A stretch of DNA of 64,000 nt from Methylomonas sp. UP202 (GTDB lineage: Bacteria; Pseudomonadota; Gammaproteobacteria; Methylococcales; Methylomonadaceae): contig NZ_CP123897.1 of the NCBI RefSeq assembly GCF_029910655.1, forward strand, positions 1,922,001 through 1,986,000, written 5' to 3'. Below are positions 1-64,000 of this stretch, in pieces. The translations under genes were made by a program, and so were the position numbers. The notes under the pieces were generated by a model, which made no database searches, was not told the origin of the DNA, and saw only the letters and a list, made by a program, of their open reading frames with translations. Each line of letters begins with the position of its first letter. Position 1 is the stretch's first letter.

Positions 1-157
1 TCAAGAATTGAGTCCGGAACAATTGGCGCAAGTGAGCGGCGGGGTGGCGCTGTTGAACTGGAACGGCATTATCAACGGCGGCCGCTTGCTCCAACAGCTT
101 CAAGTCGCGCCGCAACTGGACGCGGGCCTGACGCTGAATAAATTCGCCGCATTCTAG
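1..157 (+). CDS. Double-glycine leader peptide (bacteriocin/RiPP-like precursor), 5' end missing
   Basis: The reading frame is open from base 2 to the TAG at 155-157, giving 51 visible residues. They begin QELSPEQLAQVSGG, which matches the classic double-glycine leader pattern (ELS..QL..VSGG) cleaved by C39 peptidases. Cutting after GG would release a 37-residue core starting VALLNWNG and ending LNKFAAF. The core has no cysteine and no serine, so a lanthipeptide or disulfide-bonded product is unlikely; an unmodified or weakly modified hydrophobic peptide fits better. The start codon lies before the window. An HlyD adaptor and a C39-domain ABC exporter follow downstream, which supports the reading. 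The product's activity cannot be judged from sequence. Confidence 0.75.
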   Translation, partial: QELSPEQLAQVSGGVALLNWNGIINGGRLLQQLQVAPQLDAGLTLNKFAAF

Positions 158-170
158 GGTTGATCGTGCC

Positions 171-605
171 ATGGCCTCGGAAACCTTAGTGTTGTGTCCC
201 AGCGCCCAACCGGATTGGGAGGGTAGTCAGGTCATCGGCGTGATGACCGGTTCGGCCGAGCAGCCGGAACTGGCTTATCTGAAGGAAGCGCTGCCGGTCA
301 CCGACGAGATCCTGGAAATGGCCGGACCGGTCACGCCCGGCGAAGTGTTTCGCTTTTCGGCGCCGTGTGCTTGCAGCGGATGCGGTCACTATCGGTCCGA
401 ACAGTCGAAGTGCGGTCTGGTCGAAAAGGTCGTGCGCTGGACCCCGGTGGTCGTCGAGCAGTTACCGACCTGTTCGATACGCTCGAACTGCCGCTGGTGG
501 CTGCAGGAGGGCAGGGACGCCTGCCTGCACTGCCCGCAAGTGGTGACCAACGACCTGAACCCGAGCGAGGACATGCGGCGGGCTTCGGATCTGGATGTCG
601 TCTGA
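171..605 (+). CDS. Cysteine-rich hypothetical protein in the peptide export locus
   Basis: A 144-residue soluble protein with nine cysteines at 9, 66, 68, 71, 81, 101, 107, 118 and 121. The last eight form the pattern CxCxxC-x9-C, then C-x5-C-x10-CxxC. This looks like a metal site (zinc or iron-sulfur) or a set of disulfides. There is no signal peptide and no membrane segment. The gene starts 13 bases after the peptide gene stop and ends 43 bases before the hlyD-like start, so it sits inside the putative export operon. I recognise no named family. Possible roles are maturation, immunity or chaperoning of the peptide; all of these are inference from position. The ribosome-binding site is weak (AGGG about 11 bases upstream). 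Confidence 0.65.
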   Translation: MASETLVLCPSAQPDWEGSQVIGVMTGSAEQPELAYLKEALPVTDEILEMAGPVTPGEVFRFSAPCACSGCGHYRSEQSKCGLVEKVVRWTPVVVEQLPTCSIRSNCRWWLQEGRDACLHCPQVVTNDLNPSEDMRRASDLDVV

Positions 606-648
606 GCGCCATGGTCTCGATCAGGCTATGCGAAGAGAAGGCGGCGAT

Positions 649-1899
649 ATGAACGAAACCGGATTGTTTCGAAGTCAGGCCCTGGCGTTCAAGCGCGACC
701 GGCCGCTCGGCGAGGCGATAGGCATCGCGTCGCCGGCACTGCCTTTACTCACCGCATTGGCGTCGGCGGCGGCGCTGGCCTTGATCGCTTTCGCCTGTTG
801 GGGCGAATATACCCGCAAGGCGCACGTCAGCGGGTATTTGGCGCCCAGCATGGGCTTGATCAAGGTTTACGCGCCGCAGTCCGGCACCATCGTCGAAAAG
901 CAGGTCGTCGAAGGCCAAAGCGTGAAGGCCGGCGATACGCTGTATGTACTGTCCACCGAAAGCGGTTCCAAGGAAACCCCGCAAGTGCAGACCGCCGCGC
1001 TCGAACAACTGCGTCAGCGCCGCGACAGTCTGACCGCCGAATTGAACCAGCGGGCCGAACTCGATCATATCGAATATCAAGCCTTGCTGGATCGCGAGCA
1101 AGGCCTGCGGCGCGAACTGCAACAACTGGACGGCGAGATCGCCACCCAGCAAGCCCGCGTCGACGGTTCGGCCAGCAGCGCCGAGCGGTTTCGGCAATTG
1201 GCCGGCAAGCATTTCGTGTCGCCGGTGCAAATCCAGCAAAAGCAGGACGAATGGCTGGACAACCAAGGCAAGCTACAAGCCTTGCAACGCAACCGGCTCA
1301 CCGCGCAGCGCGATTTGCAAGCCACTCAGACCGACATTGCCGGCGCCCGTTTGAAGTTCCAGAATCAGCGCGCCGCGATCGAACGCAACATTTCCGAATT
1401 GAACCAAAAAATCACCGAATCCGAATCCCGCCGCACCATCGTGATCAGCGCGCCGGAGGACGGCACGGCGACAGCGATCTTGGCCGAGCGCGGTCAAGTC
1501 GCCAATCCCGCCAATCCGCTGTTGTCGATCTTACCGGCCGGCGCGGCCTTGCGGGCCCAATTGATGGTACCGTCCAGCGCGATCGGCTTCGTCGAGACCG
1601 ATCAAACCGTGTTGATCCGCTACCAGGCATTTCCTTACCAACGCTTCGGCAGTTACAGCGGCCGGATTGTCGAAATCGCCAAAACGCTGATTAGTCCCAA
1701 GGATGCCGACCTGCCGATCGAACTGCAAGAGCCGGCGTATCGGGTGACGGTGGCCTTGGACCGGCAAGCGGTGTCGGCTTACAAACAAGAAATGCCGCTG
1801 CAATCCGGGATGCGTCTGGATGCCGATATTTGCTTGGACACCCGCCGCTTGATCGATTGGGTGTTCGATCCGCTGTACAGCTTAACCGGGAGAGTCTAA
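649..1899 (+). CDS. HlyD/CvaA-family membrane fusion protein of a peptide exporter
   Basis: A 416-residue periplasmic adaptor that links an inner-membrane ABC exporter to an outer-membrane channel. A short cytoplasmic N-terminus is followed by one membrane helix at about residues 30-50. A biotinyl-lipoyl-like half (YAPQSGTIVEKQVVEGQSVKAG), a long alpha-helical coiled-coil hairpin at about 110-270 and the second lipoyl half and beta-barrel (about 270-380) follow. The start chosen is ATG 649, preceded by AGAAGG at 636-641. An in-frame upstream start at 595 lacks such a site. The stop codon directly abuts the ATG of the ABC transporter, so the two are translationally linked. The length fits the CvaA/RaxA type used with double-glycine leader substrates. 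Confidence 0.9.
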   Translation: MNETGLFRSQALAFKRDRPLGEAIGIASPALPLLTALASAAALALIAFACWGEYTRKAHVSGYLAPSMGLIKVYAPQSGTIVEKQVVEGQSVKAGDTLYVLSTESGSKETPQVQTAALEQLRQRRDSLTAELNQRAELDHIEYQALLDREQGLRRELQQLDGEIATQQARVDGSASSAERFRQLAGKHFVSPVQIQQKQDEWLDNQGKLQALQRNRLTAQRDLQATQTDIAGARLKFQNQRAAIERNISELNQKITESESRRTIVISAPEDGTATAILAERGQVANPANPLLSILPAGAALRAQLMVPSSAIGFVETDQTVLIRYQAFPYQRFGSYSGRIVEIAKTLISPKDADLPIELQEPAYRVTVALDRQAVSAYKQEMPLQSGMRLDADICLDTRRLIDWVFDPLYSLTGRV

Positions 1900-4029
1900 A
1901 TGAGTGCGCCTATCGGGCTAAATTTCTCCGGCGGCAAGCGCACGCCGCTGATCCTGCAGACCGAAGCCGCCGAGTGCGGTTTGGCCTGCTTGGCGATGGT
2001 GGCCTCGCACCACGGCCATCGAGTTGATCTGGCTAGTCTGCGCCACCGCTTCGCGCTGTCGCTGAAGGGCGTGACCTTGAATCAGTTGATCGGTATTGCA
2101 GACCAATTGCAGCTGGCGTCCCGGCCGGTGCGTATCGATTTGCCGGACTTGAGCCGTTTGATCTTGCCGGCCGTCCTGCACTGGGATTTCAATCATTTTG
2201 TGGTTCTGACTCGGGTCGATAGCGGCCGGCTGGATATTCTCGATCCGGCCCAGGGCGCGCGCCGTGTGACTTACGCCGACGTCTCCAAACATTTTACCGG
2301 TGTCGCGCTGGAACTGGCGCCGACCCGCGAATTCGTGCCGCGCGAGGAACGCCGGCAAATCCAATTATCCCGCCTCATAGGCCAGTTGGACGGTGCAGCT
2401 CGCGCTATCTGGCAAATCGTGACCTTGGCCTTGGCCATCGAAGTGTTTGCCATCGTAGCGCCTTTTTTTCTGCAACTGGTGGTCGATCAAGCGGTAGTGG
2501 CTGGCGACCGGCATTTGCTGACGGTGCTGGGATTGGGATTTTCGTTATTGATGCTGATTCGGGTCGCGGTCACGGCGCTACGGTCCTGGTGGGTGCTGAT
2601 CTTGAGCAACTCGGCCAATTTGCAGTTATTGAGCAATCTGTTCGGCCATTTGCTGCGGCTACCGATGACGTATTTCGAGAAACGCCATTTGGGCGACATC
2701 GTGTCGCGCTTCGAATCGATGAACGCGATTCAACGCACGCTGACCGGCAGTTTTTTGGAGGCTATCCTCGACGGCATCATGGCGGCGGTCACACTGGGCA
2801 TGATGTGGTTTTACAGCGGCCCGCTGGCTTTGGTCGTGGTGGCGGCGGCGGTCGGTTACGGCTTGCTGCGCTTGGCTTTGTTCAGACCGCTGAAAGAGGC
2901 GACCGAGGAGCAGATTCTGCGCGGCGCCAAGCAACAAAGCAATTTGCTGGAAACGGTGCGCGGCATGCAGAGTGTCAAGTTGTTCAATCGTCAACTGCAG
3001 CGCCGGGTGCAATATCAAAACCTGTTGGTCGAGCACTTTAACGCCGGCATTCGGGTCCAAAAGCTGGGTTTGTTGTATCGGACCTGTAACGGCTTGCTGT
3101 TCGGCATCGAAAATGTCGCGGTGATTTGGTTGGGCGCCTTGTTCATTCTCGACGGCGGATTTTCGGTGGGGATGCTGTTTGCGTTTATGTCGTTCAAGGA
3201 CCAGTTTACCGACCGGGTCGGCGGCTTCATCGAAAAAGGCATCGAATTCAAGATGCTGGCGCTACATACCGAACGGGTCGCCGATATTGCGTTGCACGAA
3301 ACCGAAGCCGAGCGCTTGGCGGCGATGCCCGCCGAGGACAGCCGGCTGCCGGCGATTAAAATTGAGAATCTGGAATTCCGTTACGCGCCCAGCGAACCGC
3401 CGGTACTGCAAAATCTGAATCTGGAAATCGCCGCCGGCGAATCGGTGGCCATCGTCGGGCCGTCCGGTTACGGCAAAACCACATTGGCGAAGCTGATCCT
3501 CGGCCTGTTGCAACCGGTGCAAGGCGAGATTCGGATTGCCGGTACCCGCTTGAGCCAAATTGACACCCGAGCCTACCGCGACATGGTGGCGGCGGTGATG
3601 CAGGAAGACCAGTTGTTCGCCGGCTCCATCGCCGAGAATATCTGTTTCTTCGATGCCGTGCCCGACCAGGCCTGGATAGAGACGTGTGCGCAATTGGCGG
3701 CGGTGCATCACGACATTGCCGCGATGCCGATGGCCTATAACACCTTGATCGGCGACATGGGCACGGTCTTGTCGGGCGGCCAGAAACAACGGGTGTTGCT
3801 GGCCCGCGCGCTGTATAAACGCCCGAAAATTCTGATCCTCGACGAAGCCACCAGCCATCTGGACGTGGCTCGCGAAAAATCGGTCAATGCGGCGATTGGC
3901 CAACTCAAGTTAACCCGCATCATCATCGCCCACCGCCCGGAAACGATAGCGTCGGTGGATAGAGTGATCGACCTGCAAGCTTTGGCGCAAGCCGACGCTC
4001 CAGGGCCGAACAGAAAGCTAACGGCTTGA
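1900..4029 (+). CDS. Peptidase-containing ABC transporter (C39 bacteriocin exporter)
   Basis: A 709-residue PCAT protein that cleaves the double-glycine leader and exports the core peptide. The N-terminal C39 peptidase carries Gln20, catalytic Cys26 (AECGLAC), His98 (NHFVVL) and Asp114 (DILDPAQG). The membrane domain spans about 165-440. The nucleotide-binding domain has a Walker A GPSGYGKTT at about 519-527, signature LSGGQKQR near 624, Walker B LILDEATSHLD near 646 and the switch His in IIAHR. All catalytic residues are present, so the enzyme should be active. It directly follows the adaptor gene, and the likely substrate is the double-glycine peptide at the window start. It resembles CvaB/RaxB. 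Specificity cannot be read from sequence. Confidence 0.95.
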   Translation: MSAPIGLNFSGGKRTPLILQTEAAECGLACLAMVASHHGHRVDLASLRHRFALSLKGVTLNQLIGIADQLQLASRPVRIDLPDLSRLILPAVLHWDFNHFVVLTRVDSGRLDILDPAQGARRVTYADVSKHFTGVALELAPTREFVPREERRQIQLSRLIGQLDGAARAIWQIVTLALAIEVFAIVAPFFLQLVVDQAVVAGDRHLLTVLGLGFSLLMLIRVAVTALRSWWVLILSNSANLQLLSNLFGHLLRLPMTYFEKRHLGDIVSRFESMNAIQRTLTGSFLEAILDGIMAAVTLGMMWFYSGPLALVVVAAAVGYGLLRLALFRPLKEATEEQILRGAKQQSNLLETVRGMQSVKLFNRQLQRRVQYQNLLVEHFNAGIRVQKLGLLYRTCNGLLFGIENVAVIWLGALFILDGGFSVGMLFAFMSFKDQFTDRVGGFIEKGIEFKMLALHTERVADIALHETEAERLAAMPAEDSRLPAIKIENLEFRYAPSEPPVLQNLNLEIAAGESVAIVGPSGYGKTTLAKLILGLLQPVQGEIRIAGTRLSQIDTRAYRDMVAAVMQEDQLFAGSIAENICFFDAVPDQAWIETCAQLAAVHHDIAAMPMAYNTLIGDMGTVLSGGQKQRVLLARALYKRPKILILDEATSHLDVAREKSVNAAIGQLKLTRIIIAHRPETIASVDRVIDLQALAQADAPGPNRKLTA

Positions 4030-4332
4030 TGGTTTCCGCTTCCGTGGGACTGTCCTCGAAGAAGCCGGTTGAAAGCAGCGGCGGCAGTCTCGGGCCGTCG
4101 GTCTTTGTTAAACGGCAAGTCCTCCGCGTCAGCCGAACTGGCTTGAATCGAGCGATTCCCGGCCAGCCCAGCCACCGCTAGCCGTTGAGCGCGTCGTTAA
4201 CCCCCGGCGCGGCATTCAATCCCAAACGATTCGCGGGCCGAGCTTGACTCTAACGCGCCAAGTTGGCTAAGTTAGTCCGGACCGCCGCGCCTTATACGGT
4301 GCCGCTGCTTGTCATCCACTGGAGATTCGCCC
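4030..4332. other. Intergenic region between ABC exporter and patatin-like gene
   Basis: About 300 bases without a convincing gene. I see no clear hairpin with a T tract after the exporter gene and no strong promoter hexamers. The only useful signal is GGAG at 4321-4324, eight bases before the ATG of the downstream gene. Confidence 0.5.
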
Positions 4333-6846
4333 ATGTCCGAAGCCATGTCACTCGCCGAGCGACCCAGCGCCGCCGATAAAAAGGCCGCCCACGAATTCCT
4401 GACCGAACTGCGTACCCGCATCGCGACTCAAAGTCTGCCGTATCAATACGGTATCGAAGCCAGCGCCTTGCAAAGTCTGTTCGACTTGTTCGGTTTCGGC
4501 CGGACCGCGATCAAGGACAATCCCGGCTGCGAACTGTTTGCCGCCAAAGTCACGCAGTTGCTCAATGTCGAGTTACGGCCGGTGACTTCGAAATGGCACA
4601 GGGCCAAGGAAGCCGGCGTATTGGATTCGCGCGACGGCGCCGACGCGTTTCGTGGCGAATTGCACCGGATACAGCGGGTGCTGCGCGAATTCGCCGACGA
4701 ATTCCATCAAATGGCCTACGGGACCAGTTGGCGGGACCAGGATTGTCCGGGGGCCTTGGCACAGGAAGACGTCGAGGGCTTGTTCGAGGCTTTGCGCTTC
4801 GGCATTCCCGATGCCTACTTGCCGGACGGCGACCCCAGGGAGATTAACCGAGACGAAGCCGGCGATATCGGTCAGCGCCGGAAACAGTACTTGATCGAAA
4901 CGCCGGAGGGTGAGGACGCGGTTGGGCTGGCCTTGTCCGGCGGCGGCATTCGTTCGGCGACGTTTGGCCTGGGTGTCGTGCAGGTGCTGGCCGACCATCT
5001 ATTGCTGCATCAGGTGGATTATCTGTCCACGGTTTCCGGTGGCGGCTACACCGGCAGTTTCATCAGCAGCCGTTTGAGCGAAGGCGTTTCGGTGTGTGAT
5101 TTAGGTAAGCCGCACGGGCCGGACCCCGATCCGATTCGCTATGTTCGGCAACGCGCCAAATTTTTGTCCGCCCAAAACCTGAAGCAAGCTTGGGGCATGG
5201 CCACAGCCACGTTGGGCGGTATGTTATTGAACTGGACGGCACCGCTGTTTGTGATTGCGGCGATTGTCGAGTTAACGCTGCTGACCCAACCCTTTTTAAA
5301 GGGCTATTGGCAAGAAGCATTAAATGTTCTAGCCGGGCTATCCGCGCTCAGTTTGATCGGCTGGGGCGTGGCGATGCGCTGGCGCCCCGATTACGCGAGC
5401 AAGGCCGGTTGGTTGTTCGGTACGCTCACCGGTTTCACGTTGTTGGGTTACTCCGCGCAAGCCATCGGCAACGGCTATAAAATCGCGCTGGATGTTTATG
5501 TTTGGTTGAAAGCCCACTGGACATTTCCGGCCGTCATCGGCGGCTTGATTACCGCGACGCCGGCGGCGATGCGATTTCTGCCTATCTTCAAGGAACCCAA
5601 ACTGCGGCGTATCGTGTTGCAGGTTTTGTTATGGTCGGCGGGCTTGTTGATTCCAATCGTGGGCCTGTTGCTGGGTTACGCGCTTTGGCATTTGCGGACC
5701 ATCAACGTGGCGGTGCCGGTATTGGAATGCGTACCCGGCGACTGGGCGCTGCTGGCTATCCTGGCCGCCTCAGGCGTCATCGCCTTTTGGGTATTGAATA
5801 TTAATTTGACCGGTCCGCACCGCTTGTACCGGGACGGCTTGTCCCGGACGTTTATCGGCACGGTCGAGCAGCCTTATCGAATCGTCGAGTTGGCGAAACT
5901 GAATAGCGGAAACCAGGCGCCTTACCATCTGGTAAACACCGCGCTAAACCTGCCGTCCAGCGAACGTCCCAATCTGCAGGATAGACGTTGCGACTTCTTT
6001 TTGTTTTCCAAGTACTGGATAGGCGCGCCTTCGGTCGGTTACGCCGAAACAACCCGTTGGCGAGCCAACGGCAAACCGGTGGATCTGGCCACCGCGATGG
6101 CGACTTCGGGCGCCGCGCTTTCCGCTCACATGGGTTTGGGCGCGATGCCGACGCTGACAGCGTTGTTGGCGGTACTAAATTTACGATTGGGATTCTGGAT
6201 CAAGAATCCACGGATATGGTCGCCGTTTTCGGAACCCGGCTTCTTGTGCTTGATTCGGGAAATGTTCGGTGTCGGGATGTCGGAACGCAAGGCTTGGCTG
6301 AATCTGTCCGACGGCGGGCATATCGAGAATATGGCGGTGTACGAATTGTTGCGGCGGCGCTGTAAATTCATCGTCTGCGTGGACGGCGAGGCCGATCCGG
6401 GATTTGGCTTCGGCGGTTTGATGACTTTGGTACGCCACGCCCAAATCGATTTCGGCGTGCGCATCGATCCTGTGTTGGACGACATCCGCCCGAATCCGGC
6501 CAGCGGTTTCAGCCGGAGCCACGCCCATTTTTGCGTGATTGACTATCCTGCCATCGATGCCACGCCGGCCGGTACCGGTTTCTTGTTGTACTTGAAACTG
6601 TCGGTCACCGGCAACGAGCCGGCGCTGATCGAACGCTACCGTCTGAACCACCCGGATTTCCCGCACCAAACCACGCTGGATCAATTCTTCGACGAAGAAC
6701 AATTCGAAGCCTACCGGCAACTGGGTGTGCATGTCGCCGAAGGTTTGTTTTCCCGCGCGCTGGTTGGCGCCAAGCCACCTAAGACCATCGCCGCCTGGTT
6801 CAGAAGCTTGGCGGAGAATCTATTGCTGCCAAGTCGAGCACGGTAG
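4333..6846 (+). CDS. Patatin-like phospholipase with internal membrane domain
   Basis: An 837-residue protein with the patatin catalytic pieces split around a membrane region. The oxyanion-hole motif SGGGIRSATFG lies near residue 202. The nucleophile is Ser235 in STVSGGGY, where the first Gly of GxSxG is replaced by Thr. The catalytic Asp is Asp660 in LSDGGHIEN. Between Ser and Asp are roughly six hydrophobic helices (about 290-510), so the active site is probably assembled at the membrane. The start at ATG 4333 is supported by GGAG eight bases upstream; a TTG start at 4309 would add eight residues and is less likely. The expected activity is acyl-ester hydrolysis of membrane lipids. The substrate is unknown, and the gene has no operon partner. 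Confidence 0.85.
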   Translation: MSEAMSLAERPSAADKKAAHEFLTELRTRIATQSLPYQYGIEASALQSLFDLFGFGRTAIKDNPGCELFAAKVTQLLNVELRPVTSKWHRAKEAGVLDSRDGADAFRGELHRIQRVLREFADEFHQMAYGTSWRDQDCPGALAQEDVEGLFEALRFGIPDAYLPDGDPREINRDEAGDIGQRRKQYLIETPEGEDAVGLALSGGGIRSATFGLGVVQVLADHLLLHQVDYLSTVSGGGYTGSFISSRLSEGVSVCDLGKPHGPDPDPIRYVRQRAKFLSAQNLKQAWGMATATLGGMLLNWTAPLFVIAAIVELTLLTQPFLKGYWQEALNVLAGLSALSLIGWGVAMRWRPDYASKAGWLFGTLTGFTLLGYSAQAIGNGYKIALDVYVWLKAHWTFPAVIGGLITATPAAMRFLPIFKEPKLRRIVLQVLLWSAGLLIPIVGLLLGYALWHLRTINVAVPVLECVPGDWALLAILAASGVIAFWVLNINLTGPHRLYRDGLSRTFIGTVEQPYRIVELAKLNSGNQAPYHLVNTALNLPSSERPNLQDRRCDFFLFSKYWIGAPSVGYAETTRWRANGKPVDLATAMATSGAALSAHMGLGAMPTLTALLAVLNLRLGFWIKNPRIWSPFSEPGFLCLIREMFGVGMSERKAWLNLSDGGHIENMAVYELLRRRCKFIVCVDGEADPGFGFGGLMTLVRHAQIDFGVRIDPVLDDIRPNPASGFSRSHAHFCVIDYPAIDATPAGTGFLLYLKLSVTGNEPALIERYRLNHPDFPHQTTLDQFFDEEQFEAYRQLGVHVAEGLFSRALVGAKPPKTIAAWFRSLAENLLLPSRAR

Positions 6847-7008
6847 CGCTTGGTTTGAATGGAGTTACATCCTAGCGTTCTTGAAAAGATTTTCGCCCCG
6901 GAAAATGAAAACGATGGGCGTGGGTGCTGCTTTAGCCGCGATCGAGGGCGTTCCGACACCGGTATGTCCATACCACGCCCAACGACTTCCTTAAGTTACA
7001 AGCGAAGC

Positions 7009-7049
7009 GCCCAACCGCTGGCTGAGCGGAGCCCAACCGCCGGCTGAGC
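7009..7049. repeat. Short tandem direct repeat
   Basis: Two copies of a 19-base unit (GCCCAACCGCYGGCTGAGC) at 7009-7027 and 7031-7049 differ at one position and are separated by three bases. They lie between the convergent patatin-like and lectin-like genes. No function is evident. Confidence 0.55.
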
Positions 7050-7123
7050 CAATGACGCGCCGGGTCTTCAACGCCACGGCCGAAGCTCGGTCGCCGCGAC
7101 AGCAACCTAAGTTGCGACGAAAC

Positions 7124-7810
7124 CTAGTCGGCGGCAAAACAATAGAAATAGCCGGCCCCGCCGGTAGCGACCAGGTTTTCCTGGCTGCAACCCCGGCTGT
7201 CGTGGGTTGAGTTCCACGACACGTTACCGCCGGTGCGGCCGCCGTTGGTGCGGTCGAAATGGCCGACGCGGACCGTGCCTTCGCCGCTGCTCGTGTAATT
7301 TTTGCAGGTGTGGTCGGCGGCATCGGTATAGGCCGTGCCGTCCGGTTTAGACCCGGTCAGGATATCGTGTTCGTTCGGCGTGTCGCCGACGCCTTTCAGC
7401 GCTTCGCCTTTCTCGGTGTACGCGGTCTTTTTATGCAGATTGTTACCCAACTGCGCCAGTTCCAAGGTATCGCCGTGCAAATGCGCGACGTCGTTCGCGA
7501 CGATGACGCCGGCGGCATTGGCCCAAGGTCCTTTACCGATGCGGTCGCGGGCATTGACGGCGGGCTGGCCGCCGCTGGGCTGGGTGCTGAGATACGCATG
7601 CCAGGTTCGGTGGCCGGCACCGACCGCGCCGGCCAGTTGTTGGCAATGAGCATCGGCGCCGGCTAAGCCGCCCAGGTCGGCGCCCTTGCCCAGTCCGGTA
7701 CTGGTCACGAAAAAGCCCAAGGGCGGTTTGGCGGCTTCCGGCGCTTGTTGAGCAAGGGCGGCTTGACTGCCTAAAAGCCACAGGCCGGCAACGAAACAAG
7801 TTTTCTTCAT
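7124..7810 (-). CDS. Secreted lectin-like protein
   Basis: A 228-residue protein with a signal peptide (MKKTCFVAGLWLLG followed by AALAQQA, cleavage probably after ALA). The mature part begins GFFVTSTGLGKGADLGGLAG and ends with a cysteine-containing block, SRGCSQENL then GAGYFYCFAAD. This matches a family of bacterial secreted proteins annotated as lectin or C-type-lectin-like. The four cysteines of the mature part (in DAHCQQL, DHTCKNY, RGCSQ and FYCFA) could form two disulfides. The start at 7810 is chosen because the signal peptide begins there; an upstream in-frame start would add 13 polar residues. Ligand and role are unknown. The gene stands alone, convergent with the patatin-like gene. 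Confidence 0.7.
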   Translation of the reverse strand: MKKTCFVAGLWLLGSQAALAQQAPEAAKPPLGFFVTSTGLGKGADLGGLAGADAHCQQLAGAVGAGHRTWHAYLSTQPSGGQPAVNARDRIGKGPWANAAGVIVANDVAHLHGDTLELAQLGNNLHKKTAYTEKGEALKGVGDTPNEHDILTGSKPDGTAYTDAADHTCKNYTSSGEGTVRVGHFDRTNGGRTGGNVSWNSTHDSRGCSQENLVATGGAGYFYCFAAD

Positions 7811-8111
7811 GTGATGTTCTCTCAATTGGAATGAATACGGCAGGCTCACTGTTAAGCCTACAACCAGGCACGGCGGCAGTTATCGTGCCAACTGCTCGAA
7901 TCGCGCGGTGACAGGCGGCAACGCGTTTCTAAGGCGGTTGGGCTGTTGGTACTCGGGCAGGTATTGCTGGCGACATGCTGAAAAATCAGCAGTGGTTGGC
8001 CGCGATCGAGCGTTGCCCGCCAACGTGCGTACAGGCGGAAACGCCGAGTGAAAACCCGGAGTCTGTACTAAGCTGGACAGCGTTTTCATCGCGACATCCG
8101 AGGTCATTCCG

Positions 8112-11100
8112 TTGAACCAGTCCGCTTATTTCTTCGACTCGGACGGCGCTTTCGTCGTCGAGCAATACAACGACCAAGCGCCGTTCGCCAGTTTCCTGCC
8201 GGGCATCGCCGGCGTTTCGGGCCGTCCGGCCTGGGCGTTTTACGTCAATCGCGGCCAGGCCATCGCCAGCTTCGGCGTTCGCAACAAGGACGGCGCGTTC
8301 CTGGAGTTTTTTCCGGCCGACAAGGCCTATCAACTGACTGCGTCGCGCGGTTTTCGTACCTTTCTGAAGATCGGCGACGGCCCGGCCGCGATTGGTCACG
8401 AGCCATTTCAGCGCAACGCCGGCGCCGACGTTCGGCAACGTCTGTACGTGTCGGAGCACGAAGTTGGTGTCGAGGAATCTCATCCGCGCCTGGGCTTGCG
8501 GATCCGCGCCGATACGGCGACTCTGCCGGAAGCAGCGGTGGCCGGGTTGCTGCGCCGAGTCGAAATCACCAACACCTCGCCGGTCAGTGTGCATATCGAA
8601 GTCGTCGACGGCTTGCCGCAAGTGCTGCCTTACGCGATGAATCAATGGATACTCAAATTCATGAGCCGCACCTCGGAAGCCTTTATGCGCGTCGAGGACG
8701 TCGCCAGCCGGGTAGCCTTTTATCGGCTACGAGTGTGGCCGACCGACAGTCCGCAAGTCGAGCCGGTCGTGGCCGGCAACTTTTTTGCCGGATTCATGGA
8801 TGGCGTGTTGAATCCGGTTATCGTCGATCCTGAGCGGGTATTCGGCTTGGCCGGGGATTTCTCGAAGGCCGAACTATTTTTTGGCGACTCCGCGCTTGAT
8901 CTGGATCATCAGGTGGCCGGTAACCGCACCCCGTCGGCCTTCCAAACCCTGAGGCTGGAGGTGCCGCCCGGTGCCAGCCGAGTGTTTTACGGCGTTTACG
9001 GCCATGCCGCTTCGCCCGAGGTTTGCCGAGCCTTCGTCGCCGAGGCCGTCGACACCGGCTATTTCGAAGCCAAACGCGAGATCAACCGGCGTTTGCTGGA
9101 TCGAATTGGTCAAAAAGCGTTTACCGCCACCGCCAAACCGTTGTTCGACGCACACGTTCGCCAGTGTTACCTCGACAACGGTTTGCGCGGCGGCTTTCCG
9201 ACACCGGTGCCGGGCGGCGCATTGCTGTATTTGTTCGGCCGTAAACACGGCGACCTGGAGCGCGATTACAACGACTTTTTATTGCAGGACACGCCGTATT
9301 CCGAAGGGAACGGCGACTTCCGCGACGTGCTGCAAAACCGCCGCGTCGATTTGTTCTTCGAGCCGGCGCTGGGCGCCCGCAACATTCGCTATTTTTTCAA
9401 CCTGATTCAGCCCGACGGTTACAACCCCTGTGCGTTGCGCAACAGCCGTTTTGTGGTCGATGCGCCTGAGCGTCTGACGGAACGACTAAGCAGCTTGCCT
9501 AGCGTGGCGGCCTTGTTGGCTACCGAGTTCAAATACGCGGAACTTTGGCAAGCGCTGAGCGAGGCTGGCGCCGATGTCGAAGACTTGATCGCCGCGATCC
9601 TGGCCGAAGCCCGCGAAGTGGAGGATGCCGAGTTCGACCGCGGCTACTGGTCCGACCATTGGACTTATCTGGTCGATTTGTTGATCGCCTACCGGGCGAT
9701 TTTTCCGGAGCGGCTGACCGACTTGTTGCTGGAAACCGGCTATAGCTTTTTCGAGGCCAGCCACTATGTCGCGCCACGTATCCAAAAGAGCGTACTGACC
9801 GCCCACGGGGTTCGCCAATACGGCGCGGTGCAATTCAGCGCCGACAAGCAAGCGATCATCGCCGCGCGAGCTGCCGATAAGCATCGGGTTCGCGACCGGC
9901 ACGGCTTGGGTGAAGTGGTCTATACCAGCTTGCTGGGCAAGATTTTGACCTTGGTCGCCAACAAGCTGGCAACGCTGGACCCGGCCGGCATTGGCATCGA
10001 AATGGAAGCCGACCGGCCCGGTTGGTGCGACGCGTTGAACGGTCTGCCCGGCATTTTCGGTTCGGCGGTCAACGAGACGATAGAACTGCTGCGCTTGGTG
10101 GATTTCACCCGGCTGGCGCTGGACAGCCTGGACGGTAGCTGCGATTTGCCGATGGAACTGGCGGATTTTATTACTGGCTTGCAACGTTTGCTGGCGGAGC
10201 CGGAACCCAGCGCCGAGCGGTTTTGGCGCGACAGCGGCGATCTAAAGGAAGTTTATCGGGCTTGCGTATTCATGGGCTTTGCCGGTGAACTCAGGACGGT
10301 AGGCTTGGCCGAATTGTGCGAGTTTCTGGCCGAGGCCAGCCGGCATCTGACCGCCGCGATCGAAAAAGCTCGGATGCCGCAAGGCATACACACCTATTAC
10401 TCATACGAAGTCAGCGATTACCGAGCGCTGGAAGACGACAAGGTCGAAGTGCTTGGCTTCGAACAGCATACCTTGCCCCTGTTCCTGGAAGGCTTCGTGC
10501 ATGCCTTGCGGATCGCCGGGCCGGACGAGGCGCGCCACTTGTACCAGGCCGCGCGCGCTTCCGCGCTGTTCGATCGCAAACTGGGCATGTACCGCTTGAA
10601 TGCGCCGCTGGGCAACGATGCGTTGGCCTTGGGACGAATCGGCGTGTTCAATGACGGTTGGCTGGAGAACGGCTCGATTTTTCTGCACATGCACTATAAA
10701 TTTGTGTTGGAAATGCTCAGGGCCGGGCTGGTCGACGAATTCTATGCCGACCTCGAAAAACTGCTGGTGGCCTTCCGCGATCCACCGGAGTATCAGCGCA
10801 GCCCCATCGAAAACTCCAGCTTCCTGGTCTCCAGCGGCTTCGACGTCGATCCACGTCAACACGGTCGCGGCTGCGTGGCCCGCTTGTCCGGTTCGACCGT
10901 CGAATTATTGCATCTGTGGACGCACTTGTTTCTCGGTCCCCAGCCCTTTGCGTATCAGGACGGGGAACTCAGCTTCGCGCCGGCTCCGTTGCTCGCCGGG
11001 ACGATGTTCGCCGCCGATTCGCGAACCGTGAGCCCATTTGGGTACGACGACATTCTGCCGGCCGACAGCGCAGCGATGGTCTTGTTTGGAAGCACGCTGC

Positions 11101-11282
11101 TGGTATATATCAATCCAAGTCGGCGGGACAGTTTCGGTATCAGCGCCGTTCAGCCGCTACGCTATCGCTTGTATGACGGGAATCGGGGCTCGAGGATCGT
11201 CGAAGGCGGTAGCTTGCCGGCCGGTATGGCGCAAGCGCTGCGGGATGGGCAATTTCGGCGAGTGGATGTCGAATTGGGCTAA
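8112..11282 (+). CDS. Large glycoside-phosphorylase-like protein (GH94-related, uncertain)
   Basis: A 1056-residue cytoplasmic protein without signal peptide or membrane helices. The first 300 residues look beta-rich (FFDSDGAFVV, AFYVNRGQ), like the beta-sandwich of cellobiose-phosphorylase relatives. The middle resembles their alpha/alpha barrel, with LLQDTPYSEGNGDFRDVLQ near residue 395. I cannot place the catalytic Asp with certainty. Similar proteins are commonly annotated as cellobiose phosphorylase, but biochemical support for this large clade is unknown to me. The start is TTG at 8112, supported by GAGG at 8100-8103 with an eight-base spacer; no nearby ATG fits as well. It is monocistronic, and glycan metabolism is a family-based guess. 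Confidence 0.6.
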   Translation: MNQSAYFFDSDGAFVVEQYNDQAPFASFLPGIAGVSGRPAWAFYVNRGQAIASFGVRNKDGAFLEFFPADKAYQLTASRGFRTFLKIGDGPAAIGHEPFQRNAGADVRQRLYVSEHEVGVEESHPRLGLRIRADTATLPEAAVAGLLRRVEITNTSPVSVHIEVVDGLPQVLPYAMNQWILKFMSRTSEAFMRVEDVASRVAFYRLRVWPTDSPQVEPVVAGNFFAGFMDGVLNPVIVDPERVFGLAGDFSKAELFFGDSALDLDHQVAGNRTPSAFQTLRLEVPPGASRVFYGVYGHAASPEVCRAFVAEAVDTGYFEAKREINRRLLDRIGQKAFTATAKPLFDAHVRQCYLDNGLRGGFPTPVPGGALLYLFGRKHGDLERDYNDFLLQDTPYSEGNGDFRDVLQNRRVDLFFEPALGARNIRYFFNLIQPDGYNPCALRNSRFVVDAPERLTERLSSLPSVAALLATEFKYAELWQALSEAGADVEDLIAAILAEAREVEDAEFDRGYWSDHWTYLVDLLIAYRAIFPERLTDLLLETGYSFFEASHYVAPRIQKSVLTAHGVRQYGAVQFSADKQAIIAARAADKHRVRDRHGLGEVVYTSLLGKILTLVANKLATLDPAGIGIEMEADRPGWCDALNGLPGIFGSAVNETIELLRLVDFTRLALDSLDGSCDLPMELADFITGLQRLLAEPEPSAERFWRDSGDLKEVYRACVFMGFAGELRTVGLAELCEFLAEASRHLTAAIEKARMPQGIHTYYSYEVSDYRALEDDKVEVLGFEQHTLPLFLEGFVHALRIAGPDEARHLYQAARASALFDRKLGMYRLNAPLGNDALALGRIGVFNDGWLENGSIFLHMHYKFVLEMLRAGLVDEFYADLEKLLVAFRDPPEYQRSPIENSSFLVSSGFDVDPRQHGRGCVARLSGSTVELLHLWTHLFLGPQPFAYQDGELSFAPAPLLAGTMFAADSRTVSPFGYDDILPADSAAMVLFGSTLLVYINPSRRDSFGISAVQPLRYRLYDGNRGSRIVEGGSLPAGMAQALRDGQFRRVDVELG

Positions 11283-12085
11283 TGGAAAGTTCTCGGCCGA
11301 TTCGAAATGCCGCCGCTTCGGGTTGCGTTGGCGTCGCTACGGCCGGGCCTAAGCCTGACTGGCGCATCAAGGTCCGGCGTTTTCTGGCGAATTTTCCGGT
11401 TTTCGAAATCAGTTGCTTTCACTTTGCCAGCCTATCTTACTCGGGCTGGGGTACGCCGAGACGCATACGGTGGCCGACATGCTGTTCGCCAGCTCAGTAG
11501 ACGTCGACATTCGGCGCGGCCAACGACAAGCGATGTAGGGGCCAAAATTACCGCGAGTTCCGGAGCGCTAACCGATTAAAGTTGGCGGGCGTAAAGACGC
11601 CAGGAAAATTAAACCTTCCGACGCTATGGAGCCTGAGCAATTCTGGGGTTGGGATCGATTGCCGCATGCTGTTTAGACGGGGGCCGATGACGACTTGGCA
11701 ATTAGGCTGCGGATGAAACGCCGATTGACAGCGTGGCTATTAAGCGCGGAACACGAAAGCAGCGTTGGTCGTCGATTACAAACAGCTAATTGAGATCAGC
11801 TTAATGCCGTTTTTGGCGGTTCTTTGGCTTTGTTCAATTGCGCTAGAAAATAGGTTTGGTAGTTCCAGTTGATTCTGGGTGGAGGCGGGGTTTTGATTTG
11901 AGGCATTGCATTACTTCATTTGTGGAAAGCTTGCAGTCTACACTAAAAACCCAGCCGACCGCAGGTTTCATTTACTGAGCGCGATGGTTTCAGGCGAAAT
12001 ATGCTCGAAATGACCGCGAATCGGAAAAAACTCCGTACTTGGAAGCGGGCTTCCCACGCACAATGCGCTCAAAGACTAAGCAAGG
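11283..12085. other. Long non-coding stretch (about 800 bases)
   Basis: Short open frames occur here, but none has a ribosome-binding site or recognisable protein sequence. No RNA gene, insertion sequence end or terminator with a good T tract was recognised. It lies between two convergent genes, so it is unlikely to be a promoter region for either. It may hold a decayed gene or an unrecognised RNA. Confidence 0.4.
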
Positions 12086-15000
12086 CTAAACCGGTTTTTC
12101 TGTGGTAACGACCAAGATGGTATCGCCGTCTTGATAGCCGAGTACCGACGCAATCATCGTAATGTCCAGTATTTGCTTATTGCGTGTCAGGCGCTGGCTT
12201 TGCGTAACCTGATAGTTGGATTTGCCGGACGTGATACTTTGAAACATTTCGCGGGCTTCAGTGCGGAGATAATCCGGCACCAAGCTGTCAAACTTCATGC
12301 CAATGGCCTCCGATCGGCTCCATCCGTACAGCGATTCCGCACCGGTATTCCAAGCGACGATACTCCCCTCGAAATCGATGACGATGATCGCTTCGTCAAC
12401 ATCCATCAGAAGCGTGGCCAATTTTTGGATGCAGCTGATGCAATGGCGTTTGTCTATTAAAAGATGGCTTCTGAGATCGCGTTCGGTCAATGCAAAGATT
12501 TGGCCGGCATCGTTTTGCGATGAAAGCAAGGTAGCGGAAACCGAGACATCGACGACTTCTCCTTGGCGGTTCAGACGTTTGCTATCGAATTGGGTAACTT
12601 GTTCGCCCTGTTGGAGCTTATCGAAGACGCCGCGCATGCGCGGACGTTCAGCCAACGGCACCAGACTTTCGAAACGCATTTGCAGCGCTTCCTGCGAGCT
12701 CCAGCCGTATAAATTTTCCGCGCCGCGATTCCAGGTAATAAATTTGCCCGTATCGTCCAGCAGAGTAATCGCGTCCGCCGAATCATTGACGAAACTGGCC
12801 AAACGTTGGGTTTCCAATTCGGTTTGTTGGCGCAGACTCTGTTGAGTTTGCTTTAACAGATCGATATCGACAAAGGTCAGAATGACGCCGGAATAGATTC
12901 GGTCGGATACGGCGTAGGGAATGATCCGCATGAAGTACCAATTGCCGTGTTGATTTTGAACCTCGGATTCCAAAATAATCTTTTTTTCGACAACCTTGCC
13001 GATTAAATCCTCGAGGTCGATATCGCGAATCGAATGAGTCAGATGAAAGAACGGCCGGCCGATGTCGTTTTCGACAATATGGAACAGGCTTTGCAGCTTG
13101 TGGGTGAAGCGGCGAATATCCAGATTTTCGTCCAGAAACAAGATCCCGATATTGGTGCTATTGAACAGGTTGTCGAGATCGTTGTTCAGAATGGTCAATT
13201 CGGTAATTTTGCTCTGATGTTCGGCGTTGACCGTATACAACTCTTCGTTAACGGATTGCAGTTCTTCGTTGGTGCTCTGCAATTCTTCGTTACTGGCCAG
13301 CAATTCTTCGTTGGTCGCCTGCAATTCCTCGTTGGAGGTTTCCAACTCTTCAACGGTGGCTTGCAGGTTTTCGCGAGTCAGTTGCAGTTCATGTTCCAGA
13401 TCGTTGATACGCTGGGCGGCATCCTGGTTAATATCGAAATTGTCGGCGACGAAGCCTATATCCTGGGTGGCATGATGATCAGCCTCGAAGATCAGAATGG
13501 CAATCAGGGTTTCTTGGCTTTTGCGGCCGGGAAGCAACCTAATATGAATATTCAGCGTCCGAGCTTTGTCTTTTTCGCGTAATTTGATGTTGGACATGTT
13601 GATGCTGTCGCCGCTTTTCAGCGCTTTGCGCACACCGGTCGCGATTGGAATCGACAAATCCTTGCTGACCAGTTTGGTAATATCGGTGACTAGCTTGCCG
13701 CTGGGATAGCTCAGGTAGCGCTGAGCGTCGCCAAAGATGTGGGATATTTCCATGTTTTCGTTGACGATCATCGTGAACGGCAGTATGTCTTTGGTCAGCG
13801 CGTTGAAAAAGCGTTCCAGAATCTTGTCGTCTTGGTAGCGATTGGCGAAGTTGCGACCCGATTGCGGCGAATTCGCGCGGAAAGAGGTCATCAGTGCCGG
13901 CGGCGGGTCCATGCTGCTAATGCCCAAGGTCCGATATTTACCTCGGGCCCGGTATATCTTGCCTTTCGGACTGATCATGTCGAAATAATCGACCATTTCG
14001 CCGATGGATTCGCTGGTGCCGAGCATCAATAGGCCGTCTTTGACCAGCGAGAAATTAAACAGCTCGAGTATCTTTTTTTGCAGGACCGGCTGTAGATAAA
14101 TCAATAAATTTCGGCAACTCAACAAATGAATATTGGTGAACGGCGGGTCCTTGATCAGGTTGTGTTGGGCAAATACCACCATTTCGCGGATCGATTGCGA
14201 AATTTGAAAGCTGTCTTCCTTACGCGAAAAATATTTGACCAGCAAATGCGAGGGCACATCGGCGGCGATACTCTCGGGGTATAAACCGGTGCTGGCTTTT
14301 TCCACGGCTTTGGCATCGACATCGGTGGCAAATAATTTCATTCGGAAGAAATGCCCGGAATATTCTCGATACTCCGCCAACATAATCGCCAGCGAATAGG
14401 CTTCCTCGCCGGTCGAGCAGCCGGCGATCCAAACCCGAATTTCGTTGTTGGTCAGCGATTTGACCAAGGGCGTCAGCCATTTGCCGCGGATTTCTTGGAA
14501 TACAAAGTCGTCGCGGAAGAAGTTGGTGACGCCGATCAGCAACTCCTGAAATAGCGCGGACACTTCTTGCGAATTATCTTCCAATAGATTGCGGTATTCC
14601 TTGAGGTCGCGGCATTGGTTGATCGAGATGCGGCGTTCAATGCGGCGGACTATGGTGTTGGGTTTATAAAACGTGAAATCGACTTTGTGCTTGTCGCGCA
14701 GCAACGCGAATATCCGCGTCAAATCGCTGTCTTCCGAGTGGATGGTGGCTTCTTGAACGGCATAGGGATGCTTGACGAATGCCATCAACTGTTTCGGCAT
14801 GTCTTCGGGCGGCATTATGAAGTCGACCAGACCGGTGGCAATGGCGTTGCGCGGCATACCGTCGAACTTAGCGCTCTCCTCATCCTGAACCATGACCATG
14901 CCGCCATGTTCCTTGATGGCGCGAATGCCGCGAGTGCCGTCGCTGCCGGTGCCGGAGAGAATGATGCCGACCGCGAATTCGGAAACATCCTCGGCCAACG

Positions 15001-15352
15001 AGCGCATGAAGATATCGATCGGCAGATTGAGTTCGTTGGTGTGGTTTTGATTGTTCAACAGCAGATGGCCGTGAAACATCGTCAGGTTTTTGCGCGGTGG
15101 AATCAGGTAAACATGATTCGGCTCCACCTTCATGCCTTCTTCGATTCTCAGCACCGGCATTAGGGTGTGCTTCGATAACAGTTCCACCATCAAACTTTTA
15201 TAGTCGGGCGACAGATGTTGGACGACGATAAAGGCCATGCCGGTATCCGGCGGCATTTTTTTAAAGAAACTTTCGATGGCTTCCAAACCGCCGGCGGAGG
15301 CGCCGATGCCTACGACGTATTGCGGCTCCTTCTTGTCATTGGGTGTCTTCAT
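12086..15352 (-). CDS. CheB-CheR-PAS fusion protein (methylesterase/methyltransferase sensor)
   Basis: A 1088-residue signalling protein. Residues 10-190 form a CheB methylesterase domain with the triad Ser19 (GIGASAGG), His46 (VQHLSPDY) and Asp138 (GTGSDGT). Residues about 215-480 form a CheR methyltransferase with SAM-binding [14 protein letters not shown]. Residues about 640-740 form a coiled coil built from near-repeats of [11 protein letters not shown]. Two or three PAS domains follow (about 740-1085), one with [19 protein letters not shown] and another with [19 protein letters not shown]. There is no histidine kinase or other output at the C-terminus. No chemoreceptor, CheA or CheW gene lies nearby, so the methylation target is unknown. 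In related fusions this architecture often feeds histidine kinases; here the partner is not visible. Confidence 0.92.
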
Positions 15353-15730
15353 CGGTTCACGGCGCGGAGTAATCGGTGGCGGGAGTAGGTTTCCAAGGCT
15401 GGGCGGAAGGCGCGGTATTAGGCTTAGGTCGGGATTAGGCGACTCCGTCGGAACAGATTGCTAGTCATGGCGGCCAGGCGCGCCGCGCTGAGTCTATCGA
15501 TGCTTAAACGACGTTTTCTTTCCAGCCTTGCTAGGCGGAAAGCGGAATTCCAGTGGAAAGATAATGTGGTCGGCTTCTCACTGTCATCGAGGTAAATCAT
15601 CATGGCAATTCGATTTTGCTTGTTCTCGGGCCGCGGAGTCTAAACGAAACCGAGAGCGCCGATGATGGAAAGCGTTGTTTCGCAACGATACCTACGGTGG
15701 CGCCATGGACTAAGCCGCGCGAACAAAACG
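15353..15730. other. Intergenic region between two PAS-containing genes
   Basis: About 380 bases upstream of the CheB-CheR fusion. It should contain the promoter of that gene, but I see no strong sigma-70 hexamers. No open frame is convincing. Confidence 0.4.
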
Positions 15731-16285
15731 CTATAAATCGTTGACGTCCGCGACGGTGATGATCAATGTTTGGTCGGGTTGGTTCATTAGCGCGACCACA
15801 TCGTCGCCGCCGATTTTTTTGCCCGACATTTTGACTTTCAACGCTACGTTTTTTCTGCCGTTCACGCTCAACACCAGCGACTTGCCGTCAGGGTTCTTGA
15901 AAAAACTGTCGAAGCGCGAATTGAAAAGCACTTTATCGTCTTCGAGTATGACCGATGACAAGTGTTTTTTAACAAGTCGCCCTTTTTCAATACCGAGCCA
16001 TTCCAGGAGGGTGTCATTGACCTGTTCCACAAAGCCGGTCGAGTTCACAATCACAATGCCGACCGGGAGTTGATGGAACAAGTAGTGGTAATTGTTTCTT
16101 GAACGGGTAAGTTCTTCTTGAGCGCTGCGCAATTCCTGATTTTGCATTTTGAGCTCGATCTGATGAATTTGCAGATCATAGAAAATGCGTTGAATTTCAT
16201 CTGGCGTGATCTGGCTAATTTCTTCCGGCGTGAAATCGATGATGTCTTCGGCCCTGTCGTTAATCTTCAGCAAATAATCCGCCAT
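15731..16285 (-). CDS. PAS-domain protein lacking an output domain
   Basis: A 184-residue protein. The N-terminal helix contains LQIHQIELKMQNQELR, the linker that usually precedes PAS domains in hybrid histidine kinases. A PAS domain follows at about 60-175 (YHYLFHQLPVGIVIVN, GFVEQVNDTLLEWLG). The protein stops where a kinase domain would normally begin, so it is either a free-standing sensor or the stub of a truncated kinase. The start at 16285 is supported by AGGAGA just upstream; an in-frame start nine codons earlier is not. It lies upstream of, and in the same direction as, the CheB-CheR-PAS gene, and the two may act together. Confidence 0.75.
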   Translation of the reverse strand: MADYLLKINDRAEDIIDFTPEEISQITPDEIQRIFYDLQIHQIELKMQNQELRSAQEELTRSRNNYHYLFHQLPVGIVIVNSTGFVEQVNDTLLEWLGIEKGRLVKKHLSSVILEDDKVLFNSRFDSFFKNPDGKSLVLSVNGRKNVALKVKMSGKKIGGDDVVALMNQPDQTLIITVADVNDL

Positions 16286-16583
16286 GGCAATTCTCCTATT
16301 GAAGTAATACACGTTTTCCAGTTCGTGACTGATCCGAAAGCTTACCAGAAAGCAATAAAGTTACAACGACTGTTAATGAACGAACGAAGTCTGGAACGGG
16401 CGTGGGAGTAAGGACGGGTCGCTGAATAGAACTGTGTTATTTAACATATATTGGGTCAAATCACGTATTTGTTACCCGAAACACGGGGCGGCGATTGAGC
16501 AGAGAATGTTGATTTCTATCGAGTAATGCTTTCAGGTGCGGCTTGTGCTTGCCGACAGCACGACCGGTAACTCACACACCGCC

Positions 16584-17141
16584 ATGGCAGACCATTCCGT
16601 TCCGACAAAATCATCGAAAACGTTAACGCATCAAACCAGCTTGACAGCCGCGCGGATTGCCGAATTTCTCGACCAGCATCGCGATCAGCTCAGCCGTTTT
16701 ATCCTGCGCAAGCTGGGATCGGAAGAGATGTCGGCGGATATCCTGCAAGAAGCCTATCTGCGCCTAAGCCGGCACGGCGCGCCGGAACGCATCGAGAACC
16801 CGCGCGCTTTTGTGTATCGGGTCATCGGCAATTTGGTGATCGATTATCAGCGGCTGAGTGCAAATCGCTTGACGCAGGATATCGACGAAGTCAGTCTGCA
16901 CGCTATCGCCGCTCCGGCACCGGGGCCGGAACTTAGATACGAACACCAGCAACGCTTGCAAGCGATGCAGCAAGCAATGGCCGAATTGCCCGACGATTGC
17001 CGCTTGGCGTTTTATTGGAATCGCGTCGAGGGCCTCGGTCATGCGGAAGTCGCCGCACGCCTGAATATCTCGGAAAGCATGGTGGCCAAGCACCTGGCCA
17101 GAGCCATGCGACATTGTCGGGACCGCCTGAAAGGCTATTAG
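16584..17141 (+). CDS. ECF-type RNA polymerase sigma factor, FecI-like
   Basis: A 185-residue sigma factor of the FecI group. Region 2 is visible as LRKLGSEEMSADILQEAYLRL and FVYRVIGNLVIDYQR; region 4 as LPDDCRLAFYWNRVEGLGHAEVA followed by the helix-turn-helix NISESMVAKHL. It precedes a FecR gene and a TonB receptor carrying an STN domain, the standard iron surface-signalling trio. The receptor reports siderophore binding through FecR, which then releases or activates this sigma factor. ATG 16584 is used as the start; a GTG at 16536 would add 16 residues and cannot be excluded, since neither has a clear ribosome-binding site. The likely target is the downstream receptor gene. Confidence 0.9.
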   Translation: MADHSVPTKSSKTLTHQTSLTAARIAEFLDQHRDQLSRFILRKLGSEEMSADILQEAYLRLSRHGAPERIENPRAFVYRVIGNLVIDYQRLSANRLTQDIDEVSLHAIAAPAPGPELRYEHQQRLQAMQQAMAELPDDCRLAFYWNRVEGLGHAEVAARLNISESMVAKHLARAMRHCRDRLKGY

Positions 17142-17228
17142 ACGCCTGCCGGCCACCGAACTCGAATTTTGCGGCAAGATGGCTAGGCAATCCCGTCATA
17201 ATACTGTTCGAACCGCGATCCAGCACCG

Positions 17229-18206
17229 ATGACTAAAGCGTCCGTTTCCGAAATCACCGTATTATCCGATCAAGCGATCGATTGGGTGATTCGCTTGCAT
17301 GCCGGTAATGCAAGCGACCGCGAGCGACGGGCGGCCGCCGAGTGGCGCAATCGTAGCGCTGCCCATCTACGCGCATTTCGCGACGCCGAACGGTTATGGT
17401 TGGAAATGGGTCTGGCCGCGAGACCGGCGGAAGACTCGGCGCGCCCGCCGACGCGGCCGGATGACGTCAAACCAAGTACTTTCGGGGCTTTGCGGGTCTT
17501 GGCCGTCGCCGCGGTATTGGCATTCGTCGCCGTGCTTCCGTTCTTGGGCATGGCCGATGCCTGGTTTAGCGATTACCGCACCGGCGTCGGCGAGCAGCAA
17601 ACCGTTACGTTGACAGACGGCAGCGTTGTGTTTTTGAACACCGATACCGCGTTGGATGTGCGCTATACCGCTAGCGGCCGCCAATTGACCTTGAAGCGCG
17701 GCCAAGCCTTGTTTCGGGTTGCCGCCGATGTCGGCAGGCCGTTCGAGGTGGCGACCGACTCGGCGGTGGTCAAGGCCTTGGGCACCGTGTTCGAAGTCTG
17801 GCAACAGGACGCCGCTACTCGGATTACCGTAAGCGAACACGCCGTCGCGGTTAAAGGCTTGGCGGACGCCGATTACCGCGCCGATAGCCGCGTCGAGGCC
17901 GGAAATCAGGCGGTTTATCGCACGCAAACCGGTCTGCAAGCGGATTTGGGCGTCGATGCCGGGCAAGTGTCTGCCTGGCAGCGCGGCAAGCTGGTGTTCA
18001 AAAACCGGAGCTTGGCGGAAGTGGTGGCCGAGTTGGATCGCTATTTTCCCGGCGCCATCCTGATCGCGGACGCCAAGCTAGCGCAATTTCGGGTCAGCGG
18101 CGTGTTTCCGCTGAACGATGCCGACGCCGCGCTGGGGATGATAGAGCACATCCTGGCGATTAAAGTCAGCCGATTGACGCCTTGGTTGGCGGTGTTGCAC
18201 GGCTGA
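17229..18206 (+). CDS. FecR-family anti-sigma factor
   Basis: A 325-residue inner-membrane regulator. The N-terminal cytoplasmic part (about 1-75) has the typical AIDWVIRLHAG-x-ASDRERRA sequence that binds the sigma factor. One membrane helix lies near residues 80-105. The periplasmic FecR domain (about 115-225) includes GEQQTVTLTDGSVVFLNTDT and LKRGQALFRVAAD. A C-terminal part (about 245-325) has an STN-like fold that would contact the receptor. The gene starts 87 bases after the sigma gene and lies 279 bases before the TonB receptor. Positive or negative action on the sigma factor cannot be told from sequence. Confidence 0.93.
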   Translation: MTKASVSEITVLSDQAIDWVIRLHAGNASDRERRAAAEWRNRSAAHLRAFRDAERLWLEMGLAARPAEDSARPPTRPDDVKPSTFGALRVLAVAAVLAFVAVLPFLGMADAWFSDYRTGVGEQQTVTLTDGSVVFLNTDTALDVRYTASGRQLTLKRGQALFRVAADVGRPFEVATDSAVVKALGTVFEVWQQDAATRITVSEHAVAVKGLADADYRADSRVEAGNQAVYRTQTGLQADLGVDAGQVSAWQRGKLVFKNRSLAEVVAELDRYFPGAILIADAKLAQFRVSGVFPLNDADAALGMIEHILAIKVSRLTPWLAVLHG

Positions 18207-18464
18207 GCGCGGACTTTGCCATCGTTAAGATCGGGGCGATAGCCGGAACGTCTGATGCAGACGATCGATCGGCTCGCTAGCCAAACGCATCAACGCGCGG
18301 AGGCTGCGTTTGGTTAACGACCTGGCTGGCTGACGTTGCCGGCGATCGGCGGTATGGCCTGCCGCTTCTGCAACAGGCCGACGCGGCCCCTCGCAAAAAA
18401 TTTCGGTGTTCGTTACAAGATCGTTCCGCTCGTCCGTCTTAACGAAGACGCGGCATAGGCGCCG

Positions 18465-18478
18465 CCTTAACGTTAAGG
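18465..18478. promoter_or_regulatory. Perfect 14-base palindrome over the receptor gene's ribosome-binding site
   Basis: CCTTAACGTTAAGG is fully self-complementary. It overlaps the AAGGAA Shine-Dalgarno sequence of the TonB receptor gene, eight bases before its ATG. It could be an operator half or a small RNA hairpin. It does not match a Fur box that I recognise. Function is unproven. Confidence 0.35.
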
Positions 18479-18485
18479 AATCGAC

Positions 18486-20906
18486 ATGAAACTTCATCCG
18501 CAAACCCTCTCTGCCGCCGAGCGCGCGTTCTGGCTCCGTAGGACGGCCTCGGCCCTGATGGCCGGCTGCGTCAGCCTGGCGGCGCTGGCCGACGAGCTTC
18601 GGCAATTCGATATTCCGGCGCAAGCCTTGGACGGCGCGTTGACCCAACTGGCCGATCAGGCCGATCTGCGTTTGCTGTATCCGGCCGAGTTGGTCGCCAA
18701 ATTGCGTTCGCCGCCGCTGACCGGTCGCCATGCGCCGGAACAGGCGTTGCAAATCCTGCTGCACGCTTCGGGCTTGAGCGCTCGGAAGACCGCCGAACAC
18801 ACCTTTACCGTGGAAGCCGCGCCGGCCAAGCAGTCGGCCGAACCCCAATCGGCGACGACGATGCCGGCGGTGTCGGTGGTCGGCGAAGCGGTCTACGATC
18901 TTAACTCGCCGGACAATCGGGACTACGCCGTGCGCGCGGCCGCCAGCGCCACCAAAACCGATACACCGTTGATGGAAACGCCGGTCAACATCCAGATCAT
19001 CCCGAAAGCGGTCTTGAACGATCAACAAATCATCCAGATGACCGATGCGTTGAAGAACGTGGCCGGCGCCACGGTCAGCCACGGGTCCGGCGGCTTGTCG
19101 GACGACATCTTTCTGCGCGGGTTTCGGAGCAGTACCTTTTTTCGCAACGGCTTTCGCATCGATAGCCAATTCGCGTCGATCGGTACCCGGCAAATGGCCA
19201 ACGTCGAACGCCTGGAGGTCATCAAAGGCCCGGCCGCGATCATGTACGGGCGGATGGAGCCGGGCGGCATGGTCAACGTCGTCACCAAACAGCCGTTGGC
19301 GACACCGTATTACGCGCTGCAACAGCAGTTCGGATCCTTCGATTTATACCGCACGAGCTTGGACGCTACCGGCCCGCTGACCGACGACGACACTTTGCTG
19401 TACCGTTTCAACGGTTCGTTTGAAAGCAGCGCTTCGTTTCGCGATTTGGTCGACAGCGAGCGCACCTTCATCGCGCCGATGTTGACCTGGAACGTCAGCC
19501 CGCGTACGCAAATCAGTCTGGAAATGGAATATCGCCACGACAATCTGATTGACGATAACAATACTTGGCCGTATTTGAACGGCGGTTTCATCAATATGCC
19601 GCGTTCCCGCAATTTGATGGAAGCGGGTAAAGTCCGGGTCGAGGAAAAACTGATCGGGCTGAATTGGTCGCACCAATTTAACGACGATTGGAGCATCAAG
19701 CAGCGCTTCGTCGCCGATTTGCTGGATAACGTTCAGCATTGGACCAGCGCGGCGGCCGATACGTTGTTACCCGGCAACTTGCTGCCGCGCAGCCAAACTT
19801 TGATAGACGGCACTCACAACACCTACTTTACGACCCTGGACTTGACCGGTCGGTTCGCGACCGGGCCGTTGGCGCATACCTTGTTGTTGGGCGGCGACTA
19901 TTACCGCGTCGATCATATTAGCGACCCGTACTCGGCCGAGTTGGCGAACATCGACGTTTACCACCCCGTCCACAATGCCGATATTGTTAGCCCTTGGGTT
20001 TCCGCTGGCTGGGGCGGCAATAATAGCGCCGATTACATCGGGATTTACGCCCAGGATCAGATCAAGCTGCCGCACGGCCTGCATGTGCTGGGCGGATTTC
20101 GTTACCAGTACGTCAAGCAGTGGGATAATTTAAGCCACACCGCTCAACCGGTGGACGACGACGTGACGCCCAGGGTCGGCGTGCTTTGGCAAGCGCAAGA
20201 TTGGTTGAGTTTTTACGGTAACTACATCGAAAACTTCGGGGTGTCCAATCAGTGGGCCATCTCGGCCAGCGGCAAACCGTTACCGCCAGAGAGTGCCCAG
20301 CAGTGGGAGATCGGCAGTAAGTTCGAATTTTTCGACGGTAAATTCAGCGCCACATTGGCGTATTACGACATCACCAAACAAAACGTCGTAACCCGCGACC
20401 CGAATTCTCCGCTCAACAGCAACTTCAGTATCGCCGCCGGCGAAGTGCGTAGTCGCGGGCCGGAAGTGGACATCCGCGGCGAATTGCTGCCCGGTTTGAA
20501 CCTGATCGCCACCTATTCCAACTTCGATACTCGTGTGACCAAGGACAACAACGGTTTGCAGGGCAACCGCCTATACGCGGTGCCGCGTAATGTCGGTAGT
20601 TTGTGGTCAACCTACGACGTTCTGGGTGGCGAATTGCGAGGCGTGAAAGTCGGTGGCGGGGTGACCATGCGCGACGGCTCCACCGACGGCACCGGCGACA
20701 ACTACCAGACCGCCGGCTACGCGACCGTGGACTTGCTGGCCGCTTATTCCTGGAAGGTCGATAAATCCAAATTGACCGCGCAGCTCAATGTTTACAATTT
20801 GCTTGATAAAAGCTATTTCACCGATGCTTATATCAGCGGGGCCAGCAGTAGCCGCACCATAGGCACGCCCAGGGCATTTTTGGGCTCGATCAAGGTGGAA
20901 TTTTAG
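18486..20906 (+). CDS. TonB-dependent siderophore receptor with STN signalling domain
   Basis: An 806-residue outer-membrane receptor. An N-terminal export signal ends near ALADELRQF. An STN domain (about 40-120; FDIPAQALDGALTQLADQAD) marks it as a transducer that contacts FecR. The plug domain (about 155-260) includes METPVNIQIIPK and VERLEVIKGPAAIMYGR. The 22-strand barrel ends with the outer-membrane signature phenylalanine (LGSIKVEF). Upstream sigma and FecR genes complete the signalling unit. AAGGAA lies eight bases before ATG 18486. The ligand is probably a ferric siderophore, because this receptor class resembles FpvA/FhuE, but the specific one cannot be stated. Confidence 0.93.
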   Translation: MKLHPQTLSAAERAFWLRRTASALMAGCVSLAALADELRQFDIPAQALDGALTQLADQADLRLLYPAELVAKLRSPPLTGRHAPEQALQILLHASGLSARKTAEHTFTVEAAPAKQSAEPQSATTMPAVSVVGEAVYDLNSPDNRDYAVRAAASATKTDTPLMETPVNIQIIPKAVLNDQQIIQMTDALKNVAGATVSHGSGGLSDDIFLRGFRSSTFFRNGFRIDSQFASIGTRQMANVERLEVIKGPAAIMYGRMEPGGMVNVVTKQPLATPYYALQQQFGSFDLYRTSLDATGPLTDDDTLLYRFNGSFESSASFRDLVDSERTFIAPMLTWNVSPRTQISLEMEYRHDNLIDDNNTWPYLNGGFINMPRSRNLMEAGKVRVEEKLIGLNWSHQFNDDWSIKQRFVADLLDNVQHWTSAAADTLLPGNLLPRSQTLIDGTHNTYFTTLDLTGRFATGPLAHTLLLGGDYYRVDHISDPYSAELANIDVYHPVHNADIVSPWVSAGWGGNNSADYIGIYAQDQIKLPHGLHVLGGFRYQYVKQWDNLSHTAQPVDDDVTPRVGVLWQAQDWLSFYGNYIENFGVSNQWAISASGKPLPPESAQQWEIGSKFEFFDGKFSATLAYYDITKQNVVTRDPNSPLNSNFSIAAGEVRSRGPEVDIRGELLPGLNLIATYSNFDTRVTKDNNGLQGNRLYAVPRNVGSLWSTYDVLGGELRGVKVGGGVTMRDGSTDGTGDNYQTAGYATVDLLAAYSWKVDKSKLTAQLNVYNLLDKSYFTDAYISGASSSRTIGTPRAFLGSIKVEF

Positions 20907-21030
20907 CGCGGACAACGAGGAGGGGTGGCCCATCGGGCGTCCACGACCGGTCGGCCATCGGGTAAGCACAGCGTTTCCTGGTTGCCGACTGCGTGCGGGC
21001 TTGTCTGGCTGAATTGGCTGCGGCGACCCG

Positions 21031-21975
21031 TTATATCGCGTTCAACAGCGCCAATTCCGCCGGGTGCGGCGACAGGTAAAACGATTGGTCGATGAACGGA
21101 TCGGGTTCGCGGCGGAAGTGGTGTTTCAGCAGCGTTAGCGGCACGATCAGCGGGAGCAGGCCGGTTCGATAGGCTTCGATAGTTTCGACCAGCTCCTGCT
21201 TGGCGTCGCTGTCCAGTTTCTGCTTCAAATAGCCCTGGATGTGCTGCAACACGTTGACGTGGTTGCCTCGGGTAGCGACGACCTTCAAACAGGCCATCAA
21301 GGCCGCCAGGTAGGCGTCGGCGATTTCGGTCAGATTCGCGGCATTGGCGTCGGCGACCAGCCGGCCCAGCGCGCGGGCTTGGTTTTGGTCGTGGCTCATC
21401 GCGATCAGCTTATGCCGGCTGTGAAAGCTCATCAGGGCGTGTACACTGAGGCCGGCCTCTGTCAGCTCCCGCCAACGCCGCAATACGAATACCCGCTGAA
21501 TAAAGTTCTCGCGCAAGGCCGGGTCGCCGAGCCGGCCTTCCTCTTCAATTGGCAGACAGGGAAACCGGCGTTGGATAAAACCCGCGAAAATGCCGGTACC
21601 GCAACGCGCCGGTATGTCGTTTTTGTAGACTTTGACCCGCTCCATGCCGCAACTCGGCGAATCCTTCTTCAATATATAGCCGCATAACTCGGCCAACCAG
21701 TCGGCCTGCTTTGCCGAGGCTTGTTCCAAACGCTCGGTGACGTCGAATCCGTGGTCCTTGACGCCGACGCAACGTATCACGCCGGGCGCGGTTTCCCGCA
21801 GTTGCACGCAAGGGCGTGGGATGCCTAGGCCAGCCTCCACTTCCGGGCAGAAGGCGCGGAACTCAAAATATTGGCCCAGCGTGCGTTCAATGTAGCTGTG
21901 GTATTTGTGAGCGCCGTCGTAACGGACTTCGTGGCCCAATAGACAGCTGCTGATACCGACTGGAATTTTCGTCAT
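21031..21975 (-). CDS. DUF523-DUF1722 fusion protein
   Basis: A 314-residue protein. The N-terminal DUF523 half (about 1-150) has GISSCLLGHEVRYDG, FCPEVEAGLGIPRP and KKDSPSCGMERVKVY, with conserved cysteines that could bind metal. The C-terminal DUF1722 half (about 180-310) includes SFHSRHKLIAMSH and related sequence, as in E. coli YbgA. YbgA-type proteins often neighbour DNA photolyase genes, as here. The start at 21975 shares an ATGA overlap with the end of the lipocalin gene, so the two are translationally coupled. It is the last gene of the light-stress gene run. Biochemical function is unknown. Confidence 0.9.
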   Translation of the reverse strand: MTKIPVGISSCLLGHEVRYDGAHKYHSYIERTLGQYFEFRAFCPEVEAGLGIPRPCVQLRETAPGVIRCVGVKDHGFDVTERLEQASAKQADWLAELCGYILKKDSPSCGMERVKVYKNDIPARCGTGIFAGFIQRRFPCLPIEEEGRLGDPALRENFIQRVFVLRRWRELTEAGLSVHALMSFHSRHKLIAMSHDQNQARALGRLVADANAANLTEIADAYLAALMACLKVVATRGNHVNVLQHIQGYLKQKLDSDAKQELVETIEAYRTGLLPLIVPLTLLKHHFRREPDPFIDQSFYLSPHPAELALLNAI

Positions 21976-22499
21976 GGGATTTGCTCGGATGGTGGGTGCC
22001 GGTCGTAAATCAGTTGATCGGTGGCAAAGCCCAGGTTTCGAGCTTGGTCCACCAAGGCTTTTAGCGTCGCGGCGGGCAATTGCGGATCGCGGGCCAATAT
22101 CCACAAATAGTCTCGGTCCGGGCCGGCGATCATCGCGTAACGATAGCCCGGTTTATCCAAGGCGATGATGTTGTAGGCGCCGTAAAACGGCCCGAAAAAC
22201 GACACTTGCAAGCGGCCGACAGTGGGCGTCTCGACGAATTCGGCCTGGCCTTCGGCGCTCTCCCGCTCTCCGGCTTCCGCCGAATAACCGCTGTTCAACA
22301 CCTTGACGCTACCGTCGGAATTCAGACTGTAGTCGGCGCGAATGTCGCTCAGGCCGCGTTCGAAGCGGTGGTCCAGCCGAGCGATTTCGTACCAGGTGCC
22401 GACGTATCGGGACAATTCGAAATCCTCGACCGCGACGACGCCGTCCGGGATGCCGGTGCAGCCGGTCAGAGTCAGTAACAGTAAACAGGTTTTACGCAT
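21972..22499 (-). CDS. blc: Outer-membrane lipocalin (Blc family)
   Basis: A 175-residue lipoprotein. The signal peptide ends in the lipobox LTGC (Cys14), which would be lipidated. The lipocalin signature follows: LSRYVGTWYEIARLDHRFERG, then GRLQVSFFGPFYGAYNIIALD and DRDYLWILARDP. Blc proteins bind lysophospholipids and fatty acids and are tied to membrane stress repair. The gene overlaps the photolyase gene by eight bases at its start and the DUF523 gene by four bases at its end. Lipocalins of this type are recurrent members of photolyase-centred light-stress clusters. Confidence 0.92.
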   Translation of the reverse strand: MRKTCLLLLTLTGCTGIPDGVVAVEDFELSRYVGTWYEIARLDHRFERGLSDIRADYSLNSDGSVKVLNSGYSAEAGERESAEGQAEFVETPTVGRLQVSFFGPFYGAYNIIALDKPGYRYAMIAGPDRDYLWILARDPQLPAATLKALVDQARNLGFATDQLIYDRHPPSEQIP

Positions 22500-23892
22500 C
22501 GGAGTTCTCTTGGATCGCCAGCGTGGTCAGCGCCTTGAATTGGGCTTTGATTAACCGGCTTTGGGTGCCGTGCTCGACGATCGGTGGCGGATAAGCGCCG
22601 GCCAGCGGTTGGCTGGCCCATTGGTGTATCACCTTCGCCGAGTAGGCCTGCAATTCCGGCAACCAGGTTTTGATGTAGTTGCATTGCGGATCGAACTTCT
22701 GTTGTTGCAGCCAGGGGTTGAAGATCCGGAAATAGGGTTGGGCATCGCATCCGGTGGATGCCGCCCACTGCCAATTGCCGTTGTTGACGCAGGGATCGTA
22801 ATCCAGCAGATGTTGGGCAAAGTAGCGTTCGCCCCAGCGCCAGGAAATATGTAAATCCTTGACCAGAAAGGACGCGACCACCATCCGCAAGCGGTTGTGC
22901 ATCCAGCCGGTTTGCTTCAATTCGCGCATTGCGGCGTCGACGATCGGGAAACCGGTCAAACCGTCGGTCCAGGCCGTGAAGTCGTCAAGATTATTGCGCC
23001 AGGGCACGGCGTCGTAGCGGCGGTCGAAAGCCTGCCCGAACACGTGCGGAAAGCGATAGGCGATGTGGCTGAAAAAATCGCGCCAATACAATTGTCGCAG
23101 CAACGGATGTTCCGGCCCTAATTGATGCTGAATCGCGGCGTATGCCTCGCGGACCGAGCAGGTGCCGAATTTTAGGTGTACCGACAACCGGCTGGTTTGG
23201 GCCAGTGCCGGGAAATCGCGGTTTTGCGCGTAGTCGCGACAGCTCGACACGGCTTGCAGACTTTGCAACGCGCTGGCGCGGCCGCCGGCAATCGGGTTGC
23301 GATGCGGACGCCGGTAGCGTTCCGGTAAATCGGCATCGTCGCCGGCCAGAGTGTCGGTATACCAACCACCGTCGGCCAGCGCGGCCGGCGCAGCGACCGG
23401 TATTTGCCGGGCTCGCCGGTAAAACGGGGTGAATACTTGAATGGGATTACCTTTAGCACTGGCGATTTGTTCCGGCTCGGTCAGCAGCAGGTCGTTGGTG
23501 ATGTGCAAGGCCACGCCCAACGCATTGCAGCATTCGCGGATTTCGGCATCGCGACGCAGACTGAACGGCGTGTAATCGCGGTTGATGTAGACCGCATCGA
23601 GGCCGAACGTTTCGCGGAGCCGGGCAATCAAATCGTGGGGCAGGGTTGCGAAACAGTACAGCTTGCCGCCGCGGTTAACTAAATCGCGTTGCAGACCGGC
23701 GACGGCCTCCAGCATGTATTGCAGGCCGGGCTGGCTTTGATAGGTATGGGCTTCGATTTGGCGCGGATCGAACGCGAAGGCCGTTATCACACGGTCCGCA
23801 CCGCGCCGCGCGGCATTCAGCGCGGTATTGTCGTCCACGCGTAAGTCTCGCCGAAACAGGAACAGCGCAACGCGATAGGGTTTGTCGCTCAT
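22492..23892 (-). CDS. phrB: Deoxyribodipyrimidine photolyase
   Basis: A 466-residue class I CPD photolyase that uses light to split UV-induced pyrimidine dimers. The N-terminal Rossmann-like antenna domain has LFLFRRDLRVDDNTAL. The C-terminal FAD domain has LRQLYWRDFFSHIAYRFP, TGFPIVDAAMRELKQTGWMHNR and NNGNWQWAASTGCDAQPYFR, including the tryptophans used for electron transfer and the DPxxNNGNWQW region. Length and motifs fit E. coli PhrB rather than a cryptochrome, although cryptochrome-like function cannot be excluded from sequence. It sits three bases after the upstream membrane-protein gene and overlaps the lipocalin gene. Confidence 0.95.
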   Translation of the reverse strand: MSDKPYRVALFLFRRDLRVDDNTALNAARRGADRVITAFAFDPRQIEAHTYQSQPGLQYMLEAVAGLQRDLVNRGGKLYCFATLPHDLIARLRETFGLDAVYINRDYTPFSLRRDAEIRECCNALGVALHITNDLLLTEPEQIASAKGNPIQVFTPFYRRARQIPVAAPAALADGGWYTDTLAGDDADLPERYRRPHRNPIAGGRASALQSLQAVSSCRDYAQNRDFPALAQTSRLSVHLKFGTCSVREAYAAIQHQLGPEHPLLRQLYWRDFFSHIAYRFPHVFGQAFDRRYDAVPWRNNLDDFTAWTDGLTGFPIVDAAMRELKQTGWMHNRLRMVVASFLVKDLHISWRWGERYFAQHLLDYDPCVNNGNWQWAASTGCDAQPYFRIFNPWLQQQKFDPQCNYIKTWLPELQAYSAKVIHQWASQPLAGAYPPPIVEHGTQSRLIKAQFKALTTLAIQENSDA

Positions 23893-23895
23893 GGC

Positions 23896-24405
23896 TTAGC
23901 AGTCGCCGAACTGTGCGATCATCTGCTGGCAATTGAACAGAATGTTGGGGTAATACCGATAAATCACCCAGCGCAACGCCAGATCGGCAAATGCGGCGAT
24001 CGTGGCCAGCCTGGCCAGCACTGCCCAATATCTTGCCGTGCAATGCGCCGAGCAGCGCCACACCGCGCCGGTCCAGTAAATCAACGGCATCAGGCAGATG
24101 AGGTGTATCGTGATCCAGCTGGCGGCCGTGAACGAACCTTCCTGAAGTCGATAATCGACGCCGAACAGGATCGGATTGTAAATCAGGAAGAACGGCCAGA
24201 ACGCGCTACTTAGCCTGGTATAGCCCAGCCAACTCCATTGTAGGTAGAGGTATAACGTATTCGGCAGCTTGACTTCCCAGTAAGCGGGTGGCGGCGGCGT
24301 TAGCGAGTACAGCAGGATGGTCAGCGCAACGCCGACGGCGAGTGCCTCCCACCAAGCCATGAAGGTGGTGAATTCCAGTAATAAAGCCAGACTGTTGAAG
24401 AGCAT
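23896..24405 (-). CDS. Integral membrane protein of unknown function
   Basis: A 169-residue protein with about four hydrophobic segments (residues roughly 5-35, 50-75, 90-115, 125-150). Cysteines occur near the C-terminus (WRCSAHC, NCQQM, GDC). A proline run (PPPP) follows the first helix. I recognise no family. It is packed between the TIGR01777 epimerase gene (15 bases) and photolyase (three bases), so it is almost certainly cotranscribed and part of the same response. Confidence 0.7.
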   Translation of the reverse strand: MLFNSLALLLEFTTFMAWWEALAVGVALTILLYSLTPPPPAYWEVKLPNTLYLYLQWSWLGYTRLSSAFWPFFLIYNPILFGVDYRLQEGSFTAASWITIHLICLMPLIYWTGAVWRCSAHCTARYWAVLARLATIAAFADLALRWVIYRYYPNILFNCQQMIAQFGDC

Positions 24406-24420
24406 AGACGGTCGGGATGG

Positions 24421-25332
24421 TCAGTGGCGGAGTAAAAGTTGGTTTAAAGCGTCGTCCAAACGCGGATAGCGAAAACCGAAGCCGTGATTCGATAAGCGGG
24501 TTGGTAACACGCGTTGGCCGCCCAGCAACAGTTCGGCCATTTCGCCCAATATCGGCCGCAACAGCCAGGCCGGCAGCGGCAACAGCATCGGCCGACCCAG
24601 CGTCCTGGCCAGGGCTTGGCTGAATTGACGATTATCGACAGGCGTCGGCGCGGTGGCATTATACGGTCCGACCATATTGCTATCGTTCATTAAGGTTTCG
24701 ACGATCGCCAGCCAATCAGTCAAATGTATCCAGGACATCCATTGCCTGCCGTCGCCGATCGTGCCGCCCAGCCCCAGGCGATAAACCGGCAACAGGCGTT
24801 GCAGCAGGCCGCCGCCGTTGCCCAATACCAAGCCGGTACGCAGCAAACAGACCCGGCAACCGGACGATCCGGCGACAATGGCCGCCGCCTCCCAGTCGGC
24901 GCATAGCTGCTGCGCGAAGTCGGGCTTGGGTGGGCTGGTCTCTTCCAATGGACGCTCGCCCTGGTCGCCGTATATGCCGATCGCCGAACCGCTAATCAGC
25001 ACGCCCGGCGGCCGGGTCGAGGCATTAATCCAGTCGGCCAGTTGCCGGGTGGGGCCGATCCGGCTGTCGCGCAATTCCCGCTTGCGGTCCTGGCTCCAGC
25101 GCCGATCCAGAATGCCGGCACCGGCCAGATTGACGATGGCGCGGAATTCGCCGGCATCCGGCAAGTCTGTTAGCGCAACCACGGGCGCGACTCGATCGCC
25201 GAAGCGGGCGCGGACTTTTTCGGCGTCGCGGCTGAAGATGTGGACCGAATAGCCTTGCTTGAGCAGGACCTCGGTTAAGGCGCTGCCCAAAAAGCCGGTT
25301 CCGCCGGTGATTAATATCGCTGGATTTGCCAT
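24421..25332 (-). CDS. TIGR01777-family NAD(P)-dependent epimerase/dehydratase (YfcH-like)
   Basis: A 303-residue short-chain dehydrogenase relative. The nucleotide-binding motif is ILITGGTGFLGSAL at the N-terminus; the family hallmark ISGSAIGIYGDQGERPLEE is near residue 105, and GRQWMSWIHLTDW near residue 195. The C-terminal DUF1731-like part includes GEMAELLLGGQRVLP. The substrate is unknown. Genes of this family are regular members of light-induced photolyase clusters in Pseudomonas, Vibrio and others. It follows msrQ by 24 bases. Confidence 0.92.
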   Translation of the reverse strand: MANPAILITGGTGFLGSALTEVLLKQGYSVHIFSRDAEKVRARFGDRVAPVVALTDLPDAGEFRAIVNLAGAGILDRRWSQDRKRELRDSRIGPTRQLADWINASTRPPGVLISGSAIGIYGDQGERPLEETSPPKPDFAQQLCADWEAAAIVAGSSGCRVCLLRTGLVLGNGGGLLQRLLPVYRLGLGGTIGDGRQWMSWIHLTDWLAIVETLMNDSNMVGPYNATAPTPVDNRQFSQALARTLGRPMLLPLPAWLLRPILGEMAELLLGGQRVLPTRLSNHGFGFRYPRLDDALNQLLLRH

Positions 25333-25356
25333 CTTCGTCGCCTCGTCGTCGGATCG

Positions 25357-25980
25357 TCAGTCGCGCTGGCCGGCGCCAAGCACCAAGGCTTGCCGCAGGC
25401 TTTTCAACCAGCCAACCAGTCTAAAGCCCAGCAGCAAACCGAGGATGACCAGATAAAAACCGGGTTCGGCCAGATTGCCCTTGAGTTGCCAATAGTAGTG
25501 CAGAATCACCAATACCGAGGCCAGATAGATGTAGCGGTGCAGCCGCTTCCACTGTTTGCCCATCCGTTTCATCGCCCATTTCGACGAGGTGATTGCCATC
25601 AACAGGATCAGGCTGTAGGCGATCAGTCCCATCCACAAATAGTTGCTTTGCAGGACATCCGGCACGATGGCGTCCCAGGCCAGCGCGTGATCGACCCACA
25701 AATAGGCCAATAAATGCAGGCTGGCGTAAAGGAAACTGTACAGTCCGAAAATCTGCCGGTAATCGGCCATGCCGCGCCATTTGGATATGCTTTGTACCGG
25801 GGTAATCGTCAACGTGATCCATAAAAACCGCATGGCCCAATCGCCGAGCCGAATGTGCACGGCCTGAATTGGATTGGCGCCCAAACGATCCAGTTCGGTA
25901 TCGGCGATCAGCCACAACAGCGGCAGCAAGCAGACCGCGAGCGTGATCGACTTTAAATGGCGGAGGATGAACGCGGACAT
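25357..25980 (-). CDS. msrQ: MsrQ, heme-binding membrane subunit of the MsrPQ methionine sulfoxide reductase
   Basis: A 207-residue membrane protein of the ferric-reductase-like family with about six helices. Histidines in SLHLLAYLW, HRYIYLASVLVILHYYW and elsewhere are the likely heme ligands. It passes electrons from the cytoplasm or quinone pool to periplasmic MsrP, which repairs oxidised methionines. Its ATG shares one base with the msrP stop codon (TAATG), so the two are translationally coupled. Placement in a light-stress cluster is sensible because singlet oxygen oxidises methionine. Confidence 0.93.
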   Translation of the reverse strand: MSAFILRHLKSITLAVCLLPLLWLIADTELDRLGANPIQAVHIRLGDWAMRFLWITLTITPVQSISKWRGMADYRQIFGLYSFLYASLHLLAYLWVDHALAWDAIVPDVLQSNYLWMGLIAYSLILLMAITSSKWAMKRMGKQWKRLHRYIYLASVLVILHYYWQLKGNLAEPGFYLVILGLLLGFRLVGWLKSLRQALVLGAGQRD

Positions 25981-26903
25981 TAGAAAAAATGCTTCAGGTC
26001 CATCTGGCTATAAAGTTGGCCGACTTGGTCGGCATAGCCGTTGAACAATTCGGTTTTGCGGCGCGGCGTGAAAAAATCCGAGCCGAGTACGCGCTCGCTG
26101 GTTTGGGTCCAGCGCGGATGGGCCACCGCCGGGTTGACGTTGGCGTAAAAGCCGTATTCGCTCGGCGCGTAGCGGCTCCAGGACGTCAACGGCGCTCGCC
26201 GGGTCAATTCGATTTTGACGATGGCCTTGATGCTTTTGAAGCCATATTTCCAGGGTACGACCAAGCGCAGCGGCGCCCCATTTTGCTTGGGTAGATCCCG
26301 TCCGTACATGCCGCTGGCCAACATCGTTAACGGATGCATCGCTTCGTCCAGGCGTAGTCCTTCGACGTAAGGCCAGTCCAACATCGCGCCGGCCCGCAAT
26401 TTGGGCATGGCCTCGGGTTGCGCGGCCGAGGTGAACTTGACGAAACGGGCGGCGGACAGCGGTTGAGCGCGTTTCAGCAAGTCCGCCAACGGAAAGCCTA
26501 GCCACGGAATTACCGCGGACCAACCTTCCACGCAGCGTAAGCGGTAGATGCGTTCCTGGAGGGGGTGGTCGCGCAGTATGTCCTCGAGGCTGTAGACGCC
26601 GGGCTTTTCGACTTCGCCGGCGATTTCGATTTGCCAAGGCTCGACGGCGATATGTCTAGCCAATTGCGCGACGCTTTCCTTGTCGAAAGCTAGCTCGTAG
26701 TAGTTGTTGTATTGCTCGACCAGCCTGGCTGGGGTAACGGCGTTGGCGTCGGCTATCGATTGCCGGTCTTCGGTCGCGGCGGCCAAGGTCCACGGCGCGG
26801 CGGAGGCCAGCCCCATGGCTTTCAGAAGAACGCGGCGGGCTTGGAATACGGCTGGGTCGGTCACGTCGTGATCGCGAAAGGCCGGGCGGGTTTTAATCAA
26901 CAT
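25980..26903 (-). CDS. msrP: MsrP, periplasmic molybdopterin methionine sulfoxide reductase
   Basis: A 307-residue molybdoenzyme of the sulfite oxidase fold. A twin-arginine signal is visible (ARRVLLKAMGLASAAP). The molybdenum-ligand cysteine lies in IYRLRCVEGWSAVIPW near residue 143. The conserved C-terminal part RWTQTSERVLG and FNGYADQVGQLY is present. It reduces protein-bound methionine sulfoxide in the periplasm. GAGGT lies about eight bases before the start. It follows the desaturase-like gene by ten bases and is coupled to msrQ. Confidence 0.95.
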   Translation of the reverse strand: MLIKTRPAFRDHDVTDPAVFQARRVLLKAMGLASAAPWTLAAATEDRQSIADANAVTPARLVEQYNNYYELAFDKESVAQLARHIAVEPWQIEIAGEVEKPGVYSLEDILRDHPLQERIYRLRCVEGWSAVIPWLGFPLADLLKRAQPLSAARFVKFTSAAQPEAMPKLRAGAMLDWPYVEGLRLDEAMHPLTMLASGMYGRDLPKQNGAPLRLVVPWKYGFKSIKAIVKIELTRRAPLTSWSRYAPSEYGFYANVNPAVAHPRWTQTSERVLGSDFFTPRRKTELFNGYADQVGQLYSQMDLKHFF

Positions 26904-26913
26904 GGCCGGGACC

Positions 26914-27747
26914 TCACGGCTTTTTGCTGTTGGGTATCCAACGCAGCAACTTGCGAAACTGGCGTTCGGTAATGAAGGCCAGCGAAAACAATTGAATGAA
27001 ATTTTCCGCTTCGATCAAATCCAGTCCGATCTGGGCCGGCGCCAATTCCAGCCGGGTGCCGAACAGCCGGTCCCATATTGCCAGCACGATGCCGTAGTTA
27101 CTGTCGTGTTCGCTACGCAATTTAGAGTGGTGGGTGCGGTGCAGCGACGGGGTGATAATCAGTTGCGACAGGGTCTGCTCGTGCGGCACGCGCAGGTTGG
27201 CGTGGTGAAAAAAGATGAAAAACAGTTCGATGATTTCGATCGATAGCACTAGATAGGCATCCACCCCAATCAATACCACGAACACGCATTTGTAGAGGAT
27301 TTCCAGCAACAGGTCGAAGACGTGGAAGCGAAAGCCGGTCGAGACGTTGAAACACTTGTCGCTATGGTGGATTTTGTGGAACCGCCACAGCCATTCGAAG
27401 CGATGACTGGCATAGTGCCAAGCGTAAATCGCCAAATCGAAAAAGGCGAAGGCCAACAGCCATTTCACCGGACCGTTGTCCAACTTGCCAAGTAGACCGA
27501 AATCGGCGAATTGTTGCGCGACCAGAAATAGCGACGAGGCGCGCAATACCGTCAATATCAGATTGTTGATTAAAAAGGCGGCGGTGTTGGTCACCAGCGA
27601 TTCTTTGTAGATTTTGGTCGAAAACGGCAAATGGGGCTGACGTTTTTCCAAAACCAGTAAAGCGACGAAGGCCAGAATGGCTAGCCCGAACAAGGCTTGA
27701 TTAAAAGCGATCGCGGCGGCGGGTTGGGTATCGATTGCGGCGTTCAT
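26914..27747 (-). CDS. Sterol desaturase / fatty acid hydroxylase family protein
   Basis: A 277-residue integral membrane di-iron oxygenase. The histidine clusters HYASH, HKIHH and HRTHH are all present, with several hydrophobic helices before and between them. Such enzymes hydroxylate or desaturate lipids or carotenoids. A strong GGAGGTG sits five bases before the ATG. Its place between the LOV photoreceptor gene (17 bases) and msrP (ten bases) suggests light-dependent membrane lipid or pigment modification. The substrate cannot be assigned. Confidence 0.9.
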   Translation of the reverse strand: MNAAIDTQPAAAIAFNQALFGLAILAFVALLVLEKRQPHLPFSTKIYKESLVTNTAAFLINNLILTVLRASSLFLVAQQFADFGLLGKLDNGPVKWLLAFAFFDLAIYAWHYASHRFEWLWRFHKIHHSDKCFNVSTGFRFHVFDLLLEILYKCVFVVLIGVDAYLVLSIEIIELFFIFFHHANLRVPHEQTLSQLIITPSLHRTHHSKLRSEHDSNYGIVLAIWDRLFGTRLELAPAQIGLDLIEAENFIQLFSLAFITERQFRKLLRWIPNSKKP

Positions 27748-27764
27748 TGGACACCTCCGTCGGA

Positions 27765-28226
27765 TTAACCGGTTTGGCCGGGCGTGCTGCCCAGCAGGGC
27801 GGAGAGGGCTTGGATTTCGTGGTCGGCGTTGACTTGCTGGGTAATGTCGTATTGCACGCCGAGGTAGTACATCACCCGTTGTTTGTTATCGAACAGCGGG
27901 ATAATGCGCAGCCGGTTGTGAAACAGGGTGCCGTCTTTCTTGTAATTTCGCAATTCGACTTCGACCGATTCATGCTTACGCATCGCTTCCGCAATTTGGC
28001 GGCGGGCCGGCTGATCGCGGTCTTCACCTTGCAAAAACCGGCAATTGTGGCCGACGATTTCATCGCTACCGTATCCGGTCAGGCGCTCGAAGGCCTTGTT
28101 GGCGTAAACGATGGGGGCATCGTCGAGATCGGGATCGGCCAACGTCACGCCGTTGACGCATTCGTCGAGTATCGCCGATAGAATTTGCGGAATGATGCCG
28201 CTGTCTTTTTTGACTACGAAAGGCAT
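27765..28226 (-). CDS. Short LOV-domain blue-light photoreceptor
   Basis: A 153-residue protein that is essentially one LOV domain with a short C-terminal helix. The photoactive cysteine is Cys62 in GHNCRFLQGED, the diagnostic LOV motif. Flavin-contacting residues are conserved: Asn61, Gln66, Asn94 (LRNYKKDG), Asn104 (FHNRLRI) and Gln125 (YYLGVQYDIT). It should bind FMN and form a flavin-cysteinyl adduct under blue light. No effector domain is fused, so it would act by dimer rearrangement or by binding a partner. GGGAG lies eight bases before the ATG. It sits inside the light-stress gene run. Confidence 0.93.
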   Translation of the reverse strand: MPFVVKKDSGIIPQILSAILDECVNGVTLADPDLDDAPIVYANKAFERLTGYGSDEIVGHNCRFLQGEDRDQPARRQIAEAMRKHESVEVELRNYKKDGTLFHNRLRIIPLFDNKQRVMYYLGVQYDITQQVNADHEIQALSALLGSTPGQTG

Positions 28227-28278
28227 GTTAGTTACTCCCGGTAAGCGTTTTATTTTTATGGTCGAACTTGACGCCAGA

Positions 28279-28761
28279 CTAAGGCGACTCGGCGACGATC
28301 AGGTTGCGAATGTTTTCGACGGTATTTTCGGCGCCGTCTTCTATCGCCGCTCGGATCAGTTTTTCGAAGGGACGCATGAACACGTCGAGATTGAGCAACT
28401 CGAAGCGAAAGGTCAGGCGAGTCGGGCTGCGGTCGTTTAGGCCTTCGAGTAAATAACTATGCCGATACGGCGACGTCAAGCCGCGAAAAATCAGGGTGTC
28501 TTCGGGTTGGTATTCGGTGATTTCGAACACCGATTCGATGGGCTCGCCGTTTTCGAGTATGCATTGTCGAGCCTTGGCGCCGACGAACACTTCCTCGCCG
28601 TCCAAGGCTTGAAACGCCAATAATTCTTCGGCCCATTTCGGGTAATTGTCGAAAAAGCGGGTGCCGACGAAATCGAACACTTCAGTGATCGGTTTTTCGA
28701 TCTCGACACTGGCTTGGCCGGCGACCGGTCTGGTGGCGTCGAACGGTAGCTTGATAGGCAT
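28279..28761 (-). CDS. SRPBCC (START/polyketide cyclase-like) family protein
   Basis: A 160-residue protein with the SRPBCC pattern: an N-terminal strand then a helix (ASVEIEKPITEVFDFVG), central strands (GAKARQCILENGE, FEITEYQPEDTLIFRG) and a long C-terminal helix (MRPFEKLIRAAIEDGAENTVENI). Such proteins bind hydrophobic ligands in an internal cavity. SRPBCC genes are found in several light-stress clusters, but no ligand is known to me. It is 52 bases upstream of the LOV gene. Confidence 0.8.
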   Translation of the reverse strand: MPIKLPFDATRPVAGQASVEIEKPITEVFDFVGTRFFDNYPKWAEELLAFQALDGEEVFVGAKARQCILENGEPIESVFEITEYQPEDTLIFRGLTSPYRHSYLLEGLNDRSPTRLTFRFELLNLDVFMRPFEKLIRAAIEDGAENTVENIRNLIVAESP

Positions 28762-28796
28762 GGAGTCCCCCTCTCTGTATGCAAGCTTGGTGAAGT

Positions 28797-28828
28797 CGGC
28801 CGGTTTGTCGTTATTGTGGTGCCGGCCG
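28797..28828. repeat. Inverted repeat between membrane-protein gene and SRPBCC gene
   Basis: CGGCCGG at 28797-28803 and CCGGCCG at 28822-28828 can pair across an 18-base loop. No T tract follows on either strand, so it is not a standard terminator. It may be an RNA-processing or attenuation hairpin in the 96-base gap. Confidence 0.35.
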
Positions 28829-28857
28829 TTGGTCGATTAACTTTGCGTAGTCATCAA

Positions 28858-29304
28858 TTAATGTCCTCTCGAAGCGGAAGATCCGCCGCGTCGCTCTTGG
28901 CGGAATGCCGCTAGACCGCCGTACACCAGGTGAGATGCGCCGGCGTACAGGAATAGCTCTGCGTATTTCTCGTCGATCTCGATCTGGTTGATCGAAGCGT
29001 AAAACCCCAACGACGCGGTCAACAATAATAAAAACACGCCCAGGCCGGCGACCGCGGCCGGGCTGTTGCCGTATAAATAAAAGCTGTAGACGGCAATCTG
29101 CACCAGACTTAAATAAAACATCATCAAGCGCAGATTGTTGGCGAGCGGACCGTACAGGTCGCTGTTATCCTCGAAATAGATGGCACCGCCGAACATCGAC
29201 AACGCCGAGCTGATCAGAACCAGCAACACTGCGGCGTTAAAGTTGACTTGCAGCAGCAATTCCACGATGTCGAGGGTTTTGCCCGCTAGGGTTTTGGTCT
29301 GCAT
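28858..29304 (-). CDS. Small membrane protein of unknown function
   Basis: A 148-residue protein with about four hydrophobic helices (residues near 17-42, 58-78, 82-102, 115-135) and an Arg/Ser-rich C-terminal tail (RQERRGGSSASRGH). The start at 29304 has GAGGTG five bases upstream. I recognise no family. It follows ftsH after a hairpin and precedes the SRPBCC gene, so it is the first gene of the distal half of the light-stress gene run. Confidence 0.7.
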   Translation of the reverse strand: MQTKTLAGKTLDIVELLLQVNFNAAVLLVLISSALSMFGGAIYFEDNSDLYGPLANNLRLMMFYLSLVQIAVYSFYLYGNSPAAVAGLGVFLLLLTASLGFYASINQIEIDEKYAELFLYAGASHLVYGGLAAFRQERRGGSSASRGH

Positions 29305-29317
29305 CGCGACACCTCGA

Positions 29318-29357
29318 AAAAGATACCCTCCAAGAGTGTTGCAGGTTTGGAGGGTAT
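29318..29357 (-). terminator. Candidate intrinsic terminator or attenuator after ftsH
   Basis: ATACCCTCCAA (29323-29333) and TTGGAGGGTAT (29347-29357) form a perfect 11-base-pair stem with a 13-base loop. Read on the minus strand the stem is followed by CTTTTT. It lies between the ftsH stop and the next start codon. It could end the sigma-hflKC-ftsH transcript fully or in part. Confidence 0.65.
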
Positions 29358-29371
29358 ATAGAGGAGGAAGG

Positions 29372-31270
<1,899 letters not shown>

Positions 31271-31285
31271 GGCGCGGTTCCCCGT

Positions 31286-32149
31286 TTATTTTTCGCTGGA
31301 GAAGTATTTGAAAAAGTCCGAATCCGGTTTCAACACCAGGGTATCCTGAGTTTTCTCGAACGAGGTTTGGTACGCCTGCAGCGAGCGGTAAAAGGCGTAG
31401 AACTCCGGATTGCGTCCGAAACTTTTCGCATAGATTTCGGCGGAGCCGGCGTCGCCGCGGCCGCGAATGTTTTCGGCATCTCGCTGGGCGTTGGCTACGA
31501 TGACTTGCCGCTGCTTGTCGGCCTCGGCGCTGATTTGTTCGGCGCTTTCGGCGCCTTGCGAACGGAATTCCCGGGCGACCCGTTCCCGTTCGGCGCGCAT
31601 CCTTTGATAAACCGAGCTGCTGACTTCCGGTGGCAAATCGATGCGTTTGACGCGGATGTCGATCAGCTCGATGCCGAACTTGGCCGCGGTCGGCGCCAGT
31701 TTTTGCAGCAAAGTGTTGCGCAACTCGCTGCGGTCTTCGGATATCAGTTGTTTGATGGTCCTGACGCCGAACTCGCTACGCATCGCGTCCTTCATGATTT
31801 GGTCCAGGCGCAGGTTCGCTTGAAACTCGTCGCCGCCGACCGTGGTATAAAAAAGACCCACATCACCGATTCGCCACTTGGCGAACGAGTCGACTATAAC
31901 GTTCTTCTTTTCGGAGGTAAGAAAACGCTCGGACTTGGCATCCAAGGTCAGCACGCGCGCATCAAACGTGCTGACGTTATTGATGATGGGGGTCTTAAAA
32001 TGGAGTCCCGGCTTGTAATCGGCGCTAACCATTTCACCGAGACGGAACAGGATGGCTTTTTCATGTTCGCGGACGTAAAACACGGACATGTAGGCCAAAA
32101 TCAGTAACAACAGACTGCTGGGAATCAGGACTTGGATTCGGCTGCTCAT
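31286..32149 (-). CDS. hflC: HflC, SPFH-domain modulator of FtsH
   Basis: A 287-residue protein with an N-terminal membrane anchor (LIPSSLLLLILAYMSVFYV) and an SPFH/band-7 domain (REHEKAILFRLGEM, then FAKWRIGDVGLFYTTVG). A coiled-coil region includes RMRAERERVAREFRSQGAE. With HflK it forms the cage around FtsH that restricts substrate access. It overlaps hflK by four bases (ATGA) and precedes ftsH by 15 bases. Confidence 0.95.
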   Translation of the reverse strand: MSSRIQVLIPSSLLLLILAYMSVFYVREHEKAILFRLGEMVSADYKPGLHFKTPIINNVSTFDARVLTLDAKSERFLTSEKKNVIVDSFAKWRIGDVGLFYTTVGGDEFQANLRLDQIMKDAMRSEFGVRTIKQLISEDRSELRNTLLQKLAPTAAKFGIELIDIRVKRIDLPPEVSSSVYQRMRAERERVAREFRSQGAESAEQISAEADKQRQVIVANAQRDAENIRGRGDAGSAEIYAKSFGRNPEFYAFYRSLQAYQTSFEKTQDTLVLKPDSDFFKYFSSEK

Positions 32150-33312
32150 GGTTTGCTCCTGCTTGGGCGTAAATCGCCACCGCTGCTTTTGCGGGCGGCA
32201 TTTTTATCTTTTGCGGACGGTTCGATGTTATGCTCGGCTTCTACTCCGCCGGTGGTCGCCGAACTGGCCGGATGGCTGACGGTTTGCGGTAGCGGCATGT
32301 ACAGCATCGGGTTGGCGCCGTCGGCGCCCAACATGATTTTATTGGTACTGCTGTACAGTTTTTCCTTGGCTTCCAGATAGAGACGCTTGCGGGTAATCGC
32401 CGGGTTTTTCTCGTATTCCACCAATAACTGATCGAAACGTTCGGTTTCGCCCTTGGCTTTGGCGAGTTTCTCAGCCTCGTAAGCCTCGGCCTCCTGGATG
32501 ATTCGAGACGCGGCACCGCGGGCCTTAGGGATAATCTCGTTGGAATAGGCTTCGGCTTCGTTGATCAAGCGTTGTTTGTCCTCCCGCGCCCGAATCGCGT
32601 CCTCGAACGCGCCTTGAACTTCTTCTGGCGGTTGAGCGTCTTGCAAGTTGACGCTGGCGATCGTGATGCCGGTGCGGTAGTCGTCCATCGCTTGTTGAAT
32701 CTGTTCCTTCAGTTCGGCGACGATCTGACTGCGGCCCTCGGTCAGTACGAAGTCCATGTTGTTACGGCCGATCACCGCTCGTTCGACGCTTTCGGTGACT
32801 TGCTTTAAGGTGTTTTCGTTATCCTTGACGCTGTACAAGTAGTTTTTGGCGTTGTTGACCTGATATTGCACCGCCAGACGGACATTGATGATGTTTTCGT
32901 CCGCGGTCAACATTAAGGATTCCGCCGGAATCAACGACGATTTGCTCAAGCGGCTGGAATCGCGGTAGCCGATTTCGATGAAGCGTTGTTGCTCGACGTT
33001 GACGATGGTGACCTCTTCTATCGGCAGCGGAAAGTGCCAATGCGGGCCAGGTAGCGTCGTGTCGGCATAGGCGCCGAAACGGGCGACCACGCCGCGATTG
33101 CCTTCTCCAACGATGTAAAAGCCGCTGCCCAGCCAAGCGACGACCAGCGTGCCGCCGAGCATCGAAGCTACCTTGGACATGGAAAACAGGTGTTTGTGAT
33201 CGTTATAAAAATCGTTGGCCTTGCCCGAAAACTGTCGCCATTGTTTGTCCACCTCCAGCTTCCAGTCCGGCTGCGGCTCGTGTTTACCGGTATTTTGTTT
33301 TTCTGATGACAT
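32146..33312 (-). CDS. hflK: HflK, SPFH-domain modulator of FtsH
   Basis: A 388-residue protein with a cytoplasmic N-terminal segment, one membrane helix near residues 48-68 (VASMLGGTLVVAWLGSGFYIV), an SPFH domain (GEGNRGVVARFGAY) and a long coiled coil (about 215-310). It partners HflC. The start at 33312 is supported by AGAGGAG five bases upstream; an in-frame GTG two codons earlier is buried in that site. It follows the sigma factor gene by about 50 bases, so sigma, hflK, hflC and ftsH look like one operon. Confidence 0.94.
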   Translation of the reverse strand: MSSEKQNTGKHEPQPDWKLEVDKQWRQFSGKANDFYNDHKHLFSMSKVASMLGGTLVVAWLGSGFYIVGEGNRGVVARFGAYADTTLPGPHWHFPLPIEEVTIVNVEQQRFIEIGYRDSSRLSKSSLIPAESLMLTADENIINVRLAVQYQVNNAKNYLYSVKDNENTLKQVTESVERAVIGRNNMDFVLTEGRSQIVAELKEQIQQAMDDYRTGITIASVNLQDAQPPEEVQGAFEDAIRAREDKQRLINEAEAYSNEIIPKARGAASRIIQEAEAYEAEKLAKAKGETERFDQLLVEYEKNPAITRKRLYLEAKEKLYSSTNKIMLGADGANPMLYMPLPQTVSHPASSATTGGVEAEHNIEPSAKDKNAARKSSGGDLRPSRSKP

Positions 33313-33364
33313 AATCACTCCTCTTGTTAAGTGTTAGCCTGACCTGCGTCGTTACTTGTTATAG

Positions 33365-34609
33365 TTAGCCGTCCCTGGGCTCGAGAAATAGCATAAGGTC
33401 AAAACCAAACTGTTGTTTCAGTTTTTTTAAGGCATCGTTCTGAATTTGCCGAACTCTTTCCCGGGTGACATGCAGTTGGTCCGCGACGGCCTGTAAGGTC
33501 ATTTCGGTATGATCGCGCAATCCGAAACGCATCGTCAGAATGGCCGCTTGCTTCTCCGGCAAGGATGCCACCGCTTTGTCGACGTATTGAGCCAAATCCC
33601 TTTCTATTAGTTCATCCAGCGGTAAACTGAATTGGTGTTGTTGCATTTTCGCCATCAGATCCAGGCCGTCTTCGTCGTCGTTGACCGCCGCGTCCAGCGA
33701 ATGGGTCGCTTGGTAGTAGCTGCTGATAGTCTTGATTTCCTGTTCCGACAGGTCGCAACCCGCTTTCAGTTCTTCAAGCGTCGGCCAACGTTCGTTCTTT
33801 AAATAACAGGTACGCATCGCGTCGAACACGGTGTTGGCTTTTTCGGCCAGCGCGACCGGCAGGCGAACGATGCGCTCCTGCTTGACGATCAAGCGGGAAA
33901 TCGCTTGCTTGATCCAGTAAATCGCATACGTGGAAAAGCAGATACCCCGATCCGGATCGAAACGGTCGACCGCCTTGATGAGTCCCACCAGCCCCTCCTG
34001 CATCAAATCGTCGAAACTCAGATTGCTGGTTTTGTATTTGTGGGCGACGAAGGCCACCAGGCCGGTGTTGGCGCTGATCATTTGTTGGCGGGCGGTTTTC
34101 AATTCCTTTCTGGCCGCCGTCAATCGCGCCTTGTACGCCGTATCCTCGATCAAGGCTTCGGCGCTGGCGGCGACGGCCAATAAGAACACGGGCATGAAGT
34201 GCAACTTGTCCAGCAGCGGTAATAGAGTTCGGATGGCGTCGCATTGATTGAGCCTTTGCGGTTCGAAAAGTTGTACAAAGTAATCTTCTTGTACAAGTTC
34301 GTCATCGACAGTGTCGTCGCTCTGATCCGGGCAGTGGCTGCAATCGACGTTCAAACCGATGGCGAGCGTGTCCAACAAGGCTTTGTAGTCTTGCTGACTT
34401 CTGGAGGCCACCAGCTCGGAACAATCGCCGCCTTTTTGCAGTTGCCTTATCAATTGTTCGGCCAGGGCTTGTGCGGCGCTCCGGTCGTTCCGAATCAGGA
34501 CGGACAGATGTTGCCGGGCCTGTTCCAGTTTGCCGGCCAGCCGAGAGGTTTCCGATTCTTGCGTCGGTTGAATCTCTTCGAATGCATTGGAAGCGGTGAG
34601 CTCTGACAT
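33365..34609 (-). CDS. Sigma-70 family RNA polymerase sigma factor (alternative type)
   Basis: A 414-residue sigma factor. Region 2 is well conserved (LVAFVAHKYKTSNLSFDDLM, VGLIKAVDRFDPDRGICFST, YAIYWIKQAISRLI), as are region 3 (LPVALAEKANTVFDAMR) and region 4 (LPEKQAAILTMRFGL, LQAVADQLHVTRERVRQIQN). The first 160 residues are unlike RpoD, RpoS or RpoH and include a CSHC pair. It has region 3, so it is not an ECF factor. It heads the minus-strand gene run and is divergent, 88 bases apart, from a B12-type photoreceptor repressor. By analogy with LitR- or CarH-controlled sigma factors it probably drives light-induced transcription. Its promoter targets are unknown. Confidence 0.92.
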   Translation of the reverse strand: MSELTASNAFEEIQPTQESETSRLAGKLEQARQHLSVLIRNDRSAAQALAEQLIRQLQKGGDCSELVASRSQQDYKALLDTLAIGLNVDCSHCPDQSDDTVDDELVQEDYFVQLFEPQRLNQCDAIRTLLPLLDKLHFMPVFLLAVAASAEALIEDTAYKARLTAARKELKTARQQMISANTGLVAFVAHKYKTSNLSFDDLMQEGLVGLIKAVDRFDPDRGICFSTYAIYWIKQAISRLIVKQERIVRLPVALAEKANTVFDAMRTCYLKNERWPTLEELKAGCDLSEQEIKTISSYYQATHSLDAAVNDDEDGLDLMAKMQQHQFSLPLDELIERDLAQYVDKAVASLPEKQAAILTMRFGLRDHTEMTLQAVADQLHVTRERVRQIQNDALKKLKQQFGFDLMLFLEPRDG

Positions 34610-34697
34610 AGCGTTTCTTTTTTTATTTTTAAGTTGGCAATAACGTTACTACCTTGTAGAATATTTGTCAAAGAAAATAATGTACAAAACGTGAACA
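34610..34697. promoter_or_regulatory. Divergent control region between sigma factor and LitR/CarH-like regulator
   Basis: On the minus strand a TTGACA box (34666-34671) is followed after 17 bases by TAACGT (34643-34648), a plausible sigma-70 promoter for the sigma gene. AATGTAC occurs twice, 18 bases apart (34679-34685 and 34697-34703), the first extending to TGTACA. The second copy runs into the regulator's start codon. The spacing suggests an operator for the divergent MerR protein close to both promoters. The operator assignment is inference. Confidence 0.5.
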
Positions 34698-35597
34698 ATG
34701 TACTCAATCAAGGCCATTACCTCGTTGACCGGCTTGACCCCCGAGACCCTTAGGGCCTGGGAGAGACGCTATTCGTGTATCACGCCGTCCCGCACCGGTA
34801 CCGGTCGGCGCTATTATTCCCAGCAAGACTTGGAAAAACTGACCTTGCTGGTCAATCTGACTCGCAACGGCCATCCGATCAGTAAGATCGCCGGCATGGA
34901 TTGCCCGCAATTACGGGCGTTCCAGGAACAAGCCGCGCCGACGGTGGCCGAGCCGCGCACTTTGCCGCTGATCGAGCAAATCGTCGATGCATTAGCCGAG
35001 TATCGGATCGAGCGTTGCGAGCAACTGTTGAAACGGGCGCTGTTGGCAAGCGAGCCGTTGGACTACGCCAGAGACGTTTTGTTGCCGGCGTTGCATAAAG
35101 TCGGTTATTTGTGGGAGCAGGGCCGATTGAACATTGCCCAGGAACATATGTTTTCGAGTTGCGTGCAGCGTATCGTGCTGACGATGGTCAACAATTTGCA
35201 CCGACCCTCGCCTAACAACCCGTCCATCATGTTCGCGACCCCGAGCGGCGAGCCGCATGAATTCGGAATCCTGTTGTGTTGCCTGGTGGCTTCGGCCCAG
35301 CAATACCAATGTTATTACCTCGGCGCCGATTTGCCGGCGGCCGATATTGTCGCCGCCGCCGCGCATTTACGTCCGGACGCGCTGGTCATGGGGCTGGTGA
35401 AGACGCCGCCGGAAACAGCGACGCTCTTGGAACTAAAACAGATACTCGGCGCCAGTCTCGACAGCAAGCTTTGGTTGGGCGGCAGCGGCGCGGATTACAT
35501 AGCCTCACACGCCCTGGCGGATTTGTCCCGGTGCGAATTGATCGGCGACATCGATCATTTCGACGCCAAGATCAAACAGCAACGGGTGCTGAGTTAG
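34698..35597 (+). CDS. litR: MerR-type transcriptional regulator with B12-binding photosensory domain (LitR/CarH-like)
   Basis: A 299-residue light-responsive repressor. Residues 1-70 are the MerR DNA-binding domain (YSIKAITSLTGLTPETLRAW, then GTGRRYYSQQDL). Residues about 85-160 form the helical B12 cap with the diagnostic W-x9-EH motif: Trp139, Glu149, His150. Residues about 175-290 are the cobalamin-binding Rossmann domain with His187 in GEPHEFG, the expected lower ligand of cobalt. In CarH such proteins are adenosylcobalamin-bound repressors that fall apart in light. Here the residue after the Trp is Glu140 instead of the His that caps the light state in Thermus CarH, so photochemistry may differ. 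It is divergent from the sigma factor gene. Confidence 0.9.
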   Translation: MYSIKAITSLTGLTPETLRAWERRYSCITPSRTGTGRRYYSQQDLEKLTLLVNLTRNGHPISKIAGMDCPQLRAFQEQAAPTVAEPRTLPLIEQIVDALAEYRIERCEQLLKRALLASEPLDYARDVLLPALHKVGYLWEQGRLNIAQEHMFSSCVQRIVLTMVNNLHRPSPNNPSIMFATPSGEPHEFGILLCCLVASAQQYQCYYLGADLPAADIVAAAAHLRPDALVMGLVKTPPETATLLELKQILGASLDSKLWLGGSGADYIASHALADLSRCELIGDIDHFDAKIKQQRVLS

Positions 35598-35795
35598 CGG
35601 GGCGCCAGACAGAAGATTGGTCCACGTTGCCGCACGAAGTTCTGGCGTTCACCAAGTGGAATCGAAGCGCATTTCCAGGCGCGTCACCATGACCTTTTCA
35701 ACCGAGAGCTTCGCCGAGCCGATTTTGATTTAAAATTGCCGCCTTCCGCGTCATCGAGCGCACTCGGGTATTTTTAAAAACGCCACAGACCAGCG

Positions 35796-36254
35796 ATGCA
35801 CATTATCGATTTAGCGGCCGAGCCCGAGCATCTGCCAACCTTGGCTGCTTGGCACCATCAGCAGTGGGCCGACTTAAACCCCGGCTTCGTCCTGAGTGAG
35901 CGGGTCGCTCGAATGCAGGCTTATCTGGGCGCGGACTTGGTGCCGAGTACTTTTGTCGGCAAGTGGCAGGGTAGGCTGGCTGGCTCCGCCGCTATCATCG
36001 AATCCGACATGGATACCCGGCCGGAACTGAGTCCGTGGTTGGCCAGCGTCTACGTGGCGCCGGAATTTCGCGATCGCGGCGTCGGTTCGGCACTAGTGCG
36101 CCATGCGATGGCGCAAGTCGAGGCGGCCGGCGTCGGCGCTTTATATTTGTTCACGCCGGATCGCGCGAGTTTTTACCGCCGTCTAGGTTGGCGGAGCGTG
36201 GCCGAGGAATTTTACCGAGGCCACGCCGTGACGGTGATGCGGGTGGATTTTTGA
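35796..36254 (+). CDS. GNAT-family N-acetyltransferase
   Basis: A 152-residue acetyltransferase. The acetyl-CoA binding motif is SVYVAPEFRDRGVGSALVRHA near residues 87-105. The C-terminal motif LYLFTPDRASFYRRLGWR is typical of the family. The substrate is unknown. It lies 198 bases after the photoreceptor regulator gene and appears to be transcribed alone. Confidence 0.88.
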   Translation: MHIIDLAAEPEHLPTLAAWHHQQWADLNPGFVLSERVARMQAYLGADLVPSTFVGKWQGRLAGSAAIIESDMDTRPELSPWLASVYVAPEFRDRGVGSALVRHAMAQVEAAGVGALYLFTPDRASFYRRLGWRSVAEEFYRGHAVTVMRVDF

Positions 36255-36286
36255 ATCGATTTATGCTGACAAGTCTTTGATATTTT

Positions 36287-36493
36287 TTATGAAAAACGAA
36301 ACAGCTTGAGCGTATCGGTCATCCAGTCGTAAGCCGCTGCCCGATCCGTCAGCGGAGACCAGATGGCTTCGTTGTTGGAAACGAAGCCTTGCACTTGAGC
36401 CTGCGTGTTGAGTGCTTGAGTATGTATAGTCACGATCATGTCTCCACATCCCAACTTTTGCAGCATCAGGCGCATCTCGCACTGGACATACAT
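36287..36493 (-). pseudogene. Possible N-terminal remnant of a transposase/integrase
   Basis: A 68-codon open frame. The part from the internal Met19 onward (IVTIHTQALNTQAQVQGFVS to DTLKLFRFS) resembles the beginning of a group of short HTH-integrase transposases that continue for several hundred residues. Here it stops after 68 codons. No inverted repeats or downstream domains are seen. It may be a small decaying fragment or chance; confidence is low. Confidence 0.3.
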
Positions 36494-36585
36494 CCCCTCG
36501 TCTAGGCTTATGTGTCATTGGACAAGGCTCCAAATCCCCGTTCGAGTCGCTATCCGTTAAAATACGCGCTTTTTGGGCGCTTGCC

Positions 36586-38436
36586 ATGCGGATACACGCT
36601 TTACCTCCTCAACTGATCAACCAGATCGCCGCCGGCGAGGTCGTCGAGCGTCCGGCGTCGGTGGTTAAGGAATTGGTCGAGAACTGCTTCGACGCTGGCG
36701 CCAACCAAGTCACGATAGACATCGAGCAGGGCGGTATCCGCCAAATTCGGATTCGCGACAACGGCTGCGGCATCGTCAAGGACGATCTGGCGCTGGCGTT
36801 ATCTCGCCACGCCACCAGCAAAATCGCATCCTTGGACGATCTGGAGCAGGTCGGGACCATGGGGTTTCGCGGCGAGGCCTTGCCCAGCATCAGTTCGGTG
36901 GCGCGGTTGACCTTGATTTCCCGCACCCCGGAGGCCGAATGCGCCTGGCAGGTCAGTGCGGACGGCACCGAAAAAAACTTCGATCCGCAACCCGATCCGC
37001 ATCCAGCCGGGACCACCGTGGATGTCCGCGATTTGTTCTACAACACCCCGGCCCGCCGCAAATTTCTAAAAGCCGAGAAAACCGAGTTTGCTCATATCGA
37101 AAGCCTGATCCAAAAACTCGCCTTGGCCCGTTTCGATGTCGGTTTCGTGTTGAACCACAATCAGCGCGAGATTCTGCATCTGAAGCCGGCCATCAGCCTG
37201 ACCGAGCAGGAAAAACGCATCGCCGCGATCTGCGGCTCGGCGTTTATCGAGCAGTCGGTGAAGATCGATTACGCCGCCTCCGGTCTGCAGTTACACGGAT
37301 GGGTAGGCTTGCCGACTTTTTCGCGCGGTCAGCAGGATCAGCAGTTTTTTTACGTCAACGGCCGCTTGATCAAGGACAGGCTGGTCGCGCACGCGGTCAA
37401 GCAAGCCTATCAGGACGTCCTGTATCACGGTCGCCACCCGGTGTTCGTGTTGTATTTGACGCTGGACCCGGCACTGGTCGATGTGAATGCGCATCCGACC
37501 AAACTGGAGGTGAGGTTTCGTGAGGGCCGGACGGTACACGATTTTTTGTTCCAGGCTTTGCATCGCAGTCTGGCGGCTCAGCGACCCGGTAGCGAGGGGG
37601 GCATCGCGATAGACCATCAAAGCTTGCCTGATGCCCAAGTGCAAGTTCCGAATCCGGCTGCCGCGCCAGCGCCGTTGCAAGCCTCTTTACCGTTGGACTT
37701 GTCCGAGCCGCCGGCGCGGACCGGACAGCCGGAGCCAAGCGCTTACCGGCCAACGGCGCGGCCGGCGGTTAACGTGCCGGAGCAAATCCTGGCCTACGCC
37801 AAACTCTATCCGACCGACGATACGCCGCCCGCCGCCGCGCCGGCCTCGGCGATGCCGCCGCTGGGTTTCGCGGTGGCGCATATCCACAATATCTACATTC
37901 TGGCCGAAACGGCCGACGGCATAATTCTGGTCGATGCGCATGCCGCCCACGAGCGAGTGACTTACGAGCGCTTGAAGCAGCATTACCATCAGTCCGCCAT
38001 CGTCTCCCAGCCTTTGTTGCTGCCGATCAAATTGCAGGTGACGGCCGCCGAGGCCGATCTTGCCGAACGCGAGCATGCGTTTTTTCACGACTTGGGTTTC
38101 GAATTGACCCGCTCCGGACCGGAAACCGTGGTGCTGCGCGCGACGCCGGCCCTGCTGGCGAAGAGCGATGTCGATCGGCTGGTGCGCGATTTGTTGGCCG
38201 ATTTGCTCAACGACGGCTTCAGTCGACAAGTCGAGGAGAAAATCAATGCGGTATTGGCGACGATGGCTTGCCACGGTTCGGTCAGAGCCCGCCGCAAGCT
38301 CAGCATCGACGAAATGAATGCCTTGCTGCGCGACATGGAGCAAACCGAGCGTATTGGTCAATGCAATCACGGCAGACCGACTTGGGTACGCTTGAGCCAC
38401 CAGGATCTGGACCGCTTTTTCATGCGCGGTCAATGA
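36586..38436 (+). CDS. mutL: DNA mismatch repair protein MutL
   Basis: A 616-residue mismatch repair ATPase. The GHKL domain has INQIAAGEVVERPASVVKEL, then NCFDAGA, DNGCGI and TMGFRGEALPSI. A proline- and alanine-rich linker (about 345-430) leads to the C-terminal dimerisation domain, which ends CNHGRPTWVRLSHQDLDRFF. It lacks the DQHAxxER endonuclease motif and has DAHAAHERVTYE instead, as in MutL proteins that work with MutH. It overlaps miaA, as in many gammaproteobacteria. Confidence 0.97.
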   Translation: MRIHALPPQLINQIAAGEVVERPASVVKELVENCFDAGANQVTIDIEQGGIRQIRIRDNGCGIVKDDLALALSRHATSKIASLDDLEQVGTMGFRGEALPSISSVARLTLISRTPEAECAWQVSADGTEKNFDPQPDPHPAGTTVDVRDLFYNTPARRKFLKAEKTEFAHIESLIQKLALARFDVGFVLNHNQREILHLKPAISLTEQEKRIAAICGSAFIEQSVKIDYAASGLQLHGWVGLPTFSRGQQDQQFFYVNGRLIKDRLVAHAVKQAYQDVLYHGRHPVFVLYLTLDPALVDVNAHPTKLEVRFREGRTVHDFLFQALHRSLAAQRPGSEGGIAIDHQSLPDAQVQVPNPAAAPAPLQASLPLDLSEPPARTGQPEPSAYRPTARPAVNVPEQILAYAKLYPTDDTPPAAAPASAMPPLGFAVAHIHNIYILAETADGIILVDAHAAHERVTYERLKQHYHQSAIVSQPLLLPIKLQVTAAEADLAEREHAFFHDLGFELTRSGPETVVLRATPALLAKSDVDRLVRDLLADLLNDGFSRQVEEKINAVLATMACHGSVRARRKLSIDEMNALLRDMEQTERIGQCNHGRPTWVRLSHQDLDRFFMRGQ

Positions 38437-39371
38437 TGGAGCAGCCGAGCAAAGCCAAGGTGGTCTTGTTGATGGGGCCGACCGCATCCGGCAAGTCGGC
38501 GTTGGCGGTGGCCATGGCGCAAGCGATGAACGGCGAAATCGTCAGCGTCGATTCGGCGCTGGTGTATCGCGACATGGACATAGGCACCGCTAAACCGACG
38601 CCGGCCGAACGCGGCGGAATCCCGCATCATTTGATCGACATCCTCGATCCGCGCGATAGCTTTTCGACCGGCCAATTCCGCGATCGAGCCCTGGCCGCGA
38701 TCGACGACATCCTGCAACGCGGCCGGTTGCCGATTCTGGTCGGCGGCACGATGCTGTATTTCAGCGCGTTAACCCAAGGTTTGGCTCGATTGCCGGCCGC
38801 CGATGCCGACCTGCGGCGCCGGCTGGACAGCGAGTTGGCTGAATTCGGCAAGGCGGCGATGCACGCCCGCCTAGCGCAAATCGATCCGCAAGCGGCGGCG
38901 CGCATCCACGCCAACGATCCGCAACGGGTACAGCGGGCGCTGGAGGTTTACCAACTCAGCGGCCGGCCGCTGAGCAGTTTTTTCGGTGCGGCCGGCGAGG
39001 TCGAAACGCCTTACCGCTATGTCAAATTCATCGTGGCTCCGGAACACCGAGCTACCTTGCACGACAAGATCGCACGGCGTTTCGACGCAATGCTGGCCGG
39101 CGGGTTTATCGACGAAGTACGGGCGTTGCGCGCGCGCGGCGACCTGGATACGGCGATGCCGTCGGTGCGTTGTGTCGGCTATCGCCAGGCCTGGAGCTAT
39201 CTGGACGGCGAATACGACTTCGCGACCTTTCGGGAGAAAGCCATCGTTGCCACCCGTCAACTTGCCAAGCGCCAATTCACTTGGCTGCGTAAGGAACAGG
39301 AGGCACTGCATTTGCTGAGCGAGGCACCGGATTTATTGGCGCAAGCGCTGGCGGCGGTTGAACATGACTAA
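38433..39371 (+). CDS. miaA: tRNA dimethylallyltransferase MiaA
   Basis: A 312-residue enzyme that prenylates A37 of tRNAs reading UNN codons. It has the P-loop GPTASGKSALAVAMA, the DSALVYRDMDIGTAKP motif, HHLIDILDPRDSFS and LVGGTMLYF. Its start overlaps the mutL stop (ATGATG; either Met may be used). The mutL-miaA order is conserved in gammaproteobacteria. It overlaps the following gene by eight bases. Confidence 0.97.
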   Translation: MMEQPSKAKVVLLMGPTASGKSALAVAMAQAMNGEIVSVDSALVYRDMDIGTAKPTPAERGGIPHHLIDILDPRDSFSTGQFRDRALAAIDDILQRGRLPILVGGTMLYFSALTQGLARLPAADADLRRRLDSELAEFGKAAMHARLAQIDPQAAARIHANDPQRVQRALEVYQLSGRPLSSFFGAAGEVETPYRYVKFIVAPEHRATLHDKIARRFDAMLAGGFIDEVRALRARGDLDTAMPSVRCVGYRQAWSYLDGEYDFATFREKAIVATRQLAKRQFTWLRKEQEALHLLSEAPDLLAQALAAVEHD

Positions 39372-39960
39372 AGTCGATCAGCGCCGGCAAGCGTATCGAG
39401 CCAGAGCGGCGCAAAGCGAGCCGGCTTTGCATAGCGCGGCAATCCAATGTCGCTTAATGAATCAGATCTGGTTTCAGACCGCCGTTACGGTGCTGTGGTA
39501 TGTCGGTTGTCGTTCCGAAGTCCAGACCCATACGGCGATTAACGACACCTTGGCGCTGGAAAAGTCGGTGGTCGTGCCTTATTGCACCGAGGACGCCGGC
39601 GGCGCGCGCTGCTTGGGTTTGTGGCGCTTAAACGATTTAACCGAGTTGCGGCCCGGTACCTGGCGGATTCCGGAACCGCCGGTAGAAAGACGCTACCAAC
39701 CCGAGCGGCAAGTGGCGGTCACCGATCTGGATTTGGTACTGGTGCCAGGCGTGGCTTTCGATAAGCGCGGCGGGCGTTTGGGCAACGGCGCCGGGTACTA
39801 CGATCGCTTGTTGAGTCAGGTTCGAGCCGATTGTTTATTGGTCGGCATTTGCTACGAGTCTCAATTGGTATCCGACGTCGTGACCGAGCCGCACGATGTG
39901 TTTATGGATTATGTGATAACCGAAGCCGCGCTTTACCGTGGCAGGGGGAGAGAGGGGTGA
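39364..39960 (+). CDS. 5-formyltetrahydrofolate cyclo-ligase
   Basis: A 198-residue enzyme of the MTHFS family that converts 5-formyl-THF to methenyl-THF using ATP. Motifs seen are WYVGCRSEVQTH near the N-terminus, LVLVPGVAFDKRGGRLGNG and AGYYDRLL in the second half, and a C-terminal DVFMDYVITE. The ATG at 39364 lies inside the end of miaA. It is two bases before the nspC start. Folate recycling is the likely role; it is otherwise unrelated to its neighbours. Confidence 0.92.
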   Translation: MTKVDQRRQAYRARAAQSEPALHSAAIQCRLMNQIWFQTAVTVLWYVGCRSEVQTHTAINDTLALEKSVVVPYCTEDAGGARCLGLWRLNDLTELRPGTWRIPEPPVERRYQPERQVAVTDLDLVLVPGVAFDKRGGRLGNGAGYYDRLLSQVRADCLLVGICYESQLVSDVVTEPHDVFMDYVITEAALYRGRGREG

Positions 39961-39962
39961 CG

Positions 39963-41117
39963 ATGTTTAGAGCGTGTTTGGAGAGCGTCGAGACGACGCC
40001 GGCTTTTGTGTTGGACATGGACAAAGTCGCCGAAAATTTGCGACCGTTGTTGGCCTTGCGGGATATGGCCGGCTGTCACGTGCTGTATTCGATCAAGGCC
40101 TTGCCCTTGGGCTTTTTAATGGAATCGTTGCGCGGGCGAATCGACGGTTTTTCGGTCAGTTCCTTGTTCGAGGCGCGATGGGCTTACGAAATTCTGGGCG
40201 GGTCCGGCACCGTGCATTTGACTTCACCAGGTCTACGCCCGGCCGAAATCGCCGAATTGCGTAAAATTTGCACGCATATCAGCTTCAACTCCTTGAGCCA
40301 GTATCAGCGCCTGGCCGATAACTCCTTGTATGCCTCCAAGGGATTGCGGATCAACCCGAAACTTTCGTTTATCGACGACCCGCGCTTCGACCCGTGTCGG
40401 CCGCATTCCAAGCTGGGCGTGGATGTCGCCGAGTTGAGCGGCGGCTTACCGCCGGGTGTTAAGGGTTTGCACTTTCATAATGTATTCGACAGTGCGGATT
40501 TCACCCCGCTGATGAAAACCCTGGCGGTGATCCAGCCGTTGCTGATGAAGGCGCCAACCTTACACTGGCTGAATCTGGGTGGCGGCTATCGTTACCGCGA
40601 CGCACCCGGCCAGTTGGTTCAGGTCTTGCGACGCTTGCGCGAAAGCTTTGGATTGTCGGTGTTTTTGGAACCGGGCAAGGCCTTGGTCGGCGACGCCGGT
40701 TATTTGGTGACTACAGTGCTGGATCGCTTCGACAGCGACGGCAAAACCGTGCTGATCGTGGATACGTCGATCAACCATCATCCGGAAGTCTTCGAGTACC
40801 AACGCCAACCCCGATTGTTGGATAGCGATGAATACGGCTTGCATTCGGCGATAGTGGCGGGGTCTACCTGTTTGGCCGGTGACGTTTTCGGTACTTACCG
40901 TTTTCGGCGTGCGCCGGAGGTGGGCGAAAAGTTGGTGTTCGCCGAGCTCGGCGCCTACAGTCTGATCAAGGCCAATCGTTTTAACGGCTATAACTTGCCG
41001 GATGTCTATTCATTGTCGGCCGGTAGCCTGCAAATTCGCCAGCAATATGCCTACGATGTCTATCGCGAACAATGGCATTCCGCCAATTGTGAGCCGTCTC
41101 TAAGACCCGCAGATTAA
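39963..41117 (+). CDS. nspC: Carboxynorspermidine decarboxylase
   Basis: A 384-residue PLP-dependent fold-III decarboxylase that forms norspermidine or spermidine from the carboxylated precursor. The PLP lysine lies in HVLYSIKALPLGF. Family motifs are GFSVSSLFEARWAYE, NSLSQYQRLA, LRINPKLSFIDDPRFDPCRP followed by SKLGVD, and LNLGGGYRYRD. GAGAGGGG lies just before ATG 39963. The carboxynorspermidine dehydrogenase partner is not next to it, so the pathway is split in this genome or the enzyme serves another route. Confidence 0.93.
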   Translation: MFRACLESVETTPAFVLDMDKVAENLRPLLALRDMAGCHVLYSIKALPLGFLMESLRGRIDGFSVSSLFEARWAYEILGGSGTVHLTSPGLRPAEIAELRKICTHISFNSLSQYQRLADNSLYASKGLRINPKLSFIDDPRFDPCRPHSKLGVDVAELSGGLPPGVKGLHFHNVFDSADFTPLMKTLAVIQPLLMKAPTLHWLNLGGGYRYRDAPGQLVQVLRRLRESFGLSVFLEPGKALVGDAGYLVTTVLDRFDSDGKTVLIVDTSINHHPEVFEYQRQPRLLDSDEYGLHSAIVAGSTCLAGDVFGTYRFRRAPEVGEKLVFAELGAYSLIKANRFNGYNLPDVYSLSAGSLQIRQQYAYDVYREQWHSANCEPSLRPAD

Positions 41118-41336
41118 TCGGCCGATTTTTCCGTGTATCCCGCTAAACCGGACCGGTTTCACAAATTCGGTTCGGTGAATTCCTACAATAACTTCGTGTT
41201 TCAAATAAAGGGAGTGTCCATCTTAAAAGATGATACTTATTGGTTGGGAGATTTCCGAATATAGCGGAAACTCTCGGATTCAGCAGAGTTGGCTCGGTTG
41301 GTGTGCCTGCTGATGATAATTTAAAAGGTGACCGAA

Positions 41337-43367
41337 ATGAAAGCGACAGAATATAAAAAGATAAGAACACTTGCGACCGCGATTTTGGCCGTGGTGTCCG
41401 CCAATGCAATGGCCAGCCAAGCGCCATTGATTAAAGAATTGCCCCACAACGTTTATCACGTTATTCAAAACAAAACCTTACGGGATGCCGCCGATCAATT
41501 GGCCAACCGTACCGGTATAACCTTTAAAATCAATGCCGATCTCGAGAATGACGCCATTACGCATAAAATTGTTGGCGACGATTGGAATATGGGATTGCAT
41601 CAATTACTCGCCGGCTATAATCACAGCATAATCGCCGAAGGTGGAATTATTAAAACCGTAGTCATTACCGGACGCAACGGTAGTGGTTTAAATAAATCCG
41701 CGGACAATTCACTGGGTGCCGAAATGATCGTAGTCGCACCGGATTATGCGAATAATCTTCCGGAGCGATATAAAAATTTTAAACCAGGCTCGGTCATGAA
41801 TGTTAATTTGCCGATGGATCAATTATCTGAGGTACCGATCGGAAAAACCTTTACGCTGGATTTACCGATAGGCCAATACAACGTAGTTCACGATAATGCC
41901 GTAGAGCATGCGGATGGCAGTTCAACCTGGATAGGTTATTTGGACGACGAAGGTAAAGGTTATCGCGTTTATCTCTCCCAAGGCGATGCCGGTGTAATCG
42001 GCAATGTTTTCACACCGGATGGCGCCTACAATATCGAAACGGTCGACGGTAAAACGGTCGTGGTTGATTTGGATAAATCCGGCTTGCAAACCGCCGGTTT
42101 CGAGGGCGATCAACAGGAAGCCATGGCCGACGAATCGGTGACGATGAACGACGCTGTTGGAAACTCCAGCAATTTGGACGCGCTACGGACTGCGGCCGAA
42201 ACTGCCAGGGCAACGGCGAATGCCTTAACCGCCGAAGCCAACGCGCTGTATCAACAATATCTAGTTGCAAAATCTCAAGCCGACGCCGGAGCGCAAACCG
42301 TCGCTTCGCTAAGCAACGCATTAAATGCCGCCAAAACCGCTTTGGCAAATGCGAAAACCGCGTTGAACAAGGACAAAAAAAATTCGGCTTTAAAAGCGGC
42401 GGTGAATTCGGCGCAAGCCAATGTCAACAACCTGAACGGTCAACTGCGCCAAGCGAATTCAGCTTATAAGTCCACCCAAAGCAATACGACACAATTGAAG
42501 TCGTCTTACGATAAAAAATATGCGCTCGCGGTCGCGGCGGAAACCAAGGCGAAAACCGCCGAAGCCACGTATGCGGCGGCTAGCGTGCAAACGACGGCTA
42601 ACGCTACGGTCAGTACCACGACAAGTTCCAGCAATGCGGTGGTCGATTTGATGGTGCTTTATACCACCGTCAACCAAACCGCAACGTACGCGAAACAACG
42701 GATTGCCTATTTGGTCGACGTATCCAACCAATCTTACAAAGATTCGGGAATTAATATGAGCTTGAGATTGGTACACGCGAGACCAACCACCTATGTGGAG
42801 AGTAATTCCAACTCGCAAGCCCTGTCCGATTTGGCGTACGACAAAGGCGCGTTTGCCGGCACTGCCGCGCTCCGTAACAAGTACGGCGCCGATTTGGTGA
42901 TGCTATTTAGACCGCTCTACGCAAAAACCGCCGGCAGCTGCGGCACCACCTACGTCGGCTTTGCCAACGGCGGCGCGGCGAACGCCAAATTCGGTTTCGG
43001 AACTATTGGCGACGGCTACTCCAAAGACTCGATGACCAATTACTATTGCGGAGCCAATACCTTCACTCATGAAATCGGCCACACCTTAGGCAATGTCCAC
43101 GATCGTACTTACAGCAGTTTCCAAGGTAAATTTTCATATTCCTATGCATGGGGTATCAGCGGCAAATTCGGTACCGTGATGAGCTACTACGGTCCGTCCG
43201 TGATGTTGTTCGCGACGCCAAATTTGAGCACGCAATGCGCCGGCAGCGCTTGCGGTTTCGCGGAAGGCGATACCAATTCGTCCGACCAAACCAGAACGAC
43301 GAATTACACCGCGCCATTGGTCGCCAACTACCGCTCCACCACGACCACCGTACCGGTTATTCAGTAA
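41337..43367 (+). CDS. Secreted metzincin metalloprotease with STN-like and coiled-coil regions
   Basis: A 676-residue secreted protein. A signal peptide ends near ANAMASQA. Residues about 45-110 resemble an STN/secretin N0-like fold (LRDAADQLANRTGITFKINA, then LHQLLAGYNHSI). Residues about 280-420 are an Ala-rich coiled coil with repeated AKTALANAKTAL-type sequence. The C-terminal half is a reprolysin-like protease with the zinc motif HEIGHTLGNVHD (first His near 578) and a Met-turn GTVMSYYG near 614. The coiled coil and N-terminal domain are unusual for this protease class. AAGGTGA lies before ATG 41337. A clear terminator follows, so the gene is a single unit. The target is unknown. Confidence 0.85.
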   Translation: MKATEYKKIRTLATAILAVVSANAMASQAPLIKELPHNVYHVIQNKTLRDAADQLANRTGITFKINADLENDAITHKIVGDDWNMGLHQLLAGYNHSIIAEGGIIKTVVITGRNGSGLNKSADNSLGAEMIVVAPDYANNLPERYKNFKPGSVMNVNLPMDQLSEVPIGKTFTLDLPIGQYNVVHDNAVEHADGSSTWIGYLDDEGKGYRVYLSQGDAGVIGNVFTPDGAYNIETVDGKTVVVDLDKSGLQTAGFEGDQQEAMADESVTMNDAVGNSSNLDALRTAAETARATANALTAEANALYQQYLVAKSQADAGAQTVASLSNALNAAKTALANAKTALNKDKKNSALKAAVNSAQANVNNLNGQLRQANSAYKSTQSNTTQLKSSYDKKYALAVAAETKAKTAEATYAAASVQTTANATVSTTTSSSNAVVDLMVLYTTVNQTATYAKQRIAYLVDVSNQSYKDSGINMSLRLVHARPTTYVESNSNSQALSDLAYDKGAFAGTAALRNKYGADLVMLFRPLYAKTAGSCGTTYVGFANGGAANAKFGFGTIGDGYSKDSMTNYYCGANTFTHEIGHTLGNVHDRTYSSFQGKFSYSYAWGISGKFGTVMSYYGPSVMLFATPNLSTQCAGSACGFAEGDTNSSDQTRTTNYTAPLVANYRSTTTTVPVIQ

Positions 43368-43386
43368 CGGACCGGCTTAGGTCCAG

Positions 43387-43423
43387 GCCCCGTCGGGGAC
43401 ACTCGACGGGGCTTTTTGTTTTT
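43387..43423 (+). terminator. Intrinsic terminator of the metalloprotease gene
   Basis: GCCCCGTCG (43387-43395) pairs with CGACGGGGC (43404-43412), forming a nine-base-pair GC-rich stem with an eight-base loop. It is followed by TTTTTGTTTTT. It begins 19 bases after the stop codon. Confidence 0.92.
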
Positions 43424-43471
43424 CGGCTCGAGTTGAATATCGTCACGTCGGCTAATTATCGCTACGAGGGG

Positions 43472-44281
43472 TTAGTGGTCAGCCAACGCTAAGCGGTTGG
43501 CGAGAAGGACTAATTGGTCATCGTCGATTTCGATGTCGAATTGCTCGTTTAGCAAGGCCTGTAAGTGCGAGGCGCCGTCCACCGCAGTACTGATTTGCTC
43601 GCCGCCGATGAATTGGGAAAACCGGGTATTGAACAACTGCACCCAACCTGCACAGGTATTGCGGCAAACCAACAGATTTTGCGACAGTAGCGATTGGTCC
43701 CAAGTCGTACATACCAGATTGGCCGCTTCCAGGTCGCAACGTTGGACTCTGGACAGATCGAAACTGTACAACGCAAACCAGCCGTCGTCTTGTAGTCGCT
43801 CCAGCACGGTTTCTCCGGAATCCGCTTCCCGGCGCAAGCGGAAGCGGTTATGGTCCTGTATTTGTTCCTGTTCGGTGTTCAACCGCAGCGGCCGATAGTG
43901 GCTGGGACCGCCGAAGCCGACATCCACCAACCAGGGTTCGCCTTCGGCTTCGACGATAAACGCCAGATGTAGACGCGGTCCGCCTTCGCTACGACCCATC
44001 CGCACCCGCGCCAGGATGGGGCGATAGGCGAATCTCAGTTCATCCAGCGCGTGCCCGAACAGACTGTTCAATTCGAAGCAATAACCGCCGCGCCGTTTGG
44101 CGATAATTTTGTCCATCAATGCAACGGTTTCTAAATCCGGGAGTAGGCCCAACAGCGGATTGATGTTTTCGAACGGAATCGCACTGAGCTGCGCCTGTTG
44201 TAGTTCGCTCAGGCCGGCGAGGGTGGTTTCCGGTTTAGCGATGCCGATGCGGTTAAGGTAAGCGTTGAAGTCAAAACTCAT
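43472..44281 (-). CDS. Arylamine N-acetyltransferase
   Basis: A 269-residue NAT-family enzyme that transfers acetyl groups from acetyl-CoA to aromatic amines or hydrazines. The catalytic triad is visible: Cys in RRGGYCFELN (near 71), His in PRLHLAFIV (near 109) and Asp in WLVDVGFGG (near 124). The N-terminal IPFENINPLL is typical. The start at 44281 is chosen where family similarity begins. The physiological substrate is unknown. It is convergent with the metalloprotease gene. Confidence 0.93.
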   Translation of the reverse strand: MSFDFNAYLNRIGIAKPETTLAGLSELQQAQLSAIPFENINPLLGLLPDLETVALMDKIIAKRRGGYCFELNSLFGHALDELRFAYRPILARVRMGRSEGGPRLHLAFIVEAEGEPWLVDVGFGGPSHYRPLRLNTEQEQIQDHNRFRLRREADSGETVLERLQDDGWFALYSFDLSRVQRCDLEAANLVCTTWDQSLLSQNLLVCRNTCAGWVQLFNTRFSQFIGGEQISTAVDGASHLQALLNEQFDIEIDDDQLVLLANRLALADH

Positions 44282-44388
44282 GGTCGTTGGTTTTATCGCG
44301 GTTAGTCGAGATGAATAGGTTGGCTTGCAAGCAATATGGCGTGGCAAGTGTGCTGTGTTTTACGCAGCAATCGTTAAAACAACGTGCT

Positions 44389-44871
44389 TCAAATCTGTAG
44401 TGCGATGATTTCGGCCTTTACCACCGAAGCGTCGACAATCAATTCGGCGACGGCGATCGGCAACTTAAACCGACGTGGACCGGCGCTGCCGGGGTTTACA
44501 TACAACACACCGTTCCATTCCGAAATCGACGGCTGGTGCGAATGGCCGGAAATGACGACGCGAATTCCGGCTGCCGCGGGATCGAAGTCAAGTTCGGCCA
44601 GGTCGTGAATCAGGTAGATTCCGATTTGCCCCGCCTCGACGCGCGCGCAGACTGGCAATTCGTCGGCCCAGACACCTTTATCGTTATTGCCGCGTACCGC
44701 CGTTACCGGTGCCAACGCGTTCAGCGCATGCAACACCTCCGGCCTGCCGACGTCACCTGCATGCAAAATTCGCTCGCAGCCGCGAAGCGCGGTCAGCGCT
44801 TGCGGTCGCAGCAAGCCGTGGGTGTCGGAGATGATGCCAAGGCGGGTAGGGCGCGCGGGTACGTTAGTCAT
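44389..44871 (-). CDS. YfcE-like metallophosphoesterase
   Basis: A 160-residue calcineurin-like phosphoesterase. Metal-binding motifs in order: ISDTHGLLRPQAL, HAGDVG, AVRGNND, LIHD and SGHSHQP. The size and motifs match the YfcE/MJ0936 group, which hydrolyses phosphodiesters in vitro. The natural substrate is unknown. It is upstream of, and on the same strand as, the NAT gene, with about 100 bases between them. Confidence 0.9.
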   Translation of the reverse strand: MTNVPARPTRLGIISDTHGLLRPQALTALRGCERILHAGDVGRPEVLHALNALAPVTAVRGNNDKGVWADELPVCARVEAGQIGIYLIHDLAELDFDPAAAGIRVVISGHSHQPSISEWNGVLYVNPGSAGPRRFKLPIAVAELIVDASVVKAEIIALQI

Positions 44872-45095
44872 GGTTCATTATGGCGCCGTTCGGCACCACG
44901 CGGAAATAATTGGACTGAATTGCGCCGATAAGCCACCATGACCATTCCTGAATCGATTTGAGACCAGCCCAGCCCAGTTTAGCCTTGATGGAGCGCCGGC
45001 GGAATCGGGGGTAACGACCATCCAATCATTAAACGCGTATCGGCAAATGGGAGGGTGTTGGCCCTCGAATCCTCGATTGCATCGAAGCTACTTGC

Positions 45096-45896
45096 TTAAT
45101 CAATTTGTGATAGTCCTATATCACGCTTGTATAACCCACTACCCATCATGTTAACCAATTCTGGAATATCGAAAATTTCCTGAAAAGGAGCCATAAATAT
45201 TGAATTTGAACCCACTAGAACGCCAACTTTATTCTTTATTTTTGATGGGAGTTTAGATAAAAATATCTCTACTAAGAAACCGAAACAAATAAAGCAAACC
45301 GAAACAAACTTTCCTTCATAATCGCGTGCAAATGGTGCAGTAACGATGCTGCGAAGTGATTCACTTGTAAATCCATCAGGAGTTGAATCACGAAGTCTAT
45401 AAATTGCTACGGTGTACTTAGAGCCACTAATTTTTTGATCAAATTTTAGTGCCAGATGAAGTTCATTTTCCCAATGAGTTGGAAGGTCTATATTGCTATA
45501 GCTTGCATGAGATGATACGGAAATTCTCCATAGTATCGATAAAAAAAATGCACGGAATCTTTGTCTGTCAATTCCTCTGAAAGTGACACCATAATCACTA
45601 CGCAATACAGTCCCAATCTGCCCTTTTAAAACAGCGATGCCGTATGCGTCAAGTTTTCTGTTTAATTTATCTTCACAGGTCGCACATAACAGTTCAACGC
45701 CCCAAGTATCTGATGAAAACTGAATCGGTGTTGTTTGGTCGTCAACTATTGCAACAACCTTACCGGAGCCTTCTCTTAAGGCAGAGACAAACGCTGAGTT
45801 AGGAAGTGCATGTGAAATAGAAAGCCCACGTTGTTCTCCACAAAGCCTACAGGGTCGAATTGTGGCGTTCACACCGTATTGGCTCTCGATCAACAT
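45096..45896 (-). CDS. AT-rich orphan protein with HNH-like zinc-finger pattern
   Basis: A 266-residue protein. The N-terminus has CRLC (Cys16, Cys19) followed by LSISHALPNSAF, then LLCATCEDKLN near residue 70. This C-x2-C, SH(A/I)xP, C-x2-C layout is seen in HNH-type nuclease-like proteins, though the catalytic Asn/His set is not obvious. A hydrophobic stretch near 200-215 (FVSVCFICFGFLVEIFL) may be buried or membrane-bound. The gene is clearly richer in A and T than its neighbours, which points to recent acquisition. A defence-related role is possible but not shown. It has no operon partner. Confidence 0.65.
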   Translation of the reverse strand: MLIESQYGVNATIRPCRLCGEQRGLSISHALPNSAFVSALREGSGKVVAIVDDQTTPIQFSSDTWGVELLCATCEDKLNRKLDAYGIAVLKGQIGTVLRSDYGVTFRGIDRQRFRAFFLSILWRISVSSHASYSNIDLPTHWENELHLALKFDQKISGSKYTVAIYRLRDSTPDGFTSESLRSIVTAPFARDYEGKFVSVCFICFGFLVEIFLSKLPSKIKNKVGVLVGSNSIFMAPFQEIFDIPELVNMMGSGLYKRDIGLSQID

Positions 45897-45961
45897 AATT
45901 GATGTACATTATTAATAGAGCAATATTTCATTTGCTTTGCAATGATCTCCATTGATATAGC

Positions 45962-45987
45962 AAAAAGGCCGGTTCCCCGGCCTTTTC
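45962..45987 (-). terminator. Intrinsic terminator of htpG
   Basis: AAAAGGCCGG (45963-45972) pairs with CCGGCCTTTT (45977-45986) across a four-base loop. On the minus strand a T tract follows the stem, 15 bases after the htpG stop codon. The symmetry means it could also act on the plus strand. Confidence 0.9.
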
Positions 45988-46001
45988 CAAATCAGAACAG
46001 C

Positions 46002-47942
46002 TTATTTCAACAACCCTTGCAACAAGCCATTCAACTTATGCACGAACGCCGCCGGGTCGTCCAACTGGCCGCCTTCGCTCAAAATGGCTTGGTCGAACAA
46101 AATATGGCTGATGTCGGCAAAGCGGGCGTCGTCCTGCTCGTTTTTCAAGGCCTGGACGATGGCGTGGTCCGGGTTGATTTCGAAGATCGGTTTGCTGTTG
46201 CCGCCCATGCCGAACATCCCGCCGGATTGGCCGGCTTCCTTCATGATCCGCTCCATGTGCAAACTCATATCGTAGGCGCCGGTGACCAGGCAGGCCGGGG
46301 AGTCGGTCAGGCGGTGGCTGATCTTGACTTCGCTGACTTTGTCGTCCAGCACTTCCTGGATTTGCTTGACCACCGCCTCGAAGTCCTTGCTGACTTCTTC
46401 TTGGTGTTTTTTCTCTTCTTCGCTGTCGAATTTGTCCAGGTCCAGTTCGCCCTTGGCAATCGATTGCATATGCTTGCCGTCGAATTCGGTCAGGCTGGAC
46501 ACCAGCCATTCGTCGATGCGGTCGGTCAACAATAAGACTTCGATGCCTTTCTTGCGGAATACTTCCAGATGCGGGCTGCTTTTGGCGGCTGCGAAGCTGT
46601 CGGCGGTGATGTAGTAGATTTTCTCCTGGCCTTCCTTCATCCGGCTGACGTAATCAGCCAGCGACACGTTTTGGGTTTTGTCGTTGGTGTGGGTGGACGA
46701 GAAACGCAGCAAGCCGGCGACGCGATCCTTGTTTTTGTGGTCTTCGATCGGGCCTTCCTTGATGACGTTGCCGAACATTTCCCAGAAGTTTTGGTATTTT
46801 TCGGCGTCGTTTTCGGCCAAGTCTTCCAGCAGACCCAATACTTTTTTCACAGCGCCGGCTTTGATATTGCTGATTTGCTTGCTTTGTTGCAGGATTTCCC
46901 GCGACACGTTCAGAGGCAGGCTGTCGGCGTCGATCACGCCGCGAACGAAGCGCAGATAGCGCGGCATCAGTTGTTCCGGGTCGTCGGTGATGAAGACTTT
47001 CTTGATGTACAGTTTGACGCCGTGCTTGGCGTCGCGGTCCCATAAGTCGAACGGCGCGCGGCCTGGCACGAACAACAGTAGGCTGTATTCGTTGGTGCCT
47101 TCGACCTTGCTGTGGACGTGGACCAGCGGGTCTTGGAAATCGTGGGCGACGTGTTTATAGAATTCGTTGTATTGTTCTTCGCTGATGTCGTCCTTGGACT
47201 TGGTCCACAAGGCCGATGCGCTGTTGACGGTGTCGTCCTCGACGCGGGCCGGCGCGGTTTCGTTGCCGTCGTCGTCTTTCTCGGCCGGGACTTCCTTGCT
47301 CATGATGATGGGCAGGTTGATGTGATCCGAGTATTTTTTGATGATGGAGCGCAGTTTCCATTCGCTCAAGAATTCGTCTTCGCCGTCTTTCAGGTGCAGC
47401 ACGATTTCGGTGCCTCGATCGGCTTTTTCCACCGAGGCGATGGTGTATTCGCCCAGACCGTCGGATTCCCAGCGCACGCCTTGGTCGTGCGGCGCGCCGG
47501 CCTTGCGGGTGGTCAGCGTGACTTTGTCGGCGACGATGAACGAGGAATAAAAGCCGACGCCGAATTGGCCGATCAGTTCGCTGTCCTTGGCTTGGTCGCC
47601 GGTGAGTTTTTCGAAGAAGGCTTTGGTGCCGGACTTGGCGATCGTGCCGATATGGTCTTGGACTTCCTCGCGGGTCATGCCGATGCCGTTATCGGTGACG
47701 GTGATGGTCTTGGCTTTTTCGTCGAAATCGACGCGGATTTTCAATTCGGCGTCGCCTTCGTACAGGCCGTCGTTGGCCAGCGCCTCGAAGCGTAATTTGT
47801 CGGCGGCGTCGGAGCCGTTGGAGATCAGCTCGCGCAAAAAGATTTCCTTGTTGCTGTACAAGGAGTGAATCATCAAATGCAGCAGGTGTTTGACTTCGGT
47901 TTGGAAACCCAGGGTTTGTTTATTGGCTTCAACAGTGCTCAT
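46002..47942 (-). CDS. htpG: Chaperone protein HtpG (bacterial Hsp90)
   Basis: A 646-residue Hsp90. The N-terminal ATPase domain has [26 protein letters not shown] and [17 protein letters not shown]. The middle domain has [13 protein letters not shown], and the C-terminal dimerisation domain follows. The start at 47942 ([14 protein letters not shown]) matches the usual HtpG beginning; a TTG four codons earlier is less likely. A terminator follows. It is transcribed alone. No clear heat-shock promoter was recognised. Confidence 0.97.
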
Positions 47943-48069
47943 GTCTATACTCAATTAGGTTGTGAAACGGACTGGGGCGACTTGGGGATGCCGACGAATT
48001 TTTTCAAGACCCTAACGATAAAGTTTGACGGAGCGTGCGATTGAACCGTTTGTTGATGTTTAACCGGCA

Positions 48070-49698
48070 ATGAAATTCAGTTTATTAGGTAAGGCGACCT
48101 TGCTCGTCGACGACAATCCGGTGATGCGTAAGGCGATCAGGGAGATGTTGTACGCGCTGGATGCTGATCAGGTCAGCGAGGCCGACAGCGGTCAGGCTGC
48201 GATCGTGGCAATGACTAAAACCCGTTTCGACGTCGTCTTGTGCGATTACAACCTGGGACCCGGCAAGAACGGCCAGCAGGTGTTGGAGGAGGCGCGCTTC
48301 CGCCGCTTGATCGACTATCGCTGCGTGTTCGTGATGATCAGCGCCGAACAATCCACCGCCGCGGTCTTGGGGGCGATGGAAGGCAAGCCCGACGAATACC
48401 TAACCAAGCCGTTCAACGCGCAGCAATTGATCAGCCGGCTAAGTCGCAATTTCTCCCGCAAGGATTTTTTGGCGCCGGTCGAGCGGGCCATCGACAAGGG
48501 CAATCTGCCGCTGGCGATACAGCAGTGCGACCACTTGCTGGCCCAGAACGATAAGAAGATGCATCTGAATTTGCTGAAATTGCGCGCCGAATTGGCGATT
48601 TCCGTCGGCGATTTCGACAAGGCCAGGGCGATTTATCAGGAAGTGCTGCACCAGCGCGAGCTGTCCTGGGCCAGGATAGGCTTGGGCGTCATCGATTTTC
48701 AGAACAATAACATCGAACAGGCGATTGCCGGATTCCGTAGCTTGATGGCCGAAAATCCGATGCTGATGGAATGTTACGATTGGTTGGGCAAGGCCTACGA
48801 GGCGCTGGACCAGTACGGCGACGTCGAGAACGTGATGCATCAAGCCTTGGAGTTGTCGCCGCAATCGATACTGCGGCAGAAAAAATTGGCCGAAACCGCC
48901 GACAAAAACGGCAATCTGGAAACCGCCGAAAAAGCCTATAAAAACGTTGTTAAATTGGGGAAGCATTCGGTGCATCGTTCCAGCGCCGATTATGCCGGGT
49001 TGGCAAGGCTTTATGCGCGAAGCAATGCCGGTACTCAGGCCCTGCAAGTCCTGGAAGAAATGCGTAAGGAATACGCAAACCAGCCCGAGGCCGATTTGCG
49101 GGCTAGCGCGCTGGAAATCGAGGTGTTCAAGGCACTGGGTAACGAGGAGGCGGCGGACAAGGCATTGCAACGCACCGTCCAGCTGGCGGGCTTGCTTGGT
49201 AACAAGGCGCCCAGGGAATTGCAGTTGGAGGTGGTCAAGGCCTGTTTCCAGAACGACCAGCACGGCAAGGCCGAGGAAATTTTGTACGATTTGATCAAGT
49301 ACCACATCGACGACGACGCGTTTCTCAACGCCGTCCGCAAGATGCAGAGCGACATTGGCCTGCACAATCATTCGGAAATCCTGATTCAAAAAACCAAACA
49401 GGCGTTGATTGCCGCCAATAACCGCGGCGTGGCCTTGTACAAGCAGGGCAAGTTCAAGGAGGCCCTGGATTTGTTCGAGCAGGCCATCGTCAACTTGCCG
49501 GACAATAAAACCATCATCTTGAATATGCTGAAAATCATGATCCACGATCTGAAAGCCAACGATTTCGACGAGGAGAAAAATCGCCGCACCAAGGCCTTAT
49601 TCAAGAAAGCCAAACAGGTCGGAGTGGACCCGCATAAATTGGGCATATTGCAGATCGAGTACGCCAAGTTGCTGCACGCCCATTCGGAACGGATCTAA
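48070..49698 (+). CDS. Response regulator with C-terminal TPR domain
   Basis: A 542-residue protein. Residues 8-130 are a receiver domain with acidic pocket Asp14-Asp15 and phospho-acceptor Asp59 (VVLCDYNLG), Ser in VMISAEQ and Lys in EYLTKPFN. The rest is helical tetratricopeptide-type repeats (for example LPLAIQQCDHLLAQND, ETAEKAYKNVVKLGK, FKEALDLFEQAIVNLPD). There is no DNA-binding domain, so output is through protein contact. The downstream histidine kinase gene starts three bases after its stop codon. Confidence 0.93.
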   Translation: MKFSLLGKATLLVDDNPVMRKAIREMLYALDADQVSEADSGQAAIVAMTKTRFDVVLCDYNLGPGKNGQQVLEEARFRRLIDYRCVFVMISAEQSTAAVLGAMEGKPDEYLTKPFNAQQLISRLSRNFSRKDFLAPVERAIDKGNLPLAIQQCDHLLAQNDKKMHLNLLKLRAELAISVGDFDKARAIYQEVLHQRELSWARIGLGVIDFQNNNIEQAIAGFRSLMAENPMLMECYDWLGKAYEALDQYGDVENVMHQALELSPQSILRQKKLAETADKNGNLETAEKAYKNVVKLGKHSVHRSSADYAGLARLYARSNAGTQALQVLEEMRKEYANQPEADLRASALEIEVFKALGNEEAADKALQRTVQLAGLLGNKAPRELQLEVVKACFQNDQHGKAEEILYDLIKYHIDDDAFLNAVRKMQSDIGLHNHSEILIQKTKQALIAANNRGVALYKQGKFKEALDLFEQAIVNLPDNKTIILNMLKIMIHDLKANDFDEEKNRRTKALFKKAKQVGVDPHKLGILQIEYAKLLHAHSERI

Positions 49699-49701
49699 TC
49701 G

Positions 49702-50385
49702 ATGACGGCGCGGGCGGATCAGGCCGGGATGTTTCCGGCGGTGCTGGCGTCCACCGTCCACGATATTAAGAATTCGTTGGGCATTTTGTTGGAACTGACC
49801 CGGCAATTGGCCGTGAAGTATCAGGATCGGGCCGAGGACATCAACCAGTTGGAGTTCGAGGCGACCCATATCAATCACACGCTGATGCAGTTGTTGGTAC
49901 TGTATAAAATCGATGCCGATAAGTTTTGCCTGATGATCGACGCCTATCCAGTCATCGATATTCTGAATGAGGCCAGAGACCAACAAAGCCGTTTGTCGCG
50001 CTTGAACCATGTCGAGGTGGTTATCGAATGTCCGGACGATCTGCTGTGTTTTTGCGATTACCCACAGATAACCAATGCGTTGGCGACGATTTTGAACAAC
50101 GCGCTACGTTATACGCGGGAGAAGATATTGGTCAGCGCCGTCGAGCAGGATGGCTATTTGCTGTTGGCGATCGAGGATGACGGCAAGGGGTATCCATCCG
50201 AGATACTCGACGCCGATCTGAGCGGCAGCGTTGATTTGGATTGGATCGGCGGCAATACCGGTCTGGGTTTGTTTTTTGTGTCGGTGATTGCCTCTTTACA
50301 TAAAAACGGCGAGCAGAGTGGCTATGTCCGCGTCGATAACCGCAGTCGGCTCGGCGGAGCGCGGTTTTGTTTGTTTTTGCCTTAG
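49702..50385 (+). CDS. Minimal soluble histidine kinase
   Basis: A 227-residue kinase with no membrane segment and no input domain. The phospho-acceptor is His20 in STVHDIKNSLGILL. The ATPase domain has an N-box LATILNNALRYTREK, G1 EDDGKGYP and G2 GGNTGLGLFFVSVIA. It almost certainly works with the upstream receiver-TPR protein (three-base gap). The signal it senses is unknown; input may come from a partner protein. Confidence 0.92.
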   Translation: MTARADQAGMFPAVLASTVHDIKNSLGILLELTRQLAVKYQDRAEDINQLEFEATHINHTLMQLLVLYKIDADKFCLMIDAYPVIDILNEARDQQSRLSRLNHVEVVIECPDDLLCFCDYPQITNALATILNNALRYTREKILVSAVEQDGYLLLAIEDDGKGYPSEILDADLSGSVDLDWIGGNTGLGLFFVSVIASLHKNGEQSGYVRVDNRSRLGGARFCLFLP

Positions 50386-50533
50386 TCCGGAAATTGTCAG
50401 CAGCTGGACAGCTAACAGTAGTTCTAAGGTACAATACCGACAAAACAGTTTTCTTATCCGTTAAGGACACCCTACTGATGTAGGGATGTAGCAAAGCGAA
50501 CAATATTGTATCTTCTTAGGAGCGTCGGTGGAT

Positions 50534-50558
50534 TTTGCATGGCGGTAGGCAATGCAAA
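50534..50558 (+). promoter_or_regulatory. Candidate ops element (RfaH-type antitermination signal)
   Basis: GGCGGTAG at 50541-50548 is identical to the core of the ops/JUMPStart element found upstream of E. coli surface-polysaccharide operons. It lies at the start of the 11-base loop of a hairpin formed by TTTGCAT (50534-50540) and ATGCAAA (50552-50558). It is 108 bases before the rfbB start codon. The ops element recruits RfaH to RNA polymerase. Whether this organism has RfaH is not visible here. Confidence 0.55.
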
Positions 50559-50655
50559 GCGAACTTTCCGGTTTGGATGGTCGGTTCGTAGTAGCTTGGG
50601 GAGCCGGCTGGTTCGGATAGGTTGACGTCTTTAATAACTTGCTGATTTGCAACTC

Positions 50656-51726
50656 ATGACTTTATTAGTGACCGGCGGCGCCGGATTTATCGGTAGCAAT
50701 TTCGTTTTGGATTGGTTGGCGCAACACGACGAAGCCGTCGTGAATCTGGACAAGCTGACCTATGCCGGTAACCCGGAAAATTTGGCGACGTTGCAAGGCG
50801 ACGGCCGGCACGTCTTCGTCAGGGGCGACATCGGCGATTACGGCTTGGTGTTGGATTTGTTGAAGCAGTATCAAATCCGGGCCGTCGTCAATTTCGCCGC
50901 CGAATCGCACGTCGATCGTTCGATACACGGTCCGGAAGATTTCATTCAAACCAACGTGCTCGGCAGCTTCCGCCTGCTCGAAGCAATCAGGGCTTACTGG
51001 GGCGGGCTGGATGAAGCCGGCAAAAGCGGGTTTCGCTTGCTGCACGTGTCCACCGACGAAGTCTACGGATCGTTGGAAAAAATCGATCCGCCGTTTGCCG
51101 AGACCAACCAGTATCAACCTAACAGTCCCTATTCGGCCAGCAAGGCCGCCAGCGACCATTTAGTGCGCGCTTATCACCATACCTATGGCCTACCGGTGTT
51201 GACCACCAATTGTTCCAACAATTATGGCCCCTACCATTTTCCGGAAAAGCTGATTCCGCTGTGCATCCAGAATGCGTTGGCCGGCAAGCCTTTGCCGATC
51301 TATGGCGACGGCCAGCAAATTCGCGATTGGTTGTACGTCAAGGATCATTGCAGCGCGATTCGCCGAGTGCTGGAAGCCGGCAAGGTTGGCGAGGTGTATA
51401 ACGTGGGTGGTTGGAACGAAAAGGCCAATCTCGACGTGGTCAACGTGCTGTGCGCGATACTCGACGAACTGCAAGCGCGCGCCGATGGTAAGTCCTATGC
51501 CGAGCAAATTACCTACGTCACCGATCGCCCCGGTCACGACCGCCGCTACGCGATCGACGCCGGCAAGCTGGAACGCGAACTGGGCTGGAAGCCGGCCGAA
51601 TCTTTCGAAACCGGCATCCGCAAGACGGTGGAATGGTATTTGGCGAATCAGGATTGGGTGCAAAACGTCATGTCCGGCGAATACCAATCCTGGCTCGACA
51701 AAAACTACGCGGAGCGCCAAGCCTAA
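50656..51726 (+). CDS. rfbB: dTDP-glucose 4,6-dehydratase
   Basis: A 356-residue extended SDR, the second step of dTDP-L-rhamnose synthesis. The NAD motif is LLVTGGAGFIGSNFVLDW. The active site has HVSTDEVYGSL and the YxxxK motif YSASKAASDHLVRA. Substrate-binding sequence NCSNNYGPYHFPEKLIP is present. The ATG at 50656 is preferred over a TTG three codons earlier. It is the first gene of the polysaccharide locus, after the ops-like element, and is four bases from rfbD. Confidence 0.97.
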   Translation: MTLLVTGGAGFIGSNFVLDWLAQHDEAVVNLDKLTYAGNPENLATLQGDGRHVFVRGDIGDYGLVLDLLKQYQIRAVVNFAAESHVDRSIHGPEDFIQTNVLGSFRLLEAIRAYWGGLDEAGKSGFRLLHVSTDEVYGSLEKIDPPFAETNQYQPNSPYSASKAASDHLVRAYHHTYGLPVLTTNCSNNYGPYHFPEKLIPLCIQNALAGKPLPIYGDGQQIRDWLYVKDHCSAIRRVLEAGKVGEVYNVGGWNEKANLDVVNVLCAILDELQARADGKSYAEQITYVTDRPGHDRRYAIDAGKLERELGWKPAESFETGIRKTVEWYLANQDWVQNVMSGEYQSWLDKNYAERQA

Positions 51727-51730
51727 TAGT

Positions 51731-52627
51731 ATGAAGATTCTACTGTTTGGCAAAAACGGTCAAGTCGGCTGGGAACTACAGCGTAGCCTGGCACCGCTTG
51801 GCGAGCTGGTGGCCTTGGACAGACACAGCCGCGACTACTGCGGCGATTTGGCCGATGCGGCGGGCATCGCCGACACGATTCGCCGGCTCGCTCCGGACGC
51901 GATCGTCAACGCCGCTGCCTATACCGCCGTCGATAAAGCCGAGAGCGACGCCGAAACGGCCCAGTCGATTAACGCGTCAGCCCCGCAAGTCATCGCCGAA
52001 CAGGCTCGTTTATGCGGCGCCTGGCTAGTACACTACTCGACCGATTACGTCTTCGACGGCAGCGGCGACCGTCCTTGGCTAGAGGACGATGGCGTTAATC
52101 CGCTTAGTGTCTACGGCCGGACTAAACTCGCCGGCGAACAGGCGATTCAAGCGTCCGGCGCCAAACATCTGATATTCCGAACCAGTTGGGTGTATGCCGC
52201 GCGCGGTAACAATTTCGCGAAAACCATGTTGCGTTTGGCGCGGGAACGCGAGCAACTGGCGGTGATTGCTGACCAGATCGGCGCGCCGACCGGCGCGGAA
52301 TTGATCGCCGACGTGACTGCCCATGCGCTAAGAGCTACCGTCTGCAAACCCGATGTCTCCGGGGTTTATCATTTGGCCAGCGCTGGTGCTACCAGTTGGC
52401 ATGCCTATGCCCAACACGTGTTTAGCGTTGCCCGCCAACACGGCGAAATCCTGAAAGCCGCCGAAGCCGACGTCAAGGCGATTGCGACTAGCGAATATCC
52501 AACGGCGGCCCAACGTCCGCTCAACTCGCGTTTGAACACCCAAAAACTGCAAACCACGTTCAATCTCCAAATGCCCGACTGGCAAATGGGTGTGGAGCGG
52601 ATGTTGGCGGAAATTTTAGGAAATTAG
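51731..52627 (+). CDS. rfbD: dTDP-4-dehydrorhamnose reductase
   Basis: A 298-residue SDR that performs the last step of dTDP-L-rhamnose synthesis. It has [40 protein letters not shown] and the catalytic [10 protein letters not shown]. The start is ATG 51731, four bases after the rfbB stop. It is two bases from rfbA, so the genes are cotranscribed. Confidence 0.97.
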
Positions 52628-52629
52628 TC

Positions 52630-53514
52630 ATGGCAAATCGCAAAGGCATTATTCTCGCCGGCGGCTCAGGTACGCGGCTGTATCCGGTCACCAAGGCCGT
52701 CTCGAAACAGTTGTTGCCGATTTACGATAAGCCGATGATTTACTACCCGCTCAGTACGCTGATGCTGGCCGGCATACGCGATATTCTGGTGATTTCCACG
52801 CCCCAGGACACGCCGCTGTTTCGGCAATTGCTGGGCGACGGCAGCGACTGGGGTATCAACCTGCAATACGCGGTGCAACCCAGTCCGGATGGCTTGGCGC
52901 AAGCCTTCATTATCGGTCGAGAATTCATCGGGACCAGTCCGAGTGCATTGGTGTTGGGCGACAATATTTTTTACGGTCACGATTTGCACGTTCAGCTCAG
53001 AGGCGCCACGGAACAGGCTTACGGAGCCACGGTGTTCGCCTACCACGTCAACGATCCGGAACGCTATGGCGTCGTTGCCTTCGATGCCGCCGGCAAGGCC
53101 ACATCGTTGGAAGAAAAGCCGATCAAGCCGCAAAGTAATTACGCCGTTACCGGTCTGTATTTCTACGACAATCGGGTTGTCGATATCGCCGCGGAATTAA
53201 AGCCGTCGCCGCGCGGCGAATTGGAAATCACCGACGTTAATAAAATCTATTTGGCCGAGCAGCAGTTGAGCGTCGAAATCATGGGACGGGGTTACGCTTG
53301 GCTGGATACCGGTACCCATGCCAGCCTTATTGAAGCCAGCAATTTCATCGAGACCATAGAATCCCGGCAAGGCCTGAAAATCTCCTGCCCCGAGGAAATC
53401 GCTTGGCGCAATGGTTGGATTGGCGATGAAAAAATCGAAGAATTGGCGAAACCACTTGCTAAGAACGGCTATGGAAAATACCTGCTTGGACTGCTCGATA
53501 AGCAGGTGTTTTAA
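52630..53514 (+). CDS. rfbA: Glucose-1-phosphate thymidylyltransferase
   Basis: A 294-residue nucleotidyltransferase, the first step of dTDP-rhamnose synthesis. It has the signature [20 protein letters not shown], then [27 protein letters not shown] and the C-terminal [15 protein letters not shown]. The length is standard. The gene is intact and is followed by the decayed toxin-antitoxin pair. Confidence 0.97.
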
Positions 53515-53550
53515 CAAACGGGTTGATATTCGAAAATAAAATGCCAGGCC

Positions 53551-53852
53551 ATGAGTTTGAACGAGCAGCAGAAATATTTGATCTTGCGAACTATTTGGCA
53601 AATTGCCGGAGAGGACACAGACGTTTATTTGTTCTGTTCCAGGCTTGATGATAGGCCCAAAGGCGGCGATTAGATCTGTTCTTGGAGTCCAATTTGTTGC
53701 CGTCTTCGCTTCGGCGTGCGCAAATAAAAATGCAGTTGGAGCGCGCATTGTGATTGCCCGTCGATCTGGTTTGCAAATCCAGAAACGCCGAAGCCAAACC
53801 ATTTGAAGTGATAGCTAAAGCCAAATCGGTAAAATTGGAAGCTCGGCAATGA
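53551..53852 (+). pseudogene. Decayed MntA-type nucleotidyltransferase antitoxin
   Basis: From ATG 53551 the frame reads MSLNEQQKYLILRTIWQIAG then DVYLFCSRLDDRPKGGD before TAG at 53671. FxSRxxDxxxGGD is the MntA/MNT active-site motif (normally GSR...GGDIDL). A shift at that point restores LDLFLESNLLP and later LPVDLVCKS, PFEVIAKAKSVKLEAR. A further in-frame TGA occurs at 53751. The motif Gly is also changed to Cys. The restored frame ends in ATGA overlap with the next reading frame, as in intact MntA-HepT pairs. At least two lesions make this non-functional. Confidence 0.75.
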
Positions 53853-54365
53853 GCCAAGCCGCACTGTTAGCAGAGCAACAACGTCTGGCTGATTTATTGG
53901 AGGCCATACAGCGCTGTGCGTATTTTCTGAATGCCCCCAGCCGGAAAATTGATTGGCCGCTACTTGCAGACACGTTGCAATTGGAGAAAAAGAACGTGGC
54001 GTTGTTTGAAGCTCTGGCGGCAATCAATTAGAGGTTTGCCAAGCTACAGGATACGCTTGCCGCAGCCATGCGCTATGCCAGTTTGCTATTGGGAGAATCG
54101 AACGACCGTTTTCTTAAGGTACTGAGTTTCTATGAAAAAATCGGTGGAAGTTTGGCATTTGTGTCGGGCCGCACGCAATTTGATGGCTCATGATTACGAA
54201 ATCGATTACGCGGAAATTACCGAACATTTTAGTACGTTACATGAACTAGCCCCTGTTCTTTATCAGGTTGCTGGGCGCTTTATGGAATATTGTCGACAAG
54301 CGCTTTCAATTCAGCCCAGCGGCAATGACTTTACCGATGACTTTAAGAACATTGCCGGGATTTAA
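53849..54365 (+). pseudogene. Decayed HepT-like toxin (RNase/HEPN) gene
   Basis: A HEPN-family reading frame broken twice. It starts at ATG 53849 (SQAALLAEQQRLADLLEAIQ), meets TAG at 54029-54031, continues in frame to FLKVLSFYEKIG, then needs a shift near 54140 to reach SVEVWHLCRAARNLMAHDYE. The last segment holds the HEPN catalytic pattern R-x4-H-x-Y (RNLMAHDY). The C-terminus ends at 54363-54365. It follows the decayed MntA gene with start-stop overlap. The pair is stranded between rfbA and rfbC. Confidence 0.75.
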
Positions 54366-54388
54366 TTTATATTCTTAACAAAAAACTT

Positions 54389-54934
54389 ATGGAAGCCAAG
54401 CGATTAGCAATACCCGATATAATTTTATTTACTCCAAAAGTATTTGGTGACGAGCGCGGTTTTTTCTTTGAAAGCTTCAATGAAAAAGTATTTAAGGAAT
54501 TGACCGGCCTAACCGTTAATTTTGTCCAGGATAACCACTCCAAATCTCAAAAAGGCGTATTGCGTGGGTTGCACTACCAATTACCTCCAAAAAGCCAAGG
54601 TAAACTGGTTCGAGTTGTTCAGGGCGAAGTGTTTGATGTCGCCGTCGATATTCGCAAAAGCTCGCCGACATTCGGTCAATGGGTCGGTCAGATTCTATCG
54701 GCGGATAACAAACAGCAGCTGTGGATACCTGAAGGTTTTGCGCACGGATTTTTAACGCTGTCCGATAGTGCTGAATTCCTCTATAAAACCACGGATTACT
54801 ATGCACCCGAATATGAGCGGTGCATAGCCTGGAATGACGCAGATTTAGCAATCCAATGGCAGATTACGGCTACTCCAGCGCTGTCTGGCAAAGACCTGCA
54901 AGGTCAAGCATTCATAGGTGCCGAGATTTTTTGA
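54389..54934 (+). CDS. rfbC: dTDP-4-dehydrorhamnose 3,5-epimerase
   Basis: A 181-residue cupin-fold epimerase, the third step of dTDP-rhamnose synthesis. Motifs are DERGFFFESFNEKVF, QDNHSKSQKGVLRGLHYQ, GEVFDVAVDIRKSSPTFG and WIPEGFAHGFLTLSD. The catalytic His of the HYQ motif and the Tyr in LYKTTDYY are present. It follows the toxin-antitoxin remnant and overlaps nothing; the ABC permease starts three bases later. Confidence 0.96.
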   Translation: MEAKRLAIPDIILFTPKVFGDERGFFFESFNEKVFKELTGLTVNFVQDNHSKSQKGVLRGLHYQLPPKSQGKLVRVVQGEVFDVAVDIRKSSPTFGQWVGQILSADNKQQLWIPEGFAHGFLTLSDSAEFLYKTTDYYAPEYERCIAWNDADLAIQWQITATPALSGKDLQGQAFIGAEIF

Positions 54935-54937
54935 TTG

Positions 54938-55756
54938 ATGCAAAATTTCAGCATATCCCCCCGTGAAATGGTGGTCAGTTTATGGCGTAATCGCCAATTG
55001 ACCAAAGTATTGATCAAGCGCGAAGTCATAGGCCGTTATCGCGGCTCGATGCTGGGTATCTTGTGGTCGTTTTTCAACCCGGTATTCATGCTGCTGATAT
55101 ACACCTTCGTCTTTAGCGTGGTTTTCAAGGCCCGCTGGAGCGGCGGTGGTGACTCAAAAACCGAGTTTGCCTTGATATTGTTTGCCGGATTGACGATTTT
55201 TAATTTATTTGCCGAATGCTTCAATCGGGCACCAAGCTTGGTCTTGGCTAATGTGAACTATGTAAAAAAAGTGGTGTTTCCGCTGGAAATCTTGCCCTGG
55301 GTCAGCATGGGCTCGGCCTTGTTTCACGGTATGATCAGCTTGTTGGTTTGGCTAATTTTTTATGCAATCCTGTTTGGCGTGCCGCATCCCGAAGCAGCAT
55401 TATTCCCAATTTTGGTTTCTCCTTTGTTACTACTGACCATGGGTCTGTCCTGGTTTCTCGCCGCCTTGGGTGTTTACCTGCGGGACATTGCTCAAATCAT
55501 CGGCTTGGTAACCACCTCGCTAATGTTCCTCTCGCCAATTTTTTATCCAGTGTCTGCATTACCGTTGGATTATCAACCCTTGTTACTACTCAATCCGTTA
55601 ACACCAGTAATTGAACAAGGACGCGCCCTGCTGGTTTGGGGCACCTTGCCCGACTGGCAATTGTTTATCATGGATTTTTTTATTTCCTTGCTTGTCGCCT
55701 GGCTTGGCTTTGCCTGGTTTCAGAAAACTAGGAAAGGGTTTGCCGACGTGCTTTAA
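54938..55756 (+). CDS. ABC-2 type polysaccharide export permease (Wzm-like)
   Basis: A 272-residue membrane protein with six hydrophobic helices. The N-terminal amphipathic segment and LIKREVIGRYRGSMLGILWSF followed by NPVFMLLIYTFVFSVVF are typical of O-antigen/teichoic-acid export permeases. The C-terminal part includes LNPLTPVIEQGRALL. It forms the channel with the Wzt-like ATPase encoded downstream. The ATG at 54938 is preferred over a TTG one codon before. Confidence 0.93.
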   Translation: MQNFSISPREMVVSLWRNRQLTKVLIKREVIGRYRGSMLGILWSFFNPVFMLLIYTFVFSVVFKARWSGGGDSKTEFALILFAGLTIFNLFAECFNRAPSLVLANVNYVKKVVFPLEILPWVSMGSALFHGMISLLVWLIFYAILFGVPHPEAALFPILVSPLLLLTMGLSWFLAALGVYLRDIAQIIGLVTTSLMFLSPIFYPVSALPLDYQPLLLLNPLTPVIEQGRALLVWGTLPDWQLFIMDFFISLLVAWLGFAWFQKTRKGFADVL

Positions 55757-55890
55757 GAACTGACTGGGCTCGAATAATATTGCAGTTTGCTCTTTATTAT
55801 GATTAATAATCACATTGAACAACACATGCCAACATCAATCCTCAAAATTTATATCACTGAATACTGTGTTTAATAATTCGCTATTTGAGT

Positions 55891-57102
55891 ATGTCTGATA
55901 TCGCCATTAAAGTTGAAAATCTCAGTAAGTGTTATCAGATATATAATCAACCCCATGATCGGTTAAAACAATCGATCTACCCGCGCCTGCAACGATTAAT
56001 CGGACAACAACCTAGACAATACTTTCGCGAGTTTTGGGCGCTGAAGGATGTGTCTTTTGAAATCAAGAAAGGGGAAACGGTTGGCATCATCGGTCGTAAT
56101 GGTAGTGGTAAATCAACATTGCTACAAATGATCTGCGGCACGCTTAATCCGACGAGCGGCAATATTCAAACGCAAGGGCGCATAGCCGCGTTACTCGAAC
56201 TGGGTTCCGGGTTCAATCCGGAATTTACTGGGCGGGAGAACGTTTATATGAATGCCGCTGTGCTTGGATTGAGCAAAGAAGAAATCGATGCTCGCTTTGA
56301 TGACATTATTGCCTTTGCCGATATTGGCGAATTTATCGAGCAACCCGTAAAAACCTATTCCAGTGGCATGATGGTCAGGTTGGCGTTTTCAGTCGCTATC
56401 AATGGGGAGCCGGAAATTCTCATTGTTGATGAGGCGCTGTCGGTAGGCGATATCGCGTTCCAAAATAAATGTATAGAGCGTCTCAAATTTTTGACGAGTA
56501 GAGGGGTTACGATCCTTTTTGTCTCGCATGATCTGAGTACTTTGCAGATGATATGTTCGCATGTTTTTTGGCTAGACAAAGGGCATCTCATTGCTCAGGG
56601 TGATTCAGTGCAGATTGCTCAAGAATATTATGTCCAACTTCTAGGTAATGCGGCACCGGCAGCTATTTCGCAGATTCAGCAGCAAAAAACCGGTAAAGCT
56701 TATTTTACCGAAATCAGTCTGTCAGCTAGTCAAAATGCCGGAAATTATTGCCCTGGAGGAAATTTTACTATTCGGTTCCGCCTGCAAGCAATAGAAGATT
56801 TGCCGATGCAAGTGTTTGGACTTAGTGTTTATCGTGCCGATGGTGATTGGTTAATTGGACTAACTAGTCTCGATAAAGGTATGCTTTGGCCCGCCTTAGC
56901 TACTGGTGAGGAGTCTTGTGGAGAAATTGACTTGTCACCTTTATGCTTAGCGCCTGGCGACTATTATCTGGCTTTAGGTGCTTATTCGCCTGATTATAGT
57001 TTATGCTTGGCATTGACGGACGCTTATCTTCGATTTTCAGTGCGTTCCAATCTACCTTCATGGGGGAAGCTTATCCATCCCTGTACATGGACGGTTGTGT
57101 AA
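55891..57102 (+). CDS. Polysaccharide ABC exporter ATPase with C-terminal carbohydrate-binding domain (Wzt-like)
   Basis: A 403-residue ATPase. The ABC domain (about 1-240) has Walker A GRNGSGKSTLLQM, signature TYSSGMMVRLAFS and Walker B ILIVDEALSVGD. The C-terminal domain (about 265-400) is beta-rich (FTIRFRLQAIEDLPMQVFGL) and resembles Wzt domains that recognise the terminal modification of the finished O-antigen. Such recognition often involves a methyl cap, and a methyltransferase gene follows. It lies 134 bases after the permease gene. Confidence 0.93.
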   Translation: MSDIAIKVENLSKCYQIYNQPHDRLKQSIYPRLQRLIGQQPRQYFREFWALKDVSFEIKKGETVGIIGRNGSGKSTLLQMICGTLNPTSGNIQTQGRIAALLELGSGFNPEFTGRENVYMNAAVLGLSKEEIDARFDDIIAFADIGEFIEQPVKTYSSGMMVRLAFSVAINGEPEILIVDEALSVGDIAFQNKCIERLKFLTSRGVTILFVSHDLSTLQMICSHVFWLDKGHLIAQGDSVQIAQEYYVQLLGNAAPAAISQIQQQKTGKAYFTEISLSASQNAGNYCPGGNFTIRFRLQAIEDLPMQVFGLSVYRADGDWLIGLTSLDKGMLWPALATGEESCGEIDLSPLCLAPGDYYLALGAYSPDYSLCLALTDAYLRFSVRSNLPSWGKLIHPCTWTVV

Positions 57103-57279
57103 TTGAAATATTTCTTCATATTCATGAGATATTAATCAAACCTCATACATGAGAGATAAATAGCTGCTGACCAAGTCCTATATTTCAAGTAATACATCGA
57201 AGAATATTGGGCGGCCGATAAAGTCCTGGCATAAAAACCTCAAGCTCTCTTGCCTGAATTATATTTTTCTAAGTAAATA

Positions 57280-59316
57280 ATGATCACAAAGCCTTTGAAT
57301 GACCGTAAAGTTCACGCTTGCCCCATCTGTATGCATCGAGATTCTATCATTCAACTTTGTCTGGTGGATAATTTTCAGATACTTACTTGCGAAAATTGTA
57401 ATACTGATTTCGTTGATAACCCGCCAACGTCCGAAGAGCTAACTGCTTATTACAACCGACCTGAGTGGTTTGAAGGAGGGGAGCATGGTGGTTACGATAA
57501 CTATGATAGCCAAACTGAAGGTAGTCTTATTACCTTCCGATCATTGCTAGAAGAATATGCAGGGCGAACAGGTTTGTCTGTGCTTGATATTGGTTGTGGC
57601 TATGGCAATCACTTGGCTCTGGCTGCTCGTTTTGGTTGGAAATGCTTTGGAGTTGAGCCAAGCACACATGCACGTCAAGTGGCGTCATCACGGCTTGAAG
57701 GCGCCGCGATGATTGTCAGTTCGCTTTCTGAACTAATTCCACATGAGTTTGATTTAATACTGATGTTTGATGTTATCGAGCATGTGTGTTCCCCATACGA
57801 ATTGTTTTATGATCTATTTTCTATGGGAGCAATTGTTCCAAAAACTCGGGTTATAATTACCACTCCCAATGCGGGCTCAAAGTTAGCTTGTGACAATCCA
57901 GTGCAATGGGAATATAGACATCCGCCTTCACACTTGGTTTTTTATACTGCAAATTCACTTCGGTTTGTGCTAGAAAGGCTACAGTTTACTAATATTTTGG
58001 TAAAAGGTAGTCATCCAATTGATGGCTCGAAAAATGATGATGATTTTCTTTCATTTGCTGGATTAGAAGCGCAAGCGCTTGGCAGTAATTTTACAGAGTT
58101 TATGCGTGAACGATATGTGCCAGGAACTTGGTCAAAAGTGGCCCAATACGAGCACATTCCTCGTTATAAGTTTGCATGTTTATTTGCACAAGGGAAAAAC
58201 GTTTTAGATTTTGGTTGTGGTACTGGATATGGTGCCGCAATGCTTTCGGAAGTGGCTGAAAAAGTAATAGGTTTAGATATAGATATTAATGCCAATAAAT
58301 GGGCATGCAATACGCATTATAATTCTAATTTGAAATTTCATTTGTGTGACGATTTAGGTGAGGGGTTGAAATCAGGCTCCTTCGATCTGATAACTTGTTT
58401 TGAAATGATTGAGCATGTAGATCAGATTACGCAAACTGCCACAATCAAAAGCATTTCTAGATTGCTTCAAAGCGACGGTATTTTAATAATATCGACACCT
58501 AATCCTGAAGTAACGCAATTATATGGTGAAAATCCTTATCATCTCAGAGAAATGAATGAGCTTGAGTTTGTTGAAATACTTGCGGAGCATTTTTTATACA
58601 TTAAAGTCATAAATCAAAAGGTTCTCTTAGGTATATCATTCGAAGAGCAAGAGGCTATTTTATCATATAAAAACATAGCTAATGATTGGCATGATTCAAG
58701 TAACAATGGGGTTAAGCCATTAGCGTTTTTAGCTATTTGTTCGAATGCATGTCTGCCAGATATTTGCTCATTCGTAACTTTTGAAGATACTGATTACATT
58801 CGTGAATTCACAAGTAAGGAGAATGTGATAAATGCTTCACGGTCTTTAGTCTATCAGACATCAGTTAAGCTGTCTTCTGAATTATATAACTATCGCTCGC
58901 AGGCAGCAGAATTTAGCCGACAGGTTGCCTCGTTACAAAATAAATTGGAAAAGGCTCAGTCCCATATTGAATATCAGACTAGTGAAAAAATCGAACTACA
59001 AAGTGAACTGCAAGAATATGGCGAACAGGCTGCCGAGTTTTCCCGTCAAATAACGGCGCTACAAAATGAAATGGAAAAGGCCCAGTCGCACATTGCATAT
59101 CAGGAAAATGAATTGAAAAAGGCTCAGTCGCACATTGCATATCAGGAAAATGAATTGAAAAAGGCTCAGTCGCAAGTCGCACAACAGGCTAGTGAACTCC
59201 TTCGTATCACTTCAGAGCGTCTGCATGAATTATCCAGCATCTATTTTTTATGGAATCAATTGATTGGGCTTGTATTAGCAAGAGTTACTGGAAAATTTGA
59301 AGGAAAAGCAAGATGA
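57280..59316 (+). CDS. Double SAM-methyltransferase with zinc ribbon and coiled coil
   Basis: A 678-residue protein. A zinc ribbon is formed by Cys14, Cys17, Cys37 and Cys40. Methyltransferase domain 1 (about 85-250) has VLDIGCGYGNHLAL; domain 2 (about 285-430) has VLDFGCGTGYGAAML and FDLITCFEMIEHV. The last 140 residues are a coiled coil made partly of exact 14-residue repeats (LKKAQSHIAYQENE). Fused methyltransferase-coiled-coil proteins can set polysaccharide chain length by capping, as WbdD does; that role is inferred. The gene is AT-rich like the following ones. It overlaps the next gene by four bases. Confidence 0.85.
   Translation: MITKPLNDRKVHACPICMHRDSIIQLCLVDNFQILTCENCNTDFVDNPPTSEELTAYYNRPEWFEGGEHGGYDNYDSQTEGSLITFRSLLEEYAGRTGLSVLDIGCGYGNHLALAARFGWKCFGVEPSTHARQVASSRLEGAAMIVSSLSELIPHEFDLILMFDVIEHVCSPYELFYDLFSMGAIVPKTRVIITTPNAGSKLACDNPVQWEYRHPPSHLVFYTANSLRFVLERLQFTNILVKGSHPIDGSKNDDDFLSFAGLEAQALGSNFTEFMRERYVPGTWSKVAQYEHIPRYKFACLFAQGKNVLDFGCGTGYGAAMLSEVAEKVIGLDIDINANKWACNTHYNSNLKFHLCDDLGEGLKSGSFDLITCFEMIEHVDQITQTATIKSISRLLQSDGILIISTPNPEVTQLYGENPYHLREMNELEFVEILAEHFLYIKVINQKVLLGISFEEQEAILSYKNIANDWHDSSNNGVKPLAFLAICSNACLPDICSFVTFEDTDYIREFTSKENVINASRSLVYQTSVKLSSELYNYRSQAAEFSRQVASLQNKLEKAQSHIEYQTSEKIELQSELQEYGEQAAEFSRQITALQNEMEKAQSHIAYQENELKKAQSHIAYQENELKKAQSQVAQQASELLRITSERLHELSSIYFLWNQLIGLVLARVTGKFEGKAR
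59077..59178 (+). repeat. 42-base tandem repeat inside the methyltransferase gene
   Basis: Unit copies begin at 59077, 59119 and 59161 (third incomplete), each starting AAGGC(T/C)CAGTCGCA. The first two copies differ at one base. The repeats encode the coiled coil in 14-residue steps, so gain or loss of a copy keeps the frame and changes coil length. Confidence 0.85.
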
Positions 59317-60269
59317 TTCATTCTGATGGTAATTCTTTACTTTGCTCTATCGTTATACCCACAAAAAATGGCGGCGCTCTTTTTAAGAGTGTCATTCAGA
59401 AATTAGCCACTCAAAAACTTTGGTCGCAAGTTGAATTAATTGTCATCGACTCTGGATCGACGGATGATACTGTTGATATCGCCCGTGCGTCGGGCGCAAG
59501 AGTATTTGAAATTTCAGCCGAGGAGTTTAATCATGGTGCGACACGCGATTTTGGAATATCGCTTGCCACAAGCGAGCATGTCATTCTTCTGGTTCAGGAT
59601 GCCGTTCCATATGATAATGAATTGATAAATGCAATGTTGGCACCATTTGGCGATTCAGAGGTTGCCGGAGTTTATGCTCGCCAGTTACCTCAACTGAATG
59701 CCGATTCACTCACTAAACGTAACTTAAATTGTTGGCTTACTGGGCGAACAACTGCAGAAGTTCGTAAGATGAAAAGTCTTGAATGGTATGAATCGTTGGA
59801 ACCGATTGAAAAATACTTTTTCTGCAATTTTGATAATGTCTGCTCTTCCATCCGAAAATCGGTATGGAAAGAGCATAAGTTTGGCAATATAAGCTTTGGG
59901 GAAGATATTGATTGGGCTGAAAGAATACTAAAGTCCGGTAAAAAAATTGTTTATGAACCTAAAGCAGTGGTTGTGCATTCTCATGAAAGATCTATTGCAT
60001 ATGAGTTCAAGCGAACATATGTATGTCATCGAAAGTTATTTCAACTATTTGGATTGCAACTCGTTCCTAATTTGTGGATAGCCATGAGATCATGGCCAAA
60101 TCATATTTGGCAAGATGCAAAATATATAGAATCTCAGGAAGATGAATTGCCAAAGAAGCTTCGGGTATTGATAAAAATTCCCATATTAAGTTTGTTAAGT
60201 GTTCTAGCCCAGTATTATGCTGCAAAGGATGAAATGGCTAGTAAAGTTCGTAAAATTAATGGAGTTTAA
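59313..60269 (+). CDS. Glycosyltransferase family 2
   Basis: A 318-residue GT-A type enzyme. It has SIVIPTKNGGALFKSVI and VIDSGSTDDTVDIAR at the N-terminus, FNHGATRDFGISLATS, and the metal-binding region near ILLVQDAVPYDNELI. Later FGEDIDWAERILKSG carries the probable catalytic acidic residues. It resembles rhamnosyltransferases by the FNHG motif, which fits the dTDP-rhamnose genes upstream. Linkage and acceptor are unknown. Confidence 0.88.
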   Translation: MIHSDGNSLLCSIVIPTKNGGALFKSVIQKLATQKLWSQVELIVIDSGSTDDTVDIARASGARVFEISAEEFNHGATRDFGISLATSEHVILLVQDAVPYDNELINAMLAPFGDSEVAGVYARQLPQLNADSLTKRNLNCWLTGRTTAEVRKMKSLEWYESLEPIEKYFFCNFDNVCSSIRKSVWKEHKFGNISFGEDIDWAERILKSGKKIVYEPKAVVVHSHERSIAYEFKRTYVCHRKLFQLFGLQLVPNLWIAMRSWPNHIWQDAKYIESQEDELPKKLRVLIKIPILSLLSVLAQYYAAKDEMASKVRKINGV

Positions 60270-60272
60270 ATT

Positions 60273-62030
60273 TTGAAATTTCTTCTTACGGTCCATCAAT
60301 TTTATCCCGAATATTTTTCCGGTACAGAAGTGCTGACCTATAGTGTCGCGCGGGAATTATTGGCTCGTGGTCACGAAGTAGCAGTATTTACGGGCTATCC
60401 AGCGCGGGAATTGATGACTGATGCGCGACGTTTTGATAAATACGAAATTAATGGCATACAGGTATACCGTTTTTATCATGGATTTGTGCCAATGGGGCAG
60501 CAGCAGGTTGTGTCAGAAATTGAATATAATAATCAATTGGCGGCGTCTTATTTTAAAGGTCTACTCAATGAATTAGCGCCAGATATTGTCCATTTCTTTC
60601 ATTTTTCAAGGCTTGGTGCAGCGTTGGTTGATGTAATTAGGCAGTTAGACATCTCCGCTTATTACACACCAACCGATTTTTGGGCGGTGTGTCCCACCAG
60701 TCAATTGTTACTTGCAGATGGTCAAACATGCTTAGGCCCCACATCTCAAGGCGGTAATTGTATCAAGCATGTGGCTATGATTACACATTGGAGACACTAT
60801 TCCTCTATTGTTCATTATTTGCCCGATGGCATGATAGATAAGATCGCTGTCCTTGCAAAATCAGGTCTTAATATAAATTTCCCTTTCAGTCGTGAGATTG
60901 CAGCACTTAGTGGCAGAAAACACTTTAATATCGAACGGCTTAATGCTCTTCAAGGTATCGTTGCTCCAACAAAACTAATGGCTGATGTTTTGACAAGCAA
61001 TGGGGTGAAGCCGGAACTGATTACGCAATCAGCTTATGGTATCAATATTACAGGATTCGAAGATTTCAATCGTTCGTATTCTGTCGATCGCTCTGTCACA
61101 ATTGGATATATTGGCACTCTCGCTCCTCATAAGGGATGTCATATTCTGATTGATGCATTCACAAGGCTAGAACGTTGTGGAATGTCTTTAAAAATTTATG
61201 GCAACCCCAAGGAGTTTCCTGAATATGTGGCTGGCTTATATTCAACTGCAAAGGGTAATGATTCTATTGAGTTTTGTGGAACTTTTCCGAATAATCAAAT
61301 AGCTGATGTTTTGTCGGGTATTGATATTTTGGTTGTGCCGTCTGTTTGGTACGAGAATACTCCGCTGGTTGTCTATTCAGCTTTGGCGGCTAAATGTCCG
61401 GTGATTGCCTCTGATTTTCCGGGAATGTCAGAAGTGGTGAGAGATGGATGGAATGGTCTGTTATTCGAGCCGAGTAACAGTATAGCGCTTGCCGACTGTT
61501 TTAAACGGTTGTATCAAGAGCCTACGTTGCTGATTAGCTTGAGCGATAATTGTCAATCTCCGAAATCCATCGCTACTTACGTCGATGAACTGCTTGATCT
61601 GTACGAGAAGAAGCAGCATGCGCCTAAATTTCCACTGGTGGGACAACAAGAGCTTGACGCCTATATACCAGCTAACCAGGGAGGTTATGTCGTTGGTTGG
61701 GCAAGCATCGGTGCAAATGCACCAAAGCGAATTGGTTTGATCAGTAATAATCAAGAAATAGGTAAGACAACACAATTTTTGCCTAGGCCTGACGTTCGAG
61801 ATGGATTAAGAAATTCTGGTGTGAAGATTGACGCGATTAATTTGGGGTTCATTATTAACCTTACTCAAACAGTAGATGGCGATTTAACTTTCTTACAGAT
61901 TGAGGCCATGGATGGTAACACGTATTGCGTTCCCTATGAATCGCTCCAGATTGGGCAATCTGTTTTTCTTGAAAGCCAGTTATGGCTTGGGTTGGATCAA
62001 GAATACTTAATACGGAATATCATAGAATGA
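60273..62030 (+). CDS. Glycosyltransferase family 4 with appended C-terminal domain
   Basis: A 585-residue protein. Residues 1-440 form a GT-B enzyme: N-terminal VHQFYPEYFSGTEVLTYSVA with ELLARGHEVAVFTG, then in the second half IGYIGTLAPHKGCHILIDAF and the nucleotide-sugar motif ENTPLVVYSALAAKCPVIAS. Residues about 465-580 are a separate beta-rich module (GGYVVGWASIG, FLPRPDVRDGL) of a kind seen attached to other polysaccharide enzymes. The start is TTG at 60273, supported by GGAG eight bases upstream. The sugar donor is unknown. Confidence 0.85.
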   Translation: MKFLLTVHQFYPEYFSGTEVLTYSVARELLARGHEVAVFTGYPARELMTDARRFDKYEINGIQVYRFYHGFVPMGQQQVVSEIEYNNQLAASYFKGLLNELAPDIVHFFHFSRLGAALVDVIRQLDISAYYTPTDFWAVCPTSQLLLADGQTCLGPTSQGGNCIKHVAMITHWRHYSSIVHYLPDGMIDKIAVLAKSGLNINFPFSREIAALSGRKHFNIERLNALQGIVAPTKLMADVLTSNGVKPELITQSAYGINITGFEDFNRSYSVDRSVTIGYIGTLAPHKGCHILIDAFTRLERCGMSLKIYGNPKEFPEYVAGLYSTAKGNDSIEFCGTFPNNQIADVLSGIDILVVPSVWYENTPLVVYSALAAKCPVIASDFPGMSEVVRDGWNGLLFEPSNSIALADCFKRLYQEPTLLISLSDNCQSPKSIATYVDELLDLYEKKQHAPKFPLVGQQELDAYIPANQGGYVVGWASIGANAPKRIGLISNNQEIGKTTQFLPRPDVRDGLRNSGVKIDAINLGFIINLTQTVDGDLTFLQIEAMDGNTYCVPYESLQIGQSVFLESQLWLGLDQEYLIRNIIE

Positions 62031-62039
62031 CCTTTTATC

Positions 62040-63908
62040 ATGAATTTACAAACTAATCGTATATCCTCGCTGCAAATACTCGCCTTGTTTTCCGGCATTG
62101 TTTTGGTGTTTCTTTTTGCCATGCATAGTCGGTTAGGATTGGAAGTGGCCGATGATGGTGCTTTCTTCCTGCGTTACGCAGAAAACATGCTAAAAGGCCA
62201 GTTTTGGGTATGGAACTCTGGCGAAGCGCCGGTGTGGGGCGCCTCTGCCCCTCTGTACCCGTTGATTGTTGCAATCCCGATGGCGCTAGGGCTGCCACCG
62301 GAGGCGGCTATTGTTGCCTCCGGGTTAGCCTGCGCATCTGTTAGCCTTGCGGCGACAGTGTTGATGTTGGGTCACCGATTTGGAGTCATCGTCGGTTTGG
62401 CTTTCTTGCTTTTTTCCGCACTGGATACCGGAATAATGTATTTTTCCGGTGCCGGCTTGGAAACTCCGCTTACTTTGGCTTTGCTGACGTTTGCATTGTG
62501 GACTTTGTTATACGAATCACCTGCTTGGGGTGTTGGGCTGGCTGCAGGCCTATTGATGGTCAATAAACTGGACTTGGTACCTGTTGGCGGCTTGCTGTTA
62601 TTGTCTCATTGGCTGCAAGACAAAAGATTTCCTAAAGTCGCTGTCATAATTGCTGCCGCTATCGCTCTGGCTTGGTATGGCTTTGCCTGGTGGTATTTTG
62701 GTGCGCCGGTACCCAACTCATTTTTAACTAAGTCGTTGCATCAAGATAACCAACCTAAAATTATCGACTGGACTTGGTTTGCAGGTTTCGTGTTTTGGGT
62801 TGGAATTCATAAGTGGTTGACAGGGTTATCCGTGTTTACTCTGTGGCGTAAAAGTCGTGAGTTACTGCCACTTATGGTTTTTTTGGGAGGTATATTGATT
62901 GTGCATTTGGTAGCCTATACCATCAAATATCCTTTTGAGCCATATAATTGGTATGCGATGCCTGCACTTTTTACGCTTTTGGTTGCTGCATCAATTGGAT
63001 TGGGATTGCCAGTAAAAATAGGGGGTTATTACTTTTTGGGTAGAGCCTGGGGGGCAAAAATCATCGCCGTGTCGTTTTTGATTTTAATCTTTTTCGCAAC
63101 TATTCGTTCTGAAATATTTGGGACTACAAATATCAAGATGTTTGCCTCACATCATGAATTTGATCGAGCTGAGGCTGGGCGTTGGGTTGCGGAAAATACA
63201 CCGGATACTTTTGTTGTATATACGATGTGGGGTAATCCAGCTTATTATTCGAAGCGAAAAGTATTGGATGGCTCTTTTCTCAATAGAAAGTTTGAGGATG
63301 CTGATTTAATAAAAAAATATCGTCCGGAAGTGCTTATATTGCAAAATAATCCCGGCAGTACACCGATGAATCCAGTATTTGCCGCGACCAAAGGGGAAAA
63401 TTATAGAGTTGTAAAGGTATTTGATAAGACTTATTCGGCTGGGATGGATTATTTTTTTGTTGTGCTCGTGCGTGAGGATGTTTTGGGCAAGGTTCGCAAT
63501 ATCGATCCACCACGCGATTTGATGCCATTTGTGAGTAATATTCAACTCGGTGACCAGTTCGGTATTTTAAAGCCACAAGGCCTTGAGACATTATTTGTGC
63601 ATCCTGGGGCTGTGACAGCAACAAGTTTTCAATTCGACGCAAGTGGTTACTTGAGGGATGTCGAGAAAAAAGAGCTTTATATTCGTGCCGGTATTGCACC
63701 TAATATCCCAGAGGCCGCAATAAAGAGGGGGGCTGGTAATGTTCATATTCGTATCCTGCAGAATGAAAAACCTCTAGTTGACGACATTATTAAAGTGGGT
63801 GAACCGATTCAGCGTAATTTTCCAATCGCTGAGGGCCAATTTTTGTTGTTCGCCGTAGATAATAACGGTGGAGCCGATACCGATTGGCTGTTGCTTTCAA
63901 TTCATTAA
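62040..63908 (+). CDS. Integral membrane glycosyltransferase-like protein (GT-C/ArnT-like)
   Basis: A 622-residue protein with about ten membrane helices in the first 370 residues and a soluble C-terminal region. The first periplasmic loop has VADDGAFFLRYAENML and GASAPLYPLIVA; the paired acidic residues fit the catalytic loop of GT-C enzymes that use polyprenyl-linked sugars. The C-terminal part (about 385-620) is periplasmic, beta-rich and of unknown role. It may add a sugar to the polysaccharide or lipid A. It is nine bases after the GT4 gene. Confidence 0.75.
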   Translation: MNLQTNRISSLQILALFSGIVLVFLFAMHSRLGLEVADDGAFFLRYAENMLKGQFWVWNSGEAPVWGASAPLYPLIVAIPMALGLPPEAAIVASGLACASVSLAATVLMLGHRFGVIVGLAFLLFSALDTGIMYFSGAGLETPLTLALLTFALWTLLYESPAWGVGLAAGLLMVNKLDLVPVGGLLLLSHWLQDKRFPKVAVIIAAAIALAWYGFAWWYFGAPVPNSFLTKSLHQDNQPKIIDWTWFAGFVFWVGIHKWLTGLSVFTLWRKSRELLPLMVFLGGILIVHLVAYTIKYPFEPYNWYAMPALFTLLVAASIGLGLPVKIGGYYFLGRAWGAKIIAVSFLILIFFATIRSEIFGTTNIKMFASHHEFDRAEAGRWVAENTPDTFVVYTMWGNPAYYSKRKVLDGSFLNRKFEDADLIKKYRPEVLILQNNPGSTPMNPVFAATKGENYRVVKVFDKTYSAGMDYFFVVLVREDVLGKVRNIDPPRDLMPFVSNIQLGDQFGILKPQGLETLFVHPGAVTATSFQFDASGYLRDVEKKELYIRAGIAPNIPEAAIKRGAGNVHIRILQNEKPLVDDIIKVGEPIQRNFPIAEGQFLLFAVDNNGGADTDWLLLSIH

Positions 63909-63916
63909 GGCATAAC

Positions 63917-64000
63917 ATGAATAATCCTAAGCGTTGCCTGGTCCTTGGTGGTCGTGGTTTTATTGGGTCTCATTTGGTTGATGCCTTGTTGGTTCGTGGT
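63917..64000 (+). CDS. NAD-dependent epimerase/dehydratase, 3' end beyond window
   Basis: The first 28 residues are visible: MNNPKRCLVLGGRGFIGSHL and a continuing helix. GGRGFIGS is the dinucleotide-binding motif of extended SDR sugar-nucleotide epimerases. The gene starts eight bases after the preceding stop codon and continues the polysaccharide locus. Substrate cannot be assigned. Confidence 0.8.
   Translation, partial: MNNPKRCLVLGGRGFIGSHLVDALLVRG

Follow-up and report, generated by a model that had tools for sequence, protein, structure and literature searches.

The locus described here raises the question of how a methanotroph could couple light to gene expression, and whether the sixteen genes gathered at this position do so as one transcription unit or as an assembly of parts. 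The window, i.e. the whole 64,000-nucleotide stretch of the Methylomonas sp. UP202 genome that was analysed, contains a run of fifteen ORFs on the minus strand, headed by a divergent sixteenth on the plus strand, with gaps of -8 to +96 nt (Table 1). The explanation we prefer, to which we give an even chance, is that of a light or photo-oxidative stress locus of separable parts, in which a LitR-gated sigma-HflKC-FtsH group would be accompanied by a small RNA directed at pmoB.

Composition and conservation of the locus

Table 1. Features of the locus, with positions in the window
Feature	Position	Strand	Basis
LitR/CarH-like regulator (MerR HTH, B12-binding_2, B12-binding)	34698..35597	+	Pfam, NCBIfam, CarH match, motifs
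LitR operator O1, AGTACA-N12-TGTACA	34681..34704	.	genome pattern scan; kept in relatives
Sigma-gene promoter, TTGACA-N17-TAACGT	34643..34671	-	sequence and intergenic regions of relatives
LitR operator O2, perfect TGTACA-N12-TGTACA	34272..34295	.	pattern scan and relatives
Group-2-like sigma-70 factor, 414 aa	33365..34609	-	Pfam regions 2 and 4; ftsH adjacency
HflK	32146..33318	-	TIGR01933 above cut-off
HflC	31286..32149	-	TIGR01932 above cut-off
FtsH protease	29372..31270	-	TIGR01241 above cut-off
Conserved RNA element: UCCUCCUCUAU (29358-29368), hairpin, U-tract	29317..29369	-	covariation, folds
Orf148, four-helix membrane protein	28858..29304	-	family-less; usual neighbour downstream of the RNA
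SRPBCC / polyketide cyclase-like protein	28279..28761	-	PF10604
Short LOV photoreceptor	27765..28226	-	profile matches and PDB LOV matches; GHNCRFLQ
FA_hydroxylase-superfamily membrane protein	26914..27747	-	PF04116
MsrP	25980..26903	-	NF003767 above cut-off
MsrQ	25357..25980	-	NF003831 above cut-off
TIGR01777 SDR	24421..25332	-	score above cut-off
169-aa orphan	23896..24405	-	synteny conservation
Class I photolyase	22492..23892	-	PF03441, PF00875
Blc lipocalin	21972..22499	-	PF08212
DUF523/DUF1722 (YbgA-like)	21031..21975	-	PF04463, PF08349

A preliminary description, made from the sequence alone, had proposed a 16-gene light-response run here, and both the run and its sigma and repair genes (photolyase, MsrPQ and others) are borne out by the ORFs and by family profile matches. 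Its "desaturase-like" enzyme belongs to the FA_hydroxylase family, and is presumably di-iron on that account. For the DUF523/DUF1722 gene the start was set at 21975, a longer GTG ORF being left aside, while the 169-aa orphan matched no Pfam or NCBIfam family. Absent from that description were the terminator-like RNA between ftsH and orf148 and the two LitR operators, one of them within the sigma gene.

The search for this gene order in relatives, suggested along with the description, covered 40 sigma-centred loci, and in 18 of them homologues of all 16 genes stand in the same order; these 18 come almost entirely from Methylomonas, and several of the loci short of 16 genes are interrupted by contig ends. 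LitR, sigma and ftsH are also carried by Methylomonas sp. LW13 and Methylotuvimicrobium buryatense 5G. Homologues in syntenic loci share about 53-92% protein identity, and the comparison indicates that the order is not due to chance. Some genomes retain just LitR-sigma-HflKC-FtsH, with few repair genes or none: on this evidence the locus is modular, its parts separating from each other in relatives.

The claim of one contiguous unit fared less well, and the 16 genes are probably not a single transcription unit. Short gaps and a full gene order in 18 of 40 loci would suit a single LitR operon induced by light and transcribed past the terminator, but a strong, covarying and conserved intrinsic terminator follows ftsH, the later genes are preceded by no LitR operator match, and the parts come apart in relatives, so that such an operon appears improbable. 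The LitR-operator pattern has three matches in the genome, two of them at and within the sigma gene; the eleven genes that follow ftsH have no match in front of them, and direct LitR control of those eleven is therefore unsupported. Other genomic LitR sites, one within a long ORF (C1:4975396) and one before an unrelated ORF (C1:1863460), were taken as chance matches.

The regulator, the sigma factor and FtsH

The LitR-like protein matches Thermus CarH (3whp) over its full length (E 1.2e-26) and has the three-domain set characteristic of class I LitR/CarH. Its own sequence carries Wx9EH and GExHxxG-type motifs, which we take to be the cobalamin and photochemistry residues, and both motifs recur in 32/32 relatives, the second sometimes with D for E. 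Its scores with PF02310 (28.5, curated cut-off 32.1) and with the NCBIfam CarH equivalog (118.7, cut-off 400) stay below threshold, so that it would be a divergent class I member. By domains and motifs the regulator is class-I-like LitR/CarH, with AdoB12 use predicted, and the sequence supports the LitR-type B12 regulator proposed earlier. Among 39 LitR loci from the Methylococcales group, 38 place LitR next to the sigma gene; in locus L154, LitR and HflKC-FtsH are present and no sigma was found.

As in class I LitR/CarH systems, a TGTACA-type operator lies at the target promoter. O1 overlies the start codon of litR and stops 9 bp short of the sigma -35, on its upstream side and without overlap; it is conserved in relatives. 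O2 is located 409 bp away, within the sigma coding sequence, and is found in perfect form in 29 of 32 LitR-linked sigma genes versus none of 8 other sigma genes; the two Val codons concerned read GTA in 30/32 and 31/32 LitR-linked genes. The perfect site is missing from the LitR-linked loci L034, L062 and L068, and also from L049 and L040, two further LitR-linked loci that the tally did not class as such. A single operator/promoter pattern of the LitR type was matched upstream of sigma in 48 of 68 loci, and went unmatched in the LitR-linked L103, L110, L112 and L259. The O2 counts indicate that the LitR operator sites are under strong constraint. The sigma-gene promoter has a good -35 and a weak -10; TTTTGTA-N8-15-TTGACA occurs at one further site elsewhere in the genome.

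The sigma protein has a long N-terminal extension and, besides regions 2 and 4, a region 3 scoring 24.6 against a cut-off of 25.3. Its best NCBIfam scores (MzaA, RpoS, RpoD) are all far under cut-off, and it fails as an RpoS equivalog (211 bits, cut-off 378.7): by sequence, it is a group-2-like sigma-70 with an RpoD/RpoS-like core.

The FtsH of the locus is additional to two genomic paralogues (67% and 46%), and a second HflK (60%) is also encoded elsewhere. In distant loci HflKC, LitR and the repair genes are mostly lost, among the genes searched for, while ftsH directly follows sigma in 19 of 20, the 20th ending at a contig edge. This retention suggests a sigma-FtsH coupling, and gene adjacency is the basis on which we consider that FtsH probably controls the sigma factor by proteolysis. 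FtsH-HflKC might instead have an effector role only, in which it removes pMMO and other membrane proteins damaged by light and spares sigma. Both FtsH and HflKC serve membrane proteostasis, the remaining genes of the locus encode repair enzymes, loci L041 and L049 carry sigma with no ftsH behind it, FtsH acts in photosystem II repair, and the host contains abundant membrane pMMO; all this makes the alternative a serious one, to which we give somewhat less than an even chance, the persistence of ftsH beside sigma in the distant loci speaking against it.

The flavin-based sensor of the preliminary description is likewise supported by sequence, as a short LOV protein: it has 153 aa, a LOV core with the GxNCRFLQ cysteine and no effector domain, and in the PDB it is closest to LOV proteins of the "sensory box" type (7a6p, E 9e-32). 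The cysteine motif is intact in 21 of 22 LOV rows, the exception being a different, 1106-aa PAS protein. This conservation, together with the B12 motifs in all LitR relatives and the constraint on the LitR operators, weighs against a locus for general oxidative or stationary stress, with vestigial or modulatory photoreceptors; MsrPQ, Blc and FtsH are indeed not specific to light, and the sigma core is RpoS/RpoD-like, yet we regard such a role as very improbable.

A conserved RNA and its candidate target

Between ftsH and orf148 lies an element of about 53 nt, made of UCCUCCUCUAU followed by a covarying terminator hairpin. Its helix is 99.5% paired, with compensatory changes in 5 of 10 pairs (0 of 500 shuffles scored as high), the 3' half being a strong, covarying intrinsic terminator; the first 12 nt are unpaired in 58 of 61 folds. 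A scan of 201 genomes from the order found the element in 86 and gave a single match in the host genome, and no Rfam model matched the 64-kb window at gathering score. Most sampled genomes of genera g15, g20 and g32 lack the RNA. Its occurrence goes with that of sigma: over the 201 genomes, 77 have both RNA and sigma, 9 the RNA only, 16 sigma only and 99 neither, counts uncorrected for relatedness; four genomes of the family have the RNA without a sigma match, three of them, from one genus, with an altered seed.

The 11-nt seed is exact in 68 of the 86 matches read (of 88 R1 matches, G073 and G099 being left out) and has one change in 8 more. Among the 18 deviating matches, two-base differences account for 6 and differences of five or six bases for 4; the variant UCCUCCUCUGU is found in G111, G134, G143 and G202, and genus g26 also has an altered seed. 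The seed is strongly conserved, not invariant, and far better conserved than the hairpin arms, the orf148 Shine-Dalgarno sequence or the upstream flank. Upstream of the RNA, 33 loci were compared, all chosen by the block pattern, so that the 2 bits at each block position arise partly by construction. Their flanks carry little information beyond a weak -10 of the ACT/TAA type and a purine at -1 (31 of 33, as at a transcription start), and no clear sigma-specific promoter consensus was found. The TATA-like end of UCCUCCUCUAU was considered as a promoter and rejected, because the first hairpin arm, which covaries, begins 0-3 nt later.

A homologue of Orf148 follows 77 of the 86 matches read. This 148-aa protein matched no Pfam or NCBIfam family, and its AF2 model (pLDDT 85.7) no PDB entry at E<=0.001. 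The RNA persists without it in G017, G165, G167 and G192. That the RNA is generally an ftsH 3'-UTR was discarded, because in other genera it precedes Orf148 in the absence of ftsH; in Methylomonas, processing from the sigma operon is possible. Outside the Methylomonas family, the R2 match in G296 shares the 11 nt and is a terminator, with no Orf148 in sight, those in G310, G365 and G374 are weaker, and three matches read among the five genomes of family f7 have no block and resemble plain terminators: the sequences make a family of RNAs of about 50 nt convincing so far only in the Methylomonas family. By eye, an inverted repeat, CTTAATC...GATTAAG, is seen upstream of the RNA in some genera.

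In the 5.68-Mb genome the 11-mer occurs twice, as the RNA itself and as the antisense of the Shine-Dalgarno sequence of an ORF assigned to pmoB of PmoCAB, the particulate methane monooxygenase, whose leader contains the complement ATAGAGGAGGA. The same complement is found at the pmoB ribosome-binding site of a second genus, g2 (G036), pmoB leaders having been compared in these two genomes only. The predicted duplexes reach -20.2 and -20.0 kcal/mol, the 11 other leaders tested lying between -3.9 and -13.0; none of 200 shuffles is as low, and pmoB ranks best of 76 ORF leaders. About 2.7 copies of any 11-mer are expected by chance in this genome and, the complement being Shine-Dalgarno-like, a single match at some ribosome-binding site is not very surprising. 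Moderate pairing was also seen with hflK (-13.0) and one more of the 76 leaders (-15.9); hflK was set aside as a weak candidate: its Shine-Dalgarno sequence pairs over 7 nt, and AGAGGAG-N4-10-ATG has 29 sites in the genome, this one included, with 4 and 4 for the control. Viral contigs provided no further pmoB leaders (the pattern scan returned at least 120 generic matches, which were not used), plasmids just distant amo/pmo genes, and the blind stretches nothing but a pxmABC-like cluster in G025, the seed complement being absent from the stretch that holds it.

The element thus joins a conserved, covarying structure ending in a terminator to an unpaired conserved seed complementary to a target ribosome-binding site, as is expected of a bacterial trans-acting sRNA. 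That it represents a family of sRNAs of about 50 nt, without Rfam match and embedded in the LitR-sigma-HflKC-FtsH locus of Methylomonas and some related genera, whose seed would shut off pmoB translation and so make light a direct repressor of particulate methane monooxygenase, we judge to be a little short of evenly probable. The RNA could otherwise be a mere intrinsic terminator or a cis attenuator of orf148, its C-rich 5' block pairing with the orf148 Shine-Dalgarno sequence or aiding termination, and the pmoB match would be incidental because the block is anti-SD-like. The frequent Orf148 neighbour and the predicted window fold, in which CCUC of the RNA pairs with GAGG of orf148, agree with such a cis role. 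We nevertheless consider it unlikely, given the RNAs kept without Orf148, the seed better kept than its surroundings, the purine preceding the block in loci picked by that block, pmoB as the sole perfect non-self site in the genome, and the divergent-SDR loci, where the nearest gene upstream of the RNA is on the opposite strand.

Proposed mechanism and related systems

The mechanism we prefer builds on what is directly visible, namely how the locus is built and conserved, its operator sequences, and the covariation and complementarity of the RNA; light control, the sigma regulon, FtsH-sigma proteolysis and the expression and action of the sRNA are the steps we infer. In the dark, LitR, presumably AdoB12-bound, would occupy O2 as well as O1, which lies in the interval from the litR start codon to the sigma -35, and would block sigma-hflK-hflC-ftsH, probably by looping or as a roadblock. 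Light would break AdoB12 and release LitR, and the short LOV protein of Methylomonas may contribute blue-light anti-repression. The sigma factor would then drive protective genes, while the co-encoded FtsH, helped by HflKC, would clear photodamaged membrane proteins and probably also trim sigma, in a negative loop like that of FtsH and RpoH. Under light stress, pairing of the sRNA seed with the pmoB Shine-Dalgarno sequence would reduce how much particulate methane monooxygenase is made.

Aerobic gammaproteobacterial methanotrophs are a main biological methane filter in lakes, where inhibition of methane oxidation by light has been reported; the literature searched revealed no molecular path leading from light to pMMO. 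If the above is true, this locus would be a molecular cause of that inhibition. It further suggests that a dedicated FtsH protease can be part of a light-sensing sigma circuit, and that an operator concealed within the target coding sequence can serve LitR control.

With Streptomyces LitR/LitS and Thermus CarH the locus shares an AdoB12 regulator (here predicted) upstream of light genes. Streptomyces LitR is paired with LitS, an ECF sigma whose output is carotenoids, whereas the window sigma is group-2-like and comes with FtsH. The control that FtsH is predicted to exert on the window sigma recalls the E. coli FtsH-RpoH turnover; in E. coli, ftsH is not encoded with the sigma gene.

The blue-light response of Vibrio cholerae, as far as the accessible part of PMC5241685 describes it, similarly has a MerR-like gene beside photolyase, a predicted operon and a sigma layer, which is there an RpoE-type sigma with ChrR; neither HflKC-FtsH nor a linked sRNA is mentioned in that part. 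The RpoE-RpoHII-StsR/CcsR network of Rhodobacter sphaeroides places photolyase, methionine sulfoxide reduction and metabolism-tuning sRNAs under photo-oxidative sigmas (PMC8307010, PMC7074977), a likeness of function; CcsR1-4 are co-transcribed with the upstream ccaF1, and the portions of these two papers available to us name no methane enzyme as target.

Closest in layout, among the sections of PMC9758184 at hand, are the Pseudomonas class II LitR and short-LOV systems (PplR1-3, and PmlR2 with PmSB-LOV), with which the locus has in common a MerR regulator, a short LOV, photolyase and SDR genes near litR, and the operator form, TGTACA-N12-TGTACA at a sigma70-type promoter, which is the PplR/PmlR2 consensus and was footprinted for PmlR2. 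In those systems the operator overlaps the -35, whereas O1 stops short of it; and, in contrast to the class II proteins, the window LitR retains its two B12 domains along with the AdoB12 motifs, faces its own sigma gene with HflKC-FtsH, and is accompanied by a second, intragenic operator and an embedded RNA.

Gene content and synteny of the cluster

The preliminary description had listed sixteen genes as one light-response module, and this list agrees with the ORFs and families found in the window (G000:C1:1922001-1986000, in a genome of 5.68 Mb), with the start of the YbgA-like gene set at 21975; two of the sixteen are orphans, of 169 and 148 aa. The locus of Methylomonas koyamae R-45383 is near-identical, compared proteins sharing 98-100% identity (MsrP 96%). 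Synteny was evaluated in 40 sigma-centred loci (L031-L070), 38 from 33 genomes of the genus, one from a different genus in the same family (G036) and one from another family (G045). The complete ordered set of homologues was found in 18 of them, several others being cut by contig ends. Reduced versions also occur: L062 is devoid of the genes from orf148 to msrQ, L036-L038 lack SRPBCC, LOV, FA_hydroxylase, MsrPQ, orf169 and YbgA, and L035 is limited to LitR-sigma-HflKC-FtsH-orf148. A TonB-dependent receptor-like gene, presumably with an N-terminal domain of the signalling type, adjoins the cluster in the window; no homologue was seen in the 40 loci.

Since further FtsH (67% and 46%) and HflK (60%) genes are found elsewhere in the genome, those of the window constitute an extra set. 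Five Methylomonas genomes carry second sigma-HflK-HflC-FtsH cassettes (L039, L043-L046), in which no LitR, LitR-operator match or RNA match was found.

A profile of the sigma family, which sets it apart from RpoD (about 250 bits), matches 93 of the 201 genomes of the order. In 19 of 20 distant sigma loci, the first same-strand gene after sigma, among those searched for, is ftsH, and the twentieth is cut by a contig end; an HflC-like stretch lies between the two genes in L243 and L258. LitR is found beside sigma in three of the 20, and a distant LitR behind ftsH in two. As this adjacency persists through deep divergence, it suggests that FtsH and the sigma factor act on each other. Sigma without ftsH was seen in L041 and L049. 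In the former (2868-4304, genome G022), the gene lies behind surE- and pcm-like genes, which we take to be the usual rpoS position, with no LitR, ftsH or RNA match.

LitR and its predicted operators

The residues required for AdoB12 photochemistry are present in all 32 LitR relatives. The LitR of the window has a full-length alignment to Thermus CarH (3whp, E 1.2e-26) and scores under the NCBIfam CarH cut-off. By sequence, it is closer to class I than to the class II of Pseudomonas, described as lacking B12 (PMC9758184).

A scan of named genomes with the LitR alignment retained 80 of 107 relatives. For the Methylococcales group (L117-L155, with some records titled no more precisely than Gammaproteobacteria or proteobacterium), sigma adjoins LitR in 38 of the 39 loci, the exception being L154, while one sigma match was seen among the other 41. 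In one genome of another family (L049/L155), a homologous sigma gene lies opposite LitR and is followed by three further genes and no ftsH. We take these to be FAD oxidoreductase-like, DUF1365-like and UfaM-like, presumably the furan-fatty-acid light set of Pseudomonas, from which this version differs in having its own sigma. In L253 and L254 (G119, G161), a distant LitR homologue (about 30%) lies, convergent, behind sigma-ftsH.

The pattern WRTACA-N12-TGTAYW occurs at three places genome-wide, of which two (O1 and O2) fall in this cluster, against one for the reversed control.

Predicted LitR operators and adjoining receptor-like gene in the window
Feature	Position	Context	Basis
O1, predicted LitR operator	34681-34704	over litR start codon, ends 9 bp before sigma -35	pattern match
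O2, predicted LitR operator	34272-34295	within sigma gene	pattern match
TonB-dependent receptor-like gene	18486-20906	adjoins cluster	

An operator/promoter pattern (TGTTTTGT...TTTGACA-like) was found upstream of sigma in 48 of 68 loci. Six of the 20 misses are LitR-less copies (L039, L041, L043-L046) and some others, by eye, variants or start-codon artefacts; the LitR-linked L103, L110, L112 and L259 are true misses.

Among sigma genes linked to LitR, 29 of 32 have a perfect O2, against none of eight others, a count which omits L049 (LitR-linked, without O2) and places among the eight L040, also without O2, whose litR is cut by a contig end; taking both as linked, the figures become 29 of 34 and 0 of 7. 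Four LitR-less sigma paralogues feature similar amino acids at O2 (V-Q....V-K) encoded by different codons, and this suggests that it is the DNA site rather than the peptide that is conserved. Because O1-O2 spacing varies from 402 to 435 bp across loci, no strict helical phase is maintained; at the two sites LitR may act by looping or roadblock.

A conserved RNA element

Immediately downstream of ftsH comes TCCTCCTCTAT, with a hairpin and a U-tract behind it. Across 21 sequences, pairing in the helix reaches 99.5%, and 5 of its 10 pairs show compensatory changes; its covariation exceeds that of each of the 500 shuffles and of every slid control, although in the latter comparison the structure has the advantage of having been derived from those same sequences. 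Of 61 copies folded, 58 leave the first twelve nucleotides unpaired ahead of the hairpin.

The search model R1 matches 86 of the 201 genomes of the order (five being matches in family f7) and 16 of 48 genera, in single copy in all but two. Of the six matches in a class-wide sample of 369 genomes, two belong to the family; the four from outside it are weaker. RNA and sigma occur together in 77 genomes, RNA only in 9, sigma only in 16 and neither in 99 (Fisher p 8e-29, genomes counted without correction for relatedness). Five of the nine RNA-only genomes are the f7 matches; of the others, three of one genus (G148, G149, G195) have changed seeds, TCCTCCTCGAT twice and TCCTCCTCGGT, and G152 has an intact one.

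In the 86 copies read, out of 88 matches, 68 have the exact 11-nt seed, and it differs at one base in 8, at two in 6 and at five or six in 4. Downstream, 77 copies have an Orf148 homologue; G017, G165, G167 and G192 have the RNA without it. The preceding gene varies, being ftsH, a divergent SDR gene or phr. Between RNA and divergent SDR gene, an inverted repeat like CTTAATC...GATTAAG was noted by eye in L106, L109, L203, L205 and L219, possibly the operator of another repressor.

Among the papers listed, mostly from outside subscription journals, no title or displayed abstract names this RNA or the sigma-HflKC-FtsH-LitR linkage; the coverage also took in passages of PMC8645107 and PMC11796333.

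pmoB as a candidate target

The genome contains two exact copies of the 11-mer: one is that of the RNA itself, and the other lies antisense to the pmoB ribosome-binding site, ATAGAGGAGGAAATATG, within pmoCAB (assigned above cut-off by the AmoC, AMO and Monooxygenase_B families and TIGR03079). G036, of another genus, carries its own RNA with the exact seed (L113) and the pmoB leader ATAGAGGAGGATATATG. The seed duplex at pmoB is predicted at -20.2 and -20.0 kcal/mol, against -3.9 to -13.0 at 11 other leaders, and 0 of 200 shuffles reach this energy; pmoB is also best for seed pairing among 76 mechanical ORF leaders (runner-up -15.9). A small hairpin over the SD is predicted in both pmoB leaders.

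The seed is SD-complementary by nature, and chance occurrences of an 11-mer elsewhere in the genome are expected (about 2.7 copies). The unusual feature is that the only such site belongs to the key enzyme, in two genera. Among 106 copies in the 3.67 Mb of non-viral DNA examined, a rough rule combined with visual inspection assigned all to RNA elements or terminators except those at the pmoB leaders of G000 (counted twice) and G036. Given the same pmoB leader in the genomes concerned, the one-base variant UCCUCCUCUGU (G111, G134, G143, G202) would still form a G-U pair with it, and so would the change to TCCTCCTCTGT, seen in four genomes of genus g21 (L204, L212, L218, L220). The seed complement is absent from the G025 stretch with a pxmABC-like cluster (L424:13721-16457).

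In the circuit we propose, light would be sensed by LitR and perhaps also by the LOV protein, much as in Pseudomonas the short-LOV protein PmSB-LOV acts on the LitR protein PmlR2 (PMC9758184). Derepression would yield HflKC and FtsH together with sigma; sigma-dependent promoters or read-through would then bring on the repair genes, and the RNA would lower pmoB. Such a circuit would parallel the Rhodobacter sigma/sRNA network under singlet oxygen (PMC8307010, PMC7074977).

In G036 (L050), pmoCAB is located about 4 kb from sigma-ftsH, upstream of it along with genes for a Mrp-like ATPase and a DCD-like deaminase; the methane enzyme and the stress pair are thus neighbours in this genome.
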